Assembly: GCA_948144175.1 (NCBI GenBank)
Contig: CANXME010001290.1
Location: 882,501 to 946,500, forward strand
DNA length: 64,000 nt
Origin: Closterium sp. NIES-65
Lineage: Eukaryota; Streptophyta; Zygnematophyceae; Desmidiales; Closteriaceae
Direction: 5' to 3'
The notes under the pieces: model-generated
Seen by the model: the letters and a program-made list of their open reading frames with translations, nothing else
Told to the model about the DNA's origin: nothing
Database searches by the model: none
Position numbers and translations under genes: made by a program
Shown: positions 1 to 64,000 of the stretch, in pieces
How positions within the stretch are numbered: the first letter of the stretch is position 1
How the letters are laid out: each line of letters begins with the position of its first letter

Positions 1-2
1 AG

Positions 3-2228
3 CCGCAGCAGCAGCAGCCACTTCCTCCTCCTGTCTCGGGTCTTCGGATCCTTGGTCTCCCCTCCCCTTCTCCTCCCTCCTCCGCCTCTCCTCCTGTCTA
101 CGGTCCCACGTTTCCTCCTCCTGACTCCTCCCCCGCTGTTTTCCCCAGTTCTCCGCCCTTGTCCTCTTCTCCTCCGTCTCGTTCTTGGGCTACTCGTCGC
201 TCCCCTCGTGCTCGTCCCTCGTCTCCTGTTCCCTTCACTGACCTTCGTACTGCCTTCCTTCTTTCTAGTCCACCTCGTCCGTCTCAGTCTGTGCTTCCGT
301 CTCCTCCTGAGTCGGCCCTCACTGTGTCGCTCCCTACTCCTGTCACTGACTACTACCGCACGTACCGTCCTGTTCTCTCTCGTGTTCTCGCCTCTCTTGT
401 TACTCACCCTCGTGCCTCTGTGTCCTCTGTGTCCGCTCTTACTGCCGCAGTTACTGACTTTGCCTCTACCCGCCGCCTTGACTACGCCACCACGCTTGTG
501 GCTGCTCCTCCTACCAGTCCTCTGGCCGTCGGGGGTGTGTCTGCCCTTGGCCGTGACGCCCTAGAGGACAGGCAGTTTGAGCTAGAGTTCCTGGCGGCCG
601 CTTCCCCTCATCTCTGTGCCATGCTCCTCGCCCCTGAGGGTGACCCCGACGCCCTTGACATTCCGACTCCTCGCACTTACGCTGAGGCAGTGTCAGGGCC
701 TTGGGCCTCTCAGTGGAGAGCTGCCATGGACGCAGAGATGGCCTCCTACAGATCCACAGGCACCTACGTCGATGAGGTTCCCCCCCCGGGGGCGAACGTA
801 GTCGACGGCATGTGGATCTACAGGGTGAAGCGGCCACCGGGATCTCCCCCGGTCTTCAAGGCGCGCTACGTGGCTAGAGGTTTCAGTCAGCGCGAGGGAG
901 TTGACTTCTTTCAGACCTTCGCACCTACCCCGAAGATGACCACTCTTCGGGTGTTACTACACGTAGCAGCACAGAGAGACTACGAGTTACACTCTCTTGA
1001 CTTCTCCACTGCTTTCCTTCAGGGCAGCCTACACGAGGAGGTCTGGTTGCGTCGTCCCTCGGCCTTCACTGGCACCTTCCCTCCTGGGACCCAGTGGAGG
1101 CTGAGGCGACCTGTTTACGGTCTTCGCCAGGCCCCTCGTGAGTGGCACGACACTCTGCGTTCTACCCTCTCTGACCTTGGGTTCCAGCCGTCTTCTGCCG
1201 ACCCGTCGCTGTTCGTTCGTCGTGGCTCCACACCGTTCTTTGTTCTGGTTTACGTCGACGACCTCGTTTTCGCCACTCCGGACAGGGTTGCTTTGGCAGA
1301 CGTGAAGTCCGAACTGCAGAAGAGACACACGTGCACTGATCTTGGTGAACTGCGCCACTACCTTGGCCTGCAGATCACCAGGGACAGAGCCGCTCGCACC
1401 ATTACACTCTCACAGTCACACATGGTGCAGCAGGTCCTTCAGCGGTTCGGGCTTCAGCACTCCACCGTACAGCGCACACCTCTAGCTGTTGACCACAGAC
1501 TCACTGGTCCCTTTCCTGACGAGCCGTTTGAGCCTAGTGGTCCCTACGCAGAGCTTGTGGGTTGCCTCATGTACCTGATGACTTGTACTCGCCCGGACCT
1601 CGCCTTCCCTCTCAGCATCCTTGCGCGCTTTGTTGCGCCAGGGAGACACCGTCCTGTTCACTGGACGGCAGCTGTGAGGGTGGCGAAGTACCTAGCGACT
1701 ACATCAGGCGTGGGGCTAGTTCTTGGAGGGCAGCAGTCTGTCGTACTCACTGGTCACTGTGACTCCTCTTATGCTGACGACGCTGAGACTCACAGGTCTA
1801 CTCAGGGGTACTGTTTCAGTCTGGGTTCTGGAGCTGTTTCCTGGCGTTCCACGCGCTCCTCTTCTGTCTCGACCTCTACAGCTGAGGCTGAGATTTACGC
1901 TGGTGCCATGGCGGCACAGGAGTTGCGGTGGTTGACCTTCTTGCTCACTGACCTTGGTGAGCGGCCGAGCTCTGCACCGACCTTGTTTACTGACAACAAG
2001 GCGTCGATCCTCCTCTGTCGTGAGCCGCGACTGGAGAGCAGAGTGAAGCACATTCACATCAGGTACTTTCTTCTGCGAGAGTTGCAGAGGCGTGGACAGG
2101 CTCGCTTCGAGTTCGTAGAGTCCGAGGCCAACACTGCAGACATCTTCACCAAGGCGCTTCCGCCTTGTGACCACCAGAGGTGTTGTGTGCAGTTAGGCCT
2201 TGTTGACACAGGTTCTAGTCATGCGTAG
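3..2228 (+). CDS. Ty1/copia polyprotein, 3' part (RT-RNase H), element E1, 5' partial
   Basis: The frame is open from base 3 to TAG at 2226-2228, so the 5' end lies outside the window and the first ATG (159) is not a meaningful start. A Pro/Ser-rich linker (3-690) is followed by the reverse transcriptase: WRAAMDAEMAS near 716, the ARGFSQ region near 870, DFSTAFLQG near 1005, VYGLRQAPREWHD near 1115 and the catalytic YVDD at 1251-1262. RNase H follows with D (GHCDSSY), E (TAEAEIYA) and D (FTDNKA), ending in ANTADIFTKALP. These enzymes copy element RNA into DNA in virus-like particles. Unlike most relatives in this window, the frame has no stop or frameshift here. Integrase, protease and gag are not in view. 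This is the least damaged RT in the window. Confidence 0.95.
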   Translation, partial: PQQQQPLPPPVSGLRILGLPSPSPPSSASPPVYGPTFPPPDSSPAVFPSSPPLSSSPPSRSWATRRSPRARPSSPVPFTDLRTAFLLSSPPRPSQSVLPSPPESALTVSLPTPVTDYYRTYRPVLSRVLASLVTHPRASVSSVSALTAAVTDFASTRRLDYATTLVAAPPTSPLAVGGVSALGRDALEDRQFELEFLAAASPHLCAMLLAPEGDPDALDIPTPRTYAEAVSGPWASQWRAAMDAEMASYRSTGTYVDEVPPPGANVVDGMWIYRVKRPPGSPPVFKARYVARGFSQREGVDFFQTFAPTPKMTTLRVLLHVAAQRDYELHSLDFSTAFLQGSLHEEVWLRRPSAFTGTFPPGTQWRLRRPVYGLRQAPREWHDTLRSTLSDLGFQPSSADPSLFVRRGSTPFFVLVYVDDLVFATPDRVALADVKSELQKRHTCTDLGELRHYLGLQITRDRAARTITLSQSHMVQQVLQRFGLQHSTVQRTPLAVDHRLTGPFPDEPFEPSGPYAELVGCLMYLMTCTRPDLAFPLSILARFVAPGRHRPVHWTAAVRVAKYLATTSGVGLVLGGQQSVVLTGHCDSSYADDAETHRSTQGYCFSLGSGAVSWRSTRSSSVSTSTAEAEIYAGAMAAQELRWLTFLLTDLGERPSSAPTLFTDNKASILLCREPRLESRVKHIHIRYFLLRELQRRGQARFEFVESEANTADIFTKALPPCDHQRCCVQLGLVDTGSSHA

Positions 2229-2431
2229 ACTTGAGTTTATTGCCTGCTTCGTCTGTACATTTACTATATATACTTGTGATCTCTTGGACTGGCCTTGTGG
2301 CCACTGTTGCTTGTGCTCAGAGTGTGTGGTGACGTTGTGATCCACCCTGAGCTTTGTTTTCTTTTGGACTGGTCTTGTGACCGTACTCTTTTTGTTTTTG
2401 CTAGACACCCCTCACTTAGGCTATGGGGGTG
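2229..2431 (+). other. E1 3' UTR with polypurine tract
   Basis: Non-coding tail of E1. It carries the block GTGATCCACCCTGAGCTT (about 2337-2354) that recurs at the 3' ends of nearly all related elements in the window. The polypurine tract CTATGGGGGTG lies directly before the LTR and would prime plus-strand synthesis. Confidence 0.75.
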
Positions 2432-2541
2432 TGTCAAATGTTGTAGCCTGTAGTGAGGTTTGTCTTAGGGGGTACAGAAGTTAGGGTTTGTCATCTGTAC
2501 CCCAACCAACATCAATGCAACACTCATTCCTCATTCTGACA
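2432..2541 (+). repeat. E1 3' LTR (short, about 110 bp)
   Basis: It begins TGTCAAATGTTGTAGCCTGTAG right after the polypurine tract and most likely ends CATTCTGACA at 2541, giving inverted ends TGTCA/TGACA. It shares 'gtagcctgtagtg', 'gggtac' and 'tagggtt' blocks with the other LTRs. The 5' partner is outside the window, so the end is inferred from terminal symmetry. Confidence 0.6.
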
Positions 2542-3165
2542 CAACTTTCACGTAAATGTTAACTCTTAGAATCAAAATGCCTATTCGGCATCCCAACGAT
2601 CCAACCGATCTTTTTCTTCCCAATCGAACTTCACCACATTAAATCTAGAGTTTCCAACCAGCGCACAACCCATCCTAGATGAGAAGATTTAAACAAACGG
2701 TGACATACTGGCTTCAAAATCTAGTCAACCTCCTAGGTTGTTAGCGTTAGAGTAGCCCCTCCACCCCCAACCTATTGCTGAAGTTTTAGTACCTGCCCAA
2801 ATTTGTTTTGCCTGCGTGGACTAAGGTCCAACAGGGGCTAGGCAAGCGCCCAGCATCTTGTCACTAACCTCCCTCCAAGACACTGGACTGGTTAAGCCAA
2901 GACAGGCGTGGAGACGGTGACTGAAACTTAGAAGGACTGATCAGTTCGAAAAGGGTAAAGCAAGACAAGCCACTGCAGAGAACTGACTGAGTTTGCGGAC
3001 TGCAGTTGTTTCCAAACCAATAAACACGTTGATTCAAGGTTAAGGAAGAAAAGCTTCAACTCCATGTCCACCAGCAGGGAGGAACAAGGAGTGGCGAAGC
3101 ACAAAGCAGAGGGCGGGGCGGAGGCGGGGAGCACGCAGGTGGAGCAAACCCAGTGTGCCTCTTAC
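2542..3165. other. Non-coding; decayed downstream flank of LRR gene
   Basis: No convincing coding exon. On the minus strand, about 2928-3060 resembles the intron and second-exon-like part of the LRR units upstream, so this is probably the truncated 3' side of that gene. Nothing recognisable lies at 2542-2900. Confidence 0.4.
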
Positions 3166-3240
3166 AGGTATTTGAGCGACTTGAGTGCAGAGATGCTGCT
3201 GGGAATGGAGCTGCTGAGAGTGTTATGAGAGCCAAGATCC
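3166..3240 (-). CDS. LRR exon (75 nt), last clear one
   Basis: Acceptor CACACAG, donor GTAAGA. Encodes DLGSHNTLSSSIPSSI then SALKSLKYL. Further LRR-like exons of lower quality may start at 3400 and about 3871 on this strand, after GGCAG/GGCAA and encoding SHNCLHTIVIS-like residues; these are not called. Confidence 0.6.
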
Positions 3241-3629
3241 CTGTGTGCGGGTGATTACACAAAGGTTCAATCCTTGTCCGCAGAGGGTGGCTGCAACTTA
3301 GAACTGATGATCAGGTCACAAGGGCTATAGCAATGAAAACAGACGCAGAGGATCGACTGAGATTGTAGAAATTACGATTGTGTGGAGGCAGTTGTGAGAT
3401 CTGCCGAAGCAATAAACACGTGGATTAGTGGTTTGAATAATCTCGAAGTATATCAACAAGGGGGAACACGGAGGTGAAATATGATGCAGACAACAGAGGG
3501 GTGGAGGAATGGAGTGGGCATGCAGAGCGCATGGGCAGAGGAGGAGTGCCAGCAGTGATGCGCACATGGCATGCAGCACCCAGTGGACAGAGCAGCACGC
3601 AGGTGGAGCAAACCCAGTGTGCCTCTTAC

Positions 3630-3701
3630 AGCCATGTGAGTGCCGTGAGTGCGGCGATGCCATCGGGAATGGCTCCCTCGAGATAGTCAGAGTTGAGATT
3701 T
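3630..3701 (-). CDS. LRR exon (72 nt)
   Basis: Acceptor CACACAG, donor GTAAGA. Encodes NLNSDYLEGAIPDGI then AALTALTWL. Confidence 0.65.
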
Positions 3702-4074
3702 CTGTGTGGGGTTGAGAGTTAGACCGATGAAATGAGAGACACAAAGCCCTGCCCACAGAGGGTGGCTGGAGCCTGGAGGGATTGATAAGTTAGGGCTAGA
3801 GCAAGCCAATTGAATGCAGAGTACTGACTGAGATCGTAAAGGTTGAGATTGCATATCGGCAGCTGTGAGATTTGCCAAAGCAGCAAATGCATGACTTCCA
3901 TGAAACATAGCAGCTGGGAGGAGCACAGAGTGGAGATGGGATGCAGAATGTGGGAGGCATGGGCATGCAGAGTGCATGGGAAGTGGAGGAGTGCCAGCAG
4001 TGATGCGCACATGGCATGCAGCACCCAGTGGACAGAGCAGCACGCAGGTGGAGCAAACCCAGTGTGCTGCTCAC

Positions 4075-4146
4075 ATGTATTTGAGGGACTTGAGCGCGGA
4101 TATGCTGTTGGGAATGGAGTCACTGAGAGTGTTATGGCTGAGATCC
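4075..4146 (-). CDS. LRR exon (72 nt)
   Basis: Acceptor CACACAG, donor GTGAGC. Encodes DLSHNTLSDSIPNSI then SALKSLKYM, a canonical LRR in the shared phase. Confidence 0.65.
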
Positions 4147-4407
4147 CTGTGTGGGGTTGAGCGAGTTGAGCGGGATGCGGGAAATGGGACAAGAGGCTCA
4201 AAACTCCGTCCACAAAGGGTGGCTGGAATTAAAAAGGCATGATCAATTTGGAACGGTTAGGGAAAGGCAAAGGTAGAAGAGATGTAGAAAGCAGAGGGGG
4301 ACAAGCAGCAGAATAAATGGGCTGAGTCAGCAGTGATGCGCGCATGGTATGCAGCACCCAGTGGACAGAGCAGCACGCAGGTGGAGAAAATTCTGTGTGC
4401 ATCTTAC

Positions 4408-4479
4408 AGGTATGTGAGTGCTGTGAGCGCGGAGATGCTGTCGGGAATGGAGCTCGTGAAAGAGTTAGAGCTGAGATCC
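4408..4479 (-). CDS. LRR exon (72 nt)
   Basis: Acceptor CACACAG, donor GTAAGA. Encodes DLSSNSFTSSIPDSI then SALTALTYL, a canonical plant LRR. Confidence 0.65.
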
Positions 4480-4644
4480 CTGTGTGGGGTTGAGTGCGTT
4501 GAGCGTGATGAGACAAGTGAATCACATTCCGGTCTACAGACAGACAGCATCTCCGCGCTCTGGCATGGGTGCCAAGGTGACAAGATTAGACACATTGTCA
4601 AGTATCTTTTCAACCGCACGCATGCAAGAAAGGGTACGTCCATC

Positions 4645-5356
4645 TTGATATGAGCATCGAACCGAACTTAAGTTCGGTTCGAAATGTTCGGTTTGAGTTA
4701 TCTCGAACCGAACTTTTTTTTCTGCGAAAAAGGTTTGTTTGAGCAAACCCTGAAAAAGTTCGCGCGAACAGTTTGCGCAAACTTTTCCGGTTCGAGATTT
4801 GAACCTCAAACCGAACAGGTTCGAGGTTCGAAAGGGTCGAATTCGAACCGCGAGGGGTTCGAAGTAAATTAACGTCAGAAAGAATACGCTCGCGACTTTC
4901 CCGTAAAAAACGGGAAAGTCGTACGTTGGCTGCCAGTTGAGGCAGCCAACCCTAATCTCGTAGCAGAGTAGATATCGAGATCTAGATCAACTCTAGCTCA
5001 CCCAATGCCTCCCTCCCCACTACCGTTCTTTCACCTCAGCTCCAACTTAGGATGTGTCAAAACTTAACTTGTTTGTTAGGTTTGACAGTTTAGTGATGCT
5101 GTCCATAAACCATTGGACATGCATGTGTTGTAGAATAACATGTGCATCATTCTAAACCTCAAACATGAAAAGGTTTGAGTTCGCTCAAACCTTAGAAGGT
5201 TTGAGCAAACCTTTAGGGTTCGCCATCGTATACTCAAACCTCAAACCTTAAAAGTCTGAAAAAAGTTCGAGCAAACCTGTTCTGTTCGGTTCGACCAACA
5301 TTCAAGGTTCGAAAAGGTTTGCGCAAACATGTTTGAGTTCGGTTCGTGCTCATATC
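4645..5356. mobile_element. Mutator-like non-autonomous DNA element with 10-bp target duplication
   Basis: A 712-bp insert in an LRR intron. The termini are inverted: GATATGAGCATCGAACCGAAC (left, after TT) and its near-complement ending TGCTCATATC on the right. It is flanked by the direct repeat TACGTCCATC at 4635-4644 and 5357-5366. A 9-11 bp duplication suggests the Mutator superfamily. No transposase is encoded. The interior repeats GGTTCGA/CAAACC motifs and holds two perfect hairpins. Confidence 0.7.
4893..4950. other. Two adjacent perfect hairpins
   Basis: First stem CGACTTTCCCGT/ACGGGAAAGTCG (4893-4904 with 4910-4921, 5-nt loop). Three bases later, second stem GTTGGCTGCC/GGCAGCCAAC (4925-4934 with 4941-4950, 6-nt loop). 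Both sit in the middle of the Mutator-like element. Confidence 0.85.
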
Positions 5357-5637
5357 TACGTCCATCCACTTCATACTGCTAAACTTAAAAGATTTCAGTA
5401 CCTAAAAAAAAAATTCCATTGGCAAACCATGGGCCATGGGCCACACAAAGGTGACATTGGTGAGGCCTTCGTGGCCGCGGGGGGTGCGGAGGTGGTGGGT
5501 GAGAGGAGGGAAAATGTGGGGGTGCCCACCAGTGCGGAGCAAGGGCAACTTAAGGCCATTGCTGGCTACTTGGTATATGGTATGCATGGCACAGGTAAGT
5601 CATCAGACAGGTAGATCTAACTTAGTGTGCATCTTAC

Positions 5638-5712
5638 AAGTGTGTCAGTGCCTTGAGCGCAGAGATAATGCCAATGATGGAGCCGTTGAGGTGGGAAATA
5701 TTGCCAAGATCC
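5638..5712 (-). CDS. LRR exon (75 nt), diverged
   Basis: Acceptor CACACAG, donor GTAAGA. Encodes DLGNISHLNGSIIGIISALK then ALTHL. The frame is open, but the usual IPDSI is replaced by IIGII. Confidence 0.5.
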
Positions 5713-6059
5713 CTGTGTGGGGTTGAGTGAGTTGGACATCAAATTCCATAGGCTGGATCGTTCTTGGAAGGACTGATCAGTAAGGGGCTAGAGTATCAAA
5801 TTCCTGTCCACGCAGCGTGGCTAGAACTTGGAAGGATTACTCAGTCAGGGAGGAGCTAGAGTAAGGCAAGAAAATGCAGTGCAGAGGGGGGGATGGGATC
5901 ATAAAGGTAGTTAATATATACATGATAGGCATGAGCGCAGCCATGAAGCACGGTGCAATTCGGTTCGGTTTTCCCAAAACCAAACGTGTTTACCAATTTG
6001 ACCGGTTTGTTAACAACATAATCTGCACCAAACTGAGCCAAGTCGTGCAATTTTGAACA

Positions 6060-7180
6060 TCACAGATAAAACCAAAGTCTTAAAGCTCATTTCAAGCTCC
6101 AACTCTATTACAGACACTTCCACCTAACACAAAAAATGCATGTCGCGAACATACGCCAAAAATGCGACTCCATATTTTCACTTGACAGCCAAGACCTAAA
6201 ACTCGCAAACCCACAAAGGTGAAGGAGAGAAGGTGTTCGTGGACGAGTACAAGTAGAGGGTGCTCCATATTTATAGAAAGACTAACACACAAAAAAAATA
6301 AGAATACTACTTAGTGCTAAACTACATTTTTAAACTTGGAAAACCGTTTTCAAACTTCATTGAAAAAAAGTCCTCCAAACGAATCTGCTGACTCATTTAA
6401 AAGGCATTCATGAAACCCACAAGAATTCTCGAAGGGGGCAAGCTAGCATGATCGCTTGACGCGATCATGCGCTTTCATGTTGCGATCATGAGCCTGAGGG
6501 GCCACACGCGAAATTTGGACCCCACGCGCAATCCTGATTCTTGCGCTATTTTCCTTGAACAACGCAAGATATTCAAGGGGGTAGAAAAAAAAAAGGCCCC
6601 TCAAGAATACTTATACCGCTTTATGAACACGAAAATTATGAAAACTCATGAACTTTCATGAACGCACCAAGTGACATGAACACACACAAAAACACGTGAA
6701 CCGTGTATTAACACTCATGACAAGACAAGACTGCAATGGTCCAAAAAGATTCGTGAACGCTTGAACTTCACGCACAATCATGACGACTCACGACACCACG
6801 AACAAACACATCACTCACAAACATTCATAAACACTCATGAACTCTTATGTATGCAACACTAAAAAAGAAAAGAAAAGAAAAAATCGCATAACCCCGTTGA
6901 GGCGAATCTCGTTCGGTTCATCGCAAAATCGTTCGTGACGAATCTAACTAGGGTTCGGGGCATTGCTCATGGCTAGTGGCAATTGTGAGTTCTTTAGAAG
7001 TGGCAAAAGCATGAGGCGCATGAGGCACATCAGCAGGGAGGATCATGAAGCGCAGAAAGCAGAGGGGGAGAGGAGTGGACATGCACAGTGCGTGGGTAGG
7101 GGAGGAGTGCCAGCAGCGATGAGCAGATGGCATAGCGCACCCAGTGGGCAGAGCTGCATGCAGGTCAAGCAAACCCAGTG
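6060..7180. other. AT-rich non-coding tract inside LRR locus
   Basis: No exon was recognised at 6060-6950. The stretch 6600-6900 repeats variants of ACTCATGAAC and CGTGAAC on both strands. From about 6990 the sequence again matches the LRR intron unit (a cagtgggcagagctgcatg-type block). Confidence 0.4.
6446..6470. other. Perfect 10-bp hairpin
   Basis: GCATGATCGC, five-base loop TTGAC, GCGATCATGC. It lies at the edge of an AT-rich tract (6446-6900) crowded with CATGA, TCATGAAC and CGTGAA words, which may be a decayed fold-back element. Confidence 0.7.
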
Positions 7181-7190
7181 TGCCGCTTAC

Positions 7191-7262
7191 AGGTATGCGA
7201 GTGACTTGAGGGCAGAGATGCTGTCAGGAACGGGGCCATTGAGAAGGTTGGAGTTGAAATTG
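7191..7262 (-). CDS. LRR exon, copy A of a tandem duplication; acceptor lost
   Basis: Nearly identical to the exon 425 bp upstream in gene order (7616-7687), with the same CACACTG in place of an AG acceptor. The splice defect therefore predates the duplication. Confidence 0.5.
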
Positions 7263-7615
7263 CAGTGTGGGATTGAGTTAGTTGGGACGTAATGAGACAA
7301 GTGGCTCAAATTATGGGTGGTTAGAGCCTGGGACATGGAAGGATTGATCACTAAAAGGACTGACTGGCTGAGATTGAGGTCAAATTTGCCTAGCGCAAGA
7401 GTTTGTTGAAGCAATAAACACAGGGTAATCAGGCCGCAAAAAAAAGTGGTGCATAAGAAAACGGTCGTAGAAAATTGTTTAGTACCGTTCCGGCTGGTGT
7501 TTTTCGTTTGGTTGAAAAAAACTATTGTTCTATACGGTCGTTTTCTCCAAGACAAGATTGTTAACAAGAAAACGGTTGTTTCCGTGAAAACGGCTGTACT
7601 AATTAGACCGCTTAC

Positions 7616-7687
7616 AGGTATGCGAGTGACTTGAGGGCAGAGATGCTGTCAGGAACGGGGCCATTGAGAAGGTTGGAGTTGAAATTA
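7616..7687 (-). CDS. LRR exon, copy B of a tandem duplication; acceptor lost
   Basis: Encodes NFNSNLLNGPVPDSI then SALKSLAYL with donor GTAAGC. Where the other exons have CACACAG the sequence reads CACACTG, so the AG acceptor is missing. Exactly 72 nt if the exon starts at the position homologous to its neighbours. Confidence 0.5.
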
Positions 7688-8291
7688 CAGTGTGGGATTG
7701 AGTTAGTTGGGACGTAATGAGACAAGTGGCTCAAATTATGGGTGGTTAGAGCCTGGGACATGGAAGGATTGATCACTAAAAGGACTGACTGGCTGAGATT
7801 GAGGTCAAATTTGCCTAGCGCAAGAGTTTGTTGAAGCAATAAACACAGGGTAATCAGGCCGCAAAAAAAAGTGGTGCATAAGAAAACGGTCGTAGAAAAC
7901 TGTTTAGTACCGTTCCGGCTGGTGTTTTTCGTTTGGTTGAAAAAAACTATTGTTCTATACGGTCGTTTTCTCCAAGACAAGATCGTTAACAAGAAAACGG
8001 CTGTTTCCGTGAAAACGGCTGTACTAATTAGACCGGTGTTCTACGGCAACCGTATTTTCTAACCTTGAATACAAATTAGTACAGCAAATAGGTTGGTGCA
8101 GCAGGGAGGATCAAAATGTGGCAAAGCAATGCAGACAGTAGAGGGGTGGAATTAGTGGGGACTTGCAGAGTGCGTGGGCTGAAGGAGTGCCAGCAGTAAT
8201 GCCGCATCCAAAAAGTGCGCGGCGCACATGGCATGCAGCACCCAGTGGACAGAGCAGCACGCAGGTGGAGCAAACCCAGGGTACCGCTTAC

Positions 8292-8369
8292 ATGTATGTG
8301 AGTGCCGTGAGCACAGAGATGCTGTCGGGAATGGAGCCGGCGATAAGGGGACTGACAACTTGAAGGTTT
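8292..8369 (-). CDS. LRR exon (78 nt)
   Basis: Bounded by CATACAG| and |GTAAGC. Encodes NLQVVSPLIAGSIPDSI then SVLTALTYM, one LRR with a two-residue insertion. The frame joins exon 1 without a stop. Confidence 0.6.
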
Positions 8370-8657
8370 CTGTATGCGGAAAGTTGATTGGGCGTAGTGA
8401 TGGCGTGAGAGGGAGGGGGGGGCGGCAACACACGCTTTTGATCAATGTTGTTGAGTAGACGAGACGGCACGCCTCGCATGGGGATGGATGCATTGGTTCA
8501 TAAAAGAAGGAGAAGACAATGTTAGGAGAAGGATAAAGGACAAGACAGGTGGGAGAGATGGGGCTGGGAGCTGAGGGAAGCAGCTGCGAGGAAGCAGTTG
8601 GTGCGAGGATGGATGAGGCGTCTAATCCATGGTCCAGGATTCCATGCATGCACTCAC

Positions 8658-8839
8658 AAATCCGTTATCATGCCTGAAGCGTCACACGTGATCCCTTGCT
8701 CACTGTTGCAAATGGCTTTCACCGTCCACCCTGGCAACGTCGTCCCCCATGCCGTCTGGATGTCGTTGAGGAACGACGCTGACGCGTTGGGGAGAGGAGG
8801 AGGGCAAAAGATAAAACGCGTGACACCGACTGACAACAT
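8658..8839 (-). CDS. LRR gene exon 1: LRR N-terminal cap
   Basis: Encodes an LRRNT-type cap: ASFLNDIQTAWGTTLPGW, then ICNSEQGITCDASGMITDL, giving the W..C......GITC pattern of plant LRR receptors. It ends GATTT|GTGAGT, a good donor in the same phase as the following LRR exons. The Met at 8839 is only a candidate start: an acceptor-like CGCAG just upstream (about 8855) allows an earlier exon with a signal peptide, which was not identified. Confidence 0.6.
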
Positions 8840-10076
8840 TAGGCTGCGAGACAGGCGGGGAAACCGAGCACGGTGAGAGGGGAGGCCACCTCCCTCCCTC
8901 TCTCCCCAGATTCACAAATAGGGAAAGAGTCTCAGAACAGCCTTCGTCCGAGCAGTCAAAGGGTGAGAGGAGCGTGAGTGGTAGGGCGGGAGGTACTACT
9001 ACTATAAGCACCTTGAGAAGGATTGATCCGCTGCGCGTGGCATGACGAGGCATTGAAGGCGACAAGCCAGAGCGCCAGGCGAGTGCTGGGGTACTAAGCC
9101 CTGATGCTCGTTTGGGATTCATCGAAGCGCCGCCGTTCTAGCTGGAATCGACGTCGGCTCAACCCGGAATTAAACTGAGACACTGACGACGAGTGGCTAT
9201 GAAGCGTACTTACTAGTATTGCTGCCGGCGGCGCTAGTACTACGACACCGACTAGTAGGAGTGGAGGAGTCGAGTCGGCTTTGCGCGGAGGGGCGCCCGG
9301 CGCTGGTACTACTGGCAGTCAACCTTCTGAGACCGCGACAGCGTGTGTCACACCGACAGTGATGTGGTAGTGGGCGTGTAACGCCTGTGGGCTACAGTTA
9401 GGGCATCCAGTGCGCCTAAATAACTCCGTCACCCTCGTTTTGACGTAGGGTAGTGAGGGGAAGTTGGCGGTGGAAAAATGAAGGCAAGAGAGCCTCCCTG
9501 GCACTGCCAGCGGCAGAGGAAGGGATGTTGTGTTGAGCAGAAAGCAGTAGCGTAGATGTGGCTCGATGGCTGCTGTCAAGTGTCGATCCAAGCAGGGCAG
9601 GACGAAGAATGGGAGGTCGAAGGTGGTCCGAGGAAGGTTTGAGGGGAAGGTCGGGATCGGAGCGGATGCGTGGACATCGTTATTGGCTGGTCACTGCCGG
9701 CTCCTCCTCACATCGCTTTCCGTACCTCATACCTCCGCACCACACCTCCTACAGGTATAAAGGCGAGGATAAGATTGTTTGTCGACCTGTGCCGAGGCTG
9801 GATTGAGAACCAACCAACGCATGACGCGGAGGTTCCGCGGATAACTTGGTTTTGTCCCGCCTCGTGTCTTCCCTGTTGCCTAAGTGAGGGGAGGAAGGCG
9901 TCCCTCCCCACCCACTTCCCCTTCAGGTGGGGAAAGGTCAGGGGGGAAGGTCCGAGCGGGCGGGTGGACGCACGGCGACTCCACGTCCTTAGTGGCTCCC
10001 TTGGACAATTATTTCCAAACCTTTTCCCTCGGACAATTATCTTTAGGGCGGGTCCAGCGCGTACGTTTACAGGTAC
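8840..10076. other. No recognised gene
   Basis: GC-moderate DNA upstream of the LRR first exon. It could hold the LRR promoter or 5' exons. Short open frames on both strands have no recognisable motif. Confidence 0.3.
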
Positions 10077-10079
10077 TAA

Positions 10080-10782
10080 GGGCGTATTCCAAAGCACGGA
10101 CACCATCCGAAGTTGGGCCACGCGGTCCGCAATGTTGGAAATTCGAATTTCAATGTTGCGCCACGCGGTTCGGCATCAAGACACTTTGGAGCTGACGGCC
10201 ACGTAACATGCGACCGTCCTGCACGTCTTCATGCGACAAGGGGTTTCATGCCATATTGGTGTATGACTGGGACATTGAACCTGACAGGCTGAGTTATCGT
10301 GACCAGTTAACGTCACGAAACTTTACGCATTCTGACCCGCGTGCTAGTCGGGTGGGAGAGGACCTTTGCTGGCTAGTAGTTGGTGTCGAATGTGTTATGA
10401 TAAGTGCAAGTTTTGTATGGTTTCAAGGCACGGGAAACAAGAAGCATAGAGTTGGAAGGGATGGAGTGCCAGATCGCGAGTGTCAACCAAATCGAATGTT
10501 CAAAGCGGGGGGAAAAAAGATTTCGCGGCACAAGTTTCACAATTGCCCGCGAAGTCAGAACTGGACGTTTGGGAGGCTACACTGCGACGGGTTCTGGCAG
10601 ATTCTATTGGGCGCAAAGCAAACCAAACCAGCTCTGCGTTAGACGACGCAGACGACTGTTCCAGCCAACCCTGCGACCCCAAAAGTCAAGAGTGGGGGCC
10701 TGCCCCACAAAGACACCATCCTGAGCCCCAAGAAGTTTGGATGGGGCCACTTCGGATGGTGTCCGTGCTTTGGAATACGCTC
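10080..10782. mobile_element. PIF/Harbinger-like non-autonomous element (703 bp)
   Basis: The left end GGGCGTATTCCAAAGCACGG continues into ACACCATCCGAAGT, and the right end is its near-perfect inverse (GAGCGTATTCC read inwards). TAA flanks both ends (10077-10079 and 10783-10785), matching the TWA target of PIF/Harbinger. No transposase-like protein was recognised. The first 11 bases resemble those of the MITE at 43148. Confidence 0.75.
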
Positions 10783-10785
10783 TAA

Positions 10786-11484
10786 ATCAGACGGTGCACA
10801 GAGGTTTTGGAATCACACCGTTTTTAACCGTGACGCAATACAGATTACCGTACTGGGTGAACTGTAATGTACGGAAAACGTACGCGCTGGAGTGGAAACG
10901 CCTTTGGCGGTCCAAAGGCTTGGTAAAAATCTACACTTCTATATTAACGATACTAGAAACAACTAAGATGTGTATGAAAGTGTCCAAACTAGACATCTCC
11001 ATTCCTCTTGGGAACAAGACATGCAATGAGTCGTATCTCTGTCAGTTCAATCATGAGGCTTTATTCCCGTCTACGTTCACTTCATGATACTGGCAGTTGT
11101 GTGATGAAATAAATTCTTCGCAAAATCCATGGTACAACGCGAGTCATAGGTTCTCCCACATCATTATCAGTCATGACCATAATCCTCTTACTGGTACCAC
11201 AACTGACCTTTGCACAATCTTGGTTTGACAATTGCTGATGTTCCCAATAGCTTTGCCAAGTGCACTTATGGAAGGTTCATATTGCATGTTGTTGCATATA
11301 ATGAACTCGGTTAGAGTTATGTGTATACAACGAATGGTGTACGCATCAAATTGTCTAGAGTCATTCACAACTTCCAATCCAAAGCCTCTCACCCACCCGC
11401 CTATCCACCCACCCATTACTCCGTGCCTAGAAAACGCAATGACTCATTTAAAGAACCAACAACCTCCATGATTCTTGTCCCCTT
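10786..11484. other. No recognised gene
   Basis: AT-richer intergenic sequence between the Harbinger-like element and the E2 LTR. Nothing supported was seen. Confidence 0.3.
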
Positions 11485-11924
11485 TGTTGAAAACAAGTAA
11501 TTTAACGCTCCTATTGTGTCGAAACAATAGACTGCAAACGAGGCGAATCACAGCGGAGCAACGATGAGTCAACTGAGGAGGTTGTCAGAAGGTAACAGCT
11601 AAAGATTACGGGAAGGTCAAAGGCCAGCGACCTTTGACTCGACAAAATACAGCGCAATAGCAAGGACAAACAACTGACTCTGTATTGAGCAGTTGCCCGA
11701 GTCCTCACTGTATCGAACCGCAACAGCAAAACAGTTAGCTGCACCTTTTCATATTCCTTGTAATCATATAAAAGCCTTTGTATTACCTTGCTATAATCAA
11801 TCTCTTGCTCTCGCACACTAGTGCAAGCTGGTTCAACAAGTTACTAAAACGCTTCCGTAATTAGAACATTCCTACTCAGGATCTTAGCCTTGAAAAGATC
11901 CTAAGGGTTTTACTCAGCCCAACA
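11485..11924 (+). repeat. E2 copia 5' LTR (about 440 bp)
   Basis: Runs from TGTTG to CAACA, perfect inverted ends, immediately before the primer binding site. It has a TATA-like ATATAAAAG near 11767. Related sequence, without this 5' part, recurs at about 44580-44700. The start is inferred from terminal symmetry because no second LTR is seen. Confidence 0.6.
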
Positions 11925-11941
11925 TGGTATGAGAGCTCAGA
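11925..11941 (+). promoter_or_regulatory. E2 primer binding site (tRNA-iMet type)
   Basis: TGGTATGAGAGCTCAGA directly after the LTR. It differs by one base from the usual plant initiator-Met complement TGGTATCAGAGC, the site where minus-strand DNA synthesis starts. Confidence 0.8.
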
Positions 11942-11985
11942 AGGCAAGATCCAACTTCATTAACATTCCTACAACGATAGAGGGC

Positions 11986-14125
11986 ATGTCAACACAGAAG
12001 GAGAGGAGCTCCTCTAACGGCTATCCTGGTACCACTCCTACTCCACCTCCAGCCTCTGGCCTACAGGCAGAAGGAGGCACAGCGACACGACCAGCAGCTG
12101 AGTCTACTGAAACTCCTGCGAGCCAGGCAACAGGCTTCGACCCAAGCATGATGGAGAAATTGTTCTCCTTCATGTCCTTCTACGAGCAGCACCAGCAAGC
12201 AGCACCTGCGAAATCAAACAACAGCGACAACAACAATGGCGTTACTCCAATGAGCCTTGACAGTTCATCCTATGCGCGCAAAAACCAGCAGCAACCCACC
12301 TTTGCTCCGTACGAGCCTCAACGCGGCTCCATAAGCTTCATGCCACACCAACAGCCCTCTCCTGGACAAGAAAAGACACTGGACGTGCTTCAAGTTCAAT
12401 CGCAGTTCGCGCACGTCTTGAAACTGCAGACATCGACGCCTTTCGACGGCAAAGACTTTTATACCTGGTCGTTTGAGTTCGAGCTGATGATAGAAGGCGC
12501 GCAAATCCTTGGATTCTTCGATGGTTCCCTGCCATACCCAACGCACGGAACACAGAACGACAAGCAGCAGTACACGTATCAGTCGCTAATGGCATACACA
12601 ATCCTGCTACGGAACATAACGATGAACGAGCAGCAGAACATCCGGTCTTATCGTGGATATGGCAACTCCGCGGAGCTCCCGTACAACCACCTGAAGAACC
12701 TATATCAAGCAACAAACGGTGTTAATAAAAGCTGTCTCATGGTACAGCTGACAACAGTGGTTATGAAACCCGGCAAAAAATGGATGGCGTATATCAGCCG
12801 TTGTCGTGGACTGCACGATAGACTCCTTCGATGCGGAGGATCGATATTTGAAGAAGCCTTCGTGACAGCTATCATCATTGGCCTCGGTCCTCATTGGCGC
12901 TCCACTCGAGCCATTCTTTGCGCTCAAAGAAAGATCTTCGAAGCGACACTCTGCGCCGAAATTCACGCTGAACAGCAGGACATGGACCTACACGAAGAAT
13001 GACACAAGAAAAGAGCGTCAGCACCTGAGTTCGCGTTTCACACCCAACGGCGCTACAACAACAATCGACATAACAAACATCAAGCTCAACAGTACGTACC
13101 GCCATTCTGCCATCTCTGCAAGACGTCGGGACACCCTCAAACTCACAGCCCGAATCAACAACAGTCAACACCGCTGCAACGTCAACTTCGACCTTCAAGT
13201 AGTCAAGTGGCTTCGACACAGGCACATCCAACTACTCAAGTAAAGTCTTCAACGACATCGACAACACAACTTGCACAAGGTTTAAGAAACATCGTGAGCT
13301 GCATGGCAAGAATAGCGGACTCCTGCATCACTGAATCGCCACCACACTACTCACCAGAAGAGCTGCTCGATGAAAGCACTCCCCGCCGCGAATCACTGGA
13401 GCCCCAACCCGACGTACGCAACCATCGCCCAGAGCGAGCCGTCTGGGAAAGACACCTGGTTCTTGGACAGCTGCTGCGGACAGCACATGTGCTCATCGGG
13501 TCGCTTCGTTCAACGGGAACATCAACTTCAGCGCGAAGTCGTAATCACCGTCGCCAACAACCAGAACCTGCGCACAAGACGACAGGGGATAGTTCAACTT
13601 CAGTCTCGAGAAACCAACGTTATTCTGCAGATGTGAAAGGTTTCAATCGCAGAAGGACTCGGCTATAACTTACTCAGCCTCAGTCTACTAATGGCGAAGG
13701 GAATTCATCTCGAAGCAGACAACACCACTCAGGAGTTCAAGCTGTACCACGGGAGGGGTGGACTCTACATCGGCAAAGCAGACTTGAAGAACAATGTCTT
13801 CGTCCTTGACTTCGTTCCAGACCAAGGCACCACCGACAGCGACGCCATCGTTAATTTCACCTCTTGGACACACCCGCCAGATATCGACCCCGACTTCAGT
13901 CATGGAGGCTTCTGGTACTCGCACACTGTACCAGAAGCAAAACAATCGAGAGCGGTAGTAACAATCCAACAAACCTCGGCAGTAAGAGAGACAACATCGG
14001 CAGCAGCAGAAACAACACCGGCAGCAGCAGACACACCGGTTCAACAAGGTCATGTCTTGCTTCGTAATATACTTCGTTGTTTCTCCTCTTCTCACAGCAA
14101 GACGAAGACATGTCATACTTCGTAA
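11986..14125 (+). pseudogene. E2 copia gag-protease, broken and truncated before integrase
   Basis: Gag starts at MSTQKERSS (11986); an upstream in-frame ATG at 11929 overlaps the PBS. A Gln/Pro-rich head is followed by a copia gag core: FDGKDFYTWSFEFELMI near 12440, then the NHLKNLYQATNG region near 12690. TGA at 13000-13002 stops it, yet the same frame continues with a knuckle-like CHLCKTSGHPQTH at 13108, where the last Cys is replaced by His. The protease follows in another frame (WFLDSCCGQHMC near 13457; DSC instead of DSG). The frame at 13691-14125 resembles the post-protease region and ends in a Thr/Ala-rich tract. Integrase and RT are absent; the sequence switches to E4 near 14165. Related to the gag remnant at 45025. 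Confidence 0.75.
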
Positions 14126-14174
14126 CATGTCACTGCGCAATTATCTCATTTCGACCGAAGAGGGACTAGGGAAT

Positions 14175-14603
14175 AGCCCCCAACTATGGCTACTTCAGAT
14201 TCACTCTAGACAAGATCGTTGTCCCTAGGCCGTTAGAAGGACGCCACGACCTGTCGACTTGGACAGAATCGATCAAGCCGCTGCTTGAGATCGCTCAGCT
14301 AAAGCGATTCATAGATGGCACCACTCCCATTCCACCAGCGCGTGCACTTGCGCATCTCTCTCAGTTCCGCGCGATGCAGTTACTGACATTCACCACCATT
14401 TCTCGATGCTACTCCCCAACCGTACAGATCGCCCTTAAGGCGTGTCGCATGAAGGTAGATGCCGGCTATCAGGCATGGCAGTTTATTATGCCCACGTACA
14501 TGGCGAAGGACGATCTGTACATCGGCCGGTTAGAGCAGGCGCTCACTAACCTCGAGATGGGAGAGCACGAGTCCCCTACGTCCTATTGCAACCGTGCGCA
14601 GCA
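14175..14603 (+). pseudogene. E4 copia gag, first part (split by E3)
   Basis: Encodes a copia gag core: FTLDKIVVPRPLEGRHDL near 14187, WTESIKPLLEIAQLKRFIDG, then LEQALTNLEMGEHESPTSYC. It forms the capsid shell in intact elements. The frame is cut at RAQQ by insertion of E3, whose duplicated target CAGCA (14599-14603) is repeated at 18920. No LTR of E4 is visible upstream. Confidence 0.75.
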
Positions 14604-14728
14604 TGAGAAAATGAACGAGAATGAATTGACTAAGGGAAAGTTGGGTACAAGTACCAACCCTAGAAAGTCGTACCCCATATGTGCTACCCCACTATAGCCT
14701 ACAACAGCTATGTCATATATATCTAACA
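14604..14728 (-). repeat. E3 3' LTR
   Basis: 125 bp; on the minus strand TGTTAGAT...TTTTCTCA. Preceded in element direction by the polypurine-like CCTATGGGGGTG and the UTR block GATCCACCCTGAGCTTG (about 14793-14809). Confidence 0.9.
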
Positions 14729-14941
14729 CACCCCCATAGGCAAATTGGGGGAGAACAAGGGGTCACAAGACGAGTCAAGCAAAGCAAAGCAAGCTCAGGG
14801 TGGATCACAAAGTCACCACACATTCCGAGCACAAGTTCAAGGCCACAAGGCCAAATCACATGCACGATTACACATATATATATATATATGGCTAGACAAA
14901 CAAGAGCAGGAGTATATATATATGTAACAGTACAAACAAGG

Positions 14942-16460
14942 TCAAGTGGTGAGCAAGTGAGGCAAGGCAGGCACAAGACCCAGCTGAGTACAGAAGCGCT
15001 GATGATTACAAGGCGCAAGCGCCTTGATGAACATATCACCAGTGTTTGCCTCAGAGGCCACGTACGCAAGGCGCAGCTGACCACGCTGCTGTAGCTCACG
15101 AGCAAGGAAGTAGCGAAGAGCAATGTGCTTCATTGTGTGCTCAAGTCTCTGCTCTCGACACAAGGCCAGCATGGCCTTGTTGTCTACGTACAGCACTGGA
15201 GGAGAATAAGGCGACTCTACGAGGTCAGTCAGCAGGTAGGTGAGCTAGCAAAGCTCCTGTGCAGCCATGGCTACTGGGTAGATCTCAGCCTCACAGCTGG
15301 AGCCGAGAACAGAAGACGAGCGGGTAAACCGCCACGAAACAGAGCCGGAACCAAGGCTGAAGGTGTAGCCCTGTGACGAGCACTGCGTAGCCTGGTCGTC
15401 AGCCCAAGAAGCGTCCGCGTGCCTAGTGAGGACCACTGGACTCTGCCCTCCAAGCACAAGCCCAATGCTCGACGTACTACACAAGTAGTGCAACACCCTC
15501 TTCGCAGCAGCCATGTGCTCTGGTCTGTGTCTCCCAGGAGCAACATAGCGTGCCAAGATGCTAAGAGGGTATGCAAGGTCAGGTCGTGTGCAGGTCATAA
15601 GGTACATGAGGCAGCCAACAAGCTCTGGGTACGAGCCACTCGGCTCTACGGACTCATGCGAAGGCAGAGCTGAGAGCGAGTGGCGAGTAGGCAGAGGAGT
15701 GGCCTGAGGCGAGGAGTACGTGAGGCCGAAGCGCTGAAGGACCTGCTGCACCATGTGTGACTGAGTCAAGGTAATGGTGCGGCGTGCTCTGTCCCGGGTG
15801 ATCTGCAGGCCAAGATAGCTGCGCAGTTCACCCAGGTCTGTGCACGTGTGTCTCTTCTGCAGCTCGGACTTCACGTGGGCGAGTCCAGTTGTGTCAGCAG
15901 TGGCAAAGACCAAGTCGTCGACGTACACGAGGATGTAGAACGGCAGCAAAGAAGTGTCGGTGCGCAAAAATAGCGACGGGTCGGCAGTAGAGGGAGCAAA
16001 CCCAAGAGTCGCCAGTGTAGTCCTCGGTGTGTCGTGCCACTCACGCGGTGCCTGGCGGAGACCGTAGACTTGCCGCTGGAGGGTCCACTGGGTGCTAGGA
16101 GGAAAAGACCCAGTGAAGCCAGGTGGGCGACGCAGCCAGATCTCCTCGTGCAGGCTGCCCTGCAAGAAAGCAGTGCTGAAGTCAAGAGAGTGCAGCTCGT
16201 AGTCACGGTGAGCAGCTATGTGCAGCACTGGTAAAGACGAGACAGGGTGCCAGATGGGACCGCCGGACACGGGAGGACAGTGGAGAAGTGAGCAAGGACA
16301 GGACCCCCTGAGGGGTCTGCCAGAGAGACTGCAATTGGCCGACGAAGCGGCGTGAGTGTGGTGCGGTCTGGAAAGAAGGAGCGAGAAGCCCCCGAGTCAA
16401 GGGTGAAGGTGTGGGAGGCCTAAGCCGGCGTGGTACGAGAGAGGGCAGACTCAGCAGCAC
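14942..16460 (-). pseudogene. E3 protease fused to partial RT-RNase H (integrase deleted)
   Basis: The protease motif FTLDSGASRSFF (DSG at 16391-16398) runs into a junction near 16215-16230, after which RT resumes at LHIAAHRDYELHSLDFSTAF. About 2-2.5 kb typical of pre-integrase, integrase and RT fingers is missing, with a frame change at the join. RT then reads through VYVDDLVFATADT (YVDD intact, about 15920) into RNase H. An in-frame TAG at 15245-15247 (QELC*LTYL) interrupts RNase H, after which the same frame continues to the stop at 14942. Confidence 0.85.
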
Positions 16461-16859
16461 CTAAGGAAGCAGACGCACTGGCACCTAGAGCAACAGCCTT
16501 GCTAGCACCTAGAGCAGCAGTCTCAATGCCCGGGTCGGGCGGAAAACACCGGTAACAGTCACCTTCATCACTAATAGTCACAGCATACATGGCAGCAAGA
16601 ATAGCATCAAAGTCAAGGTCAAAGATAGCTACTCCCGCCCTAGAGAGCTCGCCCCAGCGAGGGATCTCAGTGGCCTCAAGGAACTGGTGACGCCAAGCGT
16701 CCGTAAGGCTGCCAAAGTAGCGCTGGGTGGAGTGCGCACCCTTGCACTGCTCACCCGCGCGGACGCCGGTGCGTAGGACGTAAGTGCACGGACCAGTACC
16801 CCCACCCGGCTGGCGTGGAGCGTACCACTCACGGAGCTGCTAAGGGGGGGGGGGAGGTC

Positions 16860-17919
16860 ACGAGTGCGCTGCTGCTGCTGGCGCTGACCACCACCGAGGC
16901 CGACCCTCTGCGTAGCGCCACCCTGACCAGCTCCTCCTCCTCTGGCGCCGCCTCCTCCTCCGCCGCCACCTCCGCCACCTCCGCCCCCACCGCCACCGCC
17001 GCCTCAGCCTCCGCCTCCACTGCCGCCACCGGCACCTCCACCCCCGCCACCACTCCCACCTCCACCCCCACCCCCTCCCCTTCCGCCACCGCCGCCTCCG
17101 CCACCCCTGCCAGCCCTTCCTGCGCCCTTGCCCTCTTTGCCCTTGCCGGTGCGGCGTCTCCCGCTCGAGGCAGACGCAGCGCCGATCTACTTGAAACCAA
17201 CGAGGTCGGCCGCAGCAGCAGAGGCAACAGAGGGCAAAAGGGGGGAGGGGGAACACCCCTCAAAGACGGGGGTGCGAGGGTCACCACGAGAGGCTCCTAC
17301 AGCGACAATGCTCTTCTCTGCCGCTAGGAGGGCCTTCTTGAAGAGGTCAACGGTGAGAGTGGTGGGGCAAACTGAGAGGAAGTGGTCCCTAACTACGCGG
17401 AGAGAGTCAGGGAGCCGGGTGACTATGTAGTAGAGGGTGATGTACATGGCGGGGGGGGTTCTTGGTGGAGAACTCAGCAGGAAGCGCAGCGCGGTAGCGA
17501 GTGTCACTACTGCGGAGGTGCGTAATGAGGTCAGTGACTGTGGGAAAGGCAGCAAGGTCAGGGAAGAGGTACGGTAGTATGAGGCGGCTCAGTGCAGCAG
17601 TGGCAGGGGAGGAGTAGCGTGCAACTACAGCGTCGTACAAGGTCTGAGCACTCTTGTACAGGCTAAAGTGTGCACGCTCAGAGGTAGGCAGGTGGCGACG
17701 CACAGCAAGACGTGCAGCAGCATTGCGTGTGGCCCACTGTGAGCAAATAGTGGCTTCAGCATCCGCTGCTGGGGGAGGAGAGGCACCAGAAGTGAGGTCA
17801 AAGAGGGAGAGACCGTCCGCCCTATCGCACTGTAAGAAAAGCTGTAGGTCATCTACCCAGACGTCAAAGTCGATGGCCCAACCCTCTGCGTCAAAAGAGA
17901 GGACACTAGGGGTAGCCAT
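16860..17919 (-). pseudogene. E3 gag with frameshift and Gly-rich tail
   Basis: Starts MATPSVLSFDAEGWAI at 17919. The capsid-like core includes VDDLQLFLQCDRADGLSL and YDAVVARYSSPATAALSRL. A frameshift near 17460, in a run of G on the plus strand (NPP|MYITLYYIV), moves the remainder to another frame (VTRLPDSLRVVRDHFLSV, then GASRGDPRTPVFEG). A Gly/Arg-coding low-complexity stretch follows at 16860-17160. Highly similar to the E6 gag at 29275. Confidence 0.8.
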
Positions 17920-17989
17920 GACAGCAGTAGGCTAGCAGCGCGAACAGTAGGGTGAGGGCAGTGCAGTGATAGAGGCGCTGCTCTTACCG

Positions 17990-18700
17990 GACAGGGCGGC
18001 TCAAGCGGCTCGGCGGCTCGGCGGTACGGCGGCTCGGCGGCTCGGTGGTACGGCGGCTAGGCGGCTTGGCAGCTCGGCGGTACGGCGGCTTGGCAGCACG
18101 GCGACCCGGCGGCTCGGGCGGCTTAGGTGGCGCGGCAACTCGGGCGGCTCGAGTGGCTCGGGCGGCTCGGAAGTAGCTCGGGGGCGCCGGCGGCTCGGTG
18201 GTGACGGCAGGATCGCGTGGGGACGGCGGCGAGGCCAGTGGAGGCGGTGCCAGGGCTGGGAAGGGTAGTGCCGGGGCCGCAGGGTAGGCGACGGGGCCGC
18301 AAGGTAGGTGCCGGGGCCGCAGGGTAGGCGACGGGGCCGCAGGGTAGGCGACGGGGCCGCAGGGTAGGCGCCAGGGCCGCAGGGTAGGCAACGGGGCCAG
18401 CAGAGGCGGTGTCGGGGCCAGGAAGGGCGGCGCCGGGGCCCCAGGGTAGGCGACGGGGCCAGCAGAGGTGGCGGCGGGGCCACGAAGGGCGGCGCCAGGG
18501 CCGGGAAGGGCGGCGCCGGGGCCGCAGGGATAGGCGACGGGGCCGCTATGGCAGCAAGGAGGGGGGGGCGCGAGGGCGGCGCGACACGACGGAGCCGCAA
18601 GGGCGGCGGATTGGGGCCGCAAGGGCGGCGCGACGCTGCTGCTAGGGCAGCGCGACGTGACAGGGCTGCGAGGGCGACGCGACGGGGTCAAAGGAGGGGA
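17990..18700 (-). repeat. E3 leader minisatellites
   Basis: Two arrays. At 17998-18160 a GGCGGCTCGGCGGTAC-type repeat; at 18262-18400 about eight copies of a ~20-bp unit like GGGGCCGCAGGGTAGGCGAC. The latter is the same kind of sequence (GGGGCCGCAG plus TAGGGCG) as the satellite at 46050-63045. It lies between PBS and gag. Confidence 0.8.
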
Positions 18701-18794
18701 GCGCGACTCGGGCAGAGTAGAGCGCGCTCCGGGCAGGAAAAAAAAGGTGGTGGGCCCTAGGAACAGTTCCCACAGGGCAACCTGCTTTATACCA

Positions 18795-18919
18795 TGAGAA
18801 AATGAACGAGAATGAATTGACTAAGGGAAAGTTGGGTACAAGTACAAACCCCAGAAAGTCGTACCCTATATGTGCTACCCCACTATAGCCTACAACACCT
18901 ATGTCATATAAATCTGACA
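18795..18919 (-). repeat. E3 5' LTR
   Basis: 125 bp; on the minus strand TGTCAGAT...TTTTCTCA. Followed by the degenerate PBS TGGTATAAAGCAGG (18781-18794). Confidence 0.9.
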
Positions 18920-19180
18920 CAGCAGATCCTAGTGAACCTGAGGATGGCCGGCGTAGATTACTCGCACGCGTCGTACATTACTCACGTTGTGAAGGGGTTG
19001 CCGCAACAGTACAACCTCTTGCGCAGGATGCTGAAGTTGCCGCAGGTGCGCAAGGAGTTGGACGAGGATACCCTCACTAGCAACATCATCGAAGAGGAGT
19101 GTAGGCTGGCGGCGGTGGGACGAAATGACCAATTCCTTCCCCAGGCTAACCAGGTCTTTACCAAGAAGGGTAAGCCCTAA
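18920..19180 (+). pseudogene. E4 gag, second part
   Basis: Resumes the E4 capsid after E3: ILVNLRMAGVDYSHASYITH, then VVKGLPQQYNLLRRML and TLTSNIIEEECRLAA, typical of the copia gag C-terminal half. It runs into a degenerate zinc knuckle around 19220-19260 (C-stop-GHVAKYC), where the first half of the CX2CX4HX4C motif has been replaced by a TAA. Confidence 0.75.
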
Positions 19181-19366
19181 TTCCAGCAGACTTCATTTCC
19201 TTCCCCTCCCACTAGAGGGAGCAAACCCAAGGGTTGCTAAGGGCATGTTGCTAAGTACTGTCAGAAGCGGGCGGATAAGGAGGCAGACACTGGGGGAGAG
19301 GGTTGTGGAGGTAGCAGCAGCAAGGGGGGTGATGGCTCTAAGGGGAGCGGGCACTCATCATGTGCG

Positions 19367-20788
19367 ATGGTGAAGCCCGTTGTAGAGCAGACTCCTCTTG
19401 TTGTACTGGAGCCTGAGGCTGGGGAGGGCTTACAGGCTATTGCAGCTGCTGTGAAGGCGAACCTGAGCGTCGTTCTGCTTGATAGCGAATGCTCCCACCA
19501 TCTCATGAGAGATCGTTCTGCCTTTGTGGAGATGAGCAGCGGCGGCAGTATTAAACAGGTTACCTGCTTAAACGGCGCTCTTCAGGAGGTGCAGGGGCGG
19601 GGCACAATCGCTCTTCTTGGAAAGGGGGGCAGGTGTGTCTTGGTGCCAGACGTGCTGTACGTACCAGGAGTGCAGGCGAGTCTTCTCTCTGCTGGGCAGC
19701 TGCGTGATAGTGGTGTGCAGCTGCTGGATGCCGGGGATGTGACTTTGCTGCGGGCACCAGATGGATCGCTCCTTGGTCGTGCGGAGTTCAAGGGGTGTGT
19801 TCTTTGCACGAACTTCCAGCCGTGTTCGACGCATCGGCAGAAAGGCGAAACGGTTGCACTTCGTACCTTGGCGATGGACATGCGGTCTAAGGGGGACCTG
19901 TGGCATGCACGTATGGCACACGTTGGTATTGATGCCATCGAGCGCACAGCGGCTCACGGGTCAATGAAGGGCTTGGATTTGGAGAAGGGGGGCAAGTCAG
20001 GCATACCTTGTGTCTCCTGTGTTGGGGGAAAGATCACTCGTCATACCTTTTCTTCTGTGGGAGAGGAGGAGGATGAGTTGCTCGGGGTGGTGCATGCTGA
20101 CATGTGTGGCCCTTTTTGTGAAGCAGCTAAGGATGGCAGCCGCTACTTCTTGGTGCTGAAAGATCGCAAGACGTGGTTCGTCTGGGCCTACCCTTTGGTC
20201 AAGAAGAGCGATGCATTGGCGGCGTTCCATAAGTGGCTCCCGATGGTAGAGAGGCAGAGCAAGACCACGGTGAAGGCGCTGCGCACTGATCGGGGTAGCG
20301 AGTTCCTGGGCCACGACTTCACGCTCTTCCTCGCTGAGAAAGAGATCATCCACGACCTCACGTGCCCGTATACGCCGGAGCAAAACAGAATGGCCGAGAG
20401 GGAGATGCGCACCATTGTGGAGGTGGTGTGGACGATGTTGCTGCATATGGGAGTCCAGCATCACTGGTGGCACCTGGCGTTGGCAAAGGCCGTCTGGGTG
20501 CGCAACCGCGTGGAGCATGCCTCGCTGCCCTCTGGTGTGACGCCGTACGAGCTCGCCTTTCGACGCAAACCCGATGTCAGTATGGTGCGTGTCTGGGGCT
20601 GCATGCTGCAGTACATGGTGCCGCAGTCGCAACGTGGGGGGAAGCTGGCGCCCAAGGCTCGCTGGGGGTTGCCTACACCTGCAGATAGGGGAGGAGCAGA
20701 TTGGGGACCAGCAGATGGTGGACCAGCAGCCAGGGGAGCAGCAGACAGGGGAGCCGCACACGAGGGAGCAGGAGATGTGGGAAATTAG
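19367..20788 (+). pseudogene. E4 protease-integrase frame
   Basis: The protease-like start VVLLDSECSHHLM near 19470 has DSE in place of the usual DSG/DTG, so activity is doubtful. The integrase zinc region follows (LWHARMAHVG, then CVSCVGGKITRH), then the catalytic core with D (HADMCGPF, about 20098), D (LRTDRGSEF, about 20285) and E (EQNRMAEREM, about 20395). The DDE triad is complete, the best integrase in the window. Past WGCMLQYMVPQ, the segment that normally carries ESKGW is deleted and the frame shifts near 20665. Confidence 0.85.
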
Positions 20789-21395
20789 AGATGGTGGTCG
20801 TGTGTTGGTTTCTGGGACGACCACTGCACCACTGCGTTGCTCCACTCGCATCACTCGGGGTGTCCCGCCTGTTCGATACGCTTGGGTTATAGTGGTTGAG
20901 CCAGCGGGCTTGGATGACGAGGAGGACAAGGAGTGGACTGACCTCGACCCGGACGTGACATCTGACCCTGAGAGGCAGTGGGACATAGCGAAAATGACAG
21001 TGAAGGAGGCCTTGGGCTGCTGGAAGGGAGACAAGGTGAAGGAGGCGATGGATGAGGAGATGCGGAGCTTGATTAAGCAGGGGACGTGGGAGTTGGTTCC
21101 GCGTCCGCCAGGGGTGAATGTGATGAAGAACCGCTGGATTTTGAACACCAAGTTCCGACCCGATGGGATAGTGGAGCGTGAGAAGGCGAGGCTAGTGGTG
21201 AAGGGGTTCACGCAGGTAGCAGGGGTGGACTATGAGGAGACGTACGCCCCTGTGGGAAGCTATGTGACGGCGCGTGTACTTCTGGCGATTGCAGCTGCAC
21301 TTGATTTGGACCGGATGCAGCTGGATGTGAAGAACGCGTTCTTCCATGGCATGCTAGAGCGAGACCTTTACATGGAGCAGCCGAGCTACTACGAG
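20662..21395 (+). pseudogene. E4 linker and N-terminal reverse transcriptase, truncated
   Basis: In a frame shifted relative to integrase: a Gln/Glu-rich linker (GEEQIGDQQMVDQQPGEQQ), then RT fingers (VKEAMDEEMRSLIKQGTWEL, NRWILNTKFRPDG, ARLVVKGFTQVAGVDYEETY, LDVKNAFFHG). The RT breaks off at MEQPSYYEVYG near 21395, before YVDD. RNase H is absent. Another sequence type follows directly. Confidence 0.8.
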
Positions 21396-22215
21396 GTGTA
21401 CGGGAGGTACAGACGACTTGCAGCGGTGGGCGACGCCGACTTGGGCGAGCTGGTCAACGGGGTTGGTCGACTTGTACGGGGCCACTGCAATGCCGCCGAC
21501 TTGGGAAGCCGGTGGCCGACTACAACTGGTGGTAGGCGATGTGGCACGTCGACCTGGAAGTCGGCGCCGACTTGCAAGGTCGCCGACTTGGGAGGTCGCC
21601 AGCTTCAAGAGGTCGGCCCGGAAGTCGGCGCCGACATAGAAGGGGCGTCGACTTGGTGACGTCGACTTAGGGTAGCCGACTTGGGTGGTTGGCTGACGAC
21701 TGCGCTGGTCGACGTGGAGCTGGTCGACCAGGAGTGACGTCGACCTGGAGCTGGTCGACTAGGGGTGTGGTCGAACTGGTGAGGTTGAGTGGAGGTGGCC
21801 GTCGACTTGGGAGGTCGACGGGCACATACAGGAGCACCTAGTCGACGTGGTTGCCCGATCGACCAGGTTACCTGGGTGATGAGGTTCTACAAAAGAGTGC
21901 GACGGTCGCCCAGGCGATGTTGGCGAGACTGACCTCGGTGGTGGTATCTCGAGGTCAACGTGGCGGATCGGTGGAGACGTCAGCACAAGGATTACTTGGT
22001 GTGTGTGTTGTGCAGGTGACGAGGCTCAGCACGCCAATCATCTGCGAGCACCTGCGAAGCTGGTGCGCTGCTGTTATGCGGGAGCAACGCTGGCACGCCG
22101 TCGACCTGTAGCGTTGGCACGCTGTTGACTTTGCACTGCTGGAACGCGGTCGACCAAGTCGTGCTGGAACGCGGCCGACCATGCTGCGCTGGCAGTCGAC
22201 TGACCTGAATGCTAG
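21396..22215. repeat. GTCGAC-rich degenerate repeat block
   Basis: The word GTCGAC, GCCGAC or GTCGCC, usually followed by (C/T)TGG, recurs roughly every 15-50 bp, about 25 times by eye, with no fixed period and no consistent long frame. It directly abuts the truncated E4 RT. Not recognised as any named repeat. A second patch rich in TCGAC/GTCGA is at 41010-41240. Confidence 0.6.
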
Positions 22216-22399
22216 CTCTGATGTAGTCTTGTCTTGCCAAGCTGATTGTACCATTGTTTTCAACTTTCTCTAGTGAAACTCTTGCCAAATTGCCCCATGA
22301 ACTAGCAAGCAGTGTGAGCACTAGGAAAACGACTAAGGACCAACGAACGCAGAGATCACACGAGCACCCGTGCCTAGCCCGTAGTCTAGCTCCCGTTGT
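22216..22399. other. Unassigned spacer before E5
   Basis: No recognisable motif; lies between the GTCGAC-rich block and the copia linker repeats. Confidence 0.3.
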
Positions 22400-25132
22400 A
22401 GTAGTTATCTCCGTAGTGCTGAGCCTGGGGTTGCTGAGCCTAGGGGTGCGGAGCCTGGGGGTGCTGAGCCTGGGGGAGCTGAGCCAGAGCGTGCTGAGCC
22501 TGGAGGTACTTTGTCTGCTCGAGGTCCTAAGGGTGTCTCGTCACGACGGGAGCCTCTCTCTCCACTGCGGCTACGCGAGTGGTTTGCCCAGCGCTGGAGC
22601 CTCCGGAGTAGCGCTGCTAGAGCTGGGGGTGCTACTGGAGCTGGAGCTGCAGGAGGTGCTGCAGCCGGTGGTCCGAGAGGTGCTTGTACAGGAGATTCTA
22701 GAGCTGCTGGAGCTGGAGGTGCAGCAGGAGCTGAAGCTGTTGGAGGTGCTGGAGCCGCTGGTCTCGGAGGTGCTCATATTGGAGGTACTGGAGCTGCTGG
22801 AGCTGGGATCCTGGACCTGCTGGAGTCGGTGGTGCTATAGGCGTTGGAGCTGGAGACCCTGTAGCTGGAGGTGCTGGCCCAGGAGTGCTGGTGTTGTCGG
22901 TGCTGGTTCTGGAGGCACTGTGCGACCGCGACCCTACTTCGTTCCACTGCTTCAGCAGGTTCTTGGTCTCCCGCCTTCTACAGGCCTTACTCCTCCCTTA
23001 CTGTGTCCATCGCCTGACTAGTCCCAGCCGCAGTTACAACCAGGGCCGGCTCCGTCTCCTTACACTGAGCAGCCCGGAGGTCTTACAAAGCGTTGTGCGC
23101 CTGCGTCTTGCGTCGCCTGTTCGCGCTTTCCGCACTGGTCGTCGTGTTCCGCGTGAGCGTCCTCCTCTTATCGTGAGGATGGCACTTCATCCTTCCTCTG
23201 TTCCACTATGTGTCCCTCTGCCTTCTCCTCGTGCGTCCTCCCTTGCTGACGGTCCGCACCCAGAGTCTGACTCACTTCGTGGTGCTAGCCCTACTATCAC
23301 GCGTCTGCGAGCTGTTGTTGTCACTAACCCTTCCTTTGAGTTCACTGATGCGTCTGCCCTAGTTGCTGAGCTTGTTGACTTTGCTGCCGCCTGTCGCCTC
23401 GACTACGCCGCTAGTCTTGTTGCTGAGTCTGAGTCTTTCTGTCCTCCGTCCTTCGAGGGTCCTCTTCGAGGATAGGCAGGAGGACTTTGAGTGTTTTGCT
23501 GCTGCTGTACCTCATCTCGTGTTTATGCTGATTGCACCTGAGGAAGACCCGGATGCACCAGACATCCTGACCCCGCGCTCTTACGCAGAGGCGATTGAGG
23601 GTCCCTACTCCTCTCAGTGGCAGTCAGCCATGGATGCAGAGATGGCATCTTGGAAGTCCACAGGCACTTACATCGACAACGTTCCCCCACCTGGGGCGAA
23701 CATCGTCAGTGGCATGTGGATTTTCAAGGCGAAGCGGCCGCCGGGTTCTCCACCTGTCTTCAAGGCGCGTAACGTTCCACGAGGCTTCACTCAGTGACAG
23801 GGAGTTGACTTCTTTTAGACCTTCTTCCCTACCCAGAAGATGACCACTCTTTGGGTTCTTCTGCACGTCGCCGCTCAGTGTGACTACGAGCTTCACTCTC
23901 TTGACTTTAGCACAGCTTTCTTACAGGGCAGCGTGCACGAGGAGATCTGGTTGCGCCGCCCACCAGGCTTCATTGGGTCGTTTCCTGTCAAGCCTCTGGC
24001 GGCCAGTCTATGGTCTCCGCCAGGCGCCTCGCGAGTGGCACGACACACTGAGGACGACGCTTGCGGCTCTTGGGTTTGCTCCTTCGACTGCTGACCCATC
24101 GCTGTTTCCGCGCACAGACACTTTGCTGCCGCCGTTCTACATCTGCGTGTAGGTCGACGACTTGGTCTTTGCCACTGCTGACACTGAGGGACTCGCCCAC
24201 GTGAAGTCGGAGCTGCAGAAGAGATACACGTGCACAGACCTAGGAGAGCTACGCAACTATCTTGGCTTGCAGATTACCCGGGACAGAGCACGGCGCACCA
24301 TTACATTGACTGCCTCACACATGGTGCAGCAAGTTCTTCAGCGCTTCGGCTTCACGTACTCCTCGCCACAATCCACTCCTCTGCCTACCGGTCACTCGCT
24401 CTCAGCTCAGCCTTCGGATGAGTCCGTAGAGCCGAGTGGCCCGTATCCAGAGCTTGTGGGCTGCCTCATATACCTATTGACCTGCACTCGACCTGACCTT
24501 GCTTACCCTCTTAGCATCCTGGCACGCTACGTTGCGCCCGGGAGACACCGACTAGAGCACTAATAGGCCGCTAAGAGGGTGTTGCACTACTTGTGTAGTA
24601 CGTCAGGCATGGGGCTCGTGCTTGGAGGACAGGATCAAGTTTTCATCACCGGACACGCACACGCTTCTTGGGTTGACGACTTGGCTACGCAGCGGTCGTC
24701 ACAGGGTTACACCTTCCGCCTTGGCTCCGGCTCTAATTCTTGTCGGTCTACCCGCTCGTCTTCTGTTCTCAGCTCCACTTGTGAGGCTGAGATCTACGCA
24801 GGGACCATGGCTGCACAGGAGCTACGCTGGCTCACCTATCTACTAACCAACTTGGGCGAGCCGCCTTGTTCTTCTCCAGTTTTGTACGTCGACAACAAGG
24901 CCATGATTGCCTTGTGTCAAGAGCACAAACTGGAGCACAAGACGAAGCACATCGCTCTGTGTTACTTCCTTGCTCGAGAGTTGCAGCAGCCTGGTTATCT
25001 TCGTCTTGCTTACATGGCCTCTCGGGCCAACACAGCTGATATCTTCACCAAGGCACTTAAGCCTTGTGATCATCAGCGTTTCTGTATTACTCTAGGTGTT
25101 GTGCCTACTTGGCCTCACTTGCTCACTGCTTG
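22400..25132 (+). pseudogene. E5 copia linker-RT-RNase H, heavily mutated
   Basis: Begins in the Ala-Glu-Pro-Gly-Gly-type linker (GCTGAGCCTGGGGGT repeats, 22420-22510). SRREPLSPLRLREWFAQRWSLR follows near 22545, then RPRPYFVPLLQQVLGLPPS near 22925. The pre-RT region frameshifts near 23450. RT runs from YAEAIEGPYSSQW (23582) with stops at 23795-23797 and about 23816, a frameshift near 23990 and TAG at 24150-24152 exactly replacing Tyr of YVDD. Stops near 24560 precede a nearly clean RNase H ending at 25132 (ADIFTKALKPCDHQRF). No gag or integrase. A dead 3' fragment of the E6 type. Confidence 0.85.
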
Positions 25133-25363
25133 ACTTTGCTTGTACTGTGATCTATATGCTTATAGCTGCATGCTTACAATTGCTAGGTTTTGATCACTGT
25201 ACTGCTTGTTCTGATTTATATAACTCTGCATGTGAGCTGGCCTTGTGGCCATTTGCTTGTGCTTAGAGTGTGTGGTGACTTCGTGATCCACCCTGTGCTT
25301 GCTTTGCTTTTCTTTACTGGTCTTGTGACCTCTTGTTCTCCCCCACTTTGGCTATGGGGGTGT
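25133..25363 (+). other. E5 3' UTR and polypurine tract
   Basis: Carries the shared block GTGATCCACCCTGTGCTT (about 25282) and ends CTTTGGCTATGGGGGTG immediately before the LTR. Confidence 0.75.
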
Positions 25364-25494
25364 GTCAAACTCATATGCTGCATGTTGTGTAGGCTGTAGC
25401 GGGGTAGCCCATATGGGGTACAACCCAATTAGGGTTTACTACTTGTAGTCCTGCAAGATGTTAGTCCACACATTCTCGTTCATTCTGTGGACAT
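25364..25494 (+). repeat. E5 3' LTR
   Basis: TGTCAAACTCATATGCTGCATG... resembling the E7 LTR at 35293-35425. The end at TGTGGACA (25494) is inferred from length and a terminal CA. Confidence 0.6.
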
Positions 25495-25496
25495 GC

Positions 25497-26327
25497 TGTG
25501 GGAATGACGTGGATGGTGAAGGTACTATCGAAGAAGGGGTTCAACTTCATTGGTAGCCGTGACGTTAGTGGGCATGTAGTGTCCCATTTTAGAGAACTTA
25601 TCAATGATTATGAGTATAGCGACATGCCCTCGAGCGGTCAGCGGAAGTCCAGTGATGAAGTCTATACTGACAACTTGCTCCAGTACTGGTAAATGCTGAA
25701 AGAACACTGCTTTTTTTGTTTGCTACTTTCCAAGTGTCGCACGAGTTGACGGACTGCTGCATATCCGTTACCATCATAGGCAAGTAGTTATATTTTATCG
25801 ATGTCGGCAAGGGTCTTGTTTCTCCCGAAGTGTCCCGCATATGCTACGTCGTGAAACTCCTCCAAAAAGATTTATTGTAGCAGGGTGTAGTTCGGAACCC
25901 AAAGCTTTCCAGAACACTTCCGTATTGCTAGGTCCTTCTCCCAATATAGTTGTTTCTGCTTCTTTGCTGCTGCTATTTCTGAATCCGTGGAGCACCCATG
26001 TAGGAATAAGCCCTTTGATGGGGGGGGGGGGCATTCTGTCTAGCTTAATTCCTGCCACGTATCCGGGTCGGCTTGATGCATCCACCTTGTTGTGAAGTCT
26101 CGGTTTGTAGACGATGTCATAGTGAAATTATGTTTCCAAGGAAGTCCATCTACCACACTTGTCGCTTGGAGAGTGTATGCTATAACTTGATCTCTTTTAG
26201 GCTGCATTGGTCGGTGTATATTGTTGTTTTTGCTTCTTTCCGATAACACCTCTACGCCTTGAAAGCTAGGACAATCGCCAAGGCCTCCTTATCGTGTATG
26301 GGGTGGTTGGGCACTGCTCCACTAAAA
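25497..26327 (-). pseudogene. Ty3/gypsy RNase H-integrase remnant (gypsy A)
   Basis: On the minus strand: RNase H words FSGAVPNHPIHDKEALAIV near 26235-26325; the integrase zinc region (AGHFGRNKT near 25830, CDTWK near 25755, with Trp for the second Cys of a usual CDTCQ); then the core start DFITGLP and IIDKFSKMGHY at 25525-25660. Several frameshifts and stops are present. N1 separates it from its RT at 27708. The match to chromovirus-like gypsy pol is clear; a finer clade was not determined. Confidence 0.75.
26020..26031 (+). repeat. G12 homopolymer
   Basis: Twelve consecutive G inside the gypsy A remnant. Confidence 0.9.
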
Positions 26328-27044
26328 GCTAGAGCATAAGATAACATTCTGACACACCCCCATAGCCAAAGTGGGGTGTAATCAGCAGAGCAAACAAAGC
26401 AGTACAAGCTCAGGGTGGATCACAATGTCACCACACATTCTGAGCACAAGTTCAAGAAGCAATAGTTTAAAGGGTACAAATATGAGCAAAGCTAGTGGTA
26501 GTCACAACGGGCAAGCGAGGAGGAGGAGAGAGAGTGAGAGGAGAGGAGATAGGAGGCGACGGCTGAAGCTGCAGACACACGGGCAACAGGAGGCAGACTG
26601 GCACAGCGGCTACTGGACGAAGTCCCCGGAATACAGGAGTAACAGGCCCCGCGGCTAAAGTAGCGGTAGACGAGCAACGGACCCACGGGCGGCTGGCACA
26701 GCTGGCTACGACTGGGCTACCGGACGAAGTCCCCGGAATACAGGTGCTGCTGGCGACACGACGGCAACCTCCATACAGCTTCCCCAAACTATCCCACTCC
26801 CCTTGGCACACACCTGCTGCTACACCGCTAGCTCCACTCCCACGCACCCCCCTTAAACCCTAAACCCCAGTCTCCCACACATCCACCCCCCTCAGCGACA
26901 GCTGCAGTAGTGGGAGACAAAAGAGGAGGAGGAGCAAAGGGAGGAATGCAGAAGTGCCACCCCCATACTCGCCACCCCCTACTCGCCACTCCCCAAACCC
27001 TAACACAGGCAGGGCGGGATGGCGGGTAGGGAGGTTACGGGGGA

Positions 27045-27066
27045 GGGGGGGGGGGGGGGGGGGGGG
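27045..27066 (+). repeat. G22 homopolymer in N1
   Basis: Twenty-two consecutive G, preceded by GGGGGA. A strong candidate for quadruplex folding and for sequencing error. Confidence 0.9.
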
Positions 27067-27577
27067 AACCGACGCGCGGCCTCCCAGGGCGCCAAGACAG
27101 GCAGCAGAAGGGGCGGCGCTCGCCCCCCTCCCCCAGGTTAGTCCTCCCGTCGCCTGTCGAGGCGACCCTCGGGGGCCACTTGCCGCAGGCGGGGCCGGGG
27201 CGCAGGTAGGGCGATAGGGCCGGGGCGCAGGTAGGGCGTCGGGCCCGGGGCCGCAGGCGGGGCTGGGGCCGGGGCGCAGGTAGGGCGACGGGGCCGAGGC
27301 GCGTGCCCTCGGTGCGCCGCGACGGGTCCCCGTCGCCCGTCGCGGCGCCTCCGGAGGGCGACGCGGCGAACGACGGGGCAGAAGCCCGCCGCGCGCCTCG
27401 GGGCGCACAGCGGGCAGAGAACCGCCGCGCGCCTCGAGGCGCACGGCGGGAAGAAAAAGTGCCGCACGCCTGGGGGCGTGCGGCTCAGAGAGTAGTGAAA
27501 GGTAGTTGCAGCGGAAGCGAGGAGGTGGTAACCCACCCACAGGATCGATCCAAGGGGATCGACCTGCTCTGATAGCA

Positions 27578-27707
27578 TGTGAAAGTTTAGAAGAGAGAAG
27601 ATGGGTTGCACTAGCAAGAATGGAGATACAAATAGCAAACCCTAGAAGGGTTGTACTCGCTATAGAGCACCCCACTACAGGCTAGAGCATAAGATAACAT
27701 TCTGACA
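27578..27707 (-). repeat. N1 5' LTR
   Basis: 130 bp; on the minus strand TGTCAGAATGTTATCTTATG...CTTTCACA. Very similar to the N3 3' LTRs at 45322 and 63645. Confidence 0.85.
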
Positions 27708-28149
27708 GGGTGGTTGTCAGGGTTTTCTGTAGCTACTCCATGGCTTCATGTTAATGAGTATCTCATTTGTAGGAAGTATCATTTTTCAGTATGTTTGTGG
27801 GTGGTGTTGGGATCTTCATATACTACGGCACGTATCTGATGTAATAATTAGCAAAGCCTATGAATCATTGTAGTTTCTTGACGTTCTCTATAACCTACCA
27901 ATTTTTTTACGACTTCGATCTTTCGCAGGTCCACATGAACTCGCTCAGCACTCACCATGTGCCCAAGGAATTGCACCTAATGGCGAAGTCGCTCTTCTAC
28001 AGCTTCACATAGAACTGGATTTTCCGCGGGATCTTGAAAATGCAAAGAATGTTGTTTTACTGGAGAGTTGAATTGCGTCAGGCTCACTGATAGAGCTTTG
28101 GCAGTAATCCTTGACAGATTGTTAGAATGCCTTGGTAGAATTCAAGCAT
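27708..28149 (-). pseudogene. Gypsy A reverse transcriptase C-terminal remnant
   Basis: On the minus strand: FYVKL-stop-KSDFAI near 28010, then GHMVSAERVHVDLRKIEVVK near 27910-27960, the typical gypsy RT connection region after the palm. Frameshifts and stops are present. Continues as RNase H at 26327 on the other side of N1. Confidence 0.75.
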
Positions 28150-28154
28150 AGATT

Positions 28155-28288
28155 TGTCAGAATATTATAGCTTACTTATTTGTGTAGGCTATAGTGGGGT
28201 ATCCCATAGGGGGTACAACCCAACTAGGGTTTCCTATTTGTACTCACTTCATTCATAGTCATTTCATTTTCACGTTCCTTTCTTCACA
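28155..28288 (+). repeat. E6 5' LTR
   Basis: 134 bp, TGTCAGAATATTATAG...CTTTCTTCACA, followed directly by the PBS. Confidence 0.95.
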
Positions 28289-28303
28289 TGGAATCAGAGC
28301 AGG
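28289..28303 (+). promoter_or_regulatory. E6 primer binding site
   Basis: TGGAATCAGAGCAGG, one base from the initiator-Met-type TGGTATCAGAGC, immediately after the 5' LTR. Confidence 0.85.
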
Positions 28304-28379
28304 TCCCATCCTAGGGACTGTTCTTTAGGGCCCACCGAAGCGCGCCCGAGGCGCGCGCCTTTTTTTTAGCGACCCTCCG

Positions 28380-29165
28380 AGTCGCCCTTTTCCTTCGCGG
28401 CCCCGCCGCCCTACTTCGCGGCCCGACCGCCGCCCTACTCGCGGCCCAGCCGCCGCCCTACCTTAGCGGCCCACCCGCCGCCCTTGCTAGCGGCCCCGCC
28501 GTCCCGTCGCGGCCCCGCCACCCAGTCGCGGCCCCGCTTCCCCTACGCGCGGCCCCGCCACTCCGTAGCGGCCCCGCCACCCCTTTGAGCGGCCCCGCCC
28601 CTCCGTCGCGGCCCCGCCACTCCGTCGCGGCCCCGCCACCCCTTCGAGCGGCCCCGCCACTCCGTCGCGGCCCCGCCACCCAGTCGCGGCCCCGCTACCT
28701 CTTCGCGCGGCCCCGCCACCCCTTCGAGCGGCCCTGCCACTCTGTCGCGGCCCACCCGCCGCCCTACCTGCGGTCGTCCCGCCGCCCTACCTGCGGCCTC
28801 CCCGCCGCCCTACCTGCGGCCGTCCGCCGCCCTACCTGCGGCCGTCCCGCCGCCCTACCTGCGGCCTACCCGCCCCCCCTACCTGCGACCGTCCGCCGCC
28901 CTACCTGCGGCCGTCCCGCCGCCCTACCTGCAGCCTACCCGCCGCCCTACCTGCGGCCCGCCCGGCCGCCCTACCTACGCGGCCCAGCAGCAGCCGAGCC
29001 GCCGCGCCGCCCAGGAGCAGCCGAGCCGCCCAGGAACCGCCAAGCCGCCCAGCAGCAGCCGAGCCGCCCAGCAGCAGCCGAGCCGCCCGGAGCCGCCGAG
29101 CCGCCCAGCAGCAGCCGAGCCGCCCAGCAGCAGCCGAGCCGCCCAGCAGCCTAGCGGCCGTGTCG
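28380..29165 (+). repeat. E6 leader tandem repeats
   Basis: Three zones. 28380-28760: GCGGCCCCGCCACCCC-type units. 28760-28980: units like CCGCCGCCCTACCTGCGG. 28980-29160: units like GAGCCGCCCAGCAGCAGCC. The first two share the GCGGCCCCGCC and GCCGCCCTAC words of the large satellite at 46050-63045. The zone lies between PBS and gag. Confidence 0.85.
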
Positions 29166-29274
29166 CCAGGCGAGCTTCCTCCCGAGCCGCCCGACCTGCC
29201 CTGCCCGGTGAGCACTGCACTGCTGTCACTGCGTACCCTTCCCCTACTGCTTGCACTGCTCCACTGTCGTCGTC

Positions 29275-30498
29275 ATGGCTACACCCAGTGTCCTCGCTTT
29301 TGACGCTGAGGGTCGAGCCATTAGCTTTGAGGTCTGGCTCGACGACCTGCAGCTGTTTTTACAGTGCGACAGGGCCGACGGTCTGTCTCTCTTTGACCTC
29401 ACCTCTGGCGCCGTCCCTGCCCCTGCTGCTAATGCTGACGCCACTGTTCGCTCTCAGTGGGCCACGCGCGATGCTGCTGCACGTCTTGCTGTGCGTCGCC
29501 ACCTCCCTACCGCTGAGCGCGCGCACTTTAGCCAGTACAAGAGTGCTCAGACCCTGTACGACGCTGTAGTTGCGCGCTACTCCTCCCCTGCCACTGCTGC
29601 ACTGAGCCGCCTCATGCTCCCCTTCCTCTTCCCTGACCTTGCCGCCTTTCCCACTGTCGCTGATCTCATCACGCACCTCCGCACTAGTGACACTCGCTAC
29701 CGCGCTGCGCTTCCTGCTGACTTCTGCGCCAAGAACCCCCCCCCCATGTACATCACTCTCTACTTCTTAGTCACTCGCCTCCCTGACTCCCTTCATATAG
29801 TCCGGGACCACTTCCTCGCGGTCTGTCCCACCACCCTCACAGTCGACAGCCTCGAGAAGGCCCTCCTTGCAGCAAAGAAGAGCATAGTTGCTGTAGGAGC
29901 CTCTCAAGGTGACCCCCGCGCCCCCATCTTTGAGGGGTGTTTTCCTTCCCCTCTCCTGCCCTCTGTCGCCTCTACCGCTGCGGCCGACCTCATTGGTCTT
30001 AAGTCGATAGGTGCGGCGTCTGCCCCTAGCGGGAGACGCCGCTCTGGCAAGGGCAAGGGGGGCAAGGGAGCGGGTGGGACCAGTGGGGGCGGTGGCGGTG
30101 GAGGTGGAGGCGGAGGAGGGAGTGGGGGTGGCGGTGGAGGTGGTAGCAGGGGTGGGGGTGCTAGTGGCGGCAGTGGAGGCGGGAGTGGCGGCGGCGGTGG
30201 CGGTGGTAGCGGAGGTGGCAGAGGTGGCGGCGGTGGAGGCGGAGGCGAGGCGGTGGAGGCGGAGGCGGGGGTGGCGGAGGTGGAGGTGGTCGGAGTGGAG
30301 CTTTGCAGCGGAGCGGCACTGGTGGCGGTCAGCGCCAACAGCAGCAGCAGCAGCAGCAGCGTTCTCGCGACGTCCCCACCCCTCAGCAGCTCAGTGAGTG
30401 GTACACGCAGGGTCAGCACGGTGGGGGTTTTGGTCCCTGCACCTACGTTCTCCGCACTACCTCCCCTCGTTCTCTACGAGCTTGGTGAGTGGTGCTGA
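29275..30498 (+). CDS. E6 copia gag with Gly-rich tail (frameshifted C-terminus)
   Basis: Start chosen at MATPSVLAFDAEGRAI (29275), matching the E3 gag; an upstream in-frame Met at 29251 is less likely. The capsid-like core has VWLDDLQLFLQCDRADGLSL, YDAVVARYSSPATAALSRL and VTRLPDSLHIVRDHFLAV. From about 30020 the protein turns basic, then almost pure Gly/Ser. A frameshift in the Gly codons near 30240 diverts the end: the ancestral frame continues as the Gln-rich RQQQ stretch and VPTPQQLSEWYTQGQHGG to 30488, but the open frame runs on to 30498. The zinc knuckle and protease that follow in E3 are missing here. Confidence 0.85.
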   Translation: MATPSVLAFDAEGRAISFEVWLDDLQLFLQCDRADGLSLFDLTSGAVPAPAANADATVRSQWATRDAAARLAVRRHLPTAERAHFSQYKSAQTLYDAVVARYSSPATAALSRLMLPFLFPDLAAFPTVADLITHLRTSDTRYRAALPADFCAKNPPPMYITLYFLVTRLPDSLHIVRDHFLAVCPTTLTVDSLEKALLAAKKSIVAVGASQGDPRAPIFEGCFPSPLLPSVASTAAADLIGLKSIGAASAPSGRRRSGKGKGGKGAGGTSGGGGGGGGGGGGSGGGGGGGSRGGGASGGSGGGSGGGGGGGSGGGRGGGGGGGGEAVEAEAGVAEVEVVGVELCSGAALVAVSANSSSSSSSVLATSPPLSSSVSGTRRVSTVGVLVPAPTFSALPPLVLYELGEWC

Positions 30499-33080
30499 CC
30501 TACAGGATGCCGGAGTCCACCAGTTCACCCCTGCTCGTCAGCGAGTGACGCACTGCACAGAGGCTAGCACGGGTCGTCACCTGGCTACGTTTACACGTCA
30601 GCCAGGGTCGAGCCTGTACACACTGACCACTGCTTCTCCTCCAGATGCTGAGTCTGGTAGAGTCCCTTTGTCTGGTTAGGTGTTTGCTGCAGCGTCAAGG
30701 TCTGGTCCTGAGTCTGCCCCCTGTTCGTGTCGCCGTCTGTCTCACGAGACCCTCCTCTGGCCCCACCGCCTTGGCCACCCCCTCTCTGCTTCGGCTCAGA
30801 GGCATGGCCTCCCGTCTTCTTGTGTCTGGTCTCCCCCGGTCTCTACCTCCCTTTCCTCAGGGCCCTGGCCCTGCCTGTGTCCCCTGTGTCGAGGGGCGCC
30901 AGCGTGCTGCCCCTCACTCCTCCCATTTTCCTTCGACAGAGGCTCCTTTGCAGACGCTTCACATGGACGTGTGGGGCCCTGCCCGCATCCGTGGACTCGG
31001 TCACAAGCGCTACTTCCTGTTGGTGGTTGACGACTACTCGCGTTACACCACAGTCTTCCCCTTGCGCAGCAAGGGTGATGTCACTGAGGTGCTGATTGAC
31101 TGGATCCGCGCAGCTCGTCTCCAGCTCAGGCAGAGCTTTGGCTCGGACTTTCCTGTGTTGCGTCTGCACTCGGACAGAGGCGGAGAGTTCTCCTCTGGCC
31201 TTCTGCGTGCCTACTGTCGTGCGCGAGGCATCCGCCAGACCTTCACGCTTCCGGACTCCCCGCAGCAAAATGGGATTGCAGGGCGCCGCATTGGCATGGT
31301 TATGGACGTCGCTCGTACGTCCATGATGCATGCGGCTGCCCCCCATTTTCTGTGGCCGTTTGCGGTCAGGTACGCAGCGCATCAGATCAACCTCCACCCC
31401 AGGGTCTCCAGGCCGGAGACCTCCCCAGCCCTGCTGTGGACGGGGAAGGTTGGCGATGCGTCGGCGTTCTGGGTCTGGGGATCTCGGGCGTTTGTCCGCG
31501 ACTTGTCTGCGGACAAGCTGTCCCCTCGCGCTGCTCCCTGCGTCTTCCTGGGGTTCCCCCCCGACGCCCCTGGGTGGCAGTTCTACCACCCCACCTCTCG
31601 ACGTGTTCTGTCCTCCCAGGACGTCACGTTCGACGAGTCGGTACCCTACTATCGCCTCTTCCCCTACCGCACTCCGTCCCTCCCCCCGCCCGTGCTCTTC
31701 TTGGTACCAGGTCCCCCCCCGGTAGACCCCCTCCCCCCTCAGGGTCCTGCCCCTTCAGGTGTGTCCCAGGTAGACGCGGTCGAGCCTGTCGAGGTCACTG
31801 GTGACTCTGGTGCTGCTGCGGGAGCAGAGCCTGGGGGTGCTGGGACTAGAGGTGCTACGCCTGAGGGTGCTGAGCCTGGGGGTGCGGAGTCTGGAGGTGC
31901 TGAGCGTGGGGGTGCTGAGCCTGGGGGTGCAAAGCCTGGGGGTGCTGAGCCTGGGGGTGCTGAGCCTGGGGGTGCTGAGACTGGGGGTGCTCCGCCTGGA
32001 GGTGCTTCGTCTCGCCGAGAGCCACTCTCCCCACAGGAGCTGCGTGAGTGGTTTGCCCGGCGCTGGAGGCGTGCTGCTGGTATTGGAGGTTCTTCGGCTG
32101 CAGAGGGTACTGCTGCCAAGCGTCCCGGAGGTGCTCGTACTATGGATGCTGGAGCTGCTGGGTCTGAGGGTTCTCCTGGAGCTGGTGCTGCTGAGGGTGT
32201 TGGCATTGAGACTGCCGCTGGCGGTCCGACTGGCAGTGCTCCTGGTGGTGCTGCTGGAGGTTCTAGAGCTACTGGAGGTGCTGCTCGAGGTACTGCTGGA
32301 GCGGGTACTCCAGCTGAGGGTACTGGTGCTGTCCCTGTTGTTTCTAGCGTCGCCGCGCGGCCCCGACCGTACTTCGTTCCGCTCCTACAGCAGGTTCTTG
32401 GTCTTACACCTTCTCCTGGTCCTCCTCCTCCTCCCTTAGAGGATCCACAGCCTGTCTCGTCACAGTCACAGCTACAGCCTGCCTCCCCTTTGCCTGCTCC
32501 TCCTCCCTACGCTGGTACGACTGGAGGTCTTACTGAGCGTCGTGAGCCTGCGTCTCGTCCCGCGTCGCCTGTTCGTACTGCGCACGCTAGTGCTCGCGGT
32601 TCGCGTCAGCGTCCTCCTCCTGTCCCTGGCACGCACCGGATGTCTTTGCGTCCTTCTACTGCTCCCCTGCGTGCCCCTTTGCCTTCTCCTCCTGCTTCCT
32701 CTCTTCCTGCTCTTGCCGACCCGGAGTCGGACTCTCTTCGTGCTGCCAGTCCCACTGTCACGCGTCTTCTTGCTACTGCTGTCACTGACCCTTCCTTCGA
32801 GTCTTCTGCTGCGTCTGCCTTTGTCATTGAGCTTGTCTACTTTGGTGCGCGCTGTCGTCTAGACTACGCTGCTATTCTTGTCGCTGAGTCTGAGTCTGCC
32901 TGTCCTCCGTGTGTCGGGGGTGAGTGTGCCCTTGGCACGGACGTCCTTGAGGACAGGCAGGAGGAGTTCCAGTGTCTGGCCGCCGCTTCACCTCATCTCG
33001 CGTCTGTACTGCTAGCCCCTGAGGGAGACCCGGATGCACTAGACATCCCGACTCCGCGCTCTTACGCAGAGGCGATATAG
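30489..33080 (+). pseudogene. E6 integrase and linker, up to the first RT stop
   Basis: Post-protease text (DLQDAGVHQFTPARQRVTHC) starts directly after gag, so the protease is deleted. The zinc region LLWPHRLGHP near 30755 is in one frame, and CVPCVEG near 30875 is in the main frame (30645-33080, 811 codons). The core has D (LHMDVWGP), D (RLHSDRGGEF) and GGG at 31281-31283 where the catalytic Glu is expected (QQNGIAGRRIG). A repetitive linker follows with Ala-Glu-Pro-Gly-Gly units (31840-32010) and RPRPYFVPLLQQVLG. TAG at 33078-33080 ends the frame at YAEAI*GPYSSQW. Confidence 0.9.
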
Positions 33081-34625
33081 GGTCCCTACTCCTCTCAGTG
33101 GCAGGCAGCTATGGATGCTGAGATGGCTTCCTGGAAGTCCAAAGGCACCTACGTCGACGCTGTTCCCCCTCCTGGGGCGAACATCGTCAGTGGCATGTGG
33201 ATTTTCAGGGTGAAGCGGCCGCCGGGTTCTCCGCCTGTCTTCAAGGCGCGTTACGTGGCTCGTGGCTTCAATCAACGGCAGGGGGTTGACTACTTTCAGA
33301 CCTTCTCCCCCACCCCGAAGATGACCACTCTTCGGGTACTGCTGCACGTTGCTGCTCACCGTGACTACGAGCTGCACTCTCTCGACTTCAGCACAGCTTT
33401 CTTGCAGGGCAGCCTGCACGAGGAGATCTGGCTGCGTCGCCCACCTGGCTTCACTGGGTCTTTCCCTCCTGGTACCCAGTGGAGTCTCCGACGTCCAGTC
33501 TACGGTCTCCGCCAGGCGCCACGTGAGTGGCACGACACACTGAGGACTACGCTGGCGGCACTTGGGTTTGCTTCTTCTATTGCCGACCCGTCGCTCTTTC
33601 TGCGCACCGACACCTCTCTGCCGCCGTTCTACATCTTCGTGTAAGTCGACGACTTGGTCTTTGCCACAGCTGACACTGCTGGACTCGCCTACGTGAAGTC
33701 CGAGCTGCCAAAGAGACACACGTGCACTGACCTGGGTGAACTGCGCAGCTACCTTGGCTTGCAGATCACCCGGGACAGAGCACGCCGCACCATTACCCTG
33801 ACTCAGTCACACATGGTGCAGCAGGTCCTTCAGCGCTTCGGCTTCACGTACTCCTCGCCTCAGGCCACTCCTCTGCCCACTCGCCACTCGCTCTCAGCTC
33901 TGCCTTCGAATGAGTCCGTAGAGTCGAGTGGCCCGTACCCAGAGCTTGTTGGCTGCCTCATGTACATGATGACCTGCACACGACCTGACCTTGCATACCC
34001 TCTTAGCATTCTCGCACGCTATGTTGCTCCTGGGAGACACCGACCAGAGCACATGGCTGCAGCGAAGAGGGTGTTGCGCTACTTGTGCAGTACGTCGGGC
34101 ATGGGGCTAGTGCTTGGAGGGCGCAATCCAGTGGTCCTCACTGGGCACGCGGACGCTTCTTGGGCTGACGACCAGGCTACGCAGCGGTCGTCACAGGGTT
34201 ACACCTTCAGCCTTGGTTCCGGCTCTATTTCGTGGCGGGCTAACCCGCTCGTCTTCTGTTCTCGGCTCCAGTTGTGAGGCTGAGATCTACGCCGGGGCTA
34301 TGGCTGCACAGGAGTTACGCTGGCTCACCTACCTGTTGACCGACCTTGGAGAGCCGCCTCGTTCTCCTCCAGTCCTGTACGTAGACAACAAGGCCATGCT
34401 GGCCTTGTGTTGAGAGCAGCGACTGGAGCACAGGACAAAGCACATTGCTCTCCGCTACTTTCTTGCTCGTGAGCTACAGCAGCGTGGACAGTTGCGACTT
34501 GCTTACGTGGCCTCTGAGGCCAACACTGCTGATGTCTTCACCAAGGCACTTGCGCCTTGTGATCATCAGCGTTGCTGCACGCAGCTGGGCCTTGTGCCTG
34601 TCTTGCCTCACTTGCTCACTTCTTG
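33081..34625 (+). pseudogene. E6 reverse transcriptase and RNase H with three further lesions
   Basis: Same polyprotein after the first stop. RT reads AAMDAEMASWKSKGTYVDAV through YGLRQAPREWHD. TAA at 33642-33644 falls exactly on Tyr of YVDD. The next part (VDDLVFATADTAGLAYVK) leads to RNase H with D (GHADASWADD). One inserted base near 34240 shifts the frame. E (CEAEIYAG) and D (YVDNKAM) follow, and TGA at 34411-34413 replaces a codon before EQRLEH. Ends LLTS* at 34625. Confidence 0.9.
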
Positions 34626-34836
34626 ACCTTGCTTGTACCTTGATCTATATATGCTTTTGCTCTTGCTTGCTTGACTCTTGTATATCTCTATATATGGTCT
34701 TGCATGTGAACTGGCCTTGTGGCCCTTGAACTTGTGCTCGGAATGTGTGGTGACTTTTTTATCCACCCTGAGCTTTGCTTTGTTTTGCTTGACTGGTCTT
34801 GTGACCCCTTATTCTCCCCCACTTTGCCTATGGGGG

Positions 34837-34972
34837 TGTATTAGAATATTATAGCTTACTTATTTGTGTAGGCTATAGTGGGGTATCCCATAGGGGGTAC
34901 AACCCAACTAGGGTTTCCTATTTGTACTCACTTCATTCATAGTCATTTCATTTTTACGTTCCTTTCTTCACA
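34837..34972 (+). repeat. E6 3' LTR
   Basis: 136 bp, preceded by CTTTGCCTATGGGGG (polypurine tract) and followed by the target repeat AGATT. Confidence 0.95.
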
Positions 34973-34977
34973 AGATT

Positions 34978-35292
34978 CACTAGGGAACTTTGGTTCAACA
35001 AAAGATATGTACAAGCAAGGAAAACCAAATAGGACAGGCAATGAACCTCTACAAGGACCAAGCTTGTGCGTTGTTTTGTCACCAATGGCAGGTGAAACCA
35101 CATGCACATGAAGCTGTCACGCAACTTGACAGTTGTTCAGGTTTTACAGCATTGATAGTTGTATACGTTTTTACTGTTAGTTAGAACGTGTTTCAGGCTC
35201 AGTTTCCTTATTAATTCAAATTTTCCTCGGGAGTACAATTTCCAAGAGCTTTTGATTGGTCAAAATTCCCTCTCAGGCGATTGGGAGAAATC
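34978..35292. other. Old flank between E6 and E7
   Basis: No recognisable coding or repeat motif; probably the damaged target in which both elements landed. Confidence 0.3.
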
Positions 35293-36437
35293 TGTCAGAG
35301 ACTAACTAGCACGATTGAATGAAATAGCAGCAGGATGGGTACAAGTATTAACCTTACATTGGGTTGTACCCCATATGGGCTACCCCACTACAGCCTACAC
35401 AACATGCAACATTATATGTTTGACACACCCCCATATGCAAACTGGGGAGAACAGGAGGTCACAAGACCAGTCAAGAAAACCAAAGCAAGCACAGGGTGGA
35501 TCACGAAGTCACCACACACTCTGAGCACAAGCAAATGGCCACAAGGCCAGTTCACATGCAGAGTTATACAAATGAGAACAAGCAGTACAGTGATCACAAC
35601 CTAGCAAGTGGAAGCATGCAGGTATAGATATATCTATTGATCACAGTACAAGCAAATTCACGCAATGAGCAAGTGAGACGAAGCACGAAGAAGGCCTAAA
35701 GCAGTGGGAATAGATGAACTAATCTCAAAGTGGGTACAAGTACAAACCCTAATTGGGCTGTACCCCTTATGGGCTATCCCGATATAGCCTACACAACCTA
35801 AAAATAATAATAGTTTGACATATTTCCATAGGCAAAGTGAGGGAGAACAAGGGGTCACAAGACCAGTCAAGAAAAGCAAAGCAAGCTCAGGGTGGATCAC
35901 GAAGTCACCACACACTCTGAGCACAAGCAAATGGCCACAAGGCCAGTTCACATGCAGAGTTATACAAATGAGAACAAGCAGTACACTGATCACAACCTAG
36001 CAAGTGGAAGCATGCAGGTATAGATATATCTATTGATCACAGTACAAGCAAATTCACGCAATGAGCAAGTGAGACGAAGCACGAAGAAGGCCTAAAGCAG
36101 TGGGAATGGATGAACTAAGGTCAAAGTGGGTACAAGTACAAACCCTAATTGGGTTGTACCCCTTATGGGCTATCCCGATATAGCCTACACAACCTAAAAA
36201 TAATAATATTTTGACATATTTCCATAGGCAAAGTGAGGGAGAACAAGGGGTCACAAGAATAGTCAAGAAAAGCAAAGCAAGCTCAGGGTGGATCACGATG
36301 TCACCACACACACTGAGCACAAGTAAATGGCCACAAGGCCAGTTCACATGTAGAGTTATATAATGGAGAACAAGCAGTACAGTCATCAAAATCTAGCAAG
36401 TGTAACCATGCAGGTATAGATCACAGTACAAGCAAAG
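35293..36437 (-). repeat. E7 tandem LTR/3' UTR array
   Basis: After the terminal LTR (35293-35425) and UTR, two more UTR-plus-LTR-like units follow with a period of 396 bp (about 35640-36035 and 36036-36431). Each has GGGTACAAGTACAAACCCTAATTGG, ATTTCCATAGGC and GGTGGATCACGA blocks. The inner LTR copies have diverged ends. Confidence 0.8.
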
Positions 36438-38398
36438 TCAAGAAGCGAGCAAGTGAGGCCAAGTAGGCACAAGGCTTAAAACAGTATAGAAACGCTGATA
36501 ATCACAAGGCTGAAGTGTCTTGGTGAAGATATCAGCAGTGTTGGCGTGAGAGGCCACGTAAGTAAGACAAAGCTGACCATGCTGCGACAACTCTCGTGCA
36601 AGGAAGAAACGCAGAGCGATGTGCTTCGCCCTGTGCTCTAGTCTGTGCTCCTGACACAAGGCAGTTATGGCCTTATTGTTGACGTACAGGACTAGAGGAG
36701 AACGATGGGGCTCTCCCAAGTCGGTCAGCAGGTAGGTAAGCCAGCGTAACTCCTGTGCAGCCATGGCCCATGCGTAGATATCAGCCTCACAACTGGAACT
36801 GACAACTGAAGTTGAGTGGGTAGACTGCCACGAAATGGAGCCGGAGCCAAGGCTGAAAGTGTAACCCTGTGACGACTGCTGCGTAGCCAAGTCGTCAATC
36901 CAAGAAGCATCTGCGTGTCCAGTGAGGACAACTAGACCGTGTCCTCCAAGCATGAGCCCCATGCCCGACGTACTGCACAAGTAGCGCAACACCCACTTAG
37001 CGGCCTTCAAGTGCTCATGACGGTGTCTCCCGGGAGCAGCAGAGCGTGCCAGGATGCTAAGAGGGAAGGCAAGGTCAGGTTGAGTGCAGGTCATCAGATA
37101 CATGAGGCAGCCCACGAGCTCTGGATATAGGCCACTCAGCTCTACGGACTCGTCCGAAGGTGGAGCTGAGAGCGAGTGACCGGTAGGCAAAGGAGTGGAC
37201 TGTCGCAAGGAGTACTAGAAGTCAAAGCACTGAAGGACTTGCTGCACCATGTGTGAGTGAGTCAAGGTGATGGTGCGGCGTGCTCTGTCCCGGGTGATCT
37301 GCAAGCCAAGATAGCTGCACAGCTAACCCAGGTCTGTGCGCGTGTGTCTCTTCTGCAGCTCCGCTTTCACTAGGGCCAATCCCTTAGTGTAAGCTGTGGC
37401 AAAGACCAAGTCGTTGACGTACACGAGGATGTAGAACGGCGACAGCGAAGTGTCGGTGCGTAGAAACAGTGACGGGTCAGTAGTCGAAGGAGCAAACCCA
37501 AGAGCCGCAAGTGTCGTCCTTAGTGTGTCGTGCCACTCTTGAGGCACTTGACGAAGACCGTAGACTGGCCGCCGGAGGCTCCACTGGGTACCTGCAGGAG
37601 ATAACCTAGTGAAGCCAGGTGGGTGGCGCAGCCAGATCTCCTCGTGCAGGCTGCCTTGTAAGAAAGCTGTGCTGAAGTCAAGAGAGTGAAGCTCGTAGTC
37701 ACGCTGAGCTGCAACGTGCAGCAATACCCAAAGAGTAGTCATCTTCGAGGTAGGGGAGAAGTTCTGGAAGATGTCAACTCCCTATCGCTGACCAAAGCCT
37801 CTAGCAACGTAACGAGCCTTGAAGGCAGGCGAAGAACCCGGCGGCCGCTTCACCCTGAAAACCCACATGCCATCCACTATGTTGGCCCAAGGAGGGGGAA
37901 CTGCGTCGACGTAAGTGCATGTGGACTTCCAGGATGCCATCTCTACGTCCATGGCTGTCTGCCACTGAGAGGAGTAGGGACCCGTAATCGCCTCTACGTA
38001 AGACGCGGGGTTGGGATGTCTGGTGCGTTTGGGTGGCCCTCAAGTGCAATAAGCATGGACACAAGATGAGGTACAGCAGCTGCAAAACACTCAAAGTCCT
38101 CCTGCCTGTCCTCAAGGACGTCTGTGCCAAGAGCACACTCACCCCCGACGGACCAAGGATAGACAAACTCAGACTCAGCAACAAGACTAGCGACGTAGTC
38201 GAGACGACAGGCTGCAGCTAAGTCCTCAAGCTCAGCAACTAGGGCCGATGCAGTAGTGGACTCAAACGAAGGGTCAGTAACAATAGTGGCCAGAAGACGT
38301 ATGACAGTAGGACTAGCAGCACGAAGTAATTCAGACTCCGGGTCCGGTCCGTGAGCAAGAGAGGACACGAGACACGCTGTGGAATGGAGGAAGGACAA
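36438..38398 (-). pseudogene. E7 RT-RNase H, mutated
   Basis: Minus-strand pre-RT region (DPESELLRAASPTVIRLLAT) from 38398, RT from about 37990 and RNase H ending at 36438. Stops occur near 37780, 37323 and 37216. The catalytic motif reads YVND (37410-37421), with Asn for the first Asp. RNase H keeps D (GHADASWIDD) and E (CEADIYAW), but YVDNKA has become YVNNKA, losing a further catalytic Asp. Confidence 0.85.
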
Positions 38399-38639
38399 AG
38401 TGCCATATGGTGCGTGCTGGGGACAGGAGGAGGACGCTGACGCGGAACACGACGACTAGTGCGAACAGCGTGAACAGGCGAGGCAGGACAAGATGCAGGC
38501 TCATGACGATCTATAAGACCGCCTGTCTACTCAGTGTAAGCAAAACTGGTCAGGCGGTGGACACAGTAAGGGAGGGGTAAGGCTAGTAGAAGACAAGAGG
38601 CCAAGAACCTGCTGAAGCAGTGGAAGGAAGTACGGTCGT

Positions 38640-39670
38640 GGCCGCACAGTGTCTCTAGAACTAGCACCAGCAACACCAGCACCCCCAGGGCCAGTGCCTC
38701 CAGCTCCGGGGTCTCCAGTCCAGGGTCTCCAGCTCCAACGCCTGCATCACCACCAGCTCCCGCATCTCCAGAGCCTCCAGTTCGAGCACCTCCGGGATCA
38801 GTGGCTCTAGTTCATCCAGCAGCTCCAGCTCCAGCGCCTCCAGCACCTCTAGCAACAGCGCCTCAAACTCCAACGCCTGCAGCACCTCCAGCTCTAGCAG
38901 CTCCAGTACCTCCAGTACGAGCACCTCCGGGACCAACGGTTCCAGCACCTCCAGGACCTCCAGGACCAGCAGCTCCAGTGCCTCCAGCTCCAGGGCCTCT
39001 AGCGGCAGGCCCCTCGGCTCCAGCAGCGCCACTCTGAAGGCTCTAGCATTGAGCAAACCACTCTCGCAGTTGCGGTGGAGTGAGAGGCTCCCGTCGTGAC
39101 GGGACACCCGTAGGACCTCCAGCACCTCTAGGACCAGCAGCTCCACTACCTCCGGTACATCCAGCTCGAGCGCCTCCAGCTCCAGCATCTGCAGGACCAC
39201 TAGCTCCAGCAGCTCCAGTACCTCCAGTAAGAGCACTTTCGGGACCAGCAGCTCTAGCACCTCCAGGACCTGCAGCTCCAGTGCCTCCAGCTCCAAGGCC
39301 TCCAGCGGCAGGCCCCCCAGCTCCAGTAGCTCTACTCCGAAGGCTCCAACGCCGAGCAAACCACTCGCGCAACTGCGGTGGAGAGAGAGGCTCCCGTAGT
39401 GACGAGGCACTTGTAGGACGACCAGCAGGCTCAGCTCGCTCAGACTCAGCAAGCCCAGGCTCAGCACCCCTAGGGTCCGCATGCTCAGGCTCAGCACCCC
39501 CCAGGCTCCGCACCCTTAGACTCAGCAACCCCGGGCGCAGCACCCCCAAGCTCCGCACGCTCACGCTCAGCACCCCCAGGCTCCACACCCCCAGGCTCCG
39601 CACGCTCAGGCTCTGTACCCGCAGATGCAGCACCCCTAGCAGCACCACCCCCAGCAGCACCAGAGTCAAG
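38640..39670 (-). repeat. E7 polyprotein-linker minisatellites
   Basis: Plus-strand CTCCAGCACCTCCAGGACC-type units (38640-39350) and GCTCAGCACCCCCAGGCTC-type 15-bp units (39420-39630). The second encodes Ala-Glu-Pro-Gly-Gly repeats in element sense, as at 22420-22510 (E5) and 31840-32010 (E6). Confidence 0.8.
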
Positions 39671-40213
39671 AGCTACCTTGACAGGCTCGACAGGGTCTAC
39701 CTGGGACACATTTGAGGGAGCAGGACCCTGAGGGGGGAGGGGGTTTACTGGAGGAGGACCTGGTGCGAGGAAGAGCGGCGGGGGGGGGGGGGGGGGGGGG
39801 AGGAGGGGGGGGAGAGGGGACCGACTCGTCAAACGTGACGTCCTGAGAGGGGAGGACACGGCGCGAGGTGGGGTGGTACAACTGCCAGCCAGGCGCGTCA
39901 GGGGGAAAGCCAAGGAAGACACACGGAAGCGGGAGGAGAGCTTGTCCGCGGATGTATCGCGAACAAAGGCAGCGGTACTCACCAAGTTCGTAGAGAACGA
40001 GGGGAGGTGAAGACATGAGAGTGAGCCACCGCCAGAAACTCCCCACTGAACAGCTCCATAGCGACTGCTACTACGGTCGCCACCACTCCCATTGCTGTCA
40101 CCATCACCGCCACCACTCCCACCGCTACTACGAAGAGAAGTCATAGCGGGCAAGCAAGGAGGCGCGCGACCAGTAGGGCAGCACGGAGGGAAGGCAGGGC
40201 GGCGAGCCGGCAC
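39671..40213 (-). pseudogene. E7 gag tail fused to post-integrase region
   Basis: Minus strand: MTSLRSSGGSGGGDGDSNGSGG (Gly-rich gag end, near 40142), joined to CLHLPSFSTNLVSTAA (post-protease), joined at once to FVRDTSADKLSS (end of integrase). Two deletions have therefore removed the protease and the whole integrase core. A G21 run at 39780-39800 follows in the linker. Confidence 0.75.
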
Positions 40214-40880
40214 TAGGGTAGGTCGAGGCGGCGCACGGTCAGGGAAAAGCGGCGCGCGGCCAGAGTAGGGCGGCGCGCTGCAGGTAAAGTCGGCGCGCGG
40301 GCTGCAGAGGAAGGCACGCGGGCAGGCAGGGGCGGCACCTAGGGCTCTTTTTTTTTTTAAGGTTTAGCTGGGCGCGCTTGGCGCTGGGCAGCAGGGCGCG
40401 CAGGCGTGCCGGGCAGCGGGGCGCGCTAGCGCGCTGGGCAGCGGGGCTTGCTGGCGCGCTGGGCAGCTGGGCGCGCTTGCGCGCTGGGCAGCGGGGCGTG
40501 CTGGCGCGCTGGGTAGAGGGGCGCGCTGGGCTGCAGAGGCGGCGCGCGGGCTGCAGGGGCAACGCGCGAGCTGCAGGAGCGGCGCGCAGGCTGCAAGGGC
40601 GGCGTGCGGGCTGCATACGCGGCGCGACAGGGGGCAAGGCAGGGCGTGCGCGGGGCAGTGCGATGCGAGGCAGGGTAGGACGTGCGCTGGGCAGAGCGAC
40701 ACGGGGCAGGGCATGGCGTGCGCGGGGCAGCGCGACGCGGGGCAGGGCGTGCACGGGCAATGTGTCGCAACGCAGGGCGCGTGCTGACGGCGCAGCGCAG
40801 GGCAGGGCGTGGGGTAGCGCGGTAACAGCAGTCGGTCACTAGCCAATGGTGGGCCTGAAAAAACGGTCCTACGGACCTAC

Positions 40881-40893
40881 TGCTCTGATACCA
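40881..40893 (-). promoter_or_regulatory. E7 primer binding site
   Basis: TGGTATCAGAGCA on the minus strand next to the partial 5' LTR; exact match to the canonical plant initiator-Met complement. Confidence 0.9.
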
Positions 40894-41003
40894 TGTCAAA
40901 AAATAACGAGTAGGAATGAATGAACTAGCAGTAGGATGGGTACAAGTACTAACCCTAAATTGGGTTGTACCCCATATGGGCTACCCCACTACATCCTATA
41001 CAA

Positions 41004-41240
41004 CGACAAAATCCGCGTCGAAAAGTTAATCGGGTCGACGGGAAACGCTCTGCTCGGCGATGCCCGCGTCGAGCTCACTTCCGTCGACCAGCGATCCGTT
41101 GAAATACCCATTTCATCAATTTTGTCGATGAGTGACTTGCGTCTTCGACGTCGAAATAGTCTCGTCCACTAGCAACTCGTCGACGGGCACTTTCGTCGAT
41201 CAGAAAAAACACTTCGACGTCGACGATTTAATATCTTCGA
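41004..41240. repeat. TCGAC/GTCGA-rich patch
   Basis: The words GTCGAC, TCGACG and CGTCGA recur about fifteen times in 240 bp, next to the truncated E7 LTR. Resembles the block at 21396-22215 in word use but not in longer units. Confidence 0.5.
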
Positions 41241-41477
41241 TGGACGCTTCGCCGCACACATATCAGAGTCCCAGATGCAATCGCACATAGATTATAATCC
41301 CCAAAGTTGCCGATGACCGCAAAATGAACACCATTGTGCTCCGGAAAGCATGGTCAATTTCGCCCAAAGGAGGGCGAGGCCTTTTATATTCAACAAGAAT
41401 CTTTCCGAATGTGCTCATTGTGCTCTTTTATATCTTTGAAGTAGATGAGAATGTCATTCATGTACACCACCACGCAA
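41241..41477 (-). pseudogene. Gypsy B reverse transcriptase palm, downstream half
   Basis: Minus strand: CVVVYMNDILIYFKDIKEH, with the catalytic motif YMND at 41453-41464 (Asn for Asp). Further downstream the frame decays. It continues upstream in the gene at 43006 on the other side of N2. Confidence 0.75.
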
Positions 41478-41482
41478 TCGTC

Positions 41483-41625
41483 TGTCAGAATTAGCGGTCA
41501 GAAACAAGAATGAAGAAAGGAGGGTTTGCACTAGCAGTAGTTGGCATACATATAAGAAACCCTAATTGGGTTGTACTCGCTATAGAGTACCCCACTGCAG
41601 GCTAGACAATAATAACATTCTGACA
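41483..41625 (-). repeat. N2 3' LTR
   Basis: 143 bp; on the minus strand TGTCAGAATGTTATTATTG...CTAATTCTGACA. Confidence 0.9.
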
Positions 41626-42857
41626 CACCCCTATTGTTAAAGTGGGGTATAATCAGCAGAGCAAGCACTCATAGAGCAGGTTCACAAGGGAAAGCAAACC
41701 TAGAGCCATTCACAACGGGCACGTGAGGAGGAGGAGGCTGGACTGTGAGAGGAGAGGAGATGGGAGGCGATGGCTGAAGCTGCTGACACACGGGCAACAG
41801 GAGCGGCTGGCACAGTGGCTACCGAGAGCAAGACAGGCTCCGGACTACAGGAGTAACTGGCTCCGCGGCTACGATGAGCAGCAGGAGCAACGGACCCACG
41901 GGCGACAGGCACAGCAGGCTCGCTGGGCTACCGAGAGCAAGACAAGCTCCGGACTACTGGCGCTGCAGGTGACACGACGGCAGCCTCCACACAACTTCCC
42001 CCAGCTGTCCCACCCCCCTTTCACACACCCCTTGCTGTGCCCCTAGCTCCACTCCCACGTCACCCTAAACCCCCGGCTCCCACACACCCACCCCCCTCAG
42101 CGGCAGCTGCAGCAGTGGGAGACAGAGGAGGAAAAGGAGCTGCAGGTCACCCACACCGGTCACTCCCATGCCCGCCACCCCCAAACCCTAACGCAGGCAG
42201 GAGCGCGGGAAGCAGCAGGGGCGGTTCACGGAGGGAGAGGGAGGCGGCGGGGGGGTCTCCTGGGCGCCACGAAGGAGTAGGGCGCGGGCCTCTTGAGGGC
42301 GCCATGGCGGGTGACGGGAGGGGGGCCGCGGACGGGCCCCCGAGGGCGGCTCGACGGGCGACGGAAGGGGCCGCGCGCGGGCCCCCAAGGCGCCGCGACG
42401 AGATGACGGCAGAGGGCGGCGCGCGAGCCCCCAAGGCGCCGCGACGAGGCGACGGGAGGGGGCGACGCGCAGGCCCCTTCGGTGCCGCGACGAGGCGACG
42501 GGAGGGGGGAACGCGCGGGCCCCTAGGGCACCGCGACGAGGCGACAGGAGGGGCCGGTGCGCGAGCCCCTAGGGCGCCGCGACGGGTGACGGGGGGCAGC
42601 GCGCAGGTCCCTGGGGGCGCCATGACGGGCAGAAAACCGCCGCGCGAAGCAGGAAACCGCCGCGCGCCTCGGGGCGCAGGGCGGGCAGAAACCGCCGCAC
42701 GCCCCGAGCGCACAGCGGGATGAAAAACACTGCGCGCTCCGAGTGCACGGCACGAAAAAAGGGTCGCGCGCCCGGGGCGCGCGACAGCAGTAGAGCAGCG
42801 GAAGCATCGGGTGGGGCCCCAGGATTGACCCAAGAGGGTCGACCTGCTCTGATAGCA

Positions 42858-43000
42858 TGTCAGAACTAGCAGTCAGAAACAAGAATGAAGAAAGGAGGGT
42901 TTGCACTAGCAGCAGTTGGCATACATATAGGAAACCCTAACTGGGTTATACTTGCTATAGAGTACCCCACTACAGGCTAGACAATAATAACATTCTGACA
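42858..43000 (-). repeat. N2 5' LTR
   Basis: 143 bp; on the minus strand TGTCAGAATGTTATTATTG...CTAGTTCTGACA, abutting the PBS. Confidence 0.9.
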
Positions 43001-43005
43001 TCGTC

Positions 43006-43480
43006 CAGCAAGGGTTGTATGATGTGGTTCATTTCCGCTTGAATTGTTGTCGATGTGTTGCAGAATACGAACGACGTCACCAAGTTTTTGTACGAGTTAT
43101 ATCTGGTACAAAACGTTGTTTTGTGGATCAAGTTGTCCACCATCTTAGGGCGTGTTCCTACAGCCCCTTATCAGGTGACCTCTTGTCAGACTTGTGCGGT
43201 TCAATGCGATTCAACGCGATCAAATTTTATTATGCGCGTTTCAGTGCGGTATGACGCGAATCTGACACGAGGTTCGCCTGATAAGAGGCCGTAGGAACAC
43301 GCCCTTAATTACTCATGAACCCGATCACAAGTCTAGTTTAGAGAACAATGTTGCCCCGCGCATTTTATGTAGGGTATGAGATGTTTGCTTTTCACTGTCT
43401 GATTGTTTAGAGCCCGGTAGTCGCATATTTGTAAACTACTGTATGCCTTGAGAGTGAATAGATTCGGTGCGTCGTAGGCG
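43006..43480 (-). pseudogene. Gypsy B reverse transcriptase, upstream half
   Basis: Minus strand from about 43480: MRLPGSKQSDSEKQTSH, MRGATLFSKLDL, then after the MITE MVDNLIHKTTFCTRYNSY and QAEMNHIIQPLLDD, the last residues before the N2 target. This is the standard order of gypsy RT fingers and palm. Stops and small frameshifts are present. Confidence 0.75.
43148..43304. mobile_element. Harbinger/Tourist-like MITE (157 bp) inside gypsy B
   Basis: Ends GGGCGTGTTCCTAC and its inverse GTAGGAACACGCCC, with imperfect complementarity extending over about 40 bp (GCCCCTTATCAGG against CCTGATAAGAGGC). Flanked by TTA at 43145-43147 and 43305-43307. No coding capacity. Confidence 0.85.
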
Positions 43481-43636
43481 TCAGCAGCCCGTTGTCAGTC
43501 ACGGACGCCACCCCTAGAGCCTCTTCGCCTCAACCTCCCTCCCACAGTGGCAACCGTAGCAGGGCGCACGACGGGTGCGGCTGGTGCAGCAAACGCGCGG
43601 TAGGTGTGACAACGGGAGGCGCGATTGGCGCGGCAG

Positions 43637-43993
43637 TGTCGAGAGACCTGCACTCGGGATTCCCGATTGATCCTACGAGGGGGGGTTTGGGCGCAGTGAC
43701 CCGCATTTGAAACAAGCCCTTTTATCCCAATGGTCTAGTGGCTGGGATTCTGACATAATATCAGAGCGAAATATCTTGGGTTCGAATCCGCGTACATGCA
43801 CATGCTGAAAAATGCGTTGTATCGTGTCCTGGGCCTCCAAGTGTGGGGGGGAGTGTCGAGAGACATGCATTGGGGATCCCCGCTTGATCCTAGGGGAGTT
43901 GGGGCATATTACCTTGAGAGGGGTTTGGGCGCATTGACCCGCATTTAGAACAAAATTGTTTATCCCATTGGTCTTGTGGCTGGGATTTTAACA
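43637..43993 (+). mobile_element. TRIM: miniature LTR retroelement (357 bp)
   Basis: LTRs 43637-43755 (119 bp) and 43854-43993 (140 bp), both TGTCGAGAGAC...ACA, around a 98-bp interior. The interior starts TAATATCAGAGC (PBS-like) and ends TGTGGGGGGGAG (polypurine tract). Flanks GGCAG (43632-43636) and GACAG (43994-43998) fit a target duplication with one change. The end of each LTR reads like the 5' half of tRNA-Glu (GGTCTAGTGGCTGGGATT), and GGGTTCGAATCC, a B-box match, lies about 42 bp further on in the interior. Confidence 0.8.
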
Positions 43994-43998
43994 GACAG

Positions 43999-44579
43999 GT
44001 ATGCAAGGCCGCAGCGCGGCGAGTCGGGAAGGATCAAGGACGGCCGCGCTACATTTCTTAACCGTATCGCCTGGTAACGTAGCCGTCGGACTACAGGCTG
44101 TGACGATCGCCACCGCAGTTGCGCAGTTCGCTTGGAGCTATCGGTGAGAACGCCACCATAGTACCAGGCTCAATGAACTTCCCGATCTAGATAACTTGTC
44201 AAGATAGCTCTAAAAGGTTAAGTTAGGAGCTTGAAAAATAGGAAGGGGAAAGAGAGGTTTCACTAGAAAGTAAGAGCACGAAATACAAGTAGGTAGCAGT
44301 GGGTAATGTGTATCATCAATAGTTGTAACAAATTGGCTATGCTAGTGTGTACCAATGTAATATATATATATATACACGTATATATGAAATATTTATTTTG
44401 GCATAGGCTGCCTCGGTGTATGTGAAATCGGCCAAACATGCACTTCGAAAATAGGCGTTGTACTCGAAGTAGTAAAACCTTGTTAACAAGAAACTTTTGA
44501 CCTATCTGTTGTAGAAAAGGTTTGGGAAAATATGTCAATGGTAACTTACATGGGGCACTATAACGCGTACGGTAACGAT
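43999..44579. other. No recognised gene; (AT)n microsatellite
   Basis: Unassigned DNA with a short TA-dinucleotide tract around 44358-44385. No supported frame. Confidence 0.35.
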
Positions 44580-44781
44580 TTCCTTGTAATCTTATATAAA
44601 ATCTTGTATCTCTTTGTTTTAATCCACTTACTTTGCCCTCACATACTAGTGCAAGGTGGTTCATAATCTCTTTATTAACGCTTCCGCTACTACATCACTC
44701 TAGGAACACTAAGCGTTAACAGCAACATCAACAACAACGTGACGCCCATGAGTCTCGATGGCTCATCCTACGCACACGGGA
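44580..44781 (+). pseudogene. E2-type LTR and gag start remnant (E8)
   Basis: Blocks such as CTTGTAATCTTATATAAAATC and ACTAGTGCAAGGTGGTTCA match the end of the E2 LTR (11755-11850). After a deletion, gag-like ACGCCCATGAGTCTCGATGG resembles 12241-12260 in E2. Confidence 0.6.
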
Positions 44782-45024
44782 TGTCAGAATAATATATAAA
44801 TCTATAGATTGTTTTGTAACTGCTTGTAGTGTAGACTACTGTAGTTATACAATATTCTGTTTGGTGGTGCACCTTTCTTCTTGCCTATATGTACTGCTCG
44901 CTCTATAGTGAAATCACTCTCTTCTCTTTTCAACTTTCTCGACTCTCCTAACTGAACTACTCGAACTCAACCAAGGCTCCTAAGTTATGGCTCCTAAGCC
45001 TAACTCTTACTAGTACTTTTCACA
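44782..45024 (+). repeat. Solo LTR (243 bp) in E8 gag remnant
   Basis: TGTCAGAATAATATATAA...ACTTTTCACA with target duplication CGGGA at 44777-44781 and 45025-45029. No internal region. A partial CAAGGCTCCTAAG...CTCCTAAGCC tail resembles the LTR remnants at the palindrome centre. Orientation uncertain. Confidence 0.75.
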
Positions 45025-45321
45025 CGGGAATCAACAACAACAACCTACCTTTGCTCCGTACGAGCCCTAGCGCGGCTCCGTCAGCTTCATGCCACAACCA
45101 CAATCTGCACCGGGACAAGAGAGAACGCTGGACGCACTACAAGTTTAGTCGCAGTTCGCGCACGTTCTAAAACTGCAAATGACAAAACCCTTCGACGGGA
45201 AGGATTTCTTTACCTAGTCGTTCGAATTCGAGCTGATGATGGAAGGAGCGCAAATCCTTGGCTTCTTCGACGGGTCCCTGCCATACCCAACAAACGGCAC
45301 ACAGTATGAGAAGCAGCAGTA
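45025..45321 (+). pseudogene. E8 copia gag fragment (left palindrome arm)
   Basis: Reads PTFAPYEP*RGSVSFMPQ, SQFAHVLKLQMTKPFDGKDF, FELMMEGAQILGFFDGSLPY, matching E2 gag at 12296-12560 with stops at several codons. Cut at 45321 by N3. The inverted copy of 45095-45321 is at 63774-64000. Confidence 0.8.
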
Positions 45322-45450
45322 TGTTAAAGTAAGAAGAAAGAAGAGGGACTGCACTAGCAAGAATGGGGATACAAATAGCAAACCCTAGAAGGGTTGTACT
45401 CGCTATAGAGCACCCCACTACAAGCTAGAGCATAAGATAACATTCTGACA
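45322..45450 (-). repeat. N3 left 3' LTR
   Basis: 129 bp, mirror image of 63645-63773 and close to the N1 LTR at 27578. Confidence 0.9.
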
Positions 45451-46049
45451 CACCCCCATAGCCAAAGTGGGGTGTAATTAGCAGAGCAAGCAAAGCAGTA
45501 CAAGCTCAGGGTGGATCACAATGTCACAACACATTCTGAGCACAAGTTCAAGAAGCAATAGTTTAAAGTTCACAATTATGAGCAAAGCTAGTAATAGTCA
45601 CAACGGGCAAGTGAGGAGGAGAGAGAGTGAGAGGAGAGGAGATAGGAGGCGACGGATGAAGCTGCAGACACACGGGCAACAGGAGGCACACTGGCACAGC
45701 GGCTATCGGAACAACGCTCCGGAATACTGGAGTAACTGGCCCCGCGGCTAAAGTAGCGGCAAACGAGCAACGGACCCACGGGCGGCTGGCACAGGTGGCT
45801 ACGACTGGGCTACCGGACAAAGTCCCCGAAATACAAGTGCTACAGGCGACACGACGGCAACCTCCTTTCAGCTTCCCCAAACTATCCCACTCCCCCCAGG
45901 CACACACCCGCAACTACACCGCTAGCTCCACTCCCCCTTCACCCCCCCCCTTAGTACCACTCCACCGGCTCCAACACGTCCACCCCCCCTCAGCGGCAGC
46001 TGCAGCACAAGGAGTCGAAGGAGGAGGAGGAGCAGGGAACGGTACAGAG

Positions 46050-49000
46050 TGTAGGGCGGCGGGGCCGCAGTGTAGGGCGGCGGGGCCGCTTATTAGGGCG
46101 GCGGGGCCGCAGCGAGAGAGGCGGCGGGGCCGCAGTGTAGGGCGGCGCGGCCGCAAAGTAGGGCGGCGGGGCCGCAGCGAGAGAGGCGGCGAGGCCGCAA
46201 TGAAGGGCGGCGGGGCCGCTGAGTAGGGCGGCGGGGCCGCAGCGAGAGAGGCGGCGGGGCCGCAGTGTAGGGCGGGGGGGCCGCTGAGTAGGGTGGCGGG
46301 GCCGGGCGAGAGAGGCGGCGGGGCCTCAGTGAAGGGCGACGGGGCCGCTGAGTAGGGCGGCGGGGCCGCAGCAAGAGAGGCGGCAGGGCCGCAGTGAAGG
46401 GCGGCGGGGCCGCTGAGTAGGGCGGCGGGGCCGCAGCGAGAGAGGCTGCGGGGCCGCAATGTAGGGCGGCGGGGTTGCTGAGTAGGGCCGCGGGTGTTAG
46501 AATAGTAGGAGTTGGGGCCTAGGCTTAGTAGCCTAGGCCCACACTAGGAGGTAGGCAAGGTGCTTTAGAACTAGGACTTAGGGTTTGGGAAGGAGAATTG
46601 GAAGGAAGGAATGATGGACTAGCAAGCAGCAGGACACACAAATAGAAAACCCTAAGGGGTTGTACTCAGTATTGAGCACCCCACTGCAGGCTAGACAAAT
46701 AACATTCTGACAGCGGGGCCGCAGTGAAGGGCGGCGGGGCCGCTGAGTAGGGCGGCGAGGCCGCAGCGAGAGAGGCGGCGGGGCCGCAGTGAAGGGTGGC
46801 GGGGCCGCTAAGTAGGGCGGCGGGGCCGCAGCGAGTGAGGCAACGGGGCCGCAAAGAAGGGCGGCGGGGATGCTGAGTACGGCGGGGGGACCGCGGCGAA
46901 AGAGGCGGCGAGGCCGCAGTTTAGGGCGGCGGGGCCGCTGAGTAGGGCGGCGGGGCCGCAGCGAGAGAGGCGGCGGGGCCGCAGTGAAGGGCGGCGGGGC
47001 CGCTGAGTAGGGCGGTGAGGCCGCAGCGAGAGAGGCGGCGTGGCCGCAGTGAAGGGCGGCTGGGCTGCTGAGTAGGGCGGGGGGGCCGCAGCAAGAGAGG
47101 CGGCAAGGCCGCTGAGTAGGGCGGCGGGGCTGCTGCGAGAGAGGCGGTGGGGCCGCAATGAAGGGTGGCGAGGCTGCTGAGTAGGGCGGCAGGGCTGCAG
47201 CGAGAGAGGCGGCGGGGCCGCAGTTTAGGGCGGCGGGGCCGCTGAGTAGGGCGGCAGGGCCGCAGCGAGAGAGGCGGCGGGGCCGCAGTGAAGGGCGGCG
47301 GGGCCGCTGAGTAGGGCGGCAGGGCCGCAGCGAGAGAGGCGGCGGGGCCGCAGTGAAGGGCGGCGGGGCCGCTGAGTAGGGCGTCAGAGCCGCAGAGTAT
47401 GGCGGCAGGGCCGCAGCGAGAGAGGCGGCGTGGCCGTAGTGTAGGGCAGCGAGGCCGCTAAGTAGGGCGGCGGGGCCGCAGCGAGAGAGGCGGCGGGGCC
47501 GCAGTGAAGGGCGGCGAGGCCGTTGAGTAGGGCGGCGGGGCCGCAGCGAGAGAGGCTGCGGGGCCGCAGTGTAGGGCGGCGGGGCCACTGAGTAGGGCGT
47601 CGGGGCCGCAGCGAGAGAAGCGGCGGGGTCGCAGTGAAGGGCGGCGGGGCCACTAAGTAGGGCGGCGGGGCCGCAGCGAGAGAGGCGGCGGGGCCGCAGT
47701 GTAGGGCGGCTTGGCCGCTGAGTAGGGCGGCGGGGCCGCAGCGAGAGAGGCGGCGGGGCCGCAGTGAAGGGCGGCGGGGCCACTGAGTAGGGCGGCGGGG
47801 CCGCAGCGAGAGAGGCGGCAGGGCCGCAGTGAAGGGCGGCGGGGCTGCTGAGTAGGGCGGCCGGGCCGCAACGAGAGAGGCGGCGGGGCTGCAGTGAAGG
47901 GCGGCGAGGCCGCTGAGTAGGGCGGCGGGGCCGCAGCGAGAGAGGTGGCCGGGCCGCAGTGTAGGACGGCGGGGCCGCTGAGTAGGGCGGCGGGGCCGCA
48001 GCAAGAGAGGCGGCAAGGCCGCAGTGAAGGGCGGCGGGGTCGCTAAGTAGGGCGGCGGGGCCGTAGTGAAGGGCGGCGGGGCCGCTGAGTAGGGCGGCAG
48101 GGCCGCAGCAAGAGAGGCGACGGGGCCGGAGTGAAGGGCGGCGGGGTTGCTGAGTAGGGCGGGGGGGCCGCAGCGAGAGAGGCGGCGGGCCGCAGTGTAG
48201 GGCGGCGGGTCCGCTGAGTAGGGCGGCGGGGCCGCAGCGAGAGAGGCGGCGGGGCCGCAGGGAAGGGCAGCGGGGCCGTTGAGTAGGGCAGCGGGGCCGC
48301 AGCGAGAGAGGCCGCGGGGCCGCAGTGAAGGGCGGCGGGGCCGCTGAGTAGGGCGGCGGGGCCGCAGCGAAAGAGGCGGCGAAGCCGCAGTGTAGGGCGG
48401 CGGGGCCGCTGAGTAGGGCGGCGGGGCCGCTGCGAGAGAGGCGGCGGGGCCTCAATGAAGGGCGGCGGGGCCGCTTAGTTGGGCGGCGGGACCGCAGCGA
48501 GAGAGGTGGCCGGGCCGCAGTTTAGGGCGGCGGGGCCGCTGAGTAGGGCGGCAGGGCCGTAGCGAGAGAGGCGGCGGGGCCACAGTGAAGGGCGGTGGGG
48601 CCGCTGAGTAGGGCGGCGGGGCCGCAGCGAGAGAGGCGGCGGGGCCGCAGTGAAGGGCGGCGGGGCCGCAGAGTAGGGCGGCGGGGCCGCAGAGTAGGGC
48701 GGCGGGGCAGCAGCGAGAGAGGCGGCGGGGCCGTAGTGTAGTGCGGCGAGGCCGCTGAGTAGGGCGGCGGGGCCGCATCGAGAGAGGCGGCGGGGCCGCA
48801 GTGTAGGGCGGCAGGGCCACTGAGTAGGGCGTCGGGGCCGCAGCAAGAGAGGCGGCGGGGCCGCAGTGAAGGGCGGCAGGGCCGCTGAGTAGGGCGGCGG
48901 GGCCGCAGCGAGAGAGGCGGCGGGGCCGCAGTGTAGGGCGGCAGGGCCGCTAAGTAAGGCGGCGGGGCCGCTGAGTAGGGCGGCGGGGCCGTAGCGAGAG

Positions 49001-52000
49001 AGGCAGCGGGGCCGCAGTGTAGGGCGGCGGGGCCGCTGAGTAGGGCGGCGGGGCCGCAGCGAGAGAGGCGGCGGAGCCGTAGTGTAGGCCGACGGGGCCG
49101 CTGAGTAGGGCGGCGGGGCCGCAGCGAGAGAGGCGGCGGGGCCGCAGTGTAGGGCGGCCGGGCCGCTGAGTAGGGCGACGGGGCCGCAGCGAGAGAGGCG
49201 GCGGGGCCGAAGTGTAGGGCGGCGGGGCCGCTGAGTAGGGCGGCGAGGCCGCAGAGGGAGAGGCGGCGGGGCCGTAGTGAAGGGCGGCGGGGCCGCTTAG
49301 TAGGGCGGCGGGGCCGCAGCGAGAGAGGTGGCAGGGCTGCAGTGTAGGGCGGCAGGGCCGCTGAGTAGGGCGGCGGGGCCGCAGCGAGAGAGGCAGCGGG
49401 GCCACAGTGAAGGGCGGCGGGGCCGCTGAGTAGGGCGGCGGGGCCGCAGCGAGAGAGGTGGCGGGGCCGCAGTGAAGGGCGTCGGGGCCGCAGCAAGAGA
49501 GGCGGCGGGGCCGCAATGAAGGGCGGCGGGGCCGCTGAGTAGGGCGGCAGGGCCGCAGCGAGAGAGGCGGCGGGGCCGCAGTGAAGGACGGCGGGGCCGC
49601 TGAGTAGGGCGGCGGGGTCGCATTGAGAGAGGCGGCGGGGCCACAGTGAAGGGCGGCGGGGCCGCTGAGTAGGGCGGCGGGGCCGCAGCGAGAGAGGCGG
49701 CGGGGCCGTAGTGAAGGGCGGCGTGGCCGCTGAGTAGGGCGGCGGGGCCGCAGCGAGAGAGGCAGCGGGGCCACAATGAAGGGCGGCGGGGCCGCTGAGT
49801 AGGGCGGCGGGGCCGCAGCGAGAGAGGTGGTGGGGTTGTAGTGTAGGGCGGCGGGGCCGCTGAGTAGGGCGGCGGGGCTGCAGCGAGAGAGGCGGCGGGG
49901 CCGCAGTGTAGGGCGGCGCGGCCGCAGCGAGAGAGGCGGCGGGGCCGTAGTGTAGGGCGGCGGGGCCCCTGAGTAGGGCGGCTGGGCCGCAGCGAGAGAG
50001 GCGGCGGGGCCGGAGTGAAGGGCGGCGGGGCCGTTGAGTAGGGCGGCGGGGCTGCAGCGAGAGAGGCGGCGGGGCCGCAGTGAAGGGCGGAGGGGCCGCT
50101 GAGTAGGGCGGCGGGGCCGCAGCGAGAGAGGCGGCGCGGCCGCAGTGTAGGGCGGCGGGGTTGCTGAGTAGGGCGGCGGGGCCGCTGCGAGAGAGGCCGC
50201 GGGGCCGCAATGAAGGGCGGCGGGGCCGCTGAGTAGGGCGGCGGGGCCGCAGCGAGAGAGGTGGCCGAGCCGCAGTTTAGGGCGGCGGGGCCGCTGAGTA
50301 GGGCGGCAGGGCCGCAGCGAGAGAGGCGGCGGGGCCACAGTGAAGGGCGGCGGGGCTGCTGAGTAGGGCGGCGGGGCCGCAGCGAGAGAGGCGGCGGGGC
50401 CGCAGTGAAGGGCGGCGGAGCCGCAGAGTAGGGCGGCGGGGCCGCTGAGTAGGGCGGCGGGGCCGCAACGAGAGAGGCAGCGAGGCCGTAGTGTAGGGCG
50501 GCGAGTCCGCTGAGTAGGGCGGCGGGGACGCAGCGAGAGAGGCGGCGGGGCCGCAGTGAAGGGCGGCGAGGCCGCTGAGAAAGGGCGGCGGGCCCGCAGC
50601 GAGAGAGGCGGCGGGGCCGCAGTGTAGGGCGGCGGGGCCACTGAGTAGGGCGTCGTGGCCGCAGCGAGAGAGGCGACGGGGCCGCAGTGAAGGGCGGTAG
50701 GGCCGCTGAGTAGAGCGGCGGGGCCGCAGCGAGAGAGGCGGCGGGGCCGCAGTGTAGGGCGGCAGGGCCGCTAAGTAGGGCGGCGGTGCCGCTAAGTAGG
50801 GCGGCGGGGCCGTAGCAAGAGAGGCGGCGGGGCCGTAGTGTAGGGGGGCGGGGCCGCAGAGTAGGGCGGCGGGGCCGCAACGAGAGAGGTGGCAGGGCTG
50901 TAGTGTAGGGCGGCGGGGCCGCTGAGTAGGGCGGCGGGGCCGTAGCGAGAGAGGCGGCGGGGCAGCAGTGTAGGGCGCCGGGGCCGCTGAGTAGGGCGGC
51001 GGGGCCGCAGCGAGAGAGGCGGCGGGACCGAAGTGTAGGGCGGCGGGGCCGCTGAGTAGGGCGGCAGGACCGCAGCGAGAGAGGCGGCAGGGCCGCAGTG
51101 AAGGGCGCCGGGGCCGTTGAGTAGGGCGGCGGGGCCGCAGCGAGAGAGGCGGCGGGGCCGCAGTGAAGGGCGGAGGGGCCGCTGAGTAGGGCAGCGGGGC
51201 CGCAGCGAGAGAGGCGGCAGGGCCGCAGTGTAGGGCGGGAGGGCCGCTGAGTAGGGCAGCGGGGCCGCAACGAGAGAGGCAGCAGGGCCATAGTGAAGGG
51301 CGGCGGGGCCGCTGAGTAGGGCGGCGGGGCCGCAGCGAGAGAGGCGGCGGGGCCGCAGTGAAGGGCGTCGGGGCCGCAGCAAGAGAGGCGGCGGGGCCGC
51401 AATGAAGGGCGGCGGGGCCGCTGAGTAGGGCGGCGGGGCCGCAGCGAGAGAGGCGGCGGGGCCGCAGTGAAGGACGGCGGGGCCGCTGAGTAGGGCGGCG
51501 GGGTCGCAGCGAGAGAGGCGTCAGGGTTGCAGTGAAGGGCGGCGAGCCGCTAAGTAGGGTGGCGGGGCCACAGCGAGAGAGGCGGAGGGGCCGCAGTGAA
51601 GGGCGGCGGGGCCGCTGTGTAGGGCGGCGGGGCCGCAGCGAGAGAGGTGGCGCGGCAGCAGTGTAGGGCGGCGGGGCCGCTGAGTAGGGCGGCGGGGCCG
51701 CTGCGAGAGAGGCGGCGGGGCCGCAATGAAGGGCGGCGGGGCCGCTTAGTAGGGCGGCGGGGCCGCAGCGAGAGAGGTGGCCGGGCTGCAGTTTAGGGCG
51801 GCAGGGCCGCTGAGTAGGGCGGCAGGGCCGTAGCGAGAGAGGCGGCGGGGCCGCAGTGAAGGGCGGCGGGGCCGCTGAGTAGGGCGGCGGGGCCGCAGCG
51901 AGAGAGGCGGCGGGGCCGCTGTGAAGGGCGGCGGGGCCGCTGAGTAGGGCGGCGGGGCCGTAGAGTAGGGCGGCGGGGCCGCAGCGAGAGAGGCGGCGGG

Positions 52001-53330
52001 GCCGCAGTGTAGGGCGGCGAGGCCGCTGAGTAGGGCAGCGGGGCCGCAGCGAGAGAGGCGGCGGGGCCGCAGTGTAGGGCGGCGGGGCCACTGAGTAGGG
52101 CGTCAGGGCCGCAGCGAGAGAGGCGGCGAGGCCGCAGTGAAGGGCGGCAGGGCCGCTGAGTAGGGCGGCGGGGCCGCAGCGAGAGAGGCGGCGGGGCCGC
52201 AGTGTAGGGCGGCAGGGCCGCTAAGTAAGGCGGCAGGGCCGTTGAGTAGGGCGGCGGGGCCGCAGCGAGAGAGGCGGCGGGGCCGCAGTGAAGGGCGGAG
52301 GGGCCTCTGAGTAGGGCGGCGGGGCCGCAGCGAGAGAGGGGGCAGGGCCGCAGTGTAGGGCGGCAGGGCCGCTGAGTAGGGCGGCGGGGCCGCAGCGAGA
52401 GAGGCAGCGGGGTCATAGTGAAGGGCGGCGGGGCCGCTGAGTAGGGTGGCGGGGCCGCAGCGAGAGAGGCGGCGGGGCCGCAGTGAAGGGCGTCGGGGCC
52501 GCAGCAAGAGAGGCGGCGGGGCCGCAATGAAGGGCGGCGGGGCCGCTGAGTAGGGCGGCAGGGCCGCAGCGAGAGAGGCGGCGGGGCCGCAGTGAAGGAC
52601 GGCGGGGCCGCTGAGTAGGGCGGCGGGGTCGCAGCGAGAGAGGCGTCGGGGCCGCAGTGAAGGGCGGCGGGGCCGCTAAGTAGGGCGGCGGGGCCACAGC
52701 GAGAGAGGCGGCGGGGCCGCAGTGAAGGGCGGCACGGCCGCTGAGTAGGGCGGCGGGGCCGCAGCGAGAGAGGCAGCGGGGCCACAGTGAAGGGCGGCGG
52801 GGTCGCTGAGTAGGGCGGCGGGGCCGTAACGAAAGAGGTGGTGGGGTTGTAGTGTAGGGCGGCGGGGCCGCTGAGTAGGGCGGCGAGGCCGCAGCAAGAG
52901 AGGCGGCGGGGCCGCAGTGTAGGGCGGCAGGGCTGCTGAGTAGGGCGGCGGGGCCGCGGCGAGAGAGGCGGCGGGGCCGCATTGTAGGGCGGCGGGGCCG
53001 CTGAGTAGGGCGGCGGGGCCGCAGCGAGAGAGGCGGCGGGGCCGCAGTGAAGGGCGGCGGGGCCGCTGAGTAGGGTGGTGGGGCCGCAGCGAGAGAGGCG
53101 GCAGGGCCGCAGTGTAGGGCAGCGGGGCCGCTGAGTAGGGCGGCGGGGCAGTAGCGAGAGAGGCGGCGGGGCCGCAGTGAAGGGCGGCGGGGCCGCTGAG
53201 TAGGGCGGCGGGGCCGCATCGAGAGAGGCGGCGGGGCCGCAGTGAAGGGCGGCGGGGCCGCTGAGTAGGGCGGCGGGGCCGCATCGAGAGAGGCGGCGGG
53301 GCCGCAGTGAAGGGCGGCGGGGCCGCTGAG
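46050..53330 (-). repeat. 65-bp satellite array, left arm (about 108 copies)
   Basis: In element sense each 65-bp unit is three sub-repeats that start with GCGGCCCCGCCGCC and end CTACTCA (21 bp), CTTCACT or CTACACT (21 bp) and TCTCTCGCT (23 bp). Copy number is array length minus the LTR, divided by 65. Open frames up to 701 codons cross the array on this strand, but they follow from the repeat composition and are not called genes. Confidence 0.95.
46495..46712 (-). repeat. Solo LTR (218 bp) inside left satellite
   Basis: On the minus strand TGTCAGAATGTTATTTGTC...TATTCTAACA, target duplication GCGGG at 46490-46494 and 46713-46717. The right arm has the uninterrupted site at 62598-62602. Confidence 0.95.
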
Positions 53331-53592
53331 ACAGGCCGCAGGTAGGGCGACGGGGCGGGGGCCATAGGTAGGGCGACGGGGTTCGACGCGCGGGTCCCCG
53401 TCGCCCGTCTCAGTGCCTCCCGGGGGCGACGCGCCGAGTGACGGGGACCGAAACCCGTCGCGCGCCTTGGGGTGGATGGTGGGCAGAAAACCGTTGCGCG
53501 CCTCAGGGCGCCCGGCGAGCAGATAAACTGCCGCACGCCACGGGGCGTGCGGCACAGAGAGTAGCAGTGGCAGTTGCTGCGGAAGCAACGAG

Positions 53593-53905
53593 CTAGGCAA
53601 GGAAGAAGTTAGGCAAAAGAGGGGGTTGCACTAGCAAGCAAGGAGATACATATACGAAACCCTAAGGGGTTATACTCGCTATAGAGTACCCCACTGCACG
53701 CTAGAGAACATAAGATAATATTCTGACAACTCATTCTTCCCAATTCTCTCGATCCTCACCCTTGGCACAAAACTACTCGATATCCTAGTTGGGCCTAGGC
53801 TCCTAAGCCTAGGCCCTAGTAAAACTTAGTTCATTCTTGCTCATCTTGACATGCTATCAGAGCAGGTTGATCCCCTTGGATCGATCCTGTGGGTGGGCTC
53901 ACCAC
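53593..53905. other. Palindrome centre: two truncated LTRs head to head
   Basis: Minus-oriented LTR start (TGTCAGAATATTATC, ending at 53728) abuts at 53729 the downstream part of a plus-oriented LTR (CTCATTCTTCCCAATTCT... GGGCCTAGGCTCCTAAGCC ...CTTGACA at 53851). The PBS and about 40 bp follow. The left side lacks the matching PBS segment. Confidence 0.85.
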
Positions 53906-54120
53906 CTCGTTGCTTCCGCTGCAACTGCCACTGCTACTCTCTCTGCCACACGCCCCGTGGCGTGCGGCAGTTTATCTGCCCGCCGGGCGCCCTGAGGAGC
54001 GCAGCGGTTTTCTGCCCACCATCCACCCCAAGGCGCGCAACGGGTTTCGGTCCCCGTCACTCGGCGCGTCGCCCCCGGGAGGCACTGAGACAGGCGACGA
54101 GGACCCGCGCGTCGCACCCC

Positions 54121-57100
54121 GTCGCCCTACTCAGCGGCCCCGCCGCCCTACACTGCGGCCCCGCCGCCTCTCTCGCTGCGGCCCCGCCGCCCTACTCAGC
54201 GGCCCCGCCGCCCTACACTACAACCCCACCACCTCTCTCGTTACGGCCCCGCCGCCCTACTCAGCGGCCCCGCCGCCCTTCACTGTGGCCCCGCTGCCTC
54301 TCTCGCTGCGGCCCCGCCGCCCTACTCAGCGGCCCCGCCGCCCTTCACTGCGGCCCCGCCGCCTCTCTCGCTGCGGCCCCGCCGCCCTACTCAGCGGCCC
54401 CGCCGCCCTACAATGCGGCCCCGCCGCCTCTCTCGCCGCGGCCCCGCCGCCCTACTCAGCGGCCCCGCCGCCCTACACTGCGGCCCCGCCGCCTCTCTCG
54501 CTGCGGCCCCGCCGCCCTACTCAGCGGCCCCGCCGCCCTACACTACAACCCCACCACCTCTCTCGTTACGGCCCCGCCGCCCTACTCAGCGGCCCCGCCG
54601 CCCTTCACTGTGGCCCCGCTGCCTCTCTCGCTGCGGCCCCGCCGCCCTACTCAGCGGCCCCGCCGCCCTTCACTGTGGCCCCGCCGCCTCTCTCGCTGTG
54701 GCCCCGCCGCCCTACTTAGCGGCCCCGCCGCCCTTCACTGCGGCCCCGACGCCTCTCTCGCTGCGACCCCGCCGCCCTACTCAGCGGCCCCGCCGTCCTT
54801 CACTGCGGCCCCGCCGCCTCTCTCGCTGCGGCCCCGCCGCCCTACTCAGCGGCCCCGCCGCCCTTCATTGCGGCCCCGCCGCCTCTCTTCCTGCGGCCCC
54901 GACGCCCTTCACTGCGGCCCCGCTGCCTCTCTCGCTGCGGCCCCACCACCCTACTCAGCGGCCCCGCCGCCCTTCACTGTGGCCCCGCTGCCTCTCTCGC
55001 TGCGGCCCCGCCGCCCTATTCAGCAGCCCTGCCGCCCTACACTGCGGCCCTGCCGCCTCTCTCGCTGCGGCCCCGCCGCCCTACTCAGCGGCCCCTCCGC
55101 CCTTCACTGCGGCCCCGCCGCCTCTCTCGCTGCAGCCCCGCCGCCCTACTCAACGGCCCCGCCGCCCTTCACTGCGGCCCTGCTGCCTCTCTCGCTGCGG
55201 CCCCTCCGCCCTACTCAGCGGCTTCGCCGCCCTACACTTCGGCCCCGCCGCCTCTCTCGCTGCGGCCCCGCCGCCCTACTCAGCGGACTTGCCGCCCTAC
55301 ACTGCGGCCCCGCCGCCTCTCTCGCTGCGGCCCCGCCGCCCTACTCTGCGGCCCCGCCGCCCTACTCAGCGGCCCCGCCGCCCTTCACTGCGGCCCCGCC
55401 GCCTCTCTCGCTGCGGCCCCGCCGCCCTACTCAGCGGCCCCGCCGCCCTACTCTGCGGCCCCGCCGCCTCTCTCGCTGCAGCCTTGCCGCCCTACTCAGC
55501 GGCCCCGCCGCCCTAAACTGCGTCCCGGCCACCTCTCTCGCTGCGGCCCCGCCGCCCTACTCAGCGGCCCCACCGCCCTTCATTGCGGCCCCGCGGGCTC
55601 TCTCGCAGAGGCCCCGCCGCCCTACTCAGCAGCCCCGCCGCCCTACACTGCGGCCGGGCCGCCTCTCGCGCTGCGGCCTCGCCGCCCTACTCAGCGGCCC
55701 CTCCGCCCTTCGCTGCGGCCCCGCCGCCTCTCTCGCTGCGGCCCCGCCGCCCTACTCAACGGCCCCGCCGCCCTTCACTGTGGCCCCGCCGCCTCTCTCG
55801 CTGCGGCCCCGCGGCCCTACTCAGCGGCCTCGCCGCCCTACACTGCGGCCCCGCCGCCTCTCTCGCTGCGCCCGCGCCGCCCTACACTACGGCCCCGCCG
55901 CCTCTCTCGCTGCGGCCCCGCCGCCCTACTTAGCGGCCCCGCCGCCCTACACTACAACCCCACCACCTCTCTCGCTGCGGCCCCGCCGCCCTACTCAGCG
56001 ACCTCGCCGCCCTTCACTGTGGCCCCGCTGCCTCTCTCGCTGCGGCCCCGCAGCCCTACTCAGCGGCCCCGCCGCCCTTCAATGCGGCCCTGCGCCTCTC
56101 TCGCTGTGGCCCCCCCGCCCTACTTAGTGGCACCGCCGCCCTTCACTGCGGCCCCGCCGCCTCTCTCGATGGGACCCCGCCGCCCTACTCAGCGGCCCCG
56201 CTGTCCTTCACTGCGGCCCCGCCGCCTCTCTTGCTGCGGCCTCGCCGCCCTAATCAGCGGCCCCGCCGCCCTTCATTGCGGCCCCGCCGCCTCTCTTGCT
56301 GCGGCCCCGACGCCCTTCACTGCGGCCCCGCCGCCCTACTCAGCGGCCCCGCCGCCCTTCACTGTGGCCACGCTGCCTCTCTTGCTGCGGCCCTGCCGCC
56401 CTACTCAGCGGCCCTGCCGCCCTACACTGCAGCCCTGCCGCCTCTCTCGCTGCGGCCCCGCCGCCCTACTAAGCGACCCCGCCGCCCTTCACTACGGCCC
56501 CGCCGCCTCTCTCTCTGCGGCCTCACCGCCCTACACAGCGGCCCCGCCGCCCTACACTTCGGCCCCGCCGCCTCTCTCGCTACGGCCCCGCCGCCCTACT
56601 CAGCGGCCTAGCCGCCCTACACTGCAGCCCCGCCGCCTCTCTCGCTGCGGCCCCGCCGCCCTACTCAGCGGCCCCGCCGCCCTACACTACGGCCCCGCCG
56701 CCTCTCTCGCTGCGGCCCCGCCGCCCTACTCAGCGGCCCCGCCGCCCTACACTGCGGCCCCGCCGTCTCTCTCGCTACAGCCCCGCCGCCCTACTCAGCG
56801 GCCCTGCCGCCTTACTTAGCGGCCCTGCCGCCCTACACTGCGGCCCCGCCGCCCTACTCAGCGGCCCGGCCGCCCTTCACTGCGGCCCCGCCGCCTCTCT
56901 CGCTGCAGCCCTGACGCCCTACTCAGTGGCCCCGCCGCCCTACACTGCGGCCCCGCCGCCTCTCTCGCTGCGGCCCCGCCGCCCTACTCAGCGGCCTCGC
57001 CGCCCTTCACTGCGGCCCCGCCGCCTCTCTTGCTGCGGCCCCGCCGCCCTACTCTGCGGCCCCGCCGCCCTACTCAGCGGCCCAGCCGCCCTACACTACA

Positions 57101-60100
57101 GCCCTGCCACCTCTCTCGCTGCGGCCCCGCCGCCCTACTCAGCGGCCCCGCCGCCCTACTCAGCGGCCCCTCCGCCCTACTTAGCGGCCCTGCCGCCCTA
57201 CACTACGGCCCCGCCGCGTCTCTCGCTGTGGCCTCGCCGCTCTACTTAGCGGCCCTACCGCCCTTCACTGCGGCCCCGCCGCCTCTCTCGTTGCGGCCCC
57301 GACGCCCTACTCAGTGGCCCCGCCGCCCTACACTGCGGCCCCGCCGCCTCTCTCGCTGCGGCCCCGCCGCCCTACTCAGCGGCCTCGCCGCCCTTCACTG
57401 CGGCCCCGCCGCCTCTCTCGCTGCGGCCCCGCCGCCCTACTCAGCGGACTCGCCGCCCTACACTGCGGCCCCACACCCTCTCTCGCTGCGGCCCCGCCGC
57501 CCTACTCAGCGGCCCCGCCGCCCTTCACTGGGGCCCTGTCGCCTCTCTCGCTGCGGCCCTGCCGCCCTACTCAGCGGCCCCGCCGCCCTAAACTGCGGCC
57601 CGGCCACCTCTCTCGCTGCGGCCCCGCCGCCCTACTCAGCGGCCCCGCCGCCCTTCATTGCGGCCCCGCGGCCTCTCTCGCAGCGGCCCCGCCGCCCTAC
57701 TCAGCAACCCCGCCGCCCTACACTGCGGCCGCGCCGCCTCTCTCGCTGGGGCCTCGCCGCCCTACTCAGCGGCCCCTCCGCCCTTCACTGCGGCCCCGGC
57801 GCCTCTCTCACTGCAGCCCCGCCGCCCTACTCAACGGCCCCGCCGCCCTTCACTGCGGCCCCGCCGCCTCTCTCGCTGCGGCCCAGCCGCCCTAGTCAGC
57901 GGCCCCGCCGCCCTACACTGCGGTTTTGCCGCCTCTCTCGCTGCGGCCGCGCCGCCCTACACTGCGGCCCCGCCGCCTCTCTCGCTGCGGCCCCGCCGCC
58001 CTACTCAGCGGCCCCGCCGCCCTACACTACAACCCACCACCTCTCTCGCTGCAGCCCCGCCGCCCTACTCAGCGGCCCCGCCGCCCTTCACTGTGGCCCC
58101 GCTGCCTCTCTCGCTGCAGCCCTGCCGCCCTACTCAGCGGCCCTGCCACCCTTCACTGTGGCCCCGCTGCCTCTCTCGCTGCGCCCCCGCCGCCCTACAC
58201 TGCGGCCCCGCCGCCTCTCTCGCTGCGGCCCCGCCGCCCTACTCAGCGGCCCCGCTGCCCTACACTACGGCTCCGCCGCCTCTCTCGCTGCGGCCCTGCC
58301 GCCCTACTCAGCGGCCCCGCCGCCCTACACTGCGGCCCCGCCGCCTTTCTCGCTGCGGCCCCGCCGCCCTACTCTGCGGCCCCGCCGCCCTACTCAGCGG
58401 CCCCGCCGCCCTTCACTGCGGCCCCGCCGCCTCTCTCGCTGCGGCCCCGCCGCCCTACTCAGCGGCCCCGTCACCCTTCACTGCGACCCCGCCGCCTCTC
58501 TCGCTACGGCCCTGCCGCCCTACTCAGCGGCCCCGTTGCCCTAAACTGCGGCCCGGCCACCTCTCTCGCTGCGGCCCCGCCACCCTACTAAGCGGCCCCG
58601 CCGCCCTTCATTGAGGCCCCGCCGCCTCTCTCGCAGCGGCCCCGCCGCCCTACTCAGCGGCCCCGCCGCCCTACACTGCGGCTTCGCCGCCTCTCTCGCT
58701 GCGGCCCCGCCGCCCTACTCAGCAACCCCGCCGCCCTTCACTGCGGCCCCGCCGCCTCTCTCGCTGCGGCCCCGCTGCCCTACTCAACGGCCCCACCGCC
58801 CTTCACTGCGGCCCCGCCGCCTCTCTCGCTGCGGCCCCGCCGCCCTACTCAGCGGCCCCACCGCCCTACACTGCGGCCCCGCCGCCTCTCTCGCTGCGGC
58901 CCCCCCGCCCTACTCAGCAACCCCGCCGCCCTTCACCCCGTCGCCTCTCTTGCTGCGGCCCCGCCGCCCTACTCAGCGGCCCCGCCGCCCTTCACTACGG
59001 CCCCGCCGCCTCTTTCGCTTCGGCCCCGCCGCCCTACTCAGCGACCCTGCCGCCCTTCACTGCGGCCATGCCGCCTCTCTCGCAACGGCCCTGCCGCCCT
59101 ACTCAGCGGCCCCGCCGCCCTACACTGCGGCCCGGCCACCTCTCTCGCTGCGGCCCCGCCGCCCTACTCAGCGGCCTCGGCGCCCTTCACTGCGGCCCCG
59201 CCGCCTCTCTCGCTCCGGCCCGGCCGCCCTACTCAGCGGCCCCGCCGCCCTTCACTGCGGCCCTGCCGCCTCTCTCGCTGCGGCCCCGCCGCCCTACTTA
59301 GCGGCCCTGCCGCCCTTAACTGCGGCCCCGCCGCCTCTCTCGCTGCGGCCACGCCGCCCTACTCAGCGGCCCCGCCGCCCTACACTGCGGCCCCGCCGCC
59401 TCTCTCGCTGCGGCCCAGCCGCCCTACTCAGCGGCCCCGCCGCCCTTCACTGCGGCCCCGCCGCCTCTCTCGCTGCGGCCCCGCTGCCTACTTAGCGGCC
59501 TCGCCGCCCTACATTGCGGCCACGCCGCCTCTCTCGCTGCGGCCCTGCCGCCATACTCTGCGGCCCGGCCGCCCTACTCAGCGGCCCCGCCGCCCTTCAC
59601 TGCGGCCCCGCCGCCTCTCTCGCTGCGGCCCTGCCGCCCTACTCAGCGGCCCCGCCGCCCTTCACTACGGCCCCGCCACCTCTCTCGCTGCGGCCCCGCC
59701 GCCCTACTCAGCGGCCCCGCCGCCCTTCATTGCGGCCCCGCGGCCTCTCTCGCAGCGGCCCCGCCGCCCTACTCAGCAACCCCGCCGCCCTACACTGCGG
59801 CCGCGCCGCCTCTCTCGCTGGGGCCTCGCCGCCCTACTCAGCGGCCCCTCCGCCCTTCACTGCGGCCCCGCCGCCTCTCTCACTGCAGCCCCGCCGCCCT
59901 ACTCAACGGCCCCGCCGCCCTTCACTGCGGCCCCGCCGCCTCTCTCGCTGCGGCCCAGCCGCCCTACTCAGCGGCCCCGCCGCCCTACACTGCGGTCCCG
60001 CCGCCTCTCTCGCTGCGGCCGCGCCGCCCTACACTTCAACCCCACCACCTCTCTCGCTGCAGCCCCGCCGCCCTACTCAGCGGCCCCGCCGCCCTTCACT

Positions 60101-63045
60101 TTGGCCCCACTGCCTCTCTCGCTGCAGCCCCGCCGCCCTACTCAGCGGCCCCGCCGCCCTTCACTGTGGCCCCGCTGCCTCTCTCGCTGCGGCCCCGCCG
60201 CCCTACACTGCGGCCCCGCCGCCTCTCTCGCTGCGGCCCCGCCGCCCTACTCAGCGGCCCCGCTGCCCTACACTACGGCTCCGCCGCCTCTCTCGCTGCG
60301 GCCCCGCCGCCCTACTCAGCAGCCCCGCCGCCCTACACAGCGGCCCCGCCGCCTCTCTCGCTACGGCCCCGCCGCCCTACTCAGCGGCCCCGCCGCCTTA
60401 CTTAGTGGCCCTGCCGCCCTACACTGCGGCCCCGCCGCCTCTCTCGCTGCGGCCCCGCCGCCCTACTCAGCGGCCTCGCCGCCCTACACTGTGGCCCCGC
60501 CGCCTCTCTCGCTGCGGCCCCGCCGCCCTACTCAGCGGCCCCGCCGCCCTTCACTGCGGTCCCGCCGCCTCTCTCGCTGCGGCCCCGCCGCCCTACTTAG
60601 CGGCTCCGCCGCCCTTCACTGCGACCCCGCCGCCTCTCTCGCTACGGCCCTGCCGCCCTACTCAGCGGCCCCGCCGCCCTTCACTGCGGCCCCGCCGCCT
60701 CTCTCGCTGCGGCCCCGCCGCCCTACTCAGCGGCCCCGCCGCCCTTCACTGCGACCCCGCCGCCTCTCTCGCTACGGCCCTGCCGCCCTACTCAGCGGCC
60801 CCGTTGCCCTAAACTGCGGCCCGGCCACCTCTCTCGCTGCGGCCCCGCCGCCCTACTAAGCGGCCCCGCCGCCCTTCATTGAGGCCCCGCCGCCTCTCTC
60901 GCAGCGGCCCCGCCGCCCTACTCAGCGGCCCCGCCGCCCTACACTGCGGCTTCGCCGCCTCTCTCGCTGCGGCCCCGCCGCCCTACTCAGCGGCCCCGCT
61001 GCCCTTCACTGCGGCCCCGCCGCCTCTCTCGCTGCGGCCCCGCTGCCCTACTCAACGGCCCCACCGCCCTTCACTGCGGCCCCGCCGCCTCTCTCGCTGC
61101 AGCCCCGCCGCCCTACTCAGCGGCCCCGCCGCCCTACACTGCGGCCCCGCTGCCTCTCTCGCTGCGGCCCCCCCGCCCTACTCAGCAACCCCGCCGCCCT
61201 TCACTCCGGCCCCGTCGCCTCTCTTGCTACGGCCCCGCCGCCCTACTCTGCGGCCCCGCCGCCCTTCACTACGGCCCCGCCGCCTCTTTCGCTTCGGCCC
61301 CGCCGCCCTACTCAGCGACCCTGCTGCCCTTCACTGCGGCCCTGCCGCCTCTCTCGCTGCGGCCCCGCCGCCCTACTCAGCGGCCCCGCCGCCCTACACT
61401 GCAGCCCGGCCACCTCTCTTGCTGCGGCCCCGCCGCCCTACTCAGCGGCCTCGCCGCCCTTCACTGCGGCCCCGCCGCCTCTCTCGCTGGGGCCCGGCCG
61501 CCCTACTCAGCGGCCCCGCCGCCCTTCACTGCGGCCCTGCCGCCTCTCTCGCTGCGGCCCCGCCGCCCTACTTAGCGGCCCTGTCGCCCTTCACTGCGGC
61601 CCCGCCGCCTCTCTCGCTGCGGCCACGCCGCCCTACTCAGCGGCCCCGCCGCCCTACACTGCGGTCCCGCCGCCTCTCTCGCTGCGGCCCTGCCGCCCTA
61701 CTCAGTGGCCCCGCCGCCCTTCACTACGACCCCGCCGCCTCTCTCGCTGCGGCCCCAACGCCCTACTCAGTGGCCCCGCCGCCCTAGAATGCGGCCCCGC
61801 AGCCTCTCTCGATGCGGCCCCGCCGCCCTACTCAGCGGCCCCGCCGCCCTAATTAGCGGCCTCGCCGCCCTACACTACGGCCACGCCGCCTCTCTCGCTG
61901 CGGCCCTGCCGCCATACTCTGCGGCCCCGCCGCCCTACTCAGCGGCCCCGCCGCCCTTCACTGCGGCCCCGCCGCCTCTCTCGCTGCGGCCCTGCCGCCC
62001 TACTCAGCGGCCCCGCCGCCCTTCTCTGCGGCCCCGCCGCCTCTCTCGCTGCGGCCCTGCCGCCCTACTCAGCGGCCCCGCCGTCCTAAACTGCGGCCCC
62101 GCCGCCTCTCTCGCTGCGGCCCTGCCGCCCTACTCAGCAGCCTCGCCGCCCTTCATTGCGGCCCCACCGCCTCTCTCGCAGCAGCCCCGCCGCCCTACTC
62201 AGCAGCCTTGCCGCCTCTCTCGCTGCGGCCCCCCCGCCCTACTCAACAGCCCAGCCGCCCTTCACTGCGGCCCCGCCGCCTCTCTCGCTGCGGCCTCACC
62301 GCCCTACTCAGCGGCCCCGCCACCCTTCACTGCGGCCCCGCCGCCTCTCTCGCTGCGGCCCCGCCGCCCTACTCAGCGGCCCCGCCGCCCTAAACAACGG
62401 CCCCGCCGCCTCTTTCGCTGCGGCCCCCCCCGCCCTACTCAGCAACCCCGCCGCCCTTCTTTGCGGCCCCGTCGCCTCTCCTGCTGCGGCCCTGCCGCCC
62501 TACTTAGCGGCCCCGCCACCCTTCACTGCGGCCCCGCCGCCTCTCTCGCTGCGGCCCCGCCGCCCTATTCAGCGGCCCCGCCGCCCTTCACTGCGGCCCC
62601 GCCGCCCTACTCAGCAACCCCGCCGCCCTACATTGCGGCCTCTCAGCCTCTCTCGCTGCGGCCCCGCCGCCCTACTCTGCGGCCCCGCCGCCCTTCAATG
62701 CGGCCCTGCCGCCTCTCTCGCTGCGGCCCCGCCGCCCTACTCAGCGGCCCCGCCGCCCTTCACTGCGGCCCCGCCGCCTCTCTCGCCCGGCCCCGCCACC
62801 CTACTCAGCGTCCCCCCCGCCCTACACTGCGGCCCCGCCGCCTCTCTCGCTACGGCCCCGCCGCCCTACTCAGCGGCCCCGCCGCCCTTCATTGCGGCCT
62901 CGCCGCCTCTCTTGCTGCGGCCCCGCCGCCCTACTTTGCGGCCCCGCCGCCCTACACTGCGGCCCCGCCGCCTCTCTCGCTGCGGCCCCGCCGCCCTAAT
63001 AAGCGGCCCCGCCGCCCTACACTGCGGCCCCGCCGCCCTACACTC
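54121..63045 (+). repeat. 65-bp satellite array, right arm (about 137 copies)
   Basis: Same unit as the left arm, in plus orientation; the period was checked directly (CCTACTCAG at 54126 and 54191). Distinctive variants recur 2072-2361 bp apart (57659/59731, 58611/60879, 59551/61912), showing block duplication. Copies differ by scattered C/T and G/A changes. Confidence 0.95.
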
Positions 63046-63644
63046 TGTACCGTTCCCTGCTCCTCCTCCTCCTCCTCCGTCTCCTTGTGCTGCAGCTGCC
63101 GCTGAGGGGGGGTGGATGTGTTGGAGCCGGTGGAGTGGTACTAAGGGGGGGGGTGAAGGGGGAGTGGAGCTAGCGGTGTAGTTGCGGGTGTGTGCCTGGG
63201 GGGAGTGGGATAGTTTGGGGAAGCTGAATGGAGGTTGCCGTCGTGTCGCCTGCAGCATCTGTATTTCGGGGACTTTGTCCGGTAGCCCAGTCGTAGCCAC
63301 CTGTGCCAGCCGCCCGTGGGTCCGTTGCTCGTTTGCCGCTACTTTAGCCGCGGGGCCAGTTACTCCAGTATTCCGGAGCGTTGTTCCGATAGCCGCTGTG
63401 CCAGTGTGCCTCCTGTTGCCCGTGTGTCTGCAGCTTCATCCGTCGCCTCCTATCTCCTCTCCTCTCACTCTCTCTCCTCCTCACTTGCCCGTTGTGACTA
63501 TTACTAGCTTTGCTCATAATTGTGAACTTTAAACTATTGCTTCTTGAACTTGTGCTCAGAATGTGTTGTGACATTGTGATCCACCCTGAGCTTGTACTGC
63601 TTTGCTTGCTCTGCTAATTACACCCCACTTTGGCTATGGGGGTG

Positions 63645-63773
63645 TGTCAGAATGTTATCTTATGCTCTAGCTTGTAGTGGGGTGCTCTATAGCGAGTACA
63701 ACCCTTCTAGGGTTTGCTATTTGTATCCCCATTCTTGCTAGTGCAGTCCCTCTTCTTTCTTCTTACTTTAACA
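63645..63773 (+). repeat. N3 right 3' LTR
   Basis: 129 bp, TGTCAGAATGTTATCTTATG...ACTTTAACA, followed by the inverted E8 gag flank. Confidence 0.9.
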
Positions 63774-64000
63774 TACTGCTGCTTCTCATACTGTGTGCCG
63801 TTTGTTGGGTATGGCAGGGACCCGTCGAAGAAGCCAAGGATTTGCGCTCCTTCCATCATCAGCTCGAATTCGAACGACTAGGTAAAGAAATCCTTCCCGT
63901 CGAAGGGTTTTGTCATTTGCAGTTTTAGAACGTGCGCGAACTGCGACTAAACTTGTAGTGCGTCCAGCGTTCTCTCTTGTCCCGGTGCAGATTGTGGTTG
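63774..64000 (-). pseudogene. E8 copia gag fragment, inverted copy
   Basis: Minus strand carries the same gag text as 45095-45321 (KPFDGKDF, GAQILGFFDGSLPY). It shows that host DNA flanking N3 was duplicated along with it. Cut by the window end. Confidence 0.85.

Follow-up and report, generated by a model that had tools for sequence, protein, structure and literature searches.

The window, 64,000 nucleotides of contig C1287 in the assembly of Closterium sp. NIES-65, holds the left arm (L) and the beginning of the right arm (R) of a giant palindrome, a large inverted repeat whose two long arms face each other across a short spacer (Table 1). With the satellite masked, inverted high-scoring pairs of 10.3, 2.7, 1.6, 12.5 and 15.1 kb (with overlap between the 12.5- and 15.1-kb pairs) at 97.3-98.6% identity tie 14160-46045 to 63047-93955, and a joined version reaches 16.4 kb. 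This inverted identity is far beyond chance; further copia copies on C1287 are 72-96% alike among the matches listed. The sequence-only reading had described this mirror symmetry, host flank included, and had put the arms at no less than 8.5 and 10 kb. The symmetry is confirmed and the arms are indeed large, although the real ones are far bigger, and the proposed start at 45095 merely mirrors the window edge at 64000; as that reading expected, the right arm goes on past the window in sequence from the same contig. There are no N bases in the 226,959 bases around the palindrome. C1287 terminates 13 kb past the right arm, and six pairs of telomere-like motifs searched over 227 kb gave one match, at window position -26819; near the end of the contig there was none.

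Table 1. Features of the palindrome in window coordinates.
Feature	Position	Strand	Remark
Left arm (L)	14160..53592	-	39.4 kb; from inverted alignment and BLAST
Right arm (R), window part	53906..64000	+	continues beyond window to 93955 (C1287:976455); ~40 kb in total
Spacer	53593..53905	.	313 bp, once in the palindrome
Outer junction of L	14036..14159	.	58-65 kb absent relative to the C1287 81-kb copy and C2072
Site in L without ~558 bp	30457..30458	.	R keeps those bases at 76960-77518
Copia sequence of ~1,269 bp kept in L	32103..33371	.	absent from R at 75314-75319; TGCAGC at edges
Interrupted copia gag fragment	45032..45325	+	flanks the element; mirror copy at 63770-64063
65-bp GC-rich satellite array, left	46053..53326	.	
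Solo LTR in L only	46495..46712	-	218 bp, TG..CA; 5-bp target-site duplication CCCGC
Junction 1 of the proposed rearrangement	53592..53593	.	L leader fused to spacer of R side
LTR head	53593..53728	-	begins TGTCAG at 53728
LTR tail of satellite-bearing element (E)	53729..53848	+	terminates in TTGACA
TGCTATCAGAGC	53849..53860	+	immediately after LTR end of E
65-bp GC-rich satellite array, right	54117..63041	.	~1.6 kb longer than left

Going outward from the centre along the minus strand, L runs from a leader through the 65-bp satellite and the element tail to ~32 kb with nested copia fragments. Aligned along with ~200 bp of leader, the left and right satellites are collinear as mirror images (6,959 columns, 95.4%, score 5336); shuffling the order of the units (n=3) gives only 92.6-92.8% and scores of 3436-3522. 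The two gag fragments, which had been noted as interrupted copia sequence lying outside the element in both arms and are found there, are 79.6% and 80.6% identical in amino acids to the open gag frame at 11905-12999, and copia INT and RT pieces are also mirrored in L and R. We tested 20 of the 44 window ORFs of at least 250 aa against Pfam, one of them lying outside the arms: copia domains were found in five of ten ORFs in one set, and no domain in any of the ten in the other. The tested arm ORFs hold copia-type domains only, with no non-transposon gene among them, and we claim no function for the palindrome. There are no tRNAs or Rfam families in the window.

At the centre, the LTR head is, in ordinary copies of the locus, part of a head-to-head copia element that we name F. 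The LTR tail of E contains an 11-bp inverted repeat with a 4-nt loop at 53792-53817; this short hairpin was considered as the centre of a fold-back and rejected, as the mirror symmetry of the arms is not centred on it. We take the TGCTATCAGAGC motif that follows to be primer-binding-site-like. At junction 1, the dinucleotide AG (53591-53592) fits either side, corresponding to ~2 bp of microhomology. Among the 40 best candidates scored, the full 741-bp centre matches completely at a single site in the assembly.

Outside the satellite, 1.24% of the aligned bases differ between L and R (374 of 30,203 columns; 251 transitions and 123 transversions), and each arm has its own deletion that is absent from the other arm. 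The 1.27-kb and 558-bp differences are read as deletions, and we rejected insertions, because several other copies on the contig hold each segment. The substitution pattern, the reciprocal deletions and the solo LTR with its target-site duplication make the divergence look biological, in agreement with the earlier proposal that the arms have evolved separately. The identity is patchy, with an identical run of 1,659 bp compared with a longest run of 1,148 in 2,000 random placements, and a dispersion of 3.26 compared with a random maximum of 1.86.

The host appears to carry some four copies of the locus, which differ from one another by roughly 1%. Two of them, at C1287:68-119 kb and on contig C2087, are ordinary and non-palindromic and run straight through the centre: spacer and leader are contiguous at C1287:80854-81383 and C2087:207762-208291 (query 212-741 of 741; 98% and 99%). 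Both diverge from the palindrome at 53591-53593, beyond which they have a common F-side (copia element F and beyond) of 3,894 bp at 98.7%. Four spacers of at least 98% were found among the 40 best candidates scored, and the arm has five full matches in the assembly. One of these, on C2072, is probably the R locus assembled twice, with 13 differences in 7,721 positions and 99.945% identity over 5,502 columns; in the stretches sampled (61782-98253), R is repeated on C2072, and the assembly did not merge the two. The assembly is tangled here because R and C2072 duplicate each other unmerged, and the accounting of four spacers to four arms holds if C2072 is R and fails if it is a separate fifth arm.

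Shared sites of the inner 7.7 kb do not place the two arms together: 22 unite L with the C1287 81-kb copy, six unite L with R and C2072, and none unites L with C2087, although plain distance is tied, with 77 differences both between L and R and between L and the C1287 copy. Divergence in this region is 0.74% between R and C2087 and 1.00% between L and R, and the 204-bp leader of L differs at three sites from the C1287 copy, six from C2087 and nine from R. The outer arm does not discriminate between the relationships of L, R and the C1287 copy (118 mismatches in 4,803 columns for L-R, 103 in 4,715 for C1287 copy-L and 110 in 4,801 for C1287 copy-R). C2087 matches straight across the outer junction of L, and the lineages are mosaic because L shares the absence of 58-65 kb with C2087 at this edge.

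The spacer is also present on contig C483, which carries what looks like a reciprocal product: a second palindrome, made of the sequences that in an ordinary copy lie past the centre. There the spacer match ends at 53899 (exact to 53895) and then switches to the F-side in the opposite sense, so that one break end lies 6-10 bp from the start of L at 53906. C483:43324-48592 corresponds to C1287-copy positions 68118-73844 (two pieces, with 463 bp missing between) and C483:48587-56000 to positions 81162 down to 75101 (two pieces, with 1.3 kb extra between); in a 2.5-kb sample, the far side (59001-61479) matches the near side (47269-44791) in inverted orientation at 99.31%. The lineages of the C483 F-sides seem to agree weakly, and partly contradictorily, with those of L and R. 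F_B is closer to the C1287 copy (17 differences in 2,130 and 43 in 3,935) than to C2087 (34 in 1,826 and 49 in 3,934), yet in its distal 2.5-kb sample the order is reversed, with 99.82% of 1,093 for C2087 and 99.52% of 2,491 for the C1287 copy. F_A is equally distant from the C1287 copy and C2087 (32 in 2,416 and 31 in 2,415), save for a 110-bp gap that is shared, and the spacer on C483 is the odd one out, with three private sites in 309.

Taken together, we think it likely that a real reciprocal rearrangement took place between two ~1%-diverged copies of the locus, X and Y, and that the palindrome is one of its two breakpoints. Each ordinary copy has the order F-side, spacer, leader, satellite, arm. 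X would have broken at the spacer/leader boundary, between the equivalents of 53895-53899 and 53906, and Y at 53593, where the spacer borders the F-side, with ~7 kb of its F-side lost. The four ends would then have been rejoined, with ~2 bp of microhomology, arm to arm in the palindrome described here and F-side to F-side in the C483 palindrome. The two ordinary copies, both inverted junctions, with complementary ends, and the near-exact match of the X break are seen directly in the assembly; the break in X is fixed to within 6-10 bp because two contigs, C483 and C1287, bound it. We infer that both junctions arose in one event, with end joining making both joins. X and Y would have been either direct paralogs on the same chromosome, which gives an inversion, or copies on homeologous chromosomes, which gives a U-type exchange or reciprocal translocation.

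The sequence-only reading had instead proposed a genomic inverted duplication, and that one arm duplicates the other in this way is not supported. In a fold-back event of this kind, a single locus would have broken, its end folded back by hairpin priming or sister-chromatid fusion, copied itself and later diverged. The asymmetric 313-bp spacer and the 2-bp microhomology would fit such an event, as would the six sites that unite L with R, the tied distances, and the patchy identity if it reflects arm-to-arm conversion. But the arms are not mutual closest relatives by grouping sites in the inner 7.7 kb (22 sites against six), and under a fold-back there should be no F-side palindrome whose break lies within 6-10 bp of the start of L, such as the reciprocal-looking one on C483. 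Nor is L-R identity higher than identity to other copies in the inner 7.7 kb, the region compared for gene conversion, with the tract at R 79.7-84.1 kb lying outside it. We consider a fold-back improbable, at about one chance in ten. The same reading had argued that two independent insertions of a satellite-bearing LTR element in opposite orientations could not explain the arms, and this holds: both arms contain the same type of element, but they also share flanks, with mirror homology that extends for another ~31 kb past the satellite, across one and the same series of copia pieces and the same gag fragment, which leaves independent insertion with next to no probability.

An assembly artefact, in which two ordinary homeologous loci were joined through a hairpin or chimeric read, seems to us only marginally less improbable than a fold-back. 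It would fit that R was probably assembled again as C2072, that C1287 stops 13 kb beyond the right arm, and that two copies are ordinary; the probable source assembly, from the available part of PMC10407611, used PacBio reads with Canu and 10x scaffolding. However, a read with a missed adapter contains two copies of one molecule, and these arms are neither identical nor separated only by sequencing-type errors, differing by 1.24% and by kilobase indels. It is unlikely that a random chimera would bring together two copies of the same locus to within 313 bp, and an artefact confined to one contig would have no inverted counterpart 6-10 bp away on another; that junctions on two contigs form a matched pair argues against a fold-back in assembly, as does the uninterrupted surrounding sequence. 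Three PacBio samples are reported to be free of systemic foldback reads in the portion of PMC12870357 available, which concerns HiFi, Mas-Seq and Iso-Seq and not the read type used here.

A reciprocal rearrangement of this sort is a known kind of event, unusually complete here. Inversions and reciprocal exchanges with breakpoints inside segmental duplications arise by two-break end joining. The present case is like them in its two joins, short microhomology and small losses, and in the mirror-image product at each join, which results because both breaks fall in copies of one locus; it is unlike them in that the breaks lie at nearly the same position in both copies, with no clear homologous crossover, in a haploid algal host. 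In cytogenetics, U-type exchange between homologous chromatids yields mirror-image chromosomes, which in monocentric species are dicentric and acentric. Its arm-arm and tail-tail products resemble those here, although in U-type exchange they come from two homologous chromosomes and here they are contigs only. Desmids are described as holocentric in the available text of PMC3897674. It is possible, though we would not favor it, that this alga, haploid and probably holocentric, underwent a reciprocal U-type exchange between two homeologous chromosomes and kept both mirror products in one haploid genome because holocentric chromosomes are spared dicentric bridges.

Judging from partial texts, other palindromes differ in several respects. 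The yeast fold-back inverted duplication (PMC10622511) is also a quasi-palindrome with a short spacer, but here the arms are not sister-grouped and a reciprocal-looking product exists. Palindromes of the willow W (PMC7023750; W.P1 arm ~20 kb, W.P2 arm identity 96-99% over most of its length) and the primate X (PMC8981503; median arm 37 kb) are similar in arm size or identity; unlike them, this one has no non-transposon gene in the tested ORFs, a spacer of just 313 bp, and arms that do not group as mutual closest copies. The earlier argument that such a structure should be unstable is weak, since the 313-bp spacer and ~1% arm divergence should lower extrusion; in wild-type yeast, rearrangements were ~20-fold fewer when a spacer was lengthened from 12 to 200 bp, according to the part of PMC10164571 available. 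Among the papers listed in a literature search, judged by titles and abstract openings, none dealt with nuclear palindromes of Closterium.

This case shows that, where an assembly contains many near-identical copies, an extended palindrome need be neither a fold-back duplication nor an artefact, and a search for the reciprocal junction can help decide its origin. Here both junctions of an apparent single rearrangement between duplicated copies are available at base resolution, together with two copies that are not rearranged. This makes it possible to date the event, to type it in sister strains and to assign it to chromosomes. Copy-number variation in the host alga is so far without explanation. 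In the available part of their paper, Kawaguchi et al. (PMC10407611) leave open whether duplicated Closterium DNA reflects whole-genome duplication with losses or many segmental events. If a U-type exchange did occur, exchanges of this sort would be one way in which the rearranged and duplicated genomes that underlie the twofold variation in Closterium genome size could arise.

With the 65-bp satellite masked, and with the window (positions 882501-946500 of contig CANXME010001290.1, here C1287) extended by 162,959 further bases of that contig, the limits of the left arm (L) and the right arm (R) could be set as tabulated. The left edge that the sequence-only reading had placed at 45095 turned out to be the mirror image of the window edge; L starts far outside it. 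Outside the satellite, the arms differ at 374 of 30,203 non-overlapping aligned columns (1.24%; 251 transitions, 123 transversions); counted on overlapping HSPs, 407 of 30,965 columns differ, 108 of the 263 transitions fall at CpG, and 14 of the 26 indels have a length of 1 bp. These differences are clustered, with a dispersion of 3.26 in 500-bp bins against a maximum of 1.86 in 2,000 random placements, and the longest stretch of identity, 1,659 bp, exceeds the 1,148 bp that was the most reached in those placements. L has kept a 1,269-bp piece missing from R, and R a 558-bp piece missing from L; copies elsewhere on the contig have each piece. The satellite arrays of the two arms are mirror-collinear; a 218-bp solo LTR flanked by a CCCGC duplication lies within the array of L and has no counterpart in R. 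A 396-bp tandem repeat, related to the end sequence of other copia pieces, has 2.7 units in L and about 1.9 in R.

Positions of the features (bare coordinates are those of the window)
Feature	Position	Remark
L arm	14160-53592
R arm	53906-93955	runs past window end
396-bp tandem repeat	35336-36421
Solo LTR, L	46495-46712
Inverted repeat, LTR tail	53792-53817
65-bp satellite arrays	46053-53326; 54117-63041; C2087:196895-207714; C1287:81431-86107
Full matches to arm query	L; R; C1287:86118-88158; C2087:194844-196882; C2072:1273-3328	query 44000-46040
Spacer match	C483:48587-48895
6.5-kb copia element	94724-101269	C1287:977224-983769
C1144 relatives	490204-492345; 614104-615891; also 270550, 479810, 621314

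From left to right, the centre comprises the reversed L leader (the element sequence adjoining the 313-bp spacer between the arms), the junction at 53592/53593, an LTR head (minus), an LTR tail (plus), a PBS-like motif with the leader start, and the mirrored R leader. Among the best 40 candidates scored in each genome search, this 741-bp centre was matched in full only at the window palindrome, and a 2,041-bp arm query at full length in five places. Two of these, the copy at 81 kb on C1287 and that on C2087, are ordinary: their spacer is contiguous with the leader, and what follows on the far side of the centre is an F-side common to both (the copia element F and beyond, across the spacer), not a mirrored arm. 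The head-to-head LTRs by themselves resemble a fold-back product, but these copies show that the LTR arrangement is older than the palindrome. The GC-rich satellite lies inside the LTR element, between the leader and the 3' end, its arrays ranging from about 4.7 to 10.8 kb among copies; the single ORF of the satellite that was searched for domains gave none. In the central LTR tail, an 11-bp inverted repeat encloses a loop of 4 nt, and the solo LTR in L has nearly the same hairpin.

The spacer itself was found at no less than 98% identity in three more places among the best 40 candidates, namely the two ordinary copies and contig C483 (96,855 bp). By BLAST the C483 match extends to 53899, and letter-for-letter identity ends at 53895; past this point the contig continues with F-side sequence that reads the other way. 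The spacer and F-side missing from L therefore stop, on C483, 6-10 bp from where L starts. At the switch point CA is common exactly, or five of six letters, and the two sides of C483 are inverted copies (99.31% in a 2.5-kb sample). The partner copy has lost about 7 kb between C1287:73844 and C1287:80854.

Could L instead be a recent fold-back copy of R? If so, L and R would be sisters. Comparisons with other copies of the locus used sampled stretches; across 7.7 kb of the inner arm there are four lineages about 1% apart, and distance alone gives a tie (L-R 77/7,731, L-C1287 copy 77/7,732, L-C2087 88/7,732, R-C2087 57/7,729, R-C1287 copy 87/7,731, C1287 copy-C2087 90/7,730). Shared sites in this stretch oppose a recent fold-back origin: at gap-free two-state sites, L shares 22 with the C1287 copy and none with C2087, while only 6 unite C2087 with the C1287 copy and thus L with R. 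R shares 21 with C2072, and the pairings of C2072 with L and of R with the C1287 copy have one each; single-copy sites number 37 in the C1287 copy, 29 in L, 26 in C2087 and 11 in C2072. As far as its sequence goes, the 204-bp L leader agrees, with 3 differences from the C1287 copy, 6 from C2087 and 9 from R. The outer arm does not discriminate among copies, and the two sides of C483 carry a weak lineage signal that in part contradicts itself; the lineages are mosaic along the locus. Nor should L and R be two alleles of one diploid, since vegetative cells are haploid according to PMC10407611; the paper also reports, however, that over half of the ortholog groups in common are duplicated in NIES-65.

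The assembly thus shows two ordinary copies and two inverted junctions with complementary ends. Two double-strand breaks would have occurred at nearly the same position in two copies, their ends then being joined with about 2 bp of microhomology. The breaks may have coincided as the copies were paired, or as head-to-head LTR elements form a fragile site. An inversion between copies in direct orientation would leave the same two junctions as a U-type exchange between homeologs, so that both fit the assembly equally well. PMC3897674 describes desmids as holocentric, and we hypothesize that mirror-image chromosomes might for this reason be tolerated.

At the outer edges, the C1287:81-kb copy matches on into the R flank up to 94724 (97.3%, 4,744 columns), so the R edge is the undisturbed one. 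That match ends where a 6.5-kb copia element begins, an insertion that therefore probably postdates the split of the locus copies; other copies of this element (93-96%) lie on the same contig and on C2087. The L flank (13000-14035) has a 99% match farther outward in two copies, displaced by 57.9 kb in the C1287:81-kb copy and by 65.0 kb in C2072, and the L outer end is therefore a 58-65 kb absence. Beyond the displaced flank, homology persists in the next sampled stretches (99.1-99.8%) and is gone in those taken at C1287:195 kb and C2072:130 kb. C2087 has the same absence: a 1,601-bp query that spans the L outer junction matches it along its whole length.

In sampled stretches, the identity of C2072 and R is 99.945% over 5,502 columns and 99.4% over 1,303, with 13 differences in 7,721; on this sequence likeness they are probably one locus assembled twice. 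The right end of C1287 (61782-98253 sampled) matches C2072 from base 1 at 99.4-99.95% with the contigs left unmerged, likely an assembly redundancy that raises copy counts in these 874,075,685 bp and 2,400 contigs. Contig C1144 has partial copies of the arm query (95-97%), and sequences more distantly related to the locus (87-97%) lie on it in opposite orientations, possibly another rearranged set.
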